Source: Verrucomicrobiota bacterium (lineage in GTDB: Bacteria; Verrucomicrobiota; Verrucomicrobiia; Opitutales; Opitutaceae). Taken from it: a DNA stretch of 38,235 nt. The position numbers and the translations under genes are program-made. Position 1 is the stretch's first letter; every line of letters starts with the position of its first letter. Positions 1 through 38,235 of this stretch are shown one piece after another. The notes beneath the pieces were generated by a model. The model was not told the origin of the DNA. It saw only the letters and a program-made list of their open reading frames with translations, and did not search any database. The DNA lies in assembly GCA_016209255.1 (NCBI GenBank), contig JACQWL010000596.1, forward strand, positions 1-38,235, read 5' to 3'.

Positions 1-419
1 AGCACGCGAAAACCGGTCGCGCGCCGGTGGGAAGAAACGGCTGGCAGGATTGAGCCGGCAGACAACATGGGGTTACGGGCTAATTTTGGACAGCAGGCTG
101 AAAGGGGCGGCGCGCCGTGCGGGCGTCACGGCGTAGAAGAAGCATTGGCCGGCTCGCCGTCAATGGGCTGCGCGGTCGGATCGTTCCATGGTTGGTCCTG
201 GCCTCGTGGCGCGGCCGGTCAGGCGAACCGTCGCCGAGCGCCCGACGGCGTAAGAACATTCCAACCAGATGGCCCGCGAACACATTGCCGTTGCTGGCGG
301 CAGCCCGCGGCGATAGAGATCGTATTTGCGCCGGCGGGTTCCAGAATGATCAATTCGCCGGGAAAAAACATGAAAACCAACCTCGCATCCACCTCGCCGG
401 CTGTGCCGGCGTCACTGCC
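1..419. other. Region without a supported gene
   Basis: Open frames exist on both strands here, including one plus frame open from base 1 to 423, but none has the strong third-position GC bias of the real genes in this window and none gives a recognisable protein. An 18-codon ORF (370-423) ends in an ATGA overlap with the start of rpoZ; it could be a leader peptide or chance. The stretch probably holds the rpoZ promoter, but I cannot place it. Confidence 0.4.
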
Positions 420-638
420 ATGAGAGACGATTATCTTCAAACCGCTCTCAAGCGGATCGACGATCCGAATATTCTCGTAAACGTGGTCTCGCGCCGGGTG
501 AAACAGCTCAAACGCGGAAACCGCCCGCTGGTCGAGTCACTCGAAAAACTTTCAGCCGAAGACACGGCCCTCCGCGAGATCATCGAGGGCAAGATCAGCT
601 ACGAGCTGGCCACGCCCGAACAGCTCGCCAAGCGGTGA
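420..638 (+). CDS. rpoZ: DNA-directed RNA polymerase omega subunit
   Basis: The 72-residue product is a short omega subunit, the small RNA polymerase component that clamps the C-terminal part of beta-prime during core assembly. The sequence begins MRDDYLQTALKRI, continues with a VNVVSRRVKQLKRGNRPLVE helix and ends with EDTALREIIEGKISYEL, the usual layout of omega: N-terminal segment, conserved basic V-x-R-V-x-Q-L helix, then the ALREI-x-x-GKI tail. The frame is open further upstream to 117, but that extension is not omega-like, so I start at the ATG at 420. No clear Shine-Dalgarno precedes it; the ATG overlaps the TGA of an 18-codon upstream ORF, so translational coupling is possible. It is shorter than the 91-residue Escherichia coli protein, which is normal for this phylum. 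It is the only housekeeping gene in the window and marks the chromosomal side of the accessory cluster. Confidence 0.85.
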   Translation: MRDDYLQTALKRIDDPNILVNVVSRRVKQLKRGNRPLVESLEKLSAEDTALREIIEGKISYELATPEQLAKR

Positions 639-713
639 AGTTTCACGCGCGGCGCGCATTCGGGGCGCGCTGGCCGACTGGTCCGTCGCGGCGTGAAGTT
701 CCGCATTGGTCTT

Positions 714-822
714 GGGAGCGCACGCGTCTCGCGTGCTGGTGTCGGCGTCCCGCCGACACCTCGGCGGACTCCCGATTGTCCGGCGGGACGCCGGACCCAG
801 CCTGCGAGACGCCGGCGCTCCC
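714..822. repeat. Cloverleaf-like triple inverted repeat
   Basis: Outer arms at 714-732 and 804-822 pair at 17 of 19 positions. They enclose two perfect hairpins: 738-747 with 751-760 (10 bp, 3-base loop TCC) and 778-785 with 789-796 (8 bp, 3-base loop GGA). The two inner hairpins are inverted copies of one another around the core GGCG-TCC-CGCC. No T-run follows, so it is not a standard terminator. The form suggests a dispersed REP-like or miniature mobile element; no second copy was found in this window. Confidence 0.7.
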
Positions 823-900
823 CGGAATGAATGAATCGTCCGTTTGGATGGCGAGACTGACTTCGGTTTCAGTTACGTCCCGCCTCTGCACCACGCGGCG

Positions 901-935
901 GTAACAAGAAACCGGCCCGGCAAAGGCCGGGCCGG
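901..935 (-). terminator. Rho-independent terminator-like hairpin, minus strand
   Basis: A perfect 10-bp GC stem (912-921 with 926-935) has a 4-base loop AAAG. Read on the minus strand it is followed by TTTCTTGTTA, a fair U-tract; on the plus strand the following bases are not T-rich. It lies 10 bases after the stop of a possible minus-strand gene remnant at 946, which supports the minus orientation. Confidence 0.5.
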
Positions 936-945
936 CGTGGCAGAT

Positions 946-1071
946 TCATTTATTGCGCGGACTTATCCCTTTTTGTTCTTTGCGCCAGGGCTTGCCGATC
1001 ATTCTATGGGGTGTTGCCATATGGGGGTGTTCAGCCCAGAGGAAATCCCATGAATCCCGGGGCTCATCCAC
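946..1071 (-). pseudogene. Possible 3' remnant of a lost minus-strand gene
   Basis: A minus frame ending at a TGA at 946-948 encodes about 41 residues rich in Trp, His and Lys (SWDFLWAEHPHM, then IGKPWRKEQKG). It is placed directly before the terminator-like hairpin at 901-935, which is what the tail of a real gene would look like. No start codon with a ribosome binding site is seen, and upstream it runs into the promoter region of the plus-strand gene at 1191. Third-position GC is only moderate, so chance cannot be excluded. I do not recognise the family. Confidence 0.25.
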
Positions 1072-1190
1072 TGAATCGCGCCCAGTGGCAGTTCTCGAAG
1101 GGAAACCAGCCGGGCGAGCGAAGCCGACGCGCGCGCTGCCACCGCGAATGACGCCGGCGGCGTTTTATCCCAGTAGAGGATCCCCCCGCC

Positions 1191-2354
1191 ATGTCCACAC
1201 CGCCAGCCAGAGCCACGTCCCAGGACCAGGTGCGGCGCGTCCTGAAGCGGCAGCGGCCCGACCGCATCGTCTACGCGCCCAACTGCTGGCAATGGTTCGC
1301 GCACCAGCTCAACCACGGCCTGTTGCCGCCGGAGATCGCGCATTGCCGCACCCAACTCGACCTCATCCGGCATCTGGGACTGGATGTCTTCAGCCGGAAT
1401 ATCTATAGCGACCAGCAGCATTGCTGGATCGGCGGTCTGGCCGAGGAAGTCTGGGACGGCGTCGAGGCGCGCGAAGCGGTTCGCGTCGAGGGACGCGATC
1501 GCGTCATCACCCGGACCTACGGCACGCGGCGCGGCACGGTGGCCGAACGGCAGCGCTACATCTTCGCCGACTCCACGCTCGTGCAGGAGGTTTTCACGCT
1601 CGATGATGCGGCGGACCCGCTGGGCGCGCTGGAGGAACTGCTGCGGGCCCGCCGCTGGCGCTTTCTGCCGGAGCGATATGCCCTGGAACAGGCGCGCGTC
1701 GGCGACGACGGCCTGGTCGTAGCCGGCGAACTGTTCAGCCCGCTCAAGGCGCTGCACCTGCTCGCCGGGGCGGTCAATACGACCTATCTCATCGCCGATG
1801 ACGAGGCGCGCGTGCGGGAGCTGCTCGCGCTCCACGAGGCGGCGCAACTCGATCTCGTGCGCCAGATGGCCGCGGCCGGCGTGCCGGCGATGATGGCGAT
1901 GGACAACCTCGACGCGGCGTTTCACACCCCGACCTATCTCGAGAAGTTCTCCGCCTCGTTTTATGAGCAGGCCAGCCGGATCGCGCACGAGCACGGCAGT
2001 ACGTTTTTCATCCACGCCTGCGGCCGGCAGCGCGCCAACCTGCGGATGATCGATTCACTGGGCGTGGACGGCCTCGAAGGCGTGGCGTTCCCGCCGCTCG
2101 GCGACGTCCAGCTCGACGAGGTCATGCGGCTGACCGGCGACCGGTTCCTCATCACCGGCGGCATCAGCGCGATGGAGACGGAAAGGTTTCAAAACGCCGA
2201 CGAAGTGCGGCGTTACGTGGAGGAATTGTTTGCGCGCCTGTGGCCCTATACGCACCGGTTCATGCTGGCCGCGAGCTGCAACACCTCCATCCGCACGCCG
2301 TGGAAGGTCCTGCAGTGGTTCCGCGATGCCTGGCGGGAATTCGCGGCCGGTTAG
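1191..2354 (+). CDS. Uroporphyrinogen decarboxylase family protein (methyltransferase-like)
   Basis: The 387-residue protein has the URO-D barrel signature: an N-terminal DQVRRVLKRQRPDRI segment, a middle VAGELFSPLKALHLLAG segment, and a C-terminal GVDGLEGVAFPPLGDV and FLITGGISAMET region. Residues H275 and C277 (HACG) together with C363 (ASCNTS) match the His-x-Cys...Cys zinc signature known from the cobalamin-dependent MtaA/MtbA methyltransferase branch, so methyl transfer is more likely than haem synthesis. No corrinoid protein gene lies next to it. The ATG at 1191 is preceded by AGAGGA about 10 bases upstream. Cytoplasmic, no signal peptide. It is followed after 13 bases by a frameshifted secreted protein gene, with which it probably formed an operon. 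The substrate is unknown. Confidence 0.75.
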   Translation: MSTPPARATSQDQVRRVLKRQRPDRIVYAPNCWQWFAHQLNHGLLPPEIAHCRTQLDLIRHLGLDVFSRNIYSDQQHCWIGGLAEEVWDGVEAREAVRVEGRDRVITRTYGTRRGTVAERQRYIFADSTLVQEVFTLDDAADPLGALEELLRARRWRFLPERYALEQARVGDDGLVVAGELFSPLKALHLLAGAVNTTYLIADDEARVRELLALHEAAQLDLVRQMAAAGVPAMMAMDNLDAAFHTPTYLEKFSASFYEQASRIAHEHGSTFFIHACGRQRANLRMIDSLGVDGLEGVAFPPLGDVQLDEVMRLTGDRFLITGGISAMETERFQNADEVRRYVEELFARLWPYTHRFMLAASCNTSIRTPWKVLQWFRDAWREFAAG

Positions 2355-2367
2355 ACGGGAGACGCTC

Positions 2368-2735
2368 ATGAACAAGAATACTTGCTGGACCATCCTGTTG
2401 GCGCTCTGCCTCTCGCTGAATGCGCGCGCAGCGCCTGCGGACACCGTTGTTGTCGCCGGCTGCCGCGAGCGGCTGATGTTGATCGAGTCGGTCGATGCGA
2501 AGACGCAAACCCCTGAGCAACGTAATCGGCTGGACTTCTTCAAAGGGCTGGAAGAGCTGGCAAGTTCACGTTCCATTTCGACCGGGAGCTTGCCCTGGGG
2601 GAGTGCTTCGGCGAGAAGGAATCCGGCGCGAGTGTGTTCGTGGTTCCTGCCGCGACAAAGCTTGGTCATGACGCTGCGATGCCGGCGGCCTATGGGGAGG
2701 TCTGCCGCGCAGGCGTTGAGAGGGTAAAGTCATCC
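2368..2735 (+). pseudogene. Frameshifted secreted protein, family not recognised
   Basis: The gene starts at ATG 2368 with GGGAGA upstream and encodes a clear signal peptide (MNKNTCWTILLALCLSLNAR, cut near AAPA). The frame stays coding-like through TPEQRNRLDFFKGLEEL. From about 2560 the coding signal moves to the -1 frame, where it reads GKFTFHFDRELALGECFGEK, VFVVPAATKLGHDAAM and AAYGEVCRAGVERVK with equally high third-position GC. One indel near 2555-2562 would restore a single frame. Coding character stops near 2735, where a minus-strand remnant begins, so the 3' end is lost too. A sequencing indel could explain the frameshift but not the missing end. It sits 13 bases after the methyltransferase-like gene. 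Confidence 0.6.
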
Positions 2736-2739
2736 GGGT

Positions 2740-2988
2740 ACCGCCCTTATCCACAAATTCGCCCCGATATTGGGAGAACGTTACGAATTCCGAGTTGCGG
2801 GCGTGGTAACGGATCTGCTTTTTCAGGCTCGCGTCCAAGCGCTTGCGCGCCGCCCGTTCGCGATCCCCGGGGGCGCGAAACGACTCCAGTGCCACGATAT
2901 TCTCCACGCTTGGCACAAGGCTGTTGGAAAACCAGCCGCGCGCGGAGCGCACGGCCCACCACGAAGGCAAAGCCGGCGGTACGGGGGA
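2740..2988 (-). pseudogene. Minus-strand coding remnant downstream of a TBDR gene
   Basis: Directly after the stop of the receptor gene at 2993, a minus frame shows about 75 percent GC at third codon positions and protein-like composition (GWFSNSLVPSVENIVALESF, RKRLDASLKKQIRYHARNSE, FVTFSQYRGEFVDKG). The competing plus frame over the same bases has much lower third-position GC. No ATG or ribosome binding site is present in this frame, and past about 2738 it becomes the antisense of the frameshifted plus-strand gene. I read it as an internal or 3' fragment of a deleted gene. The family is not recognised. Confidence 0.4.
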
Positions 2989-2992
2989 CGCT

Positions 2993-5900
2993 TCAGAAAT
3001 TACCGTTGATCCCGACCTGGAAACGCACGCCGAAATTTCGCACGGCCGTGAAGTTGAGCGGCGTGGAACCAACGTAATACCGGTCCTTCCCGTTGAACAA
3101 ATTGGCCACGTCGGCAAAGATGCTGATTTCCTTCGAGTAGCGATAGGAGGTCTTCAGATCGACCATTATCTTCTCTTTTCGAAAAGACCGCAAAAGCGGA
3201 TTCGCATTATAGGCTCGCAAGTAGTCGCCGGTGGAGTTGGCGTTGATGCGGCCCGTGAATTTTCCGCGGCTGTACGAAAGTCCAGCGCTCGCCACCCTCG
3301 GGATGAAGTTGACGAGTTCGCCGTTAGCGACCTCGGTCACCCGGCCATAGTTACCCTCGGTCTGCAGATAGGTGTAGTTGGCAAAAATGCCGAATCCCCG
3401 CCAAAATCCCGGAAGAAACGAAAGCTGTTGCGAGTAGTTCAACTCGACGCCCCGGACGCGACCATAGCCTCCATTAGCCTGCGTCGAGAGCTCCCATCCG
3501 GCATACTGGCCGTCAAAACCATTGTCGTTGCCCGACGGAATCCTGACGACCGAGCTGAACAGGAAGTTCTTGATCTCCTTGAGGAACACTCCGGCGGAGA
3601 CGACGCCGACGGGCTCGAAGTACTTTTCGATGCTGACGTCGAAATTGTCGGCGGTCTGCGGCAGCAGGCCGGCGTTGTTTTGGGTGATGCGTTCGCTATC
3701 GTAATTGATCCTCGTGTCCGGATAGACCGAACCAAAGCTGGGCCGCCCGAAACTGGTGGAGTAGCTTGCCCGCACCAACAGATCCTTCGCTGCACCGTAC
3801 CTGAAGTGAATTCCCGGCAGCACATTTCGATAGTCCCGCTTGACTGCCAGCCGGTTGCCCCACTGCGCCCGCGTACGTTGCACCGGATCGGTCAGGGTAA
3901 GCCCCGCCCGCGGATCCTGCACGGCGGATTCTCCGCTCACCGATGTCTCTTCCAGTCGCACGCCGCCGAGCACCGAGAACTTGTCGATGCTCACGTTGCC
4001 CATGATGTAGGCAGCAAACACCTCTTCCTTGGCGGTCTTGTCGTTCTGCAGCGCGCTCTGCAGGCTCGTGGCGGCGTTGGAGGTGAAATACTCGGGGTGA
4101 TCTTTCCGCAGTTGGGTGATCTTGTCCACCGAGAGATACGTCGGTGCCTTGCCGAACGGATGAAACTCACCTGCCGGAATCTCCTCTTGAATCGAAGTGT
4201 CAACCAGCGCTGCCAGCGCTTCGCGTGGCCCCGTATAGGTGTAGTTGACGTTGGGGTTGGTCGTCGCCCGGTCTTCGCTCATGAACTTCAATCCGGTCTT
4301 GATATAGGAGGGCACGGGACTCCGGAAATAGCGCTTCAGATTGAGCTGGCCGCCATAAAGATCGGTCGTCTGGTCCGTCACGGTGGTCGCAAGTCCGGAG
4401 AGCGCCCAGTTCAGCGGATTGCGCACGTCGAGGCCTTCCGTTTGAGTGACTTCGCGGCGCGCGCGGTCGCCGGTGCGCGTGCCGTCCAGCTTCCACCCGG
4501 TGTTGACGACCTGCACCGTGTACGACCGGATGAAATCCTGTTGCCCTTCCTTCCCTCCGCGCCAGGCCGGGTTCGTTTGATAAACGCCAGAATAGTCAAT
4601 CTCGAGGTCGCCGAAGCGATGGTAGCCACCCGGTTGGCACGAGTAGCGCTTGGACTCGGAATCGTCCAGCGTTGCGGTGGTGCCGTAGGTCGAATTCACC
4701 ATCTGTGTCACGTGGTCGGTGTAGCCCGGAAGGATTGAGGCCTGGACCCGGGCGCCCGCGGCGTTGAAGCCGCCAGCGCGGTAGCTGGGATTCCCATACG
4801 GGAACTGCGTTTGAAAAGGAATGGGCCGACCCGTCGCGTCGAGCGTGGCGACTTGCGCCAGTCCGGTGACGCTGGCGCCGCCCCCGTGGAACATCTGCTT
4901 GGAGCGATATCCGGTGTAGGTGCTGTTCAGAAAGAACCGCGACTGTTCGCTGAGCTTGTAGTCCACCTTGAGATTGGCGCCGAAGCGCGTGCGCTCCACC
5001 GAGTGATAATCGTAGTGGGTGAATACTCTGAGGTAGGCCGGATAGGTGGCCGTCGTTTCATAGGTATTCAGGAGGAGCCCCGCGGACGGCGTCCAGTTCA
5101 GCGACTCGCTTAGGTTCACCGCGATGCCGATGTTCTTCTTCCCGCCGAATACATCCGCGTAGCCAAACGCATACGTGGGCCGGATACGGTTGGACGTGTA
5201 CGCGGTGGGGGGCACCGAGTCGCCAAATGTCCGCATGCCCGCGCTGACGGCAAACGTGATCCGGCGCGGATTCGCCCGGTCGAAGATGCTCGCCGAGCGC
5301 AGGTTGATGTTACCGCCGACGGAATCGCCATCCATATCTGGTGTCGGCGACTTTGTAATCTCCATGATCTCGACTGAACCCAGCGGGATCTGGCTCATGT
5401 CCACCTGGCGCGTGCTGCCGGTTCCGCCGGTCGAGAGCTTCATGCCGTCAACCGTCATGCTGTTCAGATTGGCGTCGATGCCCCGCACCATGACGAACCG
5501 GGACTCATTTTCGTCGTTGATCGCGGAAACACCGGGCAACAGCCGGAGCGCCTCGGCGGCGTTGCCATCGGCGATGTTGCCGAACGCATCGGTCGCGGCC
5601 ACGTTCTTCACGTTCGCCGCGTTGCGCTGCTGGGTGATGGCCAGCGCCTGGCCCTCGCGAATGCCGGCCACCGTGAAGGCGTCCATCACGTAGATGTCGG
5701 AGGTTAGAGCCACATCGGCGACCGCCTTCTGGCCGGACGACACCACCACGGGGAGCCGCTGAGTGGTGAGACCCGTGTAGGTCACCTCAACGGTCACCGG
5801 CCCGGCGGGCAGGTCGGAAAATTCGTAGCGGCCTTCGCGATCGGTGACGTGGATCTGATTGGTGCCGGCGATGGTGACGACGGCGCCTTCGAGAAAGGCG

Positions 5901-6031
5901 CGTGTGGCGGCATTGCTCACCTGTCCGGCAAGCGTTCCGTTCCTGGCGTCTGCCGCATTTGCGGCGGGTGCCGGAGCCAGGGCCAATGCGAGCCAACCGG
6001 TCAATACGGTAATCAGGTTTCTAGATTTCAT
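2993..6031 (-). CDS. TonB-dependent receptor with separate STN partner (TBDR1)
   Basis: The 1012-residue outer-membrane receptor has a signal peptide (MKSRNLITVLTGWLALALAP, cut near AANA-AD), a carboxypeptidase-regulatory-like beta domain at about 31-115 (GQVSNAATRAFLEGA, YEFSDLPAGPVTVEV), a DAFTVAGIREGQA linker, a plug at about 135-250 (NAAEALRLLPGVSA, RFVMVRGIDANLNSMTVDGM) and a 22-strand-type barrel ending in the expected C-terminal Phe. It should take up a large glycan fragment using TonB/ExbBD energy. It has no STN domain of its own: an STN protein is encoded directly upstream and its last 11 bases overlap this start codon. The sequence is closely similar to TBDR2 (19430-22993), especially in the plug and the last third. 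Last gene of the minus-strand cluster. Confidence 0.9.
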   Translation of the reverse strand: MKSRNLITVLTGWLALALAPAPAANAADARNGTLAGQVSNAATRAFLEGAVVTIAGTNQIHVTDREGRYEFSDLPAGPVTVEVTYTGLTTQRLPVVVSSGQKAVADVALTSDIYVMDAFTVAGIREGQALAITQQRNAANVKNVAATDAFGNIADGNAAEALRLLPGVSAINDENESRFVMVRGIDANLNSMTVDGMKLSTGGTGSTRQVDMSQIPLGSVEIMEITKSPTPDMDGDSVGGNINLRSASIFDRANPRRITFAVSAGMRTFGDSVPPTAYTSNRIRPTYAFGYADVFGGKKNIGIAVNLSESLNWTPSAGLLLNTYETTATYPAYLRVFTHYDYHSVERTRFGANLKVDYKLSEQSRFFLNSTYTGYRSKQMFHGGGASVTGLAQVATLDATGRPIPFQTQFPYGNPSYRAGGFNAAGARVQASILPGYTDHVTQMVNSTYGTTATLDDSESKRYSCQPGGYHRFGDLEIDYSGVYQTNPAWRGGKEGQQDFIRSYTVQVVNTGWKLDGTRTGDRARREVTQTEGLDVRNPLNWALSGLATTVTDQTTDLYGGQLNLKRYFRSPVPSYIKTGLKFMSEDRATTNPNVNYTYTGPREALAALVDTSIQEEIPAGEFHPFGKAPTYLSVDKITQLRKDHPEYFTSNAATSLQSALQNDKTAKEEVFAAYIMGNVSIDKFSVLGGVRLEETSVSGESAVQDPRAGLTLTDPVQRTRAQWGNRLAVKRDYRNVLPGIHFRYGAAKDLLVRASYSTSFGRPSFGSVYPDTRINYDSERITQNNAGLLPQTADNFDVSIEKYFEPVGVVSAGVFLKEIKNFLFSSVVRIPSGNDNGFDGQYAGWELSTQANGGYGRVRGVELNYSQQLSFLPGFWRGFGIFANYTYLQTEGNYGRVTEVANGELVNFIPRVASAGLSYSRGKFTGRINANSTGDYLRAYNANPLLRSFRKEKIMVDLKTSYRYSKEISIFADVANLFNGKDRYYVGSTPLNFTAVRNFGVRFQVGINGNF
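5993..6017. repeat. 25-base direct repeat, copy 1
   Basis: The bases encoding the signal-peptide core of TBDR1 are identical over 25 bases to 30575-30599 in TBDR3. The wider receptor genes are much more divergent, so this short identity suggests recent duplication or gene conversion of the STN/signal-peptide junction. Confidence 0.8.
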
Positions 6032-6500
6032 ATTTTCGGTGCTTTTTTTTAGCGATTGATTGCAGGTGCGGCGGCGGCGCCAACTCGGAAGAATTGCCGG
6101 CCGGCGGACTGGAGACCGGGGTTGGTATAATCGCCAAGGCGCCGGTTCTTTCGTCCTGCTTCACGGTCAAGGCGGTGCGGGACAACATGCGCTCAAGCGC
6201 CTCGCGGGGCGTGAAGTCCCCCTGCACGGCGTTGGTTTTCACGTTCGCAAGCTGGTCGGCTCGGTAGATGAGCTGCTCCCCGGCTTGGGCGAAGAATCGT
6301 TTGATGGCCGTGAACGCGTCGCCGGCTGGAATACTGAAGGAGCGCTTCGCCGGCCGGGCCGGTTCCGGCGTTCTAACGGAGGTCGCGGCGGCGCGGAGCG
6401 AGGGACTGGGCACGACGCCCGGCAGGCGGATTGAAAGCACGACAAACGTCACCATCGCGGCCAAGCAGGCGCGTTGAGGGTGGTTCGCGTTTATCGTCAT
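6021..6500 (-). CDS. Stand-alone secretin/TonB short N-terminal (STN) domain protein
   Basis: The 159-residue protein has an N-terminal hydrophobic signal (LAAMVTFVVLSIRLPGVV) and one STN domain at about 52-120 (FSIPAGDAFTAIKRFFAQAG, EQLIYRADQLANVKTN, GDFTPREALERML). STN domains normally form the N-terminus of signalling TonB receptors and bind the FecR-type anti-sigma factor in the periplasm. Here the domain is a separate gene whose stop overlaps the TBDR1 start by 11 bases. The overlap contains an A8 run (on the plus strand 6043-6050); loss of one A would fuse the two frames. A close paralogue lies at 30610-31083, also overlapping its receptor. The ATG at 6500 is supported by a conserved upstream leader. 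Confidence 0.85.
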   Translation of the reverse strand: MTINANHPQRACLAAMVTFVVLSIRLPGVVPSPSLRAAATSVRTPEPARPAKRSFSIPAGDAFTAIKRFFAQAGEQLIYRADQLANVKTNAVQGDFTPREALERMLSRTALTVKQDERTGALAIIPTPVSSPPAGNSSELAPPPHLQSIAKKKHRKYEI

Positions 6501-6560
6501 ACGTTTGCGGTGCCGGTGGTCATTCCGGTTTGTCCATCGATCATACCACGGGCAACCCGG
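6501..6560 (-). promoter_or_regulatory. Conserved leader of the STN gene, copy 1
   Basis: The 60 bases before this STN start align without gaps to the 60 bases before the other stand-alone STN gene (31084-31143), with about 42 identities, including the 12-base block TGGACAAACCGG and a GGTTG...CGT-GTA block further upstream. Both end in ATGACGA. It probably carries the promoter and ribosome loading site, perhaps an ECF sigma target; I cannot assign -35 and -10 boxes. Confidence 0.45.
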
Positions 6561-6838
6561 CGAGAAGTCGACTTCGTAGGTATCAGGATTTCCATCGGCG
6601 ATTCAACCCCATTTCTGGCAGAGTTGGGACCGGATTGACGACCGGCAGCGGGTCCGTTCGCGGAGCAAGATTCTGCTCGGCGCTGATGTCCCCGGTGGTG
6701 CCCGCCATTCGCGGCCCCGGCCGCCCAGTGCTTCGCGAGAGGCTCGTACGGTCAGGGCGCTCGATGTTCGAAACCGCCCGCCCGTCCAGCCATGCGCGTG
6801 GCTTGGCGGAACGCGTCGTGCCATGCCAAAAGATCGAT
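6561..6838. other. Intergenic stretch without a supported gene
   Basis: This stretch lies between the esterase stop and the STN leader. A minus ORF crosses it, but its product is low-complexity and Pro/Arg/Ser-rich with no recognisable domain. In the paralogous locus the same position holds a FecR remnant; I looked for FecR-like residues here and found none. Confidence 0.4.
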
Positions 6839-8092
6839 TCAAAGCCACCGCTCAAACCACGCCCAGGCATCACCCTGGCGCGCGGCGCTGAATTCGTGCG
6901 GCCGGTCCTCGATCACGCTCCTGAAACGTTCGGGCACGCCGGCCTTCGCATAGCATCGGGCGAGCTTGCCGTGCGCGGCGTGAACGCCTTCGAGCTCGAA
7001 GAGCCGGTCCTGCGTGCCATTAATCACCATCAGCGGCGTCGGCATGGCAAGCGAGGCAATGTCCGGATGATCCATATGATGATACATGCCAGGGATGATC
7101 TTGGTGAAACCGATCCCGCGGATATGCCGGGCGACCTGGTTCGGAAACGAACACATCCAACTGCTGATGACCGCTGCTTTTATTCGATTATCCAGGGCGG
7201 CCAGATAGGTGCTGCGCAACCCGCCGATACTCTGCCCGACGCAGGCGATCCGACTCGGATCCACCTCGGGTCGGGTGACGAGATAGTCCACCGTGCGGAT
7301 GTCATCCCACGCAATGATGCCGACCCAACTGACCCCCGCGCAATACAGGATTTTGGCGACGATTTCCTCGTCCCGGTTACTGCGATTGTTGAACTCCTTC
7401 ACCCGCTCGCTGCTCATGTCCATCCGCCGCTCCTTCCACTCGGCGGGATCATCATCGAGCACCACACGCCGTTCTCCCCAGTAGAACATATCGATCGCGA
7501 TGACGACGTAACCGCGTCGCACGAGTTCGATGCCGTAGGCCTTGCCGCTGTAGCCGCGATCACGGATGACTTTGAGGGACGGATGGATCGCATCGCTCGT
7601 CTCGACCTCGCGCTCGCGTCCCCACATGTAGTAACCGCCGTGCGAGTGCAGCGCCACGACCGCAGGTGCGGGCCGCTTTGCCCGTTTCGGAATCAACACG
7701 GTCGCCGGCACGCGAAACACCGGCGTGGTGTTGAAGCGAACCTCCTCGCGAATATAATCACCGTAGTCCCGACGGGAAATCACCTCGGCTTGCGGGTCGC
7801 ACTTCGCGGGGGCGTAGTGCAGCAGATCGAGCATTTTCGCCCGGCCCATGGCTTTCCAGGCGGTGAGGTCCGGGTGATCGCGATGCAGAAACGACATCGG
7901 CAGATCCCGCCCCGCCTTCAGCTTCTGAACCACCGCATCGAGTGATCCGAGCTCCGGACCGTTCCGGCCCGACAGCGACACGTTGGCGGCGTCCTTTGTT
8001 TTCGATGCTGGTTCAGCGGCAAAAGCACCGGTGGTTGATGAAGCCGCGACCGCTCCGACGACGGTGGCGATGAAATGCCGGCGGGTGCTCAT
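6839..8092 (-). CDS. Tat-exported alpha/beta-hydrolase, acetyl esterase-like
   Basis: The 417-residue protein starts with a twin-arginine-type signal (STRRHFIATVVGAVAA, cut near AFA-AE). The hydrolase fold shows APAVVALHSHGG (oxyanion region), a nucleophile elbow G286-Q-S288-I-G, a candidate acid D362 (INGTQDRLF) and a candidate base H399 (EDRPHEF). This layout matches the acetyl xylan esterase/dienelactone hydrolase-like group often found in verrucomicrobial polysaccharide loci, which removes acyl groups from glycans. It probably works in the periplasm. It lies 13 bases after the beta-helix gene, so the two are co-transcribed, and is the last gene before the STN1/TBDR1 unit. Substrate specificity cannot be read from the sequence. 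Confidence 0.8.
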   Translation of the reverse strand: MSTRRHFIATVVGAVAASSTTGAFAAEPASKTKDAANVSLSGRNGPELGSLDAVVQKLKAGRDLPMSFLHRDHPDLTAWKAMGRAKMLDLLHYAPAKCDPQAEVISRRDYGDYIREEVRFNTTPVFRVPATVLIPKRAKRPAPAVVALHSHGGYYMWGREREVETSDAIHPSLKVIRDRGYSGKAYGIELVRRGYVVIAIDMFYWGERRVVLDDDPAEWKERRMDMSSERVKEFNNRSNRDEEIVAKILYCAGVSWVGIIAWDDIRTVDYLVTRPEVDPSRIACVGQSIGGLRSTYLAALDNRIKAAVISSWMCSFPNQVARHIRGIGFTKIIPGMYHHMDHPDIASLAMPTPLMVINGTQDRLFELEGVHAAHGKLARCYAKAGVPERFRSVIEDRPHEFSAARQGDAWAWFERWL

Positions 8093-8105
8093 AGTGGTGC
8101 GTGTT

Positions 8106-11100
8106 CTACTTTTTGATCATGTCCGCAAACGCTTCCGGTTGCAGGCCTATGCTGCGTCTCACGACTGCGGGATTGGTGGCGAAAAGGTCGGGAAAATCGA
8201 GCGGGACTTCGGTGCTGACGAACTTGTCGATGGGGAACGCGGGCACTTTCGCGGGGTCGAGGCGCTTGAAGATCGCAAACTGCGGGTCGAGCACGACCGA
8301 ATCGGTGGGAGCGACGCGTTTCTTATAGTCGGGCAGTGTCATGCGCGTGTGGCCGAGGATCTTGCCGTCCTCCTTGAAGTTAATGATCCAGTAGAGCGTG
8401 CGTTCGGCTTCGGGGGTGCGCAGGAAGTAGCAGTTGTTGCGATCGATGATGGCTTCCTGGTTGCCGAAGGACATGAAGTGGATGTTGCTCTTGGCTTTGA
8501 AGGCGCTGCTATCGCAGATGATGTTGCTGGTGAGCGCCGCGGGGGTGCCGAGCTTCACGGCCTCGATCATATGGCTGAGGAAGACGCAGTGTTCGACGCG
8601 GAAGCCGGGACAATTGGTCACTTCCATGCCGTCGGAGCCGCGAATGATCACGCAGTTCGACACGAGCAGATCGGTGCTGTCTGCACCCATGAGCAGGCCG
8701 CCGGAGTATCCCGCACCGCGTCCGTCCCAAAACAAGCGACGCAGCGTGACGTGGCTGCTTTGATTCACAGTGATCACGCGCATCGAAGTGCGGCCCTGGC
8801 CGCCCATACGAAAGCCATCGAAATAAAAGCCATCCACTTCGATGTGGCTCTTGCCATTGATAACGAACGCGGTCTCGATGCGCCTGCCGCTGCCATCAAG
8901 GATGACTTTTTCGCCGGGGATGCTCATGAACTTGATTGGGCGCCCTTCGACTCCGGTGCCACGCACGCGGACCTTTTCAATGTAAGTGCCTCCGGCGACC
9001 ATGATGGTGTCTCCAGGTCTGGCCTGCGCAGCGGCCTGACCGATGGAGCGCCAGGCGTTTCCGCGCGTCAGGCCCGAAGCCGCGTCACTGCCACCCGCAG
9101 CGACATAGAGCGTCCTGGGCGCGGGATCGGCCGCCTCCGTCGTGAACGTGATGGCCTCATACTTCGGGTCCACAACCTCGCCAGGGCCTTGATCATCCAG
9201 CGGGTAGATGAGCTGGGCCGATGTGAGCTTGAAATAATAAGTCGTGCCCGGTTTTAAGCCAGTGAGACTGAAGCTGCGGAAGGTGTCCGCATGGTTTGTG
9301 ACCTTGTAGGCGGCCTTGATCTCACACGCAGGCGTCTCGCCCCAGGCGATGCCGGACATTGATCCCCGCGACATCTGCCACTCGATGTTTGCGGTGGTGG
9401 CAGTGACGGAGTGAAGCGTCGGAGCCGTCATGCGCAGCGTGTTCGACATGAGATCCTGGTGAAGGCCCAGACTCCTGCCCAAGGCTCCACCGATAACGAG
9501 CGCGATGCGATCCGTCACTTCAGGAATGCCATCACGCATCGTGTAGACCGGCTGCAACTCGCGGGCGTAGATGTCCTGCGATGCCTGCCGCACCTCGGCC
9601 AGCGACATCGCTTTGCCGCCCGCCCTCCAAGCTTTGCCGGGGTCCGCGTAGCTGTTGTAGTCGCTGTATCGGATTGCCGACGTCGCCTCTCCATCGGTGC
9701 GGCAGGCGACCGCCGGGCCGTGCTGGTTGTCATAGACGTTGCTGCTCAGCTCCACTCCCGAGCAGCCGTCGAGCACCACGCCAGCCTGCGCAAAGCGGGT
9801 GAACTCGCTGTGCGTAATCGTCAACTCCGTGCATCGGCTCGCATGCAGCGCGCTGTCCTGGGCGAAGAAACGACAGTTGTTGAAGCGTACCTTCCCGCTC
9901 GCGGTGGCGGTGACGGTGCGGGCGAAGTTCAGTCGCTCAAACTGGACGCCGTGACTGCCCTCCACTTTGATCGAGCCCGGGATCAAGACCCGCGCAGTGC
10001 CGCGAGCGCGCAACGAGATCGGTTCCGCGCCTGCCTTGCCGCCTTTGACCGTGACATCGCCTTCATAGATGCCCTGCTCAAAGTAAACCGTGTCGCCGGG
10101 ACGCAGTTCCTTCGCCGCTCTTGCCAGTGTCTTCCACGCCGCCTTCACCGAGAGACCATCGGCCACATCGTCACCATCCGGTTTAACATAGAAGACATCT
10201 GCCTGATAGGGGAACGGCCCGCGATCACTCCCATCCGGAGCACTGCCGCGCAGCGTGGAAGTCGATTGAAGTCGGAAATCGAAGTTGAGCGGGTCGGCGA
10301 ACTCCTGGTCCCGAATCACGCGCTCGAAGTTCAAACGGATCGAAGTGTCCGTGCCTGCCGGCTGATTCTCCACGTAGGTGTTCTTGAATCCGATGATCGA
10401 ATGCTTCAACCGCCCGCGCGTAGGCAGATAGCTCAGCGCCACGCAGTCGCGCACATCGGAGATCTCACCCATCTTGCCGCCTTTGATGCCGAGATCGACC
10501 ACGTTGCCCCAGCCCATGGATTTCTCGATGAGTCCGTAGCCTTCACCGCCATAAAGGCGGACTCCCACGCCGCACTTGTAGGCCACGCAGTTGCGTAGCG
10601 TGTCATTGCGGACAGAGACAGCAACCACGCCGCCGCATTCAAAGCCATGGGGCGAAATGTTGCCGTAAGCGACGCAGTTCTCGATCAAGTTGCCGCCCTC
10701 CAGCCCGCTGCGCGTGAGGATGCCACCGCCATTGAGGAAGGCCGTGCAGTGGCGGATCACGCAGTCTTTCGCCTCCTTTAGTACGATGCCCCACGTGCCG
10801 GACTCGGTGTGCCATGTCTGCATGACTGATTTCTCAAAGCCCCGCACCGCGATGCCGTCCAGGAGCACACGCTTCGGCTGCTCCAGCATCATTCCATGAG
10901 CTCCGGCGACGGGAATGCTGTAACGATGCTGCTCGACTGGACGCAGGTCTGAGCTGGAGAGGTAGAGCTTCGCCGCCGCCACATCGTAGTAGAAGCTGCC
11001 GGGCTGGAACTCCACTTCCGCCCGCGTCGCCTGGCCATCGAGTCGTTCCAGCGTATCCACTTCATAAACGGCCTGCACCTCCCCTTTGAAATCCGCTGCG

Positions 11101-11423
11101 AAGGTCCGGCGCGTGCCCGGCACTGGTTTGAATCCGGGCGCATCCACATCACCCCGCAACAGGACCGTGCCGCGCATTTCCGCGCGAATGACCGTCTGTT
11201 GCTCGGCACTGCCAAGACCCTTGCGCACGACCGTTTCGGCATACTCGCCACGACCAATCGTCAGCGTGTCCCCCGGTTGCAGGGCATCCACGCCTTTCTG
11301 AATTGTGCGGAACGCCGCCGCGCGACTCGTCCCCGCATTGGTGTCGAGGCCGTGCTTGCCCACGAAGAACTCCGTGGCCTGCAGGGTGCTGGAAAGGAGG
11401 AGCAGGAGCAGCGGAAGTTTCAT
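8106..11423 (-). CDS. Secreted protein with three parallel beta-helix modules and an FN3-like domain
   Basis: The 1105-residue protein has a signal peptide (MKLPLLLLLLSSTLQA). The same N-terminal cap occurs three times: residues 18-62 (FFVGKHGLDTNAGTS, ALQPGDTLTIGRGEY), 411-455 (YVKPDGDDVADGL, ELRPGDTVYFEQGIY) and 771-816 (LYVAAGGSDAASGL, QARPGDTIMVAGGTY). Each cap is the DUF1565-type start of a right-handed parallel beta-helix and is followed by helix rungs rich in N-C and V-x-x-C ladders (CVIRHCTAFLNGGG, NLIENCVAYGN). An FN3-like domain sits at about 668-765 (TANIEWQMSRGSMSGIAWGE, LTGLKPGTTYYFKLTS). Beta-helix proteins of this type are often polysaccharide lyases or glycan-binding proteins; catalytic residues cannot be fixed by eye. 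It follows the sialidase-like gene by 44 bases in the operon. Confidence 0.8.
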   Translation of the reverse strand: MKLPLLLLLLSSTLQATEFFVGKHGLDTNAGTSRAAAFRTIQKGVDALQPGDTLTIGRGEYAETVVRKGLGSAEQQTVIRAEMRGTVLLRGDVDAPGFKPVPGTRRTFAADFKGEVQAVYEVDTLERLDGQATRAEVEFQPGSFYYDVAAAKLYLSSSDLRPVEQHRYSIPVAGAHGMMLEQPKRVLLDGIAVRGFEKSVMQTWHTESGTWGIVLKEAKDCVIRHCTAFLNGGGILTRSGLEGGNLIENCVAYGNISPHGFECGGVVAVSVRNDTLRNCVAYKCGVGVRLYGGEGYGLIEKSMGWGNVVDLGIKGGKMGEISDVRDCVALSYLPTRGRLKHSIIGFKNTYVENQPAGTDTSIRLNFERVIRDQEFADPLNFDFRLQSTSTLRGSAPDGSDRGPFPYQADVFYVKPDGDDVADGLSVKAAWKTLARAAKELRPGDTVYFEQGIYEGDVTVKGGKAGAEPISLRARGTARVLIPGSIKVEGSHGVQFERLNFARTVTATASGKVRFNNCRFFAQDSALHASRCTELTITHSEFTRFAQAGVVLDGCSGVELSSNVYDNQHGPAVACRTDGEATSAIRYSDYNSYADPGKAWRAGGKAMSLAEVRQASQDIYARELQPVYTMRDGIPEVTDRIALVIGGALGRSLGLHQDLMSNTLRMTAPTLHSVTATTANIEWQMSRGSMSGIAWGETPACEIKAAYKVTNHADTFRSFSLTGLKPGTTYYFKLTSAQLIYPLDDQGPGEVVDPKYEAITFTTEAADPAPRTLYVAAGGSDAASGLTRGNAWRSIGQAAAQARPGDTIMVAGGTYIEKVRVRGTGVEGRPIKFMSIPGEKVILDGSGRRIETAFVINGKSHIEVDGFYFDGFRMGGQGRTSMRVITVNQSSHVTLRRLFWDGRGAGYSGGLLMGADSTDLLVSNCVIIRGSDGMEVTNCPGFRVEHCVFLSHMIEAVKLGTPAALTSNIICDSSAFKAKSNIHFMSFGNQEAIIDRNNCYFLRTPEAERTLYWIINFKEDGKILGHTRMTLPDYKKRVAPTDSVVLDPQFAIFKRLDPAKVPAFPIDKFVSTEVPLDFPDLFATNPAVVRRSIGLQPEAFADMIKK

Positions 11424-11467
11424 GAGTCTAGTTTGAGGAAAGTCGGATGCGCGAGATGGAGCCGAAA

Positions 11468-12625
11468 TTACGGCTGCCGCAGCCAGTCGAGGCTGATGCG
11501 ACGAATGCGCAGGGGGCCGAGATACGTGCGCAACTTGCTGTCACCGGCACAGTGACCGAGAAGCACGGTATCGCCGACAAAATGGATGGCCGTGTAACAA
11601 TACCAGCCATCGGGATCGCCCTCGATCAACTTGCGCACGGGCCACGTCTTGCCGCCATCACCGGAGATCGCCGCCACCAGCGGACTGCGTTTGCCTGTCG
11701 GAAAAGGAAACTTGCCCGAGTGGTCGTTGTAGAGAGCAAGCAGATCACTGGTGCCGGGAATCCGCCGGATGCTCGCCGGCGACACCGGCGATTTCAGCTC
11801 CGTGGGCTCAGGCGGCGACCACGTCTTGCCATTATCCGTGGAGCGGAATCCATGCTGTGCGCCTTGATCCGTGCGGCTCCATGAAAAGAGCGAACCATCC
11901 GCGAGTTCGACGATGCCAGTTTCCTGCAAGCCCGTGCCGCTGCGCATGGGCAGGGCCCACCAGCTGTTCGACTCCTGCCAAGTGGCACCGTCGTCGTCCG
12001 AGTAAAACCACATCGCAATTTGGCGGAAGTCGATGGACTTGCCGCTCTGCGGGTCACTGTCGCGCACCCGGCTGAAACTCAGCGGAGCAATGATGCGGCC
12101 CGTACGCGTCTGGATGACGCGGTCGTTGACCATGACGAAGTATCCCGGCGCATCGAGAATGCGTTTGGCCTCCGACCAAGTCGCCCCGTCATCGGCCGAG
12201 AGACGCAGCTGCGGACGGCAATCGATCCAGCTGTTTTTCAAGAGATAGAACATTGCCAGCTTTCCGCTGGCCAGACGCAGCAGCGACACGCTCATGACGT
12301 TATTGCCACCCGCGTTTTCCACCGCGACTACGGGCGGGCTCCAGGTGCGCCCCTGATCGTCGGAGTGAATGCGCACGATCCGCGCCGGACTATGATCAGC
12401 TCCGCCGCCATAGAACTGGGTGTAACAAAAAATGATCCGCCCGGTGGTCAGCGTGGCAAACGAACCCTCCGAACTCCGCGGATACTCCTTGGAGGGCTCC
12501 ACATGGAGCGCGATCATGTTGGTCGACCCGGCATCCATTGCCAGGGGCAAGAACAGCAGGAGCGCAGTGAGCGGGCGGAGAACGGATTTTCTCGGGTCAC
12601 CCGGAATTTTGGAGTTGATTTTCAC
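11468..12625 (-). CDS. Sialidase-fold (BNR/Asp-box) secreted protein
   Basis: The 385-residue protein starts at a GTG (12625); no better start is available before the signal segment LRPLTALLLFLPLAMDAGS. Five Asp boxes mark a six-bladed propeller: residues 88-95 SDDQGRTW, 143-150 SADDGATW, 209-216 SDDDGATW, 262-269 STDNGKTW and 321-328 SGDGGKTW. This is the BNR/exo-sialidase-like family of glycoside hydrolases and related lyases. In environmental Verrucomicrobiota many such proteins act on sugars other than sialic acid, so sialidase activity is not implied. It is in the operon between DUF6807 (81 bases) and the beta-helix gene (44 bases). Confidence 0.8.
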   Translation of the reverse strand: MKINSKIPGDPRKSVLRPLTALLLFLPLAMDAGSTNMIALHVEPSKEYPRSSEGSFATLTTGRIIFCYTQFYGGGADHSPARIVRIHSDDQGRTWSPPVVAVENAGGNNVMSVSLLRLASGKLAMFYLLKNSWIDCRPQLRLSADDGATWSEAKRILDAPGYFVMVNDRVIQTRTGRIIAPLSFSRVRDSDPQSGKSIDFRQIAMWFYSDDDGATWQESNSWWALPMRSGTGLQETGIVELADGSLFSWSRTDQGAQHGFRSTDNGKTWSPPEPTELKSPVSPASIRRIPGTSDLLALYNDHSGKFPFPTGKRSPLVAAISGDGGKTWPVRKLIEGDPDGWYCYTAIHFVGDTVLLGHCAGDSKLRTYLGPLRIRRISLDWLRQP

Positions 12626-12706
12626 CGATTGGATTCTTGCGGACGAGGTGCGAGGGCGCCAGGGCAGGTGGCCTGGCGGGTGGGGGGATGCGGGGACGAC
12701 CGGCGG

Positions 12707-13693
12707 TCACTTCCCGGCGGCGTATTCCTTGAAGCGATCGGCGACTTTGCCGGCGTTTTCGTCACCGAGGTGGAAATAGAAGCGCCAGCGAAAGCTCACA
12801 CTGCCACCGGCGGGAATTATCATGTCGCCGGCCTTCTTGTCGGCCTTGAACTTCGGATCGAAGTCGTGCTTGCCGAAGGGATTCGCGGCAAATAACGCGT
12901 AGGAACGCACGTGCCACCACGTCGGGTGGCGCGGGTTCGACGGATGATCGAACATCGCGACACCGTAGACCTTGCCGTCCTTCGGGGCATGATAGTCGAC
13001 CCACGTCGACCGCCTGCCCCAGGTTTCGTCGTTCCTCTGGCCGGAGTCATTCACGATGGTGCCGGAACCTTCGTGCTTCCTGCCTTTGCCATAGTCGTGC
13101 GTCGGCGTCATCCACAACGGCAGCCGAATCGCCATCGATCCCTCCTTCGTGTCCCCGAACAAGACCGGCTTGCCGGCGGGTGCCTTGAGCGTGACTTCAT
13201 AGTCGAGGAAACGGGCGTCCGCTGAACCGCGGATGCGAATGGTGGTCTCGTCGGTCAGGTGCACTGTGCCGTCAGGGCCGACCCAACGGTTGCGCGCGCG
13301 AATCGTGCCGACGCCATCCTGCACCGCTGATTCGACCGACTCACTGGCGATTTTTCCGCACTGGTCGGTGTTCTCGCCCCAGAAATCGATCCCGTTTACC
13401 GCGCCGTGCGTGAACCAAAGCGACCGGTGATGGGGGTGATCTTCGACTTCACCGGGTACGCCCCTCTGCACCGGAAAGTGACGCATCATCTCGGTCCCAT
13501 CGGACGCCAGGATCGGGTAAAGAAAGGGTTTCGGCGCGCCCTTGAAGATGTACTCGGTGAAGAGTTTGCCTCCAAGTTCGACCCGGATGCGATCATCGGC
13601 GCGGGTGAGTTTCACCAAGGTCGCCGCGGGTACCACCGCGCCGGGTGCGATCAGGCTGACGAACAACAGAACGCTGGATATACGTGGCTTCAT
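12707..13693 (-). CDS. DUF6807 (PmoA-like) secreted protein
   Basis: The 328-residue protein has a signal peptide (KPRISSVLLFVSLIAPGAVV, cut near VPAA). The family hallmarks are clear: FTEYIFKGAPKPFLYPIL, MMRHFPVQRGVPGEVEDHPH, HHRSLWFTHGAVNGIDFWGE, STWVDYHAPKDGKVYGVAMF and HPTWWHVRSYALFAANPFGK. This family was named after a supposed methane-oxygenase link (PmoA), but members occur widely in sugar-degradation loci of Planctomycetota and Verrucomicrobiota and no oxygenase role follows from that name. The His-rich block HPHHRSLWFTHG may bind metal or ligand. Its position between a receptor and a sialidase-fold protein fits a periplasmic role in glycan breakdown; the reaction is unknown. Confidence 0.8.
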   Translation of the reverse strand: MKPRISSVLLFVSLIAPGAVVPAATLVKLTRADDRIRVELGGKLFTEYIFKGAPKPFLYPILASDGTEMMRHFPVQRGVPGEVEDHPHHRSLWFTHGAVNGIDFWGENTDQCGKIASESVESAVQDGVGTIRARNRWVGPDGTVHLTDETTIRIRGSADARFLDYEVTLKAPAGKPVLFGDTKEGSMAIRLPLWMTPTHDYGKGRKHEGSGTIVNDSGQRNDETWGRRSTWVDYHAPKDGKVYGVAMFDHPSNPRHPTWWHVRSYALFAANPFGKHDFDPKFKADKKAGDMIIPAGGSVSFRWRFYFHLGDENAGKVADRFKEYAAGK

Positions 13694-13782
13694 GGTCTGA
13701 TGGGGCGATTACGGGGTAAAGAAGGAGCGACGGGAACGGCTCAAAATCAAACGGGGTCGAGCCACGGGATCTACCGCCTGGG

Positions 13783-16700
13783 TCAAAAGGTTCCTTTGAG
13801 CCCGGCGGCCACTATCACGCCGAAGTTCTGCGTCGAATACCGCTTGGCATATTCCGGCGTTTCTGAGCCACGCATTTCATGGTAGATCTGGGTGTTGAAG
13901 ACATTCTTCGCATTGGCAAAAAGGAACATTCGGTTGCGGAGTTGATAATCGACACTGGCATCGAGAGTCGGCGCCGCCGGCTTCAGATAATAGAATCCGT
14001 CCACGCCCCGGGTGGCCTGCGGACTCGCCTTCAGCCAGCCACGATAATTCCAATTTGCCCTGAACGTAATTGGCTTCCGGTTCACTAGAACCCCCCAGTT
14101 GGCGCTCTCGGGAAGGAAATACCCGAAGTCCGCCAGATTGCTCGAGGACTCCAGTTTGAGCTTCGTGCCGTTGACAAAAACCTTGAGATAACGCCCCCAC
14201 CTGCCCAGCGCATCCAGGGACTGGCTGATGCTGAATTCCACCCCGGATATTCGCGCATCGCCCGCGTTAATCTTCGTCGTCACCTGCCAGTTCTCATAGC
14301 TGGAATCAAACCCGAGTTGCTGCAAATCGGCCAGTGTGGCGATTTTCGAGAACGTACCAAAGAAGTCCTTGATTTCCTTCAGGTACGCGCCCGCGCTGAA
14401 GACTCCGCCCTGGGGCGTGTAATACTCGAGCGACAGGTCGAAACAGTCGGCATACCACGGCCTCAGGCCGGTGTTGCTGATTCGCAAAGTTCCTTGTGGC
14501 ACCTGGTTCGGATCAGCGACATCCGCCTCATTGGACACGGTATTGGGGATGATGTTGCTGAAGTCCGGCCGCCCGTAAGCTTTGGCATAAGATGCCCGCG
14601 CGAGCACGTTCTCGCTCAGGTTATACCGAAGATGAAGGCTGGGAAACCAGCCGTCGAAAGCCCGATTGGCATGATAGCCAAGTCGCGTGTAGACGAGCCG
14701 CATTTCCTCGATCGAACCGGCCGCGCCAGCTTCGGGCGTGCGAATGCGTGCCCCCGCTGTGTTATGGGCAAAGCTCCCGTCTGCGTTCCGGACAAAAACC
14801 ACACTGCTGTCTTGTAACACCCCCAGACCGTCATCGACAGTCTTCTCGAAACGCACGCCAGTGATGACATTCAGCCGATCTTTTAGAAAGCGCAGTTCAG
14901 TCTGAAAATAAGCGGCGGAGACGGTCTCCTTGATCTTGAATGCATTCACGCGCCGGGCCTGCTCCGACGCCAAAACCTGCGCTGGCGTCTGGTAGAAAAG
15001 ATCCGGATTTTTTTCGAAGGCCCGCCAGGCCAGCAGCGGCGAAACGATCGGAGCGATTTTCGCTCCCTGATTATAATACAAGCCGGGATGGTTATATACT
15101 TCGGGGCGGAAGATCCGGTTGCCGTAAGGCGCCGCGGACGAATCGCCATTGGGCCCTCGGTAGGTCCATGAATCGCTCTGACGCTGCGTCTCGCGCTCCT
15201 GCGCTTGAGAGGAACCGCCGATCTGCAGCGCGACGGGAAAAGACCAGGCGATGATTTGCCGGCGAACATCGAGATTGTACGCCTGAACTTCGTCGCGGAT
15301 ATCGCGGGGCGCCGTGGTGGCGGCCGTGATTTGATAGTTGTTGATATCGTAGATATCGATTTCACGGTTGCCAGCGTCGAACGCGCTGATCGTCGCGCTG
15401 TCGGGGGTAATCTTCGAAAATGATATCCGCACCGGTGTTTTCAGACCAACGGTGACGCCGTTAAAATAGCCCCGGGCGGTTTGACGGGTGGACTTCCGCG
15501 CTGCCGACCGGCCAAGGCTAGCATCAATTTTCCACCGGCCGTCGTTGAATCTGTAGCTGATATTTGCCGCGGTCGCCGCACCCTGGATGCCCTGCAAGGT
15601 GCTGGGCAGAGTGGCGGAGCCGCGTCCAGTTGCTCCGGCGGTGAAGTCCGGACCGTAGCTGAGCGGGGTGCCGCTCGTCGGGGTGGGGGCGCCGTTTGTT
15701 CCCGTCGACTGCGTAAACTGGATGTTTGAGGTCGTCGAGATGTTGTAGCTGGTCTGCAGGCTGGCCGACAACACGGTGTTGGGGCGAAGCCGCCAATCCG
15801 CCTTGACGCTCAGCGAATCGCGTTGCGAGATTGCAAGCGATGGACCGCGGTTGACCAGATTATAGAGGAAGGGCCTGCCATAGGAGGCGCCCGTGCCGCT
15901 GGCCGTCGCGTTGTAATCCCGGAAGAGAGCGTGGCTCGCGGTTAGAATCTGCGAGTGCAGTCCGGACACGACGATCCCAAAATCCCTGGTGATCGGAGCG
16001 GTATAATCGAAATCGAAGCCGGGATATATTTTATAGGTGTTTTCTTCCAGCGTATCGGGCGTACGCTGGAAGGAGAAGTACTGGTCGTTGCTCGTGAGAT
16101 GGACGCGGTAGCGAAATTCCGCCCGACTCCGCTCAAAGGCGCTTTTGCTCACGAGATTGACCGTGCCCGCCAGGGAGTCGGCTCGCGTGGACGGCAAGGG
16201 CGATTTGATGACCTCAACCCGGGAAACGTTGTTGATCGAGATGTTGCTCACGTCAGCCGTGCGCGAATCGCCTGCTGTATTGGCACCCGCCATCTGCGCA
16301 CCGTCGTTGGTGAACACCGTGAGATTGGCCGGCAGTCCGCGTAGCGAGACGTTGTTCACCTCTGATCCGCCGCCATCCACGGGCAGGACGCCGGGAAGAG
16401 ATTTCATGAACTCACCGATGTTTCCTCCGGTGATGTCGCCAAAGGCATCCGTCGAGATCACGTCCTTGGGGTTGCCAGCAAATCGCCGCTCATTAATTGC
16501 AATGGCCGTCGCATCGGTTTCTCTAGCCGTGGAAACAACAAAAGGGTCGAGCCTCACCGTTTCTGCGGCGCCGCCAAACCGCGCCGCGCTCGTGAGACAG
16601 ATGTCTTGTTCGATGGTTCGTCCGGCCGGAACGTTGAGTGAAATCTGCTGCGGATCGAGACCGGTGTGAAACACCTCAAGGACGACGGTGCCGGCTGGAG

Positions 16701-16944
16701 CGCCTGCAATCCGGTAACTGCCCGACTCGTCCGTTAGCGCGACCAGATCGGTGCGCCGGATCGAGACCCGGGCGTTGTTGAGGAACCGGCCGGTCACGAG
16801 ATGTTGCACCCGGCCGGTAATGACTCCGGCCGACTTGACGGCGGCACTGTCCGAAGCGCCAATCGCGCCGAAGAGAGGGCGGCTGGCATCAGCGATCAGG
16901 GCGAAACAAGTGGCGATCAGGGCCGCGATTGCTGGAGCTTTCAT
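13783..16944 (-). CDS. TonB-dependent receptor without STN domain (TBDR4)
   Basis: I start at the ATG at 16944 (1053 residues), which gives a good signal peptide (MKAPAIAALIATCFALIADA) and lies 5 bases after the SUMF1 stop; the longer open frame overlaps the SUMF1 gene and adds 40 unlikely residues. Domains: carboxypeptidase-regulatory-like beta domain at about 40-115 (GVITGRVQHLVTGRFLNNAR, YRIAGAPAGTVVLEVF), plug at about 150-265 (GNIGEFMKSLPGVLPVDGGG, VNNVSLRGLPANLTVFTNDG), then a barrel ending in GLKGTF. Its plug carries PLPSTRADSLAGTVNLVSKS in place of the SPTPDMDGDS pattern of the other three receptors, so it is the most divergent of the four and may bring in a different ligand. No STN partner lies next to it. 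Confidence 0.88.
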   Translation of the reverse strand: MKAPAIAALIATCFALIADASRPLFGAIGASDSAAVKSAGVITGRVQHLVTGRFLNNARVSIRRTDLVALTDESGSYRIAGAPAGTVVLEVFHTGLDPQQISLNVPAGRTIEQDICLTSAARFGGAAETVRLDPFVVSTARETDATAIAINERRFAGNPKDVISTDAFGDITGGNIGEFMKSLPGVLPVDGGGSEVNNVSLRGLPANLTVFTNDGAQMAGANTAGDSRTADVSNISINNVSRVEVIKSPLPSTRADSLAGTVNLVSKSAFERSRAEFRYRVHLTSNDQYFSFQRTPDTLEENTYKIYPGFDFDYTAPITRDFGIVVSGLHSQILTASHALFRDYNATASGTGASYGRPFLYNLVNRGPSLAISQRDSLSVKADWRLRPNTVLSASLQTSYNISTTSNIQFTQSTGTNGAPTPTSGTPLSYGPDFTAGATGRGSATLPSTLQGIQGAATAANISYRFNDGRWKIDASLGRSAARKSTRQTARGYFNGVTVGLKTPVRISFSKITPDSATISAFDAGNREIDIYDINNYQITAATTAPRDIRDEVQAYNLDVRRQIIAWSFPVALQIGGSSQAQERETQRQSDSWTYRGPNGDSSAAPYGNRIFRPEVYNHPGLYYNQGAKIAPIVSPLLAWRAFEKNPDLFYQTPAQVLASEQARRVNAFKIKETVSAAYFQTELRFLKDRLNVITGVRFEKTVDDGLGVLQDSSVVFVRNADGSFAHNTAGARIRTPEAGAAGSIEEMRLVYTRLGYHANRAFDGWFPSLHLRYNLSENVLARASYAKAYGRPDFSNIIPNTVSNEADVADPNQVPQGTLRISNTGLRPWYADCFDLSLEYYTPQGGVFSAGAYLKEIKDFFGTFSKIATLADLQQLGFDSSYENWQVTTKINAGDARISGVEFSISQSLDALGRWGRYLKVFVNGTKLKLESSSNLADFGYFLPESANWGVLVNRKPITFRANWNYRGWLKASPQATRGVDGFYYLKPAAPTLDASVDYQLRNRMFLFANAKNVFNTQIYHEMRGSETPEYAKRYSTQNFGVIVAAGLKGTF

Positions 16945-16949
16945 ATGTT

Positions 16950-17894
16950 TCAAGTGCTTGGCGCAGTGAGGGCCACGCGAAAGCCGCGATGGGGCGCTCC
17001 GTCCGCCTGGGCGTCCCGGTTTCGGCGCGCGGACCGACAGTATCGGGCTGTGTAATACCAGCATCCGCCTCGACCCACCCGGTCTGGACTACCCATCAGC
17101 ACTAACGGATCGACGGTTGTGCCGGAGCGATCCGCGTATGCTTTCGGGTCATAAATGTCCTGACACCATTCCCCCACATTACCGTGCATGTCATACAGCC
17201 CAAACGCATTGGGTCGAAATTGCCCCACGGGCGCCGTGAAAACATAACCATCGCGGGCGTTGATCGCCGGTCGATCGGGAAATCTGTCCTCCAATAGCTG
17301 ATCCGCAACATTGCCCGCCATGGCCAACTCCTCGGCATCGGCTCCGTACTCGAACTTCGTCAACGTCCCTGCGCGGCAGGCGAATTCCCACTCCGCCTCA
17401 GTCGGGAGTCGGTACGCTCTTCCTTCCCTTTGGCTCAACCATTGGCAGAAAGCGACGACATCGTTCCAACTCACGACGACCACCGGATGATCGTCCGCCT
17501 GTGCATAGCCAGGGTTTCGCCAGGTGAATCTCAGCGCTTGGACAAACTTCCCGTTCGCGTCGGCTCCCCATCCCCCTTTGCCATTCGTTTCGGCTTCGGT
17601 CCTGGCTCCAGTCGCCCCGACGTAAGCGGCGAACTGCCCTCGCGTCACCTCAAATGCTCCCAAGAATAACGACCGGCTGATGCGCACGCGGTGCTGCGGT
17701 AATTCGTCGTGGTGGGCTTCCGAATCCGAGGTGGGCGACCCCATCAGGAACTCGCCAGCTGGAATTAGCTTCAGTTTCATGCCGAGCGAATTGACGAAGA
17801 CATGGGACTCCGCGCCAACGGATACCTCGGCGAGAGTGCTGACGACAACGATGAGGGACGTCAGATTCTTGAGCGAAATGCAAGTGGTCGTCAT
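16950..17894 (-). CDS. Secreted SUMF1 (formylglycine-generating enzyme-like) domain protein
   Basis: Start ATG 17894 gives a signal-like N-terminus (LKNLTSLIVVVSTLAEVSVG); an upstream TTG at 17912 is less likely. The 314-residue protein has the whole SUMF1 layout: KLIPAGEFLMGSPTSDSE, EVTRGQFAAYV, HPVVVVSWNDVVAFCQWLS, YRLPTEAEWEFACRAG, GLYDMHGNVGEWCQD, RVGRGGCWYY and HRGFRVAL. By a by-eye alignment to human FGE, the Cys in ARYCRSARR corresponds to Cys341, while the Cys336 position appears to be Tyr. With one of the two copper-binding cysteines missing, sulfatase activation is doubtful, and a binding or scaffold role is more likely. It lies between the oxidoreductase (77 bases) and TBDR4 (5 bases). 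Confidence 0.8.
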   Translation of the reverse strand: MTTTCISLKNLTSLIVVVSTLAEVSVGAESHVFVNSLGMKLKLIPAGEFLMGSPTSDSEAHHDELPQHRVRISRSLFLGAFEVTRGQFAAYVGATGARTEAETNGKGGWGADANGKFVQALRFTWRNPGYAQADDHPVVVVSWNDVVAFCQWLSQREGRAYRLPTEAEWEFACRAGTLTKFEYGADAEELAMAGNVADQLLEDRFPDRPAINARDGYVFTAPVGQFRPNAFGLYDMHGNVGEWCQDIYDPKAYADRSGTTVDPLVLMGSPDRVGRGGCWYYTARYCRSARRNRDAQADGAPHRGFRVALTAPST

Positions 17895-17971
17895 ACGAGT
17901 GTTGGGCCCCAACTGGAATCCGGCGTGGCATCGCCGGGCGCGAGTTGACCGAGACGGAGAAGGGCGCGGGA

Positions 17972-19420
17972 TCAGACTTGCTCGGAAATGACGAAGGGCG
18001 CGCGGTACGTTCGCGTCAGCAGGGCATTGGCGCTTTCGTTGTTCACAAAACGCCGCGTTTTAGGATCAAGGGTCAGCATCTCGCCGAAAATCAGCTTGGT
18101 CTTGTCGAGGTCAACCCGGTTGGCCGCCAGATGCGCGGCCATGCGGTCGCAGGCATCGGACGACTCCCGGTCGGCTTTGACTCTTTCGGCCATCTCCTCC
18201 TGCGTCACCCGTTGGCCAAGCCGGTAGGAAATATTAGCGACATGGCAGAGCGCACTGGAAATGTGCCCTTCGTTGATGTCGGCGGTAAGATCGCTGGATT
18301 TCCGGCTCCGCACCGCCTGCACGAAATTTTCGTGGTGATTGGGATACCGGGCCCAGAACGTCCTTATTACGCGTCCGCTGCGATCATAGGCTGTAGCTGT
18401 AAATGGGCCCTCCCCGATCACGACAAAACCATCTTCGCAATGGATGATGTTGCCCACTGAGGCACCGAGGAACGAGTCCATGGGCTCACGGCCCGCCGTT
18501 GCCGGCAAGCCGCGCACCTCGAAGATGAGCGGCGCACGGGCGTAGGCATGGTGGATAAACTGGGTGTTGGGTGTCGTCCCGTCGTCGACAAGACCCAGGC
18601 GCCCGCCGACGCTAAAGACACGGGGGGGGAGTTCATTTTCGCGGAGAAACCAGCGCGCAATGTCCATTTGGTGAATGCCCTGGTTGCCCAGGTCGCCGTT
18701 CCCGGTCTCCCAAACCCAGTGCCAGTCGTAATGCAGTTCCTTGCGCATCAAGGGCTGCATCTCGGCCGGACCGGTCCAGAGATCGTAGTCGATATAGGCC
18801 GGCACCACCTGTGGGCCAGTGACCTTGCCGATGCTCGGCCGGCGTTTATAACAGAGCCCGCGAGCGAGCGTGAGTCTGCCCAAATTGCCTGCTTGCACCC
18901 AGGCGACCGCTTCCTGCATGCCCGTGTGCGACCGGCTTTGCGTCCCGCTTTGCACGATCCGATTGTACTTGCGGGCCGCCTCGATCATCTTACGGCCTTC
19001 CCATATATTATGTGAAACCGGCTTCTCGACATAGATATCCTTGCCGGCCTGGCAGGCCATGATGGTGATCAACGCGTGCCAATGGTTGGGAGTGGCGGTG
19101 GAGATGGCGTCGATCTCAGCGCTCTCGATCAACCGGCGCACGTCGGTGTACCCTTTGACGGCGTGTCCGAGCGCCTTGAGTTTCTTGACCTCCTCGTCAA
19201 GGACGGTCCGGTCCACGTCGCAGAGCGCCACGATGCGCGCGCCCTTGACGCGGAGCAGATCGGTGATGTGCGAGCGGCCCCGACCTTTTAAACCCACCAC
19301 GGCAAAGCGAACATCGCTATTCGCGCCGTTGACCTGGGCCCACGATCGCGGCGATAATCCGACCCCCGCGGCGGCAATGACGGCTCTTTTCAAGAAGAGA
19401 CGTCGGCAAAAGTTTTGCAT
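17972..19420 (-). CDS. Tat-exported Gfo/Idh/MocA family oxidoreductase
   Basis: The 482-residue protein begins with a Tat-like signal (FCRRLFLKRAVIAAAGVGL, cut near SWA-QV). A Rossmann fold follows (VRFAVVGLKGRGRSHITDLL, RIVALCDVD), with the family motif EKP at 132-134 (YVEKPVSHNIWEGRK) and the substrate domain around DWHWVWETGNGDLGNQGIHQ, where GNQGIHQMDIARW carries the usual His. Family members bind NAD(P) tightly and oxidise or reduce sugars and inositols, and exported members with bound cofactor are common in Verrucomicrobiota. It follows the STN-TBDR2 gene by 9 bases, so co-transcription with the signalling receptor is very likely. Confidence 0.85.
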   Translation of the reverse strand: MQNFCRRLFLKRAVIAAAGVGLSPRSWAQVNGANSDVRFAVVGLKGRGRSHITDLLRVKGARIVALCDVDRTVLDEEVKKLKALGHAVKGYTDVRRLIESAEIDAISTATPNHWHALITIMACQAGKDIYVEKPVSHNIWEGRKMIEAARKYNRIVQSGTQSRSHTGMQEAVAWVQAGNLGRLTLARGLCYKRRPSIGKVTGPQVVPAYIDYDLWTGPAEMQPLMRKELHYDWHWVWETGNGDLGNQGIHQMDIARWFLRENELPPRVFSVGGRLGLVDDGTTPNTQFIHHAYARAPLIFEVRGLPATAGREPMDSFLGASVGNIIHCEDGFVVIGEGPFTATAYDRSGRVIRTFWARYPNHHENFVQAVRSRKSSDLTADINEGHISSALCHVANISYRLGQRVTQEEMAERVKADRESSDACDRMAAHLAANRVDLDKTKLIFGEMLTLDPKTRRFVNNESANALLTRTYRAPFVISEQV

Positions 19421-19429
19421 ATTTCGGGA

Positions 19430-22400
19430 TTAGAAGCTGCCATTGACGCCGGCTTGGACGCGCACGCCGTGATCACGCTGGTCGGTGTTGTACTCCCGGT
19501 ACAGGCCAGAATACCATTTCTGTTTGGAGTTAAATATATTGGCAACATCCGTAAATAACGTCAGCTTGCGCGAGTAATGAAACCCCAGCTTGGTATCGAC
19601 CATTGTGCGCCGGTCCTGGTAGGAGCGCAAAAGAGGGTCGAGATTATAGGATCTCAGATAGGTGCCGGTATAATTCACATTGACGCGGGCGTAGAAGCGA
19701 CCCCGGCTGTACGAGATTCCGGCGTTGGCCGCCCTGGGCGTAAAGTTGACCAGGGCGCTGCCTGTGGGTTCGGTCACGCGGCCATAATTTCCCTTTGCGG
19801 TCAACCAGGTGTGGTTGGCGAAAACGCCGAAGCCCTTCCAGAAACCAGGCAGGAATGAAAGCTGCTGTGAATAATTCAACTCGGCGCCCTTGATTCGGGC
19901 AAAACCGCCGTTGGCCTGCGTGGCGAGATCCCATCCGGCATACTCGCCGTCAAATCCGTTGTCGCTGCCCGTCGGTATCTTCACCACGTTGCTGAAGATG
20001 AAGTTCTTTATCTCCTTAAGGAAGACGCCTGCCGAAATCACACCGATTGGCTCGAAATAACGTTCGATGGTAACGTCAAAATTGGCCGCATCCTGCGGCT
20101 TTACGCCGGAATTGTTCTGCGTGATTCTCTCAGCTTCGTAATTGATTCTCGTATCCGGATAGATTGACCCAAAACTTGGCCGGCCGAAGCTCTGCGAATA
20201 GCTGGCGCGCGTCAGCCAGTTCCTTCCGGGTGTGTACTTGAAATGAATTCCGGGCAATACATTTCGGTACTCTCGTATCACGGTGGTTCTTTTTCCCCAC
20301 TGAGCCCGGGTACGCTCGATCGGATCCGTCAACGTCAGACCCGCCCGTGGATCTTGGATGGCGGTTTCGCCGCTCAGGTGGGTCTTTTCGAACCGTACGC
20401 CGCCGAGCACGGACAACTGCCCCAGCGACATGTTTCCCATCGCATAGCCAGCAAACACCTGCTCCCTTGCATTCTTGTCGTTCGCCAGCACGTTTTGCAA
20501 CGACGTGGCGGCATTATGGGTGAGGTACTGGGGATTCTTTTCGAGGTATTGGTTAATCTTGTCCAAATCCAAGTATCGCGGGCTCATGCCGAAAGGATGC
20601 CACTTGGACAAGGCGACGCCGGTCGGCAGTGAAGTGTCGATAAAACTGCTCAGGAATGCTCCTTGTGGACCGGAATAGGTGAAGGTCTTGGTGTCGCGAC
20701 GGGTATAGCGCTCTTCGCTCATGTATTTGAAACCCGTCTTGATATAGGATGGGACCGGATCGGAAAAACCGAGCTTCAGATTGAGCTGGCCTCCGTAGAT
20801 GTTTGTCCCCTGGTCGGACACATCGGCGGACAATCCGCTCAAAACCCAGTTTGCCGGATCGCGAACGTCCGGGCCTCCCGTCTGGATCGCATTCCGGCGT
20901 GAGACGGATCCTGTGGAAGTACCGTCCAATCGCCAGGAGGTGTTGGGAACTGATATCGTGTAGCCGCGGGTCGCGTTTGGGTTCCAGTCTTTTTGACCGT
21001 TCTTACTCGGGCTCTCCTGGTAGTTTCCAGTATAGTCGAGTTCAAGCCGGCGAAACTGATGGCGGCCGCCCGCCTGGAAAGCGTACCGCTCGTTCAGTGT
21101 GTGGATCGGTGTGGTGGTAAAAGTGTAGGTCGCACTCGCCAGTTCCGTGACCTTGTCGGTAAAGCCTGGGAGAATGGAGGCTTGGACCCTGGCTCCCGCG
21201 GCATTGAAACCACCGGGTCGGTAGTTGGGGTGTCCGAATGGAAACTGAGGTTCGAAAGGGATCGGCCGGCCGGAAGCATCGAGCGTAGCGATCGCGCTGG
21301 CCACGGCGGTCACGGTGTTGTTCCCGCCGTGGAAGACTTGTTCGCTGTTGAAGTTGGTGTAGAAGCTGCTGAAGTACAGCCGCGAGTTCTCGCCCACCTT
21401 GAAGTCCAGCCGCACATCCACCCCCGATCGCGTGCGCTCCAGGTAATGATAGTCAGAGACCCAGAGCATGCGCATGAACGCCGGTTTCGTCGCCGTCGCT
21501 TGATACCCATTCAGCATAGTGCCGCCGCCAGGGGCGAAGTTGACGGTGTGGCTGAGGTTCACGGTTACCCCGATATTCTGATTCTTGCCGAAGACATTTG
21601 AGTAACCGAAAGCATACGTGGGGGTGATCTTGTTTGAAACATAGGCCGTGGCACGCGCGCCGGCTCCGACCTTCCGGATGCTGCCGCTCACCGCAAAGGT
21701 GATCCGCCGGGGTTCAGTCCGGTCGAAGATGCTCGCCGGCCTGAAATTGATGTTCCCGCCGATCGAATCGCCATCCATGTCCGGGGTCGGTGACTTCGTC
21801 ACTTCAATGACCTGGGTCGCGCCGATCGGAATCCCGGGCAATTCGGTCTGGCGATTGGCGCCGGATACTCCGGTGGCCGTCTTCATACCGTCAATTGTCA
21901 CCGTGTTTAGGTTGGCGTCGATCCCCCGCACCATGATGTAGCGGGACTCATTTTCGCTGTTCCACGCGGCTATGCCGGGCAGCAACCGGACCACCTCTGC
22001 CGCGTTGCCATCCGCGACATTGCCGAACGCATCGGCCGCAGTGATGTTCTTCACGTTGGGGGCATTGCGCTGCTGCGTGATGGCGGCAGCCTGCCCCTCG
22101 CGAATTCCGGCCACGGTGAACGCGTCCATCAGGTAGATGTCGGACGTCAGTTCGACATTGCGCACCGTCCTGTGCTCGGCCGACACCGTGACCAGGATCC
22201 GTTGGGTCGACAGCCCAGTATAACTCACTTCGAGGGTCACGGGTCCGGTCGGCAAGCCCTTGAATTGGTAGCGGCCTTCCTGATCAGTGAAAACAGTCTG
22301 GGTGGTGCCGGACACGGTGACCGAGGCCCCTTCCAGGAATGCGCGCGTGGCCGCGTTGCTCACCTGCCCCGTGATTTCAGTGGCGTCCTGCGGAACGGAT

Positions 22401-22993
22401 CCAGTGCCGGGATTGCTGCTCGCCGCAGACGCGGCAGGGGTTGGCCCGAGGGTCAGTGCGATCCAACCAAATAAGAGGGCGATGGGATTTTTTCGGTTCA
22501 AGGTTTTCGGTGGTTTTTCAGGAGAAGGAACAATCTCGGAGTTGGAACGGCGAACCGCGGCGGGGCGAACGGAGTCGTTCCGTTCAACGACAAGCGCACC
22601 GGTGGCTGGATCCTGCGTTACCTTGAGCCGTGTGCCGGCGAGCATCTGATCCAAGGCCTCGCGTGGTGTCATTTCCCCGTGGACCGCCGCGGTGCCCACG
22701 CCGTCCACCGCGTCGGCTGCGTACAGGAGCCGCACATCGTCACCGGTCTGCGCCGCGAACTGCCGGAGCGTATCGGTCGCCGAGCCGGCCGGGAGGTCGA
22801 ACCACTTCCGGGTGGAAGCCGCCTGCGCGTTCGGGGGAATCGCGGTGAGGATGAAGGCGCAGAACGACATGAAGATGACGCGTAGTTTTCGGTCGAGGGA
22901 CGCAAAACCACTGGGCCCGCCGGTAGGTTGGGCGGCAATGGCCGCAACCAATACGACGGGATCGACCGGCGATCTCTCTAAGGAATTTTTCAC
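19430..22993 (-). CDS. Signalling TonB-dependent receptor with fused STN domain (TBDR2)
   Basis: The 1187-residue protein starts at a GTG, 12 bases after the FecR stop. Order of parts: signal peptide within about 35-59 (LRVIFMSFCAFILTAIPPNA), STN domain at about 65-135 (FDLPAGSATDTLRQFAAQTG, MTPREALDQML), linker, an internal hydrophobic stretch at 163-191 (PIALLFGWIALTLGP) that aligns with the N-terminal signal peptides of TBDR1 and TBDR3, a carboxypeptidase-regulatory-like domain at about 206-290, a plug (NAAEVVRLLPGIAAW, RYIMVRGIDANLNTVTIDGM) and a barrel ending in VNGSF. It should sense the imported glycan and pass the signal through its STN domain to FecR and the sigma factor encoded just upstream. 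A TTG at 22501 sits where TBDR1 has its ATG. An internal ATG within the first signal (residue 42) is an alternative start. Confidence 0.9.
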   Translation of the reverse strand: MKNSLERSPVDPVVLVAAIAAQPTGGPSGFASLDRKLRVIFMSFCAFILTAIPPNAQAASTRKWFDLPAGSATDTLRQFAAQTGDDVRLLYAADAVDGVGTAAVHGEMTPREALDQMLAGTRLKVTQDPATGALVVERNDSVRPAAVRRSNSEIVPSPEKPPKTLNRKNPIALLFGWIALTLGPTPAASAASSNPGTGSVPQDATEITGQVSNAATRAFLEGASVTVSGTTQTVFTDQEGRYQFKGLPTGPVTLEVSYTGLSTQRILVTVSAEHRTVRNVELTSDIYLMDAFTVAGIREGQAAAITQQRNAPNVKNITAADAFGNVADGNAAEVVRLLPGIAAWNSENESRYIMVRGIDANLNTVTIDGMKTATGVSGANRQTELPGIPIGATQVIEVTKSPTPDMDGDSIGGNINFRPASIFDRTEPRRITFAVSGSIRKVGAGARATAYVSNKITPTYAFGYSNVFGKNQNIGVTVNLSHTVNFAPGGGTMLNGYQATATKPAFMRMLWVSDYHYLERTRSGVDVRLDFKVGENSRLYFSSFYTNFNSEQVFHGGNNTVTAVASAIATLDASGRPIPFEPQFPFGHPNYRPGGFNAAGARVQASILPGFTDKVTELASATYTFTTTPIHTLNERYAFQAGGRHQFRRLELDYTGNYQESPSKNGQKDWNPNATRGYTISVPNTSWRLDGTSTGSVSRRNAIQTGGPDVRDPANWVLSGLSADVSDQGTNIYGGQLNLKLGFSDPVPSYIKTGFKYMSEERYTRRDTKTFTYSGPQGAFLSSFIDTSLPTGVALSKWHPFGMSPRYLDLDKINQYLEKNPQYLTHNAATSLQNVLANDKNAREQVFAGYAMGNMSLGQLSVLGGVRFEKTHLSGETAIQDPRAGLTLTDPIERTRAQWGKRTTVIREYRNVLPGIHFKYTPGRNWLTRASYSQSFGRPSFGSIYPDTRINYEAERITQNNSGVKPQDAANFDVTIERYFEPIGVISAGVFLKEIKNFIFSNVVKIPTGSDNGFDGEYAGWDLATQANGGFARIKGAELNYSQQLSFLPGFWKGFGVFANHTWLTAKGNYGRVTEPTGSALVNFTPRAANAGISYSRGRFYARVNVNYTGTYLRSYNLDPLLRSYQDRRTMVDTKLGFHYSRKLTLFTDVANIFNSKQKWYSGLYREYNTDQRDHGVRVQAGVNGSF
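22421..22507 (-). other. Internal signal-peptide relic inside the fused STN-TBDR
   Basis: These bases encode residues 163-191 of TBDR2: a basic start (KTLNRKN), a hydrophobic core (PIALLFGWIALTLGP) and an Ala-x-Ala end (AASA). They align at protein and DNA level with the true N-terminal signal peptides of TBDR1 and TBDR3. In this protein the stretch lies between the STN domain and the beta domain. Confidence 0.75.
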
Positions 22994-23005
22994 CCCCGCG
23001 GAAAA

Positions 23006-24118
23006 TCAGTCACGCGGCGATACCGTCGGCTTTCGCCGCAGCACCGTCGTGCTTTCCCGTCGTTCGATCGCCACGCCGAAATTTAACTCCAGCAGGCGGA
23101 CGAAGGACTCGATGTCATGAGCGGGAAATTTGCCGCCGAAACGTTGGGTGCCCAGGTCGGAATCCTCGATCACCAACTGGTGCCGGTTGTAGCGATTGAA
23201 CTCGGCCACGACCTTGGTCAATGGTTCGGCACTGAATTCCAAGCGCCGGCTTTGCCAGGCCAGGGCGCGGGCCGCCTCGTCCGGCGCCACCGCGACGGGC
23301 GCGATCGCGACGGTCGTGGACACGGTTGTTGGTATGGTCAAACGATGGCCCTGCAGGAGCAGCGGCGCTCCCATGGCGGTCGAATCCGTCGCTGGATCCG
23401 GCGAGGATGGAACGGGTGCAGCGATCGCCGTCGCCGCGGGCGTCAACTTCGGCGCCAACAGGCTGCGACCCGACGCGGCGTCTTCCACCCGCACCTTGCC
23501 TTCCGTGACCAGCACCTCGACGGCGGCGGAATCGCAGCGCACGTTGAACACAGTGCCGACGGCTCGAACATCGACCGGACCCGCCCGCACGACGAAGGGA
23601 CGCGCGCGATCTTTGGCCACCGTGAAGTTCGCTTCGCCGTGCAGCAGGAGAACCCGGCGCTCGGTCGTCGTGAAAGCGACCTTGACCGCGCTCGCGGTGT
23701 TCAGGTGGACCACGGAGCCGTCGGGGAGATCGATCTTCTCGAAGCCGCCGACCGGTGTGCCGGCACTCTGGACCAACGGGGTCGCGGCCGGTTGGACGGT
23801 CGAATCCAATGCGACGAAAGCGACGGTCAGGGCTGCCGCAGCGGCGAGCGTCCCATACACCCATCCCCGCGATCGCCGGTGATGCGACGGCAGCGGCACG
23901 CGTGCGGCCGGGACTTGATCCAGCAGCCCCCACGTCTGCGTGAGTTTGCCAAACATCCGGGAGTGCCGCTCGTCGGCTGCGAGCCAGCGGGCAAACTCCA
24001 CCTCCTGTGCCGGGTTCAACCCACGGTCTCGCCGCACCAGCCACTCCGCCGCAGTCAGTTCGATCGGGTCCAGCCCAGCATCCGTGTCGTCGGAAGACTC
24101 AGGAAATTGCGTTGGCAT
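23006..24118 (-). CDS. FecR-family anti-sigma factor
   Basis: The 370-residue protein has a cytoplasmic DUF4880 segment at about 20-66 (LTAAEWLVRRDRGLNPAQEV, FARWLAADERHSRMFGKLTQ), one membrane helix at about 86-106 (WVYGTLAAAAALTVAFVALD), a periplasmic FecR domain at about 125-212 (IDLPDGSVVHLNTASAVKV, GEANFTVAKDRARPFVVRAG, VRAVGTVFNVR) and a C-terminal STN-like domain at about 285-365 (RRLEFSAEPLTKVVAEFNRY, FGGKFPAHDIESFVRLLELN). It holds the sigma factor at the membrane and receives the signal from the STN domain of TBDR2. ATG 24118 is set by an excellent AAAGGAGG site. It overlaps the sigma gene by 20 bases and precedes TBDR2 by 12. Confidence 0.9.
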   Translation of the reverse strand: MPTQFPESSDDTDAGLDPIELTAAEWLVRRDRGLNPAQEVEFARWLAADERHSRMFGKLTQTWGLLDQVPAARVPLPSHHRRSRGWVYGTLAAAAALTVAFVALDSTVQPAATPLVQSAGTPVGGFEKIDLPDGSVVHLNTASAVKVAFTTTERRVLLLHGEANFTVAKDRARPFVVRAGPVDVRAVGTVFNVRCDSAAVEVLVTEGKVRVEDAASGRSLLAPKLTPAATAIAAPVPSSPDPATDSTAMGAPLLLQGHRLTIPTTVSTTVAIAPVAVAPDEAARALAWQSRRLEFSAEPLTKVVAEFNRYNRHQLVIEDSDLGTQRFGGKFPAHDIESFVRLLELNFGVAIERRESTTVLRRKPTVSPRD

Positions 24119-24656
24119 CGCCGCCTCCTTTGATCATGCCCCGGGCTTCGAGATACTGCCGGCAACGCACGATCCCGATGGAGAGCTGGGCGTTGACCGT
24201 GTGCTCCGAAATCGCGAGTCGTTCCGCGATGTCGCGATAGGAGAGACCATGGAGTTTTCGGAGCGTGAGGATCTCCCGGCAACGCGGGGGCAGGGCCCGG
24301 ATCGATTCGACCAGCAATTCGAGTTCCTGCGCATGACTGGTGGTTTCGGCGGCATCGGGTCTCTCTTCTACGACGGACAAGCACGGGCTTTCAGCTAAGT
24401 CATCGAGCAAGAGGACCCGTTTTCGCCGAAAGAGGTCGAAGGCCGCGTTCCGCGCCGTCTGGAAGAGGTAGGCCCGGGGCTCGGCGATCACGCCAGTGCT
24501 GCGGGCGCGAATCAGCCGCAGGTAAGCCTCCTGCACCAGGTCATCGATGTCTTGCACCGTGGGAAAATGGCGGCGCAGGAAGGCCCGCAATTCGGGCTCA
24601 TGCGGTTGCACTTCCTCGGCGAACCAGCGGGCCTGCTCTGGATTCTGTGGCGGCAT
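24099..24656 (-). CDS. ECF-type RNA polymerase sigma factor (FecI-like)
   Basis: From ATG 24656 the product has 185 residues; a TTG at 24689 would add 11. Sigma region 2 lies at about 20-85 (LRAFLRRHFPTVQDIDDLVQ, EAYLRL, AYLFQTARNAAFDLFRRKR) and region 4 at about 115-170 (IRALPPRCREILTLRKLHGL, SYRDIAERLAISEHTVNAQL). It should direct RNA polymerase to receptor and enzyme promoters when the FecR partner releases it, in the manner of FecI. It is the first gene of the minus-strand operon and the only intact sigma factor in the window, so it may also drive the STN leaders at 6501-6560 and 31084-31143. Confidence 0.9.
   Translation of the reverse strand: MPPQNPEQARWFAEEVQPHEPELRAFLRRHFPTVQDIDDLVQEAYLRLIRARSTGVIAEPRAYLFQTARNAAFDLFRRKRVLLLDDLAESPCLSVVEERPDAAETTSHAQELELLVESIRALPPRCREILTLRKLHGLSYRDIAERLAISEHTVNAQLSIGIVRCRQYLEARGMIKGGGDANAIS
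24124..24131 (-). promoter_or_regulatory. Shine-Dalgarno of the fecR-like gene
   Basis: On the minus strand AAAGGAGG lies 5 bases before ATG 24118, inside the end of the sigma factor gene. It fixes the anti-sigma start and is the strongest ribosome binding site in the window, most other genes here having weak ones. Confidence 0.8.
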
Positions 24657-24715
24657 CAAGCGGAAATGATGATCTAACTGCGCGAGCAACTAAATGCCGC
24701 CGGCCAAGCAGTCCA

Positions 24716-24770
24716 GCCCAAAGCAGGTCATCGCGAACGCGCGCTGAATTTCAGTTCATTCACTTTGGGC
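24716..24770. promoter_or_regulatory. Nested inverted repeats upstream of the sigma factor gene
   Basis: GCCCAAAG (24716-24723) is matched by CTTTGGGC (24763-24770). Between them lies CTGAATTTCAG (24744-24754), an inverted repeat of 5-base arms around a single T. The position, 60-115 bases before the sigma start, fits an operator or promoter region. The long spacing of the outer arms could also be a weak hairpin after the upstream gene. This is inference from symmetry only. Confidence 0.25.
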
Positions 24771-24822
24771 CTGATACCTCGAAGCTTGCTTCGGAAGGCG
24801 CGGTGCCGCATCCGGTCTTGCT

Positions 24823-26172
24823 TCAAGTGGGCAGGGCGGCCCGGACCACGGCCATCGTTGCCGCCTGCCGCCGTCGAACGAACGTCATCGCCCGTGCGAC
24901 CTTTTGCGCGGCGACGGCGGGCTCGCGATGGATGTCCATCACCAGTTCGGTGAGTCGCGCTCCGGTCATGCCTTCGAGTTCGTGGATCCACTCCGGCAGG
25001 CCGCTATCGGCGAACATCCTGCTCTTGTGCGGATTGTCGGTTGGCACGCGGAGGTGAATCGCCGGCGTTCCCGCCGCCAGCGCGATGATCGGCGAATGGC
25101 AGTCAAGACTGATGACCGCAAACGCCCGCGCGTAGACCGAGGCGGCCTCGTCTGCGATCCAAAACGTGTTCCGCCAGACGACCCTCGATTTCACGTCCGC
25201 CGGGAGCGGGTCCACCAGCTGATCCTTGGCCAAGGGGACCCCGTAGGTCATTTCTGGACACGCCAGCACTTTCAAACCTGTCGTTCGCACCCAATTGACA
25301 ATCAACTCCCGGGCAGCGGCGTGATCGGCCGCCTTGAACGCATTGTTGATCCGATCAACCTCACGATCCTGGTCGGTGGGTGAATAATTGTAGATCGTGT
25401 GGTACGGAGAAAAGCGGTGGCGGGGAATGACACAGAGGAACTTCTTGTTGCCCAGGCCGGCCTGCAGCAGATACCGCTCCGCGCGTGCCTCATCCCGAAG
25501 ATGAAGCGCAAAGGTCGAATCTGGACCAAAGCCAATATTGGGTCCCGTGATGCCCGCCTGCCGGAGGTTCGCCACGGACACACTGTCGCGGCAATAGACA
25601 AACGCGGCCTTCGAGAGCGTGGCGGCGAGTGCGCCGCTGATATTCCCAACGGTCACGCCGTAGATGCCATACGGCTTGTCGGTCGAAGCCCGCCAGACGT
25701 CGACGGGAGCTGAATGGAGTCCGCCGGAACCGACGATGAACAAGTCAGCTTTCTCCATGGCCGCCGCCAGGTCCGGACGCGTCGCCGGTTTTCCGCCATG
25801 CGCGCCGCCCGCCTTGATGATCGTAAGCTTGGGAAAACCGGCGAGGAGCATTCTGCGCACCTCGGGGCTCAACTCCCGCTCATATCCGGTTCGAATGCTC
25901 GGCACCGGCCAAAGCGTGACCCTTACGTCCGGCAGGTGCGTATCCAGCAGGTGGAGCAGTCCCGGCGTGTGGGCGATGTCCCCAATATTGATGCAATGCC
26001 ACGCGTTCGCGATCAGGATGTGTTTGGCCTTGCTCGCTTTGACGGCGGCGAGCAAGGGAACCGCTCCGCCCGCCCATCCGAGCGCGGCGGTGCCGGTGGC
26101 GGCGCGGATCAGAAAGGATCGGCGCGACAACCGGGAATTTCCCGGCGGTGCCGGTGGGATCGGACGATGCAT
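24823..26172 (-). CDS. Tat-exported polysaccharide pyruvyl transferase family protein, copy A
   Basis: ATG 26172 gives 449 residues and a twin-arginine signal (SRLSRRSFLIRAATGTAALG, cut near LLAAVKA). Family motifs: ILIANAWHCINIGDIAHTPG (the N-x-GD-x-A start), LFIVGSGGLHS, FVYCRDSVSVANLRQAG, CVIPRHRFSPYH and SLDCHSPIIALAAGTPAIHL. Known members move pyruvyl groups from PEP onto sugars in the cytoplasm, or act as related GT-B transferases; export to the periplasm is unexpected, where PEP is not available. The longer open frame upstream overlaps copy B and is not used. It follows copy B by 17 bases and ends the operon started at the STN gene at 31083. Confidence 0.8.
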   Translation of the reverse strand: MHRPIPPAPPGNSRLSRRSFLIRAATGTAALGWAGGAVPLLAAVKASKAKHILIANAWHCINIGDIAHTPGLLHLLDTHLPDVRVTLWPVPSIRTGYERELSPEVRRMLLAGFPKLTIIKAGGAHGGKPATRPDLAAAMEKADLFIVGSGGLHSAPVDVWRASTDKPYGIYGVTVGNISGALAATLSKAAFVYCRDSVSVANLRQAGITGPNIGFGPDSTFALHLRDEARAERYLLQAGLGNKKFLCVIPRHRFSPYHTIYNYSPTDQDREVDRINNAFKAADHAAARELIVNWVRTTGLKVLACPEMTYGVPLAKDQLVDPLPADVKSRVVWRNTFWIADEAASVYARAFAVISLDCHSPIIALAAGTPAIHLRVPTDNPHKSRMFADSGLPEWIHELEGMTGARLTELVMDIHREPAVAAQKVARAMTFVRRRQAATMAVVRAALPT

Positions 26173-26189
26173 TGCGGGTTCAGAAATGT

Positions 26190-27566
26190 TCAGGCCGTTG
26201 CCGCTGCCTTCAGCACCTCGACCATGCGGCGCTGCAGCGCGTCCACCCCGGTCATCACGGTCCTCACCTGAGCGTGGGCTCTCTTGGGATCCCGGTGAAT
26301 CTGCTCCAGCCTCGACCAAAGCTCCCGGCCACTCGTCTCATCGGCTTCGAAAATCCAATCGCTCACGCCCACATCGTGGAACATCTGCCCCTTGCATGTA
26401 TCAGTCGGTTGACGCACATAAAACCCCGGCCGGCCGTGGGCCAGCGCAATGATGGGCGAGTGGCAATCCACGCAGACCACCGTCTCCGATTTGGCATAGA
26501 CCGAAGCCGCTTCGTACGTCTTCCAAAACGTGTCCCGCCGCACGACGTTGCGTTTCACGTCCGCAGGCAACCGATCCACCAAAACCTCCTTCGCCATCGG
26601 CACCTGATAGGTCATCTCCCCGCAGGTCAGAACCTTGTTGCCCGTATTGCGCACGTAGTTGACGATCATGTCGCGCACCTTGGCGTGGTCCGACTCGGTC
26701 GTGCGATCGTTGATCGCATCCTTGAGTTCATCCGTGCGGCCCCGCGTTTCGTTTCTCATGCGATAATAGGGCGTATAACGCAGGCGCGGAATGACGCAGA
26801 TGTATTTCCCCTCTTCCAGTCCGTGGGTCTTGCGGAAGGCGTCGCCCAAGACATCGTCTTTCTTCTTCATGCCAAACTGCGAATCCGGACCAAACTCCAA
26901 GATTGGCGTGCGCACGCCCTGCGCCTTCAGGTAATCTCGGGACAGCGTGTCTCGACAAAACATGAACGCGGCCCGGTCGATGATCCCGCGCGTCACGTCA
27001 TCGAGGTGGTTCGATGGCAGTTTTCCGATTCGCGCGCGAAGATTGGCGAGCGTCCCGCCTTCCGGATCGCGGCCGTCACCGAAGCCAGAAACCGGATCGG
27101 TGCTGGTGCCGAACACGCCGTAGGGCTTGCCGGTGAACCGATGCCAGGCCGCCAGATCAGTCCGGGCGCTGAATCCCGAGCCCGATCCGTGCAACAAGAA
27201 ATCCACCTCCGTCCAGGCGGCGGCCAGTTCCGGCGTGCCCGGCTTGTCGTTCTGCACCAGTCCTTCGGCAATTTTCAATTTGGGAAACGACCGGGTCACC
27301 AGCTCCCGCACCCCGTCGGCCAGGGCCCCCGGCCGCGGCCACAGGATCATCTCCGCCTCGGGAAAATATTTTTCGATGAGTTCCAGCGCGCCGAGATAGT
27401 GCCCAATGTCCCCGATGTTGACGTTCTGCCAGGCATTGCGCAGCAGGATCCGCCTCGGCCGGGGGCTCCGCCGCGGCCCCGCGGCGAACGCGGATGAAAC
27501 GACGGTGCCGGCGAGCGCGGCAGCGGCACTCTTGATGAAGTCACGGCGTTGGATTTTGGTCGTCAT
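26190..27566 (-). CDS. Tat-exported polysaccharide pyruvyl transferase family protein, copy B
   Basis: ATG 27566 gives 458 residues and a Tat signal (TTKIQRRDFIKSAAAALAG, cut near AFA-AG). Motifs: LLRNAWQNVNIGDIGHYLGA with NIGD at 50-53, LLHGSGSG, FMFCRDTLSRDYL, FGPDSQFGMKKKDD, CVIPRLRYTPYY and CHSPIIALAHGRP at 368-380. Copies A and B share all of these plus a long block running through LPADVK, TFW, EAASVYA and CHSPIIALA, so they are tandem paralogues that have since diverged. The gene starts 20 bases after the TBDR3 stop. An exported pair of this family linked to an outer-membrane receptor suggests a role in handling imported glycan or in cell-surface modification; the reaction is unknown. 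Confidence 0.8.
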   Translation of the reverse strand: MTTKIQRRDFIKSAAAALAGTVVSSAFAAGPRRSPRPRRILLRNAWQNVNIGDIGHYLGALELIEKYFPEAEMILWPRPGALADGVRELVTRSFPKLKIAEGLVQNDKPGTPELAAAWTEVDFLLHGSGSGFSARTDLAAWHRFTGKPYGVFGTSTDPVSGFGDGRDPEGGTLANLRARIGKLPSNHLDDVTRGIIDRAAFMFCRDTLSRDYLKAQGVRTPILEFGPDSQFGMKKKDDVLGDAFRKTHGLEEGKYICVIPRLRYTPYYRMRNETRGRTDELKDAINDRTTESDHAKVRDMIVNYVRNTGNKVLTCGEMTYQVPMAKEVLVDRLPADVKRNVVRRDTFWKTYEAASVYAKSETVVCVDCHSPIIALAHGRPGFYVRQPTDTCKGQMFHDVGVSDWIFEADETSGRELWSRLEQIHRDPKRAHAQVRTVMTGVDALQRRMVEVLKAAATA

Positions 27567-27586
27567 AGATTGAACGTGGATCCGAT

Positions 27587-30500
27587 TCAAAAGCGGCCTT
27601 GTACACCCGCGACGATCTTGGGCGCCGTCAGGCGGGTCTGGCCCGAGCGATCTTCAAAGGTCAGGTAGTTCTTGTTGAGCGGCTCCGCGGTCAGATTCTC
27701 CACGTCGCAGAAAAGGCTCATCCGCCGCGTGAACGTGTACTTGGTCTTCAGGTCAACCTGCGTCCGCGGGCTTTCATGTCTGAGCAACGCCGGGTTGGTG
27801 GAATTCGACACGAGCCACGTCCCCAGCCAGTTCCACTGCAGCATGACACTGGCCTTCGACCCTCGATAGCTGACCGCGACATTTGCGGTCCGGGGCTTGA
27901 AGCCCGCGACCTGCGTTGAAACGGCCGCTCCGCCATAGTCGCCCTTGGTGGAAAGATAAGTGTAATTGGCATTCAGACCAAATCCGCGCCAGAAACCGGG
28001 CAGAAACGTGAACTGCTGCTGGTAGCTCAGCTCAAGCCCGCGATAGCGGGCGGACCCGCCATTGGCCGAAGTGATGATGTTGTACCCCGCATACTCCCCG
28101 TCAAAACCGTTGTTCGCGCCGGTGGCGACAAACTGGCTCCGATCCTGAAATATGAAGTCGCTGATATCCTTGGAAAATGCCCCGACCGAGATCAAGCCGA
28201 CCGGCTCGAAGTAGTACTCCAGGCTGGCGTCAAAGTTTTCCGAATACTGCGGCTTCAGCGCCGGATTGGAAAAGGTGATGGTCTGCGCCGAGAAATTCAC
28301 CGTCGAACTCGGCATGATGGAACCGAAATCCGGGCGGCCGATGCCGTTGGAGTGACTCAAGCGGGCAATCAGGCCGTTTTTCGCCTCGTACTTGAAATGG
28401 ATCCCGGGGAAGACGTTACGATAGCTCGCCTTGTTCTCCAATCTTCCGGCATACTCCGCCTTTACCCGGCGCTCGGCCTCCGCTGCCGTGACCGTTCCAA
28501 CCCACGCGGCGCGCCGGGCCACTTCCGCGGGCGTCAGGGCCTGCAGCGGCCCGTTGCCATTGGTTCGGGTCTCTTCCATGCGCACGCCCCCGAGGAAGGT
28601 GAGCCGGCCAATCCTGACCTCGCCCATGATATAGGCTCCGCCGACCTCCTCCGTCATTGAGCGCAGATTCGCCAGCGACTGCGTGAATCGGTAGGGCACA
28701 TCCTCCGTCCAGTCGCCCGGAATATTTTGCGCATGTTCCGCCGTCGCGTAGGCGTCGGGAAAGGGTGGATTCACGAACTTGGTGACCTCATCCTTGAAGG
28801 CGTCGACGAGCTCGGAATAGCGCCCGGTCGTGTTGCGAAACTTCGAGATGTTGGCCGTGCCGATGTAATTATAGCGGCGACTGTTGTTCTCCAGCGCGCG
28901 TTCCTGCCGGCGATAATTGAAGCCCGCCTTGAACGCCGTGGGCAGCGACAAATCAAAATCCCGTTTGAGGTTGAAGCGGGCGCCAAGGATCTCGTCCCGC
29001 CCGTTGCGGTTGGGCTGCGTCAGGACAAGGTTCGAGTAGTTCGCGAGATTGGTCATGTCCGGCCCGGTCGTCTGCGTGATGTCGGGATAGGTCAGGCGGC
29101 GACTCCGATCGACGGTCCAGCCGATGTTCCGCAACACGGCGCTCACCGTCCCCTTCGGCTGGTCCTTGTACTTGGCGCCGTAGGGATGGGCATCATACCA
29201 GGTGTCCGACTGGGACCAGCTTGCGCTATAATCGATGACGAAGCGGCCGCCGTCATACTTGTGCCTGACGGATGGTTTGAATTGGTACGTGCCGCCTGTC
29301 TTGTCGACCGTCGTGACCGTCAGGGTGTTCAAGGAATTGGTGCTGGTGAGAACCTCGGTAAAGGTTTCGGTGTATCCCGGACGAATCGTGCCCGTCCCGG
29401 TCCGGTTGCCATTGGCGTCGAAGGTCGCGATTGCCTGCGAGGTCGAAAGGGTGCTCTGTTGGGTGACTTGGGAATCATGCATCCAGCTGTAGGATGAATT
29501 CAAGGTGATGATGGTGTTTTCGCTCAACTTGTAGTCCACCTTGGCACCCAGGGAGAAGCGGCTTCGGGGAGAGCCGATCAGCAGGGTGCTCGCCGAATAG
29601 ACATAGGCGGGGCGGTTCAAGGATGATTGTTGAGCGAGGTCCGATCGGATGTCCGCCGTCGCCTGGACGTGCCAGGTGCCGGTCAGCAGGAGGCCGATGT
29701 TCTTCTTGGCGCCGAGCACATTCGAGTAGGTGAAGTTCAATGACGGCGTCAGGCCCTTGACGGGTTCTTTGTACCATGAGTCGGCCGGGGCCCGGCGACC
29801 CCAGCGGTGGCTGAAGCCGACGGCATAGGAGAAAAACTTGGCATCCGCGCGGTCGAACGCGCTCTTGGTCACCATGTTCACATTCCCGCCCATCGAATCG
29901 GCATCCATGTCCGGCGTAGGCGCCTTGGTCACCTCGACAGACTCAATCAGGTTCAGGGATGTCTGCTCGAAAACAAATCCCCGCCCGGCGTTGGCCGAGT
30001 CCGAGGACGCCACGCGATCACCGTCCATCATGACGGCATTCTGGCCGGAGGCCATGCCGCGGATGGACACTCCCACCACTTCCGATCCGACAAACACCCC
30101 GGTGATGCCGGGAAGTCGTTGCAGGAAATCGCCGACATTTCCGTTGGCCACGTTGCCGAAGGCATCGGTCGCAACCACGTTTTTGACGTTGGCTGCCTGG
30201 CGTTGCAGCGTGACCGCCCGCGCGCTCCCTTCGCGCTCGCCCTCGACGGTGACGGCATCCAACAGATAAATGCCGGACGTGAGAGCGACGTTGTGGGTCA
30301 CGATTTCCCCTGCCGGAACGGCCAGCGACGTCGCCTGTGGATCCAGGCCGGTGTAGGTGACGTCGACCATGGCCGTGCCTGTGGGAACGACGAGCCGGTA
30401 CTGCCCCTGGCGATCGGTCAGCACGAACGCGCTGCTGCCTCTGACGGAGATCCGGGCTCCTTCCAAGAATGCCGTCGTGGCGGCGTTGCTCACTTGCCCG

Positions 30501-30613
30501 ATGATTGTTCCGCCACTGGCAGCGCCGGCGTCGGCACCTCTCGCCGCCGGAATCGGGGCCAGGGCAAACGCGATCCAACCGGTCAATACGGTAATCAGGC
30601 TTCGGGATTTCAT
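27587..30613 (-). CDS. TonB-dependent receptor with separate STN partner (TBDR3)
   Basis: The 1008-residue receptor has a signal peptide (MKSRSLITVLTGWIAFALAP, cut near ARG-AD), a carboxypeptidase-regulatory-like domain at about 36-120 (GQVSNAATTAFLEGARISV, YRLVVPTGTAMVDVTYTGLD), a plug (NVGDFLQRLPGITGVFVGSE, VVGVSIRGMASGQNAVMMDG) and a barrel ending in VAGVQGRF. The plug residues differ clearly from TBDR1 and TBDR2, which suggests a different ligand, while the signal peptide is nearly the same as that of TBDR1. The start overlaps the STN gene stop in ATGA. Downstream lie the two exported PPT-family genes, so this receptor probably feeds or supports their function. Confidence 0.9.
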   Translation of the reverse strand: MKSRSLITVLTGWIAFALAPIPAARGADAGAASGGTIIGQVSNAATTAFLEGARISVRGSSAFVLTDRQGQYRLVVPTGTAMVDVTYTGLDPQATSLAVPAGEIVTHNVALTSGIYLLDAVTVEGEREGSARAVTLQRQAANVKNVVATDAFGNVANGNVGDFLQRLPGITGVFVGSEVVGVSIRGMASGQNAVMMDGDRVASSDSANAGRGFVFEQTSLNLIESVEVTKAPTPDMDADSMGGNVNMVTKSAFDRADAKFFSYAVGFSHRWGRRAPADSWYKEPVKGLTPSLNFTYSNVLGAKKNIGLLLTGTWHVQATADIRSDLAQQSSLNRPAYVYSASTLLIGSPRSRFSLGAKVDYKLSENTIITLNSSYSWMHDSQVTQQSTLSTSQAIATFDANGNRTGTGTIRPGYTETFTEVLTSTNSLNTLTVTTVDKTGGTYQFKPSVRHKYDGGRFVIDYSASWSQSDTWYDAHPYGAKYKDQPKGTVSAVLRNIGWTVDRSRRLTYPDITQTTGPDMTNLANYSNLVLTQPNRNGRDEILGARFNLKRDFDLSLPTAFKAGFNYRRQERALENNSRRYNYIGTANISKFRNTTGRYSELVDAFKDEVTKFVNPPFPDAYATAEHAQNIPGDWTEDVPYRFTQSLANLRSMTEEVGGAYIMGEVRIGRLTFLGGVRMEETRTNGNGPLQALTPAEVARRAAWVGTVTAAEAERRVKAEYAGRLENKASYRNVFPGIHFKYEAKNGLIARLSHSNGIGRPDFGSIMPSSTVNFSAQTITFSNPALKPQYSENFDASLEYYFEPVGLISVGAFSKDISDFIFQDRSQFVATGANNGFDGEYAGYNIITSANGGSARYRGLELSYQQQFTFLPGFWRGFGLNANYTYLSTKGDYGGAAVSTQVAGFKPRTANVAVSYRGSKASVMLQWNWLGTWLVSNSTNPALLRHESPRTQVDLKTKYTFTRRMSLFCDVENLTAEPLNKNYLTFEDRSGQTRLTAPKIVAGVQGRF
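30575..30599. repeat. 25-base direct repeat, copy 2
   Basis: Identical to 5993-6017 in TBDR1; both encode the signal-peptide core of their receptor. The two copies are 24.6 kb apart in the same orientation, so recombination between them could delete most of the cluster. Confidence 0.8.
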
Positions 30614-31083
30614 GGTCTAGGTGCTATTGTTTTAGTGGAAGATTGAAGGTCCGCTGCCGGGGCCGACGCGGACAAATTGCCGTTCCGCGGATTCGCGTTG
30701 GCGGTCGGCAAGATCGCCAAGGCACCAGTTTTTTCGTCCTGCCGCACGGACAACGCGGTGCGGAAAAACATACGCCCAAGCGCCTCGCGTGGGGTGAAAT
30801 CGCTCTGCACTGCGTTGGTCTTCACCCCGGCAAGATGGTCGGCCTTGTAGATTAACTGTTCGCCGGCTTGGGCAAAGAATCGCTTGACGGCCGTAAACGC
30901 GTCCCCGGCCGAAATATCGAAAGGCTTCTTCGCCCCTCTCTCCTGCTTCGGCGGATTGGCGGACGGCGTCATGGCGCGGACTGGGGGACTGGCGACAAAG
31001 CCCATCATCAACCCGCACAGCACGACGAACGCGCCATGCGCCGTGCGGCGCAGGCGTGGAGGTTTTTTTGCGGTGGTCGTCAT
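30610..31083 (-). CDS. Stand-alone STN domain protein, second copy
   Basis: The 157-residue protein is a close paralogue of the STN protein at 6021-6500: signal segment GAFVVLCGLMMGFVASPPVR, STN domain with FDISAGDAFTAVKRFFAQAG, EQLIYKADHLAGVKTNAVQ and DFTPREALGRM, then an Asn/Ala-rich tail. Its TGA overlaps the TBDR3 ATG by four bases, which points to translational coupling. In the known signalling systems this domain contacts FecR; here the neighbouring FecR gene is broken, so it would need another anti-sigma factor, such as that at 23006-24118. The ATG is supported by the leader shared with the other copy. Confidence 0.85.
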   Translation of the reverse strand: MTTTAKKPPRLRRTAHGAFVVLCGLMMGFVASPPVRAMTPSANPPKQERGAKKPFDISAGDAFTAVKRFFAQAGEQLIYKADHLAGVKTNAVQSDFTPREALGRMFFRTALSVRQDEKTGALAILPTANANPRNGNLSASAPAADLQSSTKTIAPRP

Positions 31084-31143
31084 GCGGTTGAGGCGTCGGC
31101 GGCCAGGCCGGTTTGTCCAATAACCGTACTACGAACAACCGGG
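31084..31143 (-). promoter_or_regulatory. Conserved leader of the STN gene, copy 2
   Basis: Aligns without gaps to 6501-6560, with about 70 percent identity and an exact TGGACAAACCGG block. It is more conserved than expected for neutral spacer next to a decayed FecR gene, which supports a promoter or translation role that is still in use. Confidence 0.45.
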
Positions 31144-31180
31144 CGCGAAGTGCTAGGCAATTTTTTCTGGCGCAAGAGAG

Positions 31181-31832
31181 CTACGGGACGGCTACGCGCA
31201 GGATTGTGGCGTCCTTTCCCTGTTCCGCGACGATGCCGAAATTGGACTCCAGCATCCGCACGAAGCCGGCGGCATCGTCGGGCCGGAACGTGCCGCCAAA
31301 GCGCTGGGTGGCTAGAGCCGTGCCGGTGATGATGAGCTTGCGGTGATTGTAGCGGTTGAACTCCGCGGCGATTTCCTCGAGTGGCACGGAAACAAAATCC
31401 AGCCGGCGCTCCTGCCAGGCCAGTGCGCGCTCGATTTCGACCGGCGGCACGGGCGCGATTTGAACCGGGCGCACCGCACTGGTCCCGGCGTCAAAGCGGA
31501 CGACCAGTTTTTCCCCGGCGGTGAGCACCGGGGGTTTGCTTGCCGAGGGCCGGGCACCGGGGCTTGAAGTCGGGGAAAACGCGCGCGGCAGGCGGGCCCG
31601 GCGCTTCGGGGCCGCGTTCCGCTTTCCGATCTCCCCGCTCCGAATCCACCTGGACTTTCCCCTCGGTGACGAAGACCTCAATCGCCTCCGAGCGCAGCCG
31701 GATGTTAAAGACCGTCCCCACCGCCTGCACGTCCCCGCCGCCGGCACTGACGACAAAGGGGCGGCTGGGATTCTTCGCGACGGTAAAGTGGGCTTTGCCG
31801 CGGGCGAGCGAAGAGAAAATGCGGCCGGATTA
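31181..31832 (-). pseudogene. Truncated and frameshifted FecR-family anti-sigma factor
   Basis: In one minus frame (to about 31560) the sequence reads RGKAHFTVAKNPSRPFVVSA, VQAVGTVFNIRLRSEAIEVF and VTEGKVQVDSE, matching residues about 160-212 of the intact FecR at 23006. It then shifts to a second frame that reads GEKLVVRFDAGTSAVRPVQI, ERALAWQERRLDFVSVPLEE, IAAEFNRYNHRKLIITGTAL and FGGTFRPDDAAGFVRMLESN, the C-terminal STN-like domain. A TAA at about 31831-31833 closes the first frame upstream, so the DUF4880 domain, the membrane helix and the start of the FecR domain are all gone, as is any sigma gene. It ends 97 bases before the STN gene. A sequencing indel could explain the frameshift but not the lost 5' end. 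Confidence 0.8.
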
Positions 31833-31868
31833 AACGCGGCATGCGCCGGAACGCCAGCCCGGTACATG

Positions 31869-33635
31869 CTACTTCGGAGGTCGGGCGACCTGTTGCTCGA
31901 GCAAGCGGAGATTTTCCCGGGCAGAGTTTAGTCCGGGATTGAGGCGCACGGCCGCCTCGAAATGCGCCCTGGCTTCCGTCAGGGCGCCGGTGCGCGCCAG
32001 CACGATGCCGAGGTTGTTCCGCGCCTCGGCCGAGTCCGGTTGCAGGCGCAGCGCCGACTCGAAGTGCTGACGCGCCTCCGTCAGCCGGCCGGCGTCCAGC
32101 AGCGTGCCGCCCAGGCTGTTGAGCGCGACCGCCGACGCCGGCGCGGCGGTCACGGCCATTTCGTGCTGGCGAATCGCCTCGTTCGTCCGGCCCAGCTCCG
32201 CCAGCGCATTGCCCCAGTTTATGCGCATGCCCGCGTTGCCGGGCTCGAGCCGCACGGCTGCGGCGAAATGGCGCGCGGCCTCGGTCGGCTGTCGTGCGGC
32301 GAAAAACACGTTGCCGAGGTTGTTGTGAGCGACGGAGGAATCCGGATTATGCTCCACCGCATAACTCCAGAAGTCCGCCGGGCTCCGGAAAATTCGCGCG
32401 TAACTCCAGCTGAGAGTCACGAGTATGACCAGCAGCGCCGCGAGCGCGGTGGCCGCAAAGTGCCGCATCGGCCCCGCCAGCCGCAGGACCGCGGCGTCCA
32501 CGCCGCCCGCAAAAAGGCCGGCCGCCGCCGGCAAGGCGGCGTAAACAAAATGGTCCGCCACCCAGCTGGCGTGCATGTAAGCCATCGCCAGAAACCCGAG
32601 GATGGGGGCCAGGTTGAGCACAAATGCTCCGGCGCCGAACAGCACGTGGCGTCCCCATCCGTTTCGTTTCAGCCAAAGCCAGCCGAAAAAGGCTCCCAGG
32701 ATCGGCCAGGCCAGGAACTGGTGCACCGCGGGAGGGCTGACCGGCCAGCGTGGATACACGGGCATCAGCTCGATCGGCCAGACGGTTTTCCACGCATAGA
32801 AGAGCAGCGCAAGCCCGGCGCGCGCGAGCCGGGTGGCCATGCCTCCCACCGCGACGTCCGCCGCCCCGATGGCGCGCTGATGTTGAAACCAGACCGTGAC
32901 GAGCCCGAGCCCGAGCGCCACGGCAAAGAATGGAACCAGGCTCCAGCGCCTCCGCCAGCCCCGGGTTCCATGCTTCCACCAGAGAAAAAGCACGAGCAGG
33001 CACGGGAGCATGACCACCGTGCTTTTGCACAACATGGCGGCGAGAAACAGCAGCGCCGCCCGCCATAAGTCGAATGACCGGCCGCGCTCATCATAGTCGA
33101 GGTACGCCCCGAACGAGAGAAATACCAGCGGCAGCGAGAGCAGGTTCTTGAGTTCCGCAACCCAGGCGACGGACTCGACCGCCAGCGGATGCACGGCAAA
33201 CAAGAGGCCGCCGATCCAGGCCTGTCGGAGTCCCAGCCGGTGCAGCAGCCGCCAGAGCAGCAGCGCATTCATGCCGTGGAGGGCGATGCTGAACGCGTGC
33301 CACCCGGTGGGATTGGCGCCCCAAATCCGCCACAGTATCCACTGTACGGTTGCCTTGAGGGGAAAGTAGTCGAGCGCACCCTGTCCCGTCCAGATCTTCA
33401 CCAGCCCTGCCGGATTGCGCAGCAGGGAATTGTGCGCGACCTCATAGCCGTCGTCCCAAAGCCAGCTGCCATGGAGGTCCGGCCAGTAAATCAGCCACAC
33501 CAAACCGACGATCGCCCCGGCGCCCAGGAATGTCCGCCCGGCCCTCCGTTCCAACCCGGTATTTTTCGACGTGCCGGGTGCGCCGCCCGCGCCAAGTCCG
33601 GAAGCGGTCGAATTAAGATGCAGTGTTTCGTTCAT
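31869..33635 (-). CDS. TMTC-like polytopic membrane protein with C-terminal TPRs
   Basis: The 588-residue protein has about ten or more membrane segments between residues 35 and 420 (AIVGLVWLIYWP, ALLFLAAMLCKSTVVMLPCL, FFAVALGLGLVTVWF, FGAGAFVLNLAPILGFLAMA, FAATALAALLVILVTLSWSY), then at least four TPRs from about 430 to the end (VAHNNLGNVFFAARQPTEA, ALNSLGGTLLDAGRLTEARQ, EARNNLGIVLARTGALTEAR). The first periplasmic loop carries D61-D62 in SWLWDDGYEVAHN, the acidic pair expected in GT-C glycosyltransferases. The overall plan is that of animal TMTC proteins, which transfer mannose from dolichyl-phosphate mannose to proteins. A polyprenyl-phosphate sugar synthase-like gene lies 15 bases before it. 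Bacterial relatives are usually annotated only as TPR proteins. Confidence 0.8.
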   Translation of the reverse strand: MNETLHLNSTASGLGAGGAPGTSKNTGLERRAGRTFLGAGAIVGLVWLIYWPDLHGSWLWDDGYEVAHNSLLRNPAGLVKIWTGQGALDYFPLKATVQWILWRIWGANPTGWHAFSIALHGMNALLLWRLLHRLGLRQAWIGGLLFAVHPLAVESVAWVAELKNLLSLPLVFLSFGAYLDYDERGRSFDLWRAALLFLAAMLCKSTVVMLPCLLVLFLWWKHGTRGWRRRWSLVPFFAVALGLGLVTVWFQHQRAIGAADVAVGGMATRLARAGLALLFYAWKTVWPIELMPVYPRWPVSPPAVHQFLAWPILGAFFGWLWLKRNGWGRHVLFGAGAFVLNLAPILGFLAMAYMHASWVADHFVYAALPAAAGLFAGGVDAAVLRLAGPMRHFAATALAALLVILVTLSWSYARIFRSPADFWSYAVEHNPDSSVAHNNLGNVFFAARQPTEAARHFAAAVRLEPGNAGMRINWGNALAELGRTNEAIRQHEMAVTAAPASAVALNSLGGTLLDAGRLTEARQHFESALRLQPDSAEARNNLGIVLARTGALTEARAHFEAAVRLNPGLNSARENLRLLEQQVARPPK

Positions 33636-33650
33636 GCCACGCGCAATCCT

Positions 33651-34358
33651 TCACCCGCGCAGCCGCAACTGCCACACGCCGAAAAACGCCTCATGAAAGA
33701 TCGTCAGGCTCATCTTTGAGGTCCCCGCAACCCGATCCACGAACACGATCGGGACCTCCACGAGTTTGAGCCCGCGCCGGTAGGCCGCATATTTCATTTC
33801 GATCAGAAACGCGTAGCCGACGAACTTCACCCGCTCGAGAGCGATCGCCGCCAGCGCATTGCGTCGATAGCAAATGAAGCCCGCCGTCGCATCGCGCACC
33901 GGCCACCACAGGATGAGCCGCACATAGAGCGACGCCATGCGGGACAGGATCCGGCGCCGCACGGACCAGTGCTTGATCTCGCCGCCGCGGACATAGCGGG
34001 ACCCCACGGCAACGTCCGCTCCGGCGTCGCAGGCCGCCCGCAATCGCGCCACGTCTGCCGGTGGATGGGAGAAGTCGGCGTCCATCTCCAGAATGAAGGC
34101 ATAGCTGCGCGCCAGCGCCCATCGGAATCCATGCAGGCACGCGTGGCCCAAGCCGCGCTTTCCTTCCCGGCGTTCGAGGAAGAGCCGCTCCGGAAATTCC
34201 GGCTGGAGGCGTGCGACGATTGCCGCCGTGCCGTCCGGCGAAGCGTCGTCCACCACGAGAACATCCACCGGCGGCTCCAGCCGGATCAGGGCGCGCACCA
34301 TCCGCTCGATATTCTCTTTTTCGTTGTAAGTGGGAATGACGACGAGGGAGTCAGACAT
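33651..34358 (-). CDS. Polyprenyl-phosphate mannose synthase-like glycosyltransferase (GT2)
   Basis: From ATG 34358 the product has 235 residues; the much longer open frame upstream is antisense-frame noise over the sulfatase gene. GT2 motifs: LVVIPTYNEKENIERMV, VVDDASPDGTAAIV, EGKRGLGHACLHGFRWALA, EMDADFSHPP with the D93-x-D95 metal site, VGSRYVRGGEIKHWSVRRR, FICYRRNAL and VPIVFVDRVAGTSKMS. This is the DPM1 type, which transfers mannose or another sugar from a nucleotide donor to a polyprenyl phosphate at the inner face of the membrane. There is no C-terminal membrane domain. The next gene, 15 bases on, encodes a TMTC-like protein that could use the product. Confidence 0.88.
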   Translation of the reverse strand: MSDSLVVIPTYNEKENIERMVRALIRLEPPVDVLVVDDASPDGTAAIVARLQPEFPERLFLERREGKRGLGHACLHGFRWALARSYAFILEMDADFSHPPADVARLRAACDAGADVAVGSRYVRGGEIKHWSVRRRILSRMASLYVRLILWWPVRDATAGFICYRRNALAAIALERVKFVGYAFLIEMKYAAYRRGLKLVEVPIVFVDRVAGTSKMSLTIFHEAFFGVWQLRLRG

Positions 34359-34444
34359 GGTCCGGCGCAGCAGACCCTGCCTACATTCAGGACCGGGAAT
34401 AATCAACCTTGCTGAAGGGAAACCGGATTCCCGGCGGGAGGGGA

Positions 34445-35884
34445 TTATTCGCGCAGTGGTGCCGCCGCCGCGTGTGCGCCCGGATCTTCGTTTGGCGTGC
34501 CCCGCCAGACGGGCGCGAGGTTCTTTTCGTTCCAGCGGTCCCACGACTGGCTGAGTTCGGTCACGAGTTCCGGGCGCTGCGCCGCCAGGTTGTTCCTTTC
34601 CCCGATGTCCTGCGCCAGGTCGTACAGCTGCCATCCGCTGTTGGACTTCGCCTCGAAATCGCGCCAGTCGACCAGTTTCCAGCGGCCGCGCCGGACGGCG
34701 CGTTGCGGACCGAAGCGCCAGTGCAACTCCGCATGGGGTGCGGTCGCAATCGAACCGGTGAGGTGCGGCCAGAGGTTCACGCCATCCAGTTCGCCGCCCG
34801 GCTTGACGCCGGCGAGGGCGCAGGCGGTGGGCAGCAGATCGAGCGCGATCACGCGTTGATCGTACGTCGTCCCGGCCGGCTGCCGGCCCGGCCAGACCAC
34901 GAAGAACGGCACACGGATGCCGCCCTCGAGGGTCTGGCCCTTGTCGCCGCGCAACGGCGTGTTGAGGGCGGTATTGTAGGCGAAGAACGGCTTCCGCCCG
35001 GAGCCGCCGTTGTCGCTGAGGAAAAAGATGAGCGTGTCTTTGTCGCGTCCCGTCTTCCGCAGGTGCGCGACGACGCGGCCCACGGCGTCGTCGAGGCCGA
35101 GGAGCAGCGAGAGATACCCCCGTCGCGCGGGATCCGTTGCGCTGGCGGGGAGGCGGTCGCGAAACTTGTCCGCGATCTCCAGTGGCGTGTGGACGGCGTT
35201 GTAGGCGAGGTACAAAAACCACGGCCGGGCCGCATGCCGATCGATGAAGCCAATCGCCTCGTCGGTGAAAAGGTCGGTGGTGTAGCCGTCGAGTTTTTGC
35301 ACCTCGCGGCCGCGGTAAATCAAGTCGTGCGAATGGGCGGAGCCGAACTTTGGCGCGGCCTCCTTGCGCAGGAGGTAATTGTGCCCGCCGACGAGGAAAC
35401 CGAAGTAGTCGTCGAAGCCGCGCGACTGCGGGTGGTGCGCCGGGCTGAACCCCTGGTGCCACTTCCCGATCAACCCCGTGGCGTAGCCGGCGGTGCGCAG
35501 GTGGTCGGCGATGGTTCGCTGGTCGAGCGGCAGGCCGAGTTTCGCCTCCTCGCCCACGTGCGGGTTGAACTCGTGGCCGAAGCGCGTCTGGTAGCGCCCG
35601 GTGAGGAACCCCGCGCGCGACGGGCTGCAATAGGGCGCCGAGACGTATCCATTCGTACAACGCACGCCGGCGGCGGCCAGCGCGTCGAGGTTGGGCGTGC
35701 GCACCTCGCCGCCGCCATGCACGCCAATGTCCGCGTAGCCCAGATCGTCAGCCAGGATGACCAGCACGTTGGGCTTGGCGCGGGGTTCCGCCTCCGCCGC
35801 GCGGACCGGAGCCGGCGCACCGGCGCTGGCCGGCAGAACGGCGGCGAGCATCAGGACGAAGAGCAAATGGAGCGAACGTCGCAT
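34445..35884 (-). CDS. Secreted Cys-type sulfatase
   Basis: ATG 35884 gives 479 residues with a signal peptide (RRSLHLLFVLMLAAVLPASA). Sulfatase features: NVLVILADDLGYADIG with the metal-binding D46-D47, the formylglycine motif C86-S-P-S-R90 (APYCSPSRAGFLTGRYQ), GLIGKWHQG, a second metal site LSDNGG and the C-terminal RGRWKLVDW. C86 must be oxidised to formylglycine by an FGE-type enzyme; the only SUMF1 gene in the window seems to lack one active cysteine, so activation probably relies on an enzyme elsewhere. It should remove sulfate esters from a glycan in the periplasm or outside. The longer frame upstream overlaps the permease gene and is not used. Confidence 0.9.
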   Translation of the reverse strand: MRRSLHLLFVLMLAAVLPASAGAPAPVRAAEAEPRAKPNVLVILADDLGYADIGVHGGGEVRTPNLDALAAAGVRCTNGYVSAPYCSPSRAGFLTGRYQTRFGHEFNPHVGEEAKLGLPLDQRTIADHLRTAGYATGLIGKWHQGFSPAHHPQSRGFDDYFGFLVGGHNYLLRKEAAPKFGSAHSHDLIYRGREVQKLDGYTTDLFTDEAIGFIDRHAARPWFLYLAYNAVHTPLEIADKFRDRLPASATDPARRGYLSLLLGLDDAVGRVVAHLRKTGRDKDTLIFFLSDNGGSGRKPFFAYNTALNTPLRGDKGQTLEGGIRVPFFVVWPGRQPAGTTYDQRVIALDLLPTACALAGVKPGGELDGVNLWPHLTGSIATAPHAELHWRFGPQRAVRRGRWKLVDWRDFEAKSNSGWQLYDLAQDIGERNNLAAQRPELVTELSQSWDRWNEKNLAPVWRGTPNEDPGAHAAAAPLRE

Positions 35885-35934
35885 GGGAAAGGATTCGCCG
35901 CAGCATGGCGGGCCTTCAATCACGGAACACGGCC

Positions 35935-38235
35935 TTATCCTTCTTTCAGGACAGCCATCGGATCGCGGGTCGCGGCCCGTCGCGCCGGCCACCATGTGGC
36001 GAGCAGCGCGGCGGCCGACAGCAGTACGCACGTGGCGCCCACCGTCAACCCATCGAGCGGATCCACGCCGTGGATCTGGTTTGCGAGGATGCGCATCGCC
36101 CCGAAGGAGCCGGCCAGGCCGAGGGCGAGGCCCAGTCCGAGCACACGGACGCCGTCCTTCAGGAACAGGCGCACCACTGCGCTGCCCGTCGCGCCGAGCG
36201 CCATGCGAATCGCGACCTCGCGTTCCCGCTGCTGCACAGCGTAGGCGGTGGTGCCGTAAATGCCGATCACGGCGAGCAGCGCGGTGAACGCGGCGAAACC
36301 GGCGAGCATCGCGGCGAGAAACTGGGCGCCGGCCAGTTGCCGGTTTTCGCTTGCGAGCGTTTGCGCGTCCGCGACGAGCACAAACGGATCGAGTTCGGCC
36401 ACCGTGGTGCGGACGCTCGCGAGCCAGAAGGCCGCGGATCGATCGGTGCGAAGTTGCAGCGAGGCGAATCGGCCCGGCGCCTGGAGAAACGGAAGGTAAA
36501 CGTCCTTCAAGTCCTCGTCGGAGTAGGTTTGCCGGACATCGCGCACCACGCCCACCACCGTCCGCCAGGCTCCGACGGGCGAGTCGGGGATCATCCGTTC
36601 GCCGGTGCGAATCCGCTGGCCGAGCGCGTTGCCCGCGGGCCACAATCGCCGCGCCAGCGTTTCGCTGATCACGGCGACGGGTTCGCTGCCGGGCCGGTCG
36701 GCGTTGGTGAAGCCGCGCCCATGTTTCACCTCGATGCGGAGCACGCCGAAGTGGCCGGCGCCGACGTGCAGGACACCGGCGGAAAGACCGGTGGTACCGA
36801 TGCCGTCGGCCTCGAGCGGTTGTTTGTGGTTTTCATAGAACGGTGGAAACGACGAACCCAGGGACATCGGCACATTCAACTGCGGGGCCAGTTGTTCGAT
36901 GAGCCGCGAGTAGAATCCTTGTAGCGTCGCCGGGTCCGGATACGTCCGGCCCGGCAAAACGATGCGCACGCGCACGAGGTGCTCCGGATCGTAGCCAAGA
37001 TCGGTGCGCACGAGATTCACGACGCTCCGGAGCATCAGTCCGCACCCAATGAGCAACACCAGCGAGCCGGCGACCTCGAACGCGATCAGTCCGGTGCGCA
37101 GCCGCCGCATGAAGGGGCCGTCGGTTCCGCTCATTCCCTCGCGCCGCAGCATGTCGGCCAGCCGGCGCTGCCACGGCGCCAGCAGCGGAGTGAACGCGAG
37201 CGCAAGCGTGATGACTGCGCCCAGGCCGCCGACGATCAGCAGCACCGTGGAATCGAGCGCGATGGCGGATGCGCCGGACGGGGCGGGCCGGCCGAGTTGG
37301 GTCTGGATCAGCGGTGCGAGCAGGCGAAGCGTGGCCGCCGTCAGCGCCAGCCCCGCCATCAGCGCGGCCGCGCAGATCAATCCCGTTTCGGCGGCGAGCA
37401 TCCGCACGAGGTGCCGGCGCTCGGCGCCGAGCGCAATGCGCACCGCCATCTCCTTTTGTCGTCGCATCGTGCGAAGCACTAGAAGCACCGCGACATTGGC
37501 GCACACCAGCGCCACCACGAGGACGGCGGCAATCGTGATGCCGGCAAGCACGGGCCGGATGGCCGCCACGTAGCGCGCGTGAACGGACTCGAGGTGTACG
37601 CCGGTCCAATTCGGGGGGAAATCGGAGCCCACCTGTTTCGCTGCCTCCGTGATCCGGCGCTCTGCGGCCGCGGCGGGAACGTCCTCGCGCAGGCCGACCA
37701 TGTATGTACGCACGGGTGACCGCAGCGGCACGAGGAGGTCGACCGTCGCATGGCTGTCGCGGCCAAACCAGAACCCGGGCGCCAGCACGCCGACGATGCG
37801 AAAAGCCGTGGCGGACCCACCCTGTTGCTCCGCATTCGCCCGGAACTGCCGCCCCACGATATCCGGATCCGAGCCAAAGCGATCGCGCCACAACGCGTGG
37901 CCGATCAGCGCGACCGGTTCTGCTCCCGCGTGGAATTCCTCGTCGGAGAATCCGCGCCCGATCACGGCGCGCACCCCGAGACCGCGGAGAAAGCCCGGCG
38001 AAACGCGGACCCCGCGTGCCGTCTGGGTGTAGCCGGCATCCGTCAGGTAGAATGTCTCGCCGGAGGTGGCGATGACGTCCTCAACCACGTCGCTGAGCGA
38101 CTGCCAGTCGAGCGCCGTCATCCCGCGCGGCTCGGCCGGTCCGGGCGGCGCATACATCACGTGATGGAGCCGGTGCGCGGAGGGATAGGGCAGCGAATGA
38201 AGCAGGTAGGCGTTGACCACCGCCAGCGTCGATGC
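35935..38235 (-). CDS. ABC transporter permease of the MacB/FtsX type, 5' partial
   Basis: The frame is open through the right edge (ASTLAVVNAYLLHSLPYPSA), so the N-terminus, with the first membrane helix, is missing. What is visible is over 760 residues: a first periplasmic MacB core domain (FSDEEFHAGAEPVALIGHAL, WRDRFGSDP), a first FtsX unit (ITIAAVLVVALVCANVAVLL, KEMAVRIALGAERRHLVRML), a second core domain (DRPGSEPVAVISETLARRLW) and a second FtsX unit (VIGIYGTTAYAVQQREREVA, IRMALGATGSAVVRLF), ending in TRDPMAVLKEG. This double-unit architecture is typical of large permeases in Acidobacteriota and Verrucomicrobiota, usually of unknown substrate. No ATPase gene is in view. Confidence 0.88.
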   Translation of the reverse strand, partial: ASTLAVVNAYLLHSLPYPSAHRLHHVMYAPPGPAEPRGMTALDWQSLSDVVEDVIATSGETFYLTDAGYTQTARGVRVSPGFLRGLGVRAVIGRGFSDEEFHAGAEPVALIGHALWRDRFGSDPDIVGRQFRANAEQQGGSATAFRIVGVLAPGFWFGRDSHATVDLLVPLRSPVRTYMVGLREDVPAAAAERRITEAAKQVGSDFPPNWTGVHLESVHARYVAAIRPVLAGITIAAVLVVALVCANVAVLLVLRTMRRQKEMAVRIALGAERRHLVRMLAAETGLICAAALMAGLALTAATLRLLAPLIQTQLGRPAPSGASAIALDSTVLLIVGGLGAVITLALAFTPLLAPWQRRLADMLRREGMSGTDGPFMRRLRTGLIAFEVAGSLVLLIGCGLMLRSVVNLVRTDLGYDPEHLVRVRIVLPGRTYPDPATLQGFYSRLIEQLAPQLNVPMSLGSSFPPFYENHKQPLEADGIGTTGLSAGVLHVGAGHFGVLRIEVKHGRGFTNADRPGSEPVAVISETLARRLWPAGNALGQRIRTGERMIPDSPVGAWRTVVGVVRDVRQTYSDEDLKDVYLPFLQAPGRFASLQLRTDRSAAFWLASVRTTVAELDPFVLVADAQTLASENRQLAGAQFLAAMLAGFAAFTALLAVIGIYGTTAYAVQQREREVAIRMALGATGSAVVRLFLKDGVRVLGLGLALGLAGSFGAMRILANQIHGVDPLDGLTVGATCVLLSAAALLATWWPARRAATRDPMAVLKEG

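Follow-up and report, generated by a model that had tools for sequence, protein, structure and literature searches.

Two Tat-type PF04230 proteins in a TonB receptor operon of an Opitutaceae-related bacterium as candidate enzymes of pyruvylated-glycan catabolism

The window analyzed here, a stretch of 38,235 nucleotides from a bacterium related to Opitutaceae, contains four genes that run head to tail on the minus strand from 31083 to 24823. They encode an STN-domain protein, a TonB-dependent receptor (TBDR), and two members of the polysaccharide pyruvyl transferase (PPT) family PF04230, here called PPT-A and PPT-B. This operon had been proposed in the initial annotation, and its gene content, coordinates, and spacings (-4, 20, and 17) were all confirmed. 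The features of the window, based on home-made gene calls, are listed below; L006 is a related locus.

31190-31808, minus strand: decayed FecR-like gene in two pieces, upstream of the STN gene (tblastn with the L006 homologue)
30610-31083, minus strand: STN-domain protein, first gene of the operon (157 aa; 4-base overlap with the TBDR gene)
27587-30613, minus strand: TonB-dependent receptor of the TonB-Xanth-Caul subfamily (1008 aa; Pfam barrel and plug)
26190-27566, minus strand: PPT-A (458 aa, ATG start; PF04230, Tat-type N-terminus)
27480-27566, minus strand: PPT-A signal region with QRRDFI (from the sequence; end estimated by eye)
24823-26172, minus strand: PPT-B (449 aa, ATG start; PF04230, Tat-type N-terminus; subfamily different from that of PPT-A)
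26044-26172, minus strand: PPT-B signal region with SRRSFL (from the sequence; end estimated by eye)
24099-24689, minus strand: ECF sigma factor (Pfam Sigma70_r2/r4)
23006-24118, minus strand: FecR (Pfam FecR, 73.4 bits)
19430-22993, minus strand: TBDR with its own STN domain (Pfam)
17972-19420, minus strand: Gfo/Idh/MocA oxidoreductase with a twin-arginine N-terminus, following the preceding TBDR
8106-11423, minus strand: right-handed beta-helix protein, chondroitinase B-like, a possible lyase (Pfam)
6839-8092, minus strand: alpha/beta hydrolase, esterase-like, with a twin-arginine N-terminus (Abhydrolase_7, 74 bits; AXE1, 27.8 bits)

The operon receptor scores 125.1 bits with the Pfam barrel model (cut-off 27) and 439 bits with NCBIfam TIGR01782 (cut-off 310). 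The STN protein matches Pfam STN weakly (18.4 bits; cut-off 28.4) and the N-terminal part of FecA in NCBIfam (22 bits), and has a homologue at the equivalent position in L006. The decayed FecR-like gene covers only residues 174-230 and 290-376 of its L006 homologue, and tblastn with the L006 homologue found no sigma factor match beside it. The ECF sigma factor and FecR genes downstream of PPT-B head the next receptor unit and are 53% and 42% identical to their L006 counterparts.

Every gene called between 31083 and 2993 lies on the minus strand. The run includes four TBDRs, the chondroitinase B-like protein (Beta_helix, 64 bits; Chondroitinas_B, 53.3 bits against a cut-off of 24), the esterase-like protein, a BNR protein, and the Gfo/Idh/MocA protein (142.9 bits with NCBIfam glycoside 3-dehydrogenase, cut-off 750). 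Outer-membrane receptors and glycan-degrading enzymes thus occur in one gene run, the combination that marks a polysaccharide utilization locus; glycoside hydrolase families were absent among the window proteins scanned.

PPT-B and PPT-A score 67.2 and 42.1 bits, respectively, with PF04230 (cut-off 25.3). For comparison, 105 PPT ORFs were collected and seven removed (fragments, or NIGD not found), leaving 98, of which 58 with less than 78% mutual identity form set A2; the 98 rows of the tree are a different set, comprising A2 and 40 more. PF04230 matches all 58 members of A2 (E<=0.01), and a profile of the family matches 30 ordinary PF04230 proteins (E 5.6e-9), a biased set consisting of 28 high scorers from other Verrucomicrobiota genomes, WcaK, and one pSymB protein. 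AlphaFold2 models of PPT-A (pLDDT 94.1, pTM 0.90) and PPT-B (pLDDT 89.5, pTM 0.86) confidently predict a fold of the GT-B type, so that both family and fold agree with the initial annotation. The top Foldseek matches are GT-B enzymes, the best being UDP-GlcNAc 2-epimerases and glycosyltransferases. Viral WcaK-like PPTs occupy ranks 2 and 3, and Pvg1p (5AX7) is absent among the 50 matches listed. The equivalog cut-offs of CsaB and WcaK are not reached by PPT-B (21 bits against 213.1 and 18.2 against 399), and PPT-A matches neither model. Sequence searches of solved structures with PPT-B alone and with WcaK alone gave no matches; those obtained with family profiles (WD40-repeat, designed-propeller, and other chains, no PPT among them) were taken as spurious.

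The two proteins are 40-43% identical and share the blocks initially reported, CHSPIIALA in identical form and CRDTLS/CRDSVS. In a quick tree with long outgroup branches and no bootstrap they fall into separate starred groups, and a recent tandem duplication is rejected for this pair; by sequence they are old paralogues from different subfamilies. Adjacent PPT pairs elsewhere are similarly divergent: 14 of 16 are 36-46% identical, the pairs in L005 and L017 reaching 59 and 62%.

Both proteins have the layout of Tat substrates, i.e., a twin-arginine motif and a hydrophobic stretch ahead of the folded domain. About 42-45 residues separate the motifs QRRDFI (PPT-A) and SRRSFL (PPT-B) from the NIGD that follows, and the models place low-confidence helices (7-19 and 17-32) before the first strand. 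In this respect the Tat signals of the initial annotation hold, but neither protein reaches a Pfam Tat-type cut-off (PPT-A, TAT_signal, 19 bits against 22.7; PPT-B, UCR_Fe-S_N, 16.8 against 24). With a strict twin-arginine pattern, 84 of the 105 ORFs (the four own ones counted) have the motif ahead of the fold; with a looser pattern this holds for 74 of the 98 tree rows. These N-termini are therefore not due to chance. Most tree rows are of the Tat type, some lack a signal and start at the fold, and two are Sec- or lipoprotein-like. Of the 31 genomes covered by the family search, 30 have TatC. The window's own genome, which is 85% complete, yielded TatA twice and no TatC. The sub-threshold scores and the missing TatC would be expected if the N-termini did not serve export and the proteins were cytoplasmic or membrane-held. 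Given where the twin arginines and the signal-less starts fall and the presence of Tat components, we consider this very unlikely. PPT-A and PPT-B would rather fold in the cytoplasm and then take the Tat route to the periplasm.

In CsaB of Paenibacillus alvei, R148 and H308 are critical for PEP binding (PMC10435577, partial text). We take R205 and H369 of the present proteins as their probable equivalents, with CsaB numbering assigned by motif. R205 is found in 97 of 98 relatives (one is unreadable) and H369 also in 97; in three alignments they coincide with R183 and H337 of WcaK, positions invariant in all 30 ordinary members. The third PEP-site residue, K328 of CsaB, has no aligned equivalent in any of the three alignments: K392, invariant in 98 of 98, lies one to three columns off K357 of WcaK. 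Among the PEP-binding residues that the initial annotation proposed to check, the probable Arg and His are thus preserved, and the Lys lacks an aligned counterpart.

A difference is seen two positions before His369. All 98 relatives have Glu or Asp at position 367, in place of the Arg of characterized enzymes (R306 in CsaB, R337 in Pvg1p), and none of the 30 ordinary members compared has the resulting [ED]-x-H signature. The formula that an arginine became an acid is too simple, as most ordinary members have Ser here (Ser 24, Arg 3, Phe 2, Thr 1). An acid at this place could donate a proton to a ketal oxygen. The near-invariant polar residues are D53, R205, E317, E/D367, H369, and K392, and the aligned residues are identical in signal-less and Sec- or lipoprotein-like relatives. 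Conserved cysteines were weighed as a putative metal site (in A2, C204 in 39 of 58, C315 in 56, and C368 in 45).

The conserved Arg and His would also be expected of a PEP transferase, and fission yeast provides a precedent for one outside the cytoplasm: Pvg1p resides in the Golgi lumen, where PEP is supplied by the transporters Pet1p and Pet2p (PMC4872226, partial text). Genuine PEP-dependent transfer by PPT-A and PPT-B, with PEP delivered by an unknown exporter or carried on the enzyme, is nonetheless unlikely. It would have to accommodate the acid at position 367 and the same residues in signal-less and Sec-type members, and neither a PEP exporter nor a biosynthesis cluster was conspicuous among the 25 families listed for each of three neighbor tallies. 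Export after folding with a bound cofactor, one option of the initial annotation, is improbable for PEP because it is consumed at each turnover, a single bound molecule allowing a single reaction, and because the site persists in relatives that have no Tat signal. Glucose-fructose oxidoreductase-like enzymes of the Gfo/Idh/MocA family are exported by Tat with tightly bound NAD(P). Here, too, a fold family of the cytoplasm supplies enzymes for Tat export, and a twin-arginine member is encoded in the window itself (17972-19420), but the cofactor of these enzymes is recycled.

Relatives of PPT-A and PPT-B form a distinct branch of PF04230, observed here in Verrucomicrobiota, Acidobacteriota, Planctomycetota, and Bacteroidota. 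Cultured carriers include Pedobacter hiemivivus and Fibrisoma montanum, the latter having two copies. Taxon shares rest on the best 80 of at least 559 relatives, and prevalence is a lower bound, since genome searches scored 5, 6, and 11 candidates per genome. A receptor lies upstream of the PPT gene in at least 20 of the 26 Opitutae loci that could be scored; in Bacteroidota, at least 4 of 12 loci have SusC/D genes within three genes of it. For control genes the figure is 21 of 402. (L086, not among the 26, and L024, both 5947 bases long, are probably one contig.) Outside these two groups receptors are seldom upstream, so the pairing, strong in Opitutae and partial in Bacteroidota, is not a family-wide rule. 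The receptor counts are lower bounds also because the receptor profile missed acidobacterial-type outer-membrane proteins, recognizing one of nine in one cluster; with Pfam, such a protein was found in L037, immediately upstream and in the same direction, and another in L048, divergently oriented. The four-gene order with a free-standing STN gene was encountered only in the window and L006, the wider pattern being TBDR-PPT or TBDR-PPT-PPT. In the Opitutaceae-type contigs L007, L028, L032, and L040 a non-PPT gene separates receptor and PPT; it has no Pfam match in the two members scanned.

Neighboring genes were scanned in three groups (61/61, 97/97, and 110/115 of the chosen neighbors), and as single proteins in an acidobacterial and planctomycete group (101/126 prepared). 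Among their products are SusC/D, GDSL esterases, GH29, alginate lyase, GH88, sulfatases, GH123, GH35, melibiase, and BNR proteins. In L100, the PPT gene and a GH88 gene share 4 bases. Some neighbors (GH88, GH29, alginate-lyase- and chondroitinase-like proteins, GDSL) are enzymes for acidic, acylated glycans. Pedobacter and Desertivirga loci combine a fucosidase, uronic-acid enzymes, an acyl esterase, and a PPT. Colanic acid and FucoPol contain fucose, glucuronic acid, and acyl and pyruvyl groups, and the gene set of these loci fits exopolysaccharides of this kind. Other Verrucomicrobiota have mixed neighbors with a few glycosyltransferases, and in acidobacteria some of the neighbors have housekeeping roles (polyprenyl synthetase, carbamoyl-phosphate synthase, acetyl-CoA hydrolase, histidine kinase). 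None of the neighbors points by name to a pyruvylated substrate.

A position beside the receptor is typical of SusD-like and other receptor partners, and divergent pairs might bind different parts of one glycan. The two proteins could then be non-catalytic, holding acidic sugars in the PPT cleft and handing them to or from the receptor. The near-invariant polar residues and the apparently cytoplasmic members favor catalysis, and we regard such a binding role as distinctly unlikely.

A different reaction, the other option of the initial annotation, fits best. It is a serious possibility, if not a probable one, that the GT-B/PPT scaffold serves an exported catabolic enzyme that works on imported glycan and to which pyruvate is irrelevant, i.e., a glycosidase, lyase, epimerase, or phosphate-independent transferase. 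The epimerases and glycosyltransferases among the best structural matches, the catabolic but varied neighbors, the signature missing from ordinary members, and the unaligned PEP-site lysine are all compatible with this, whereas the nearly invariant Arg and His of the PEP site suggest a similar anionic ligand.

We tentatively prefer to regard PPT-A and PPT-B as Tat-exported catabolic enzymes that hydrolyze pyruvate ketals off imported glycan, the ketal being suggested as the target by family resemblance. They would act on oligosaccharides imported by the adjacent receptor, retaining part of the anion-binding core of pyruvyl transferases in a catabolic direction. Pyruvate ketals would be hydrolyzed off the sugars of an acidic exopolysaccharide, with no PEP required, and glycosidases and esterases would then finish the degradation; the divergent copies may address two ketal positions or two sugars. 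The extension to the whole [ED]-x-H branch, as depyruvylases for polysaccharide catabolism in which a transferase scaffold was turned into an exported degradative enzyme in four phyla, is somewhat doubtful.

The known ketal pyruvyl transferases CsaB and Pvg1p share PF04230 and the GT-B type fold with these proteins; both use PEP, and CsaB serves cell-wall polymer synthesis (PMC10435577, partial text). Unlike them, PPT-A and PPT-B have Tat-type signals and belong to uptake operons. WcaK of the E. coli colanic acid pathway, as other exopolysaccharide PPTs, is also a PF04230 protein, but its sequence opens with the fold, no signal preceding it, and its gene belongs to a biosynthesis cluster. Catabolism of pyruvylated glycans is represented by PvGal-ase ORF1119 of Bacillus sp. 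HMA207 and the pyruvylated-mannose xanthan lyases (PL8), which belong to families other than PF04230 and free the pyruvylated sugar with the ketal left on (PMC6090015, PMC12827396, partial texts). In the literature, available in part, we found no described enzyme that strips pyruvate groups from scavenged polysaccharides and, as initially stated, no system that pairs a glycan receptor with exported PPT-like proteins.

If the depyruvylase reading is true, this branch would provide the missing step for pyruvylated glycans. PF04230 proteins with export signals in glycan-uptake operons are concrete and easily expressed candidates, and annotators are cautioned against calling these genes biosynthetic transferases.

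The predicted run of four genes with successive spacings of -4, 20, and 17 bases is borne out by the coordinates, and its last two products, PPT-A and PPT-B, were correctly placed in the polysaccharide pyruvyl transferase-like family PF04230 (Pfam cut-off 25.3 bits):

30610-31083, minus strand: STN gene, weak Pfam match
27587-30613, minus strand: TonB-dependent receptor, clear Pfam match; TonB-Xanth-Caul subfamily, 439 bits (cut-off 310)
26190-27566, minus strand: PPT-A, PF04230, 42.1 bits
24823-26172, minus strand: PPT-B, PF04230, 67.2 bits

The PPT coordinates refer to ATG starts upstream of the twin-arginine motifs; longer ORFs open at TTG codons further upstream. AlphaFold2 models (mean pLDDT 94.1 for PPT-A and 89.5 for PPT-B) were both placed by Foldseek among GT-B enzymes, with UDP-GlcNAc 2-epimerases and glycosyltransferases ranking first; Pvg1p (5AX7) was absent from the 50 matches listed. 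Among viral models, WcaK-like pyruvyl transferases took ranks 2 and 3, in favor of the PPT-like fold claimed in the initial annotation. Profile-profile comparison with 30 ordinary PF04230 proteins (a biased set of 28 Verrucomicrobiota proteins, WcaK, and one pSymB protein) gave a probability of 95.9 and an E-value of 5.6e-9 over 321 columns.

The expected PEP-binding residues were recovered in part. R205 and H369 of PPT-A align with R183 and H337 of WcaK, both by hhalign and in two joint alignments, and the WcaK residues are invariant in all 30 ordinary members. Mutation showed R148 and H308 of CsaB to be critical for PEP binding (PMC10435577). R205 and H369 are taken as their sequence counterparts, with CsaB numbered by motif, since R183 is the sole WcaK arginine invariant in the set, and CsaB and WcaK share an R-x-H motif and a 20-residue spacing to a lysine. 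That lysine (WcaK K357, CsaB K328) has no aligned counterpart in the family; K392, invariant in the PPT branch, lies 1-3 columns off, past a longer loop. Position 367 is acidic throughout the branch (90 Glu and 8 Asp in 98 ORFs), whereas the ordinary members have 24 Ser, 3 Arg, 2 Phe, and 1 Thr; the acid is the family signature. CsaB has R306 at the matching place, a residue that was docked but, as far as the passages of PMC10435577 tell, not mutated.

The twin-arginine signals ahead of the fold also recur in relatives, with a strict pattern in 84/105 ORFs and a looser one in 74/98 tree rows. On the tree, the Tat label requires at least seven changes, three of them forced by starred branches. 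Twenty further Verrucomicrobiota members, most of them weaker-scoring, comprise 2 with twin-arginine signals, 2 that look Sec- or lipoprotein-type by eye, and 16 with none obvious. The Sec-/lipoprotein-like N-termini stand in place of a Tat signal in two loci:

L143, 5686-6969
L147, 6079-7356

Each of the 20 retains Arg, Glu, His, and Lys at aligned positions 205, 367, 369, and 392. Export with a bound cofactor, one of the options first considered, fares poorly here, as signal-less and Sec-type members keep these residues; because the family shifts compartment without change at the four positions, dependence on a cytoplasmically loaded cofactor does not look likely. TatC was present in 30/31 genomes of the family search; the window's own genome (85% complete) gave no TatC match and two TatA matches.

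The search for relatives, with an alignment of the four own-genome proteins as query and one genome per species, confirmed at least 559, of which the best 80 were retained. These 80 come from Opitutaceae, other Verrucomicrobiota, Acidobacteriota (many Bryobacterales), Planctomycetota, and Bacteroidota (Pedobacter, Desertivirga, Fibrisoma, Hymenobacter, Dyadobacter). The distribution looks patchy across phyla: at E<=1e-30, carriers number at least 35/288 Verrucomicrobiota, 1/247 Bacteroidota, and 2/149 Acidobacteriota genomes, all lower bounds since only 5, 6, and 11 candidates, respectively, were scored per genome and each draw contains its centre genome, picked for having the gene. Five Verrucomicrobiota genomes of the same class (G254, G217, G066, G187, G199) have at least five family genes each; the receptor profile detected no receptor directly upstream in their 12 scored loci.

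Among up to three nearest co-directional genes upstream of PPT (gaps <=400 bases), 18/24 scorable Opitutae-labelled loci and both own-genome loci (20/26) include a TonB receptor, as do 2/6 loci of other named Verrucomicrobiota; control genes from the same loci gave 21/402. SusC/D preceded PPT in 4/12 Bacteroidota loci. Neither was detected by profile in 22 acidobacterial and 4 planctomycete loci, but the receptor profile responds poorly to outer-membrane proteins of Acidobacteriota. Pfam assigns a co-directional gene 90 bases upstream in L037 to OMP_b-brl_4/Plug, so the acidobacterial count is at least 1/22; in L048 a protein of this type is divergent to PPT. Other acidobacterial upstream genes encode a histidine kinase (L049), a polyprenyl synthetase (L034), and an acetyl-CoA hydrolase (L011). 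In a separate set of 20 Verrucomicrobiota loci only L086, probably the same contig as L024, scored for an upstream receptor. The STN-receptor-PPT-PPT order recurs in full in L006, and several Opitutae loci show sigma-FecR-receptor-PPT(-PPT). Outside Opitutae and Bacteroidota, receptors were rarely found upstream. More than one PPT gene occurs in 19 loci; adjacent pairs are 36-46% identical in 14/16 cases (59% in L005, 62% in L017), and those of L059-L062 overlap by 4 bases. In four loci the receptor and PPT genes flank a gene for a protein of some 455 aa with twin arginines:

L007, 1813-3180
L028, 8553-9926
L032, 8504-9868
L040, 5276-6679

Pfam gave no match for the members in L007 and L028; the repeats of this protein look like those of a beta-propeller and may resemble oligogalacturonate lyase (PL22).

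Among the families listed, the 61 Bacteroidota neighbours include four each of SusD, GDSL esterases, and beta-helix proteins, and one each of GH29 fucosidase, alginate lyase, and sulfatase; single-protein scans added GH88 (a Pedobacter and a Cytophagaceae locus), GH28, and GH3. Those listed for Verrucomicrobiota include GH123, sulfatases, melibiase, GH35, BNR proteins, and LacI regulators, along with group-1 glycosyltransferases (2/110), WbsX (2/97), and nucleotidyl transferases (2/97). No biosynthesis cluster stood out among the first 25 of 75-149 families per tally. In L100 (8246-9487 and 9484-11052), a GH88-type unsaturated uronyl hydrolase gene and a PPT gene run in the same direction and share 4 bases.

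In the window, all called genes from 31083 down to 2993 lie on the minus strand. This stretch is read as a glycan-uptake and degradation region, with four receptors, a SUMF1-type protein, DUF6807, a BNR protein, a chondroitinase B-like beta-helix protein, and an esterase-like protein with a twin-arginine N-terminus. Other features of the own genome are:

17972-19420, minus strand: Gfo/Idh/MocA oxidoreductase with twin-arginine N-terminus, glycoside 3-dehydrogenase-like, 142.9 bits (cut-off 750)
23006-24689, minus strand: sigma-FecR pair downstream of PPT-B
31190-31808, minus strand: FecR gene remnants in two pieces, the decayed counterpart of the FecR gene upstream of STN in L006
1191-2354, plus strand: URO-D-like protein close to the far receptor, 35.8 bits (cut-off 23.9)
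contig C238 (L005), 2080-3450 and 3693-5060: second PPT pair, 12 bases past a receptor

The oxidoreductase adjoins another receptor and points to oxidation of sugars in the periplasm as a further activity of this region. No sigma factor was found beside the FecR remnants; the operon's four genes are open although the FecR gene upstream has decayed. The L005 receptor runs off the contig start, and its two PPT genes complete the four PF04230 matches of the genome.

In the open-licence PubMed Central literature we found neither a ketal-removing or periplasmic enzyme of such kind nor a PPT coupled to a twin-arginine/Tat signal, SusD, or polysaccharide utilization loci; papers linking PPT to TonB-dependent or Verrucomicrobiota subjects looked unrelated by title. 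What emerges is a branch of PF04230 whose members mostly carry export signals and whose surroundings are largely catabolic; it keeps two PEP-site residues and has an acid throughout at one position. The enzymes breaking down pyruvylated glycans that PMC6090015 and PMC12827396 describe free the sugar with its pyruvate ketal still attached. The most economical reading of the PPT branch is that its members would act on pyruvate ketals, in the degradative direction.
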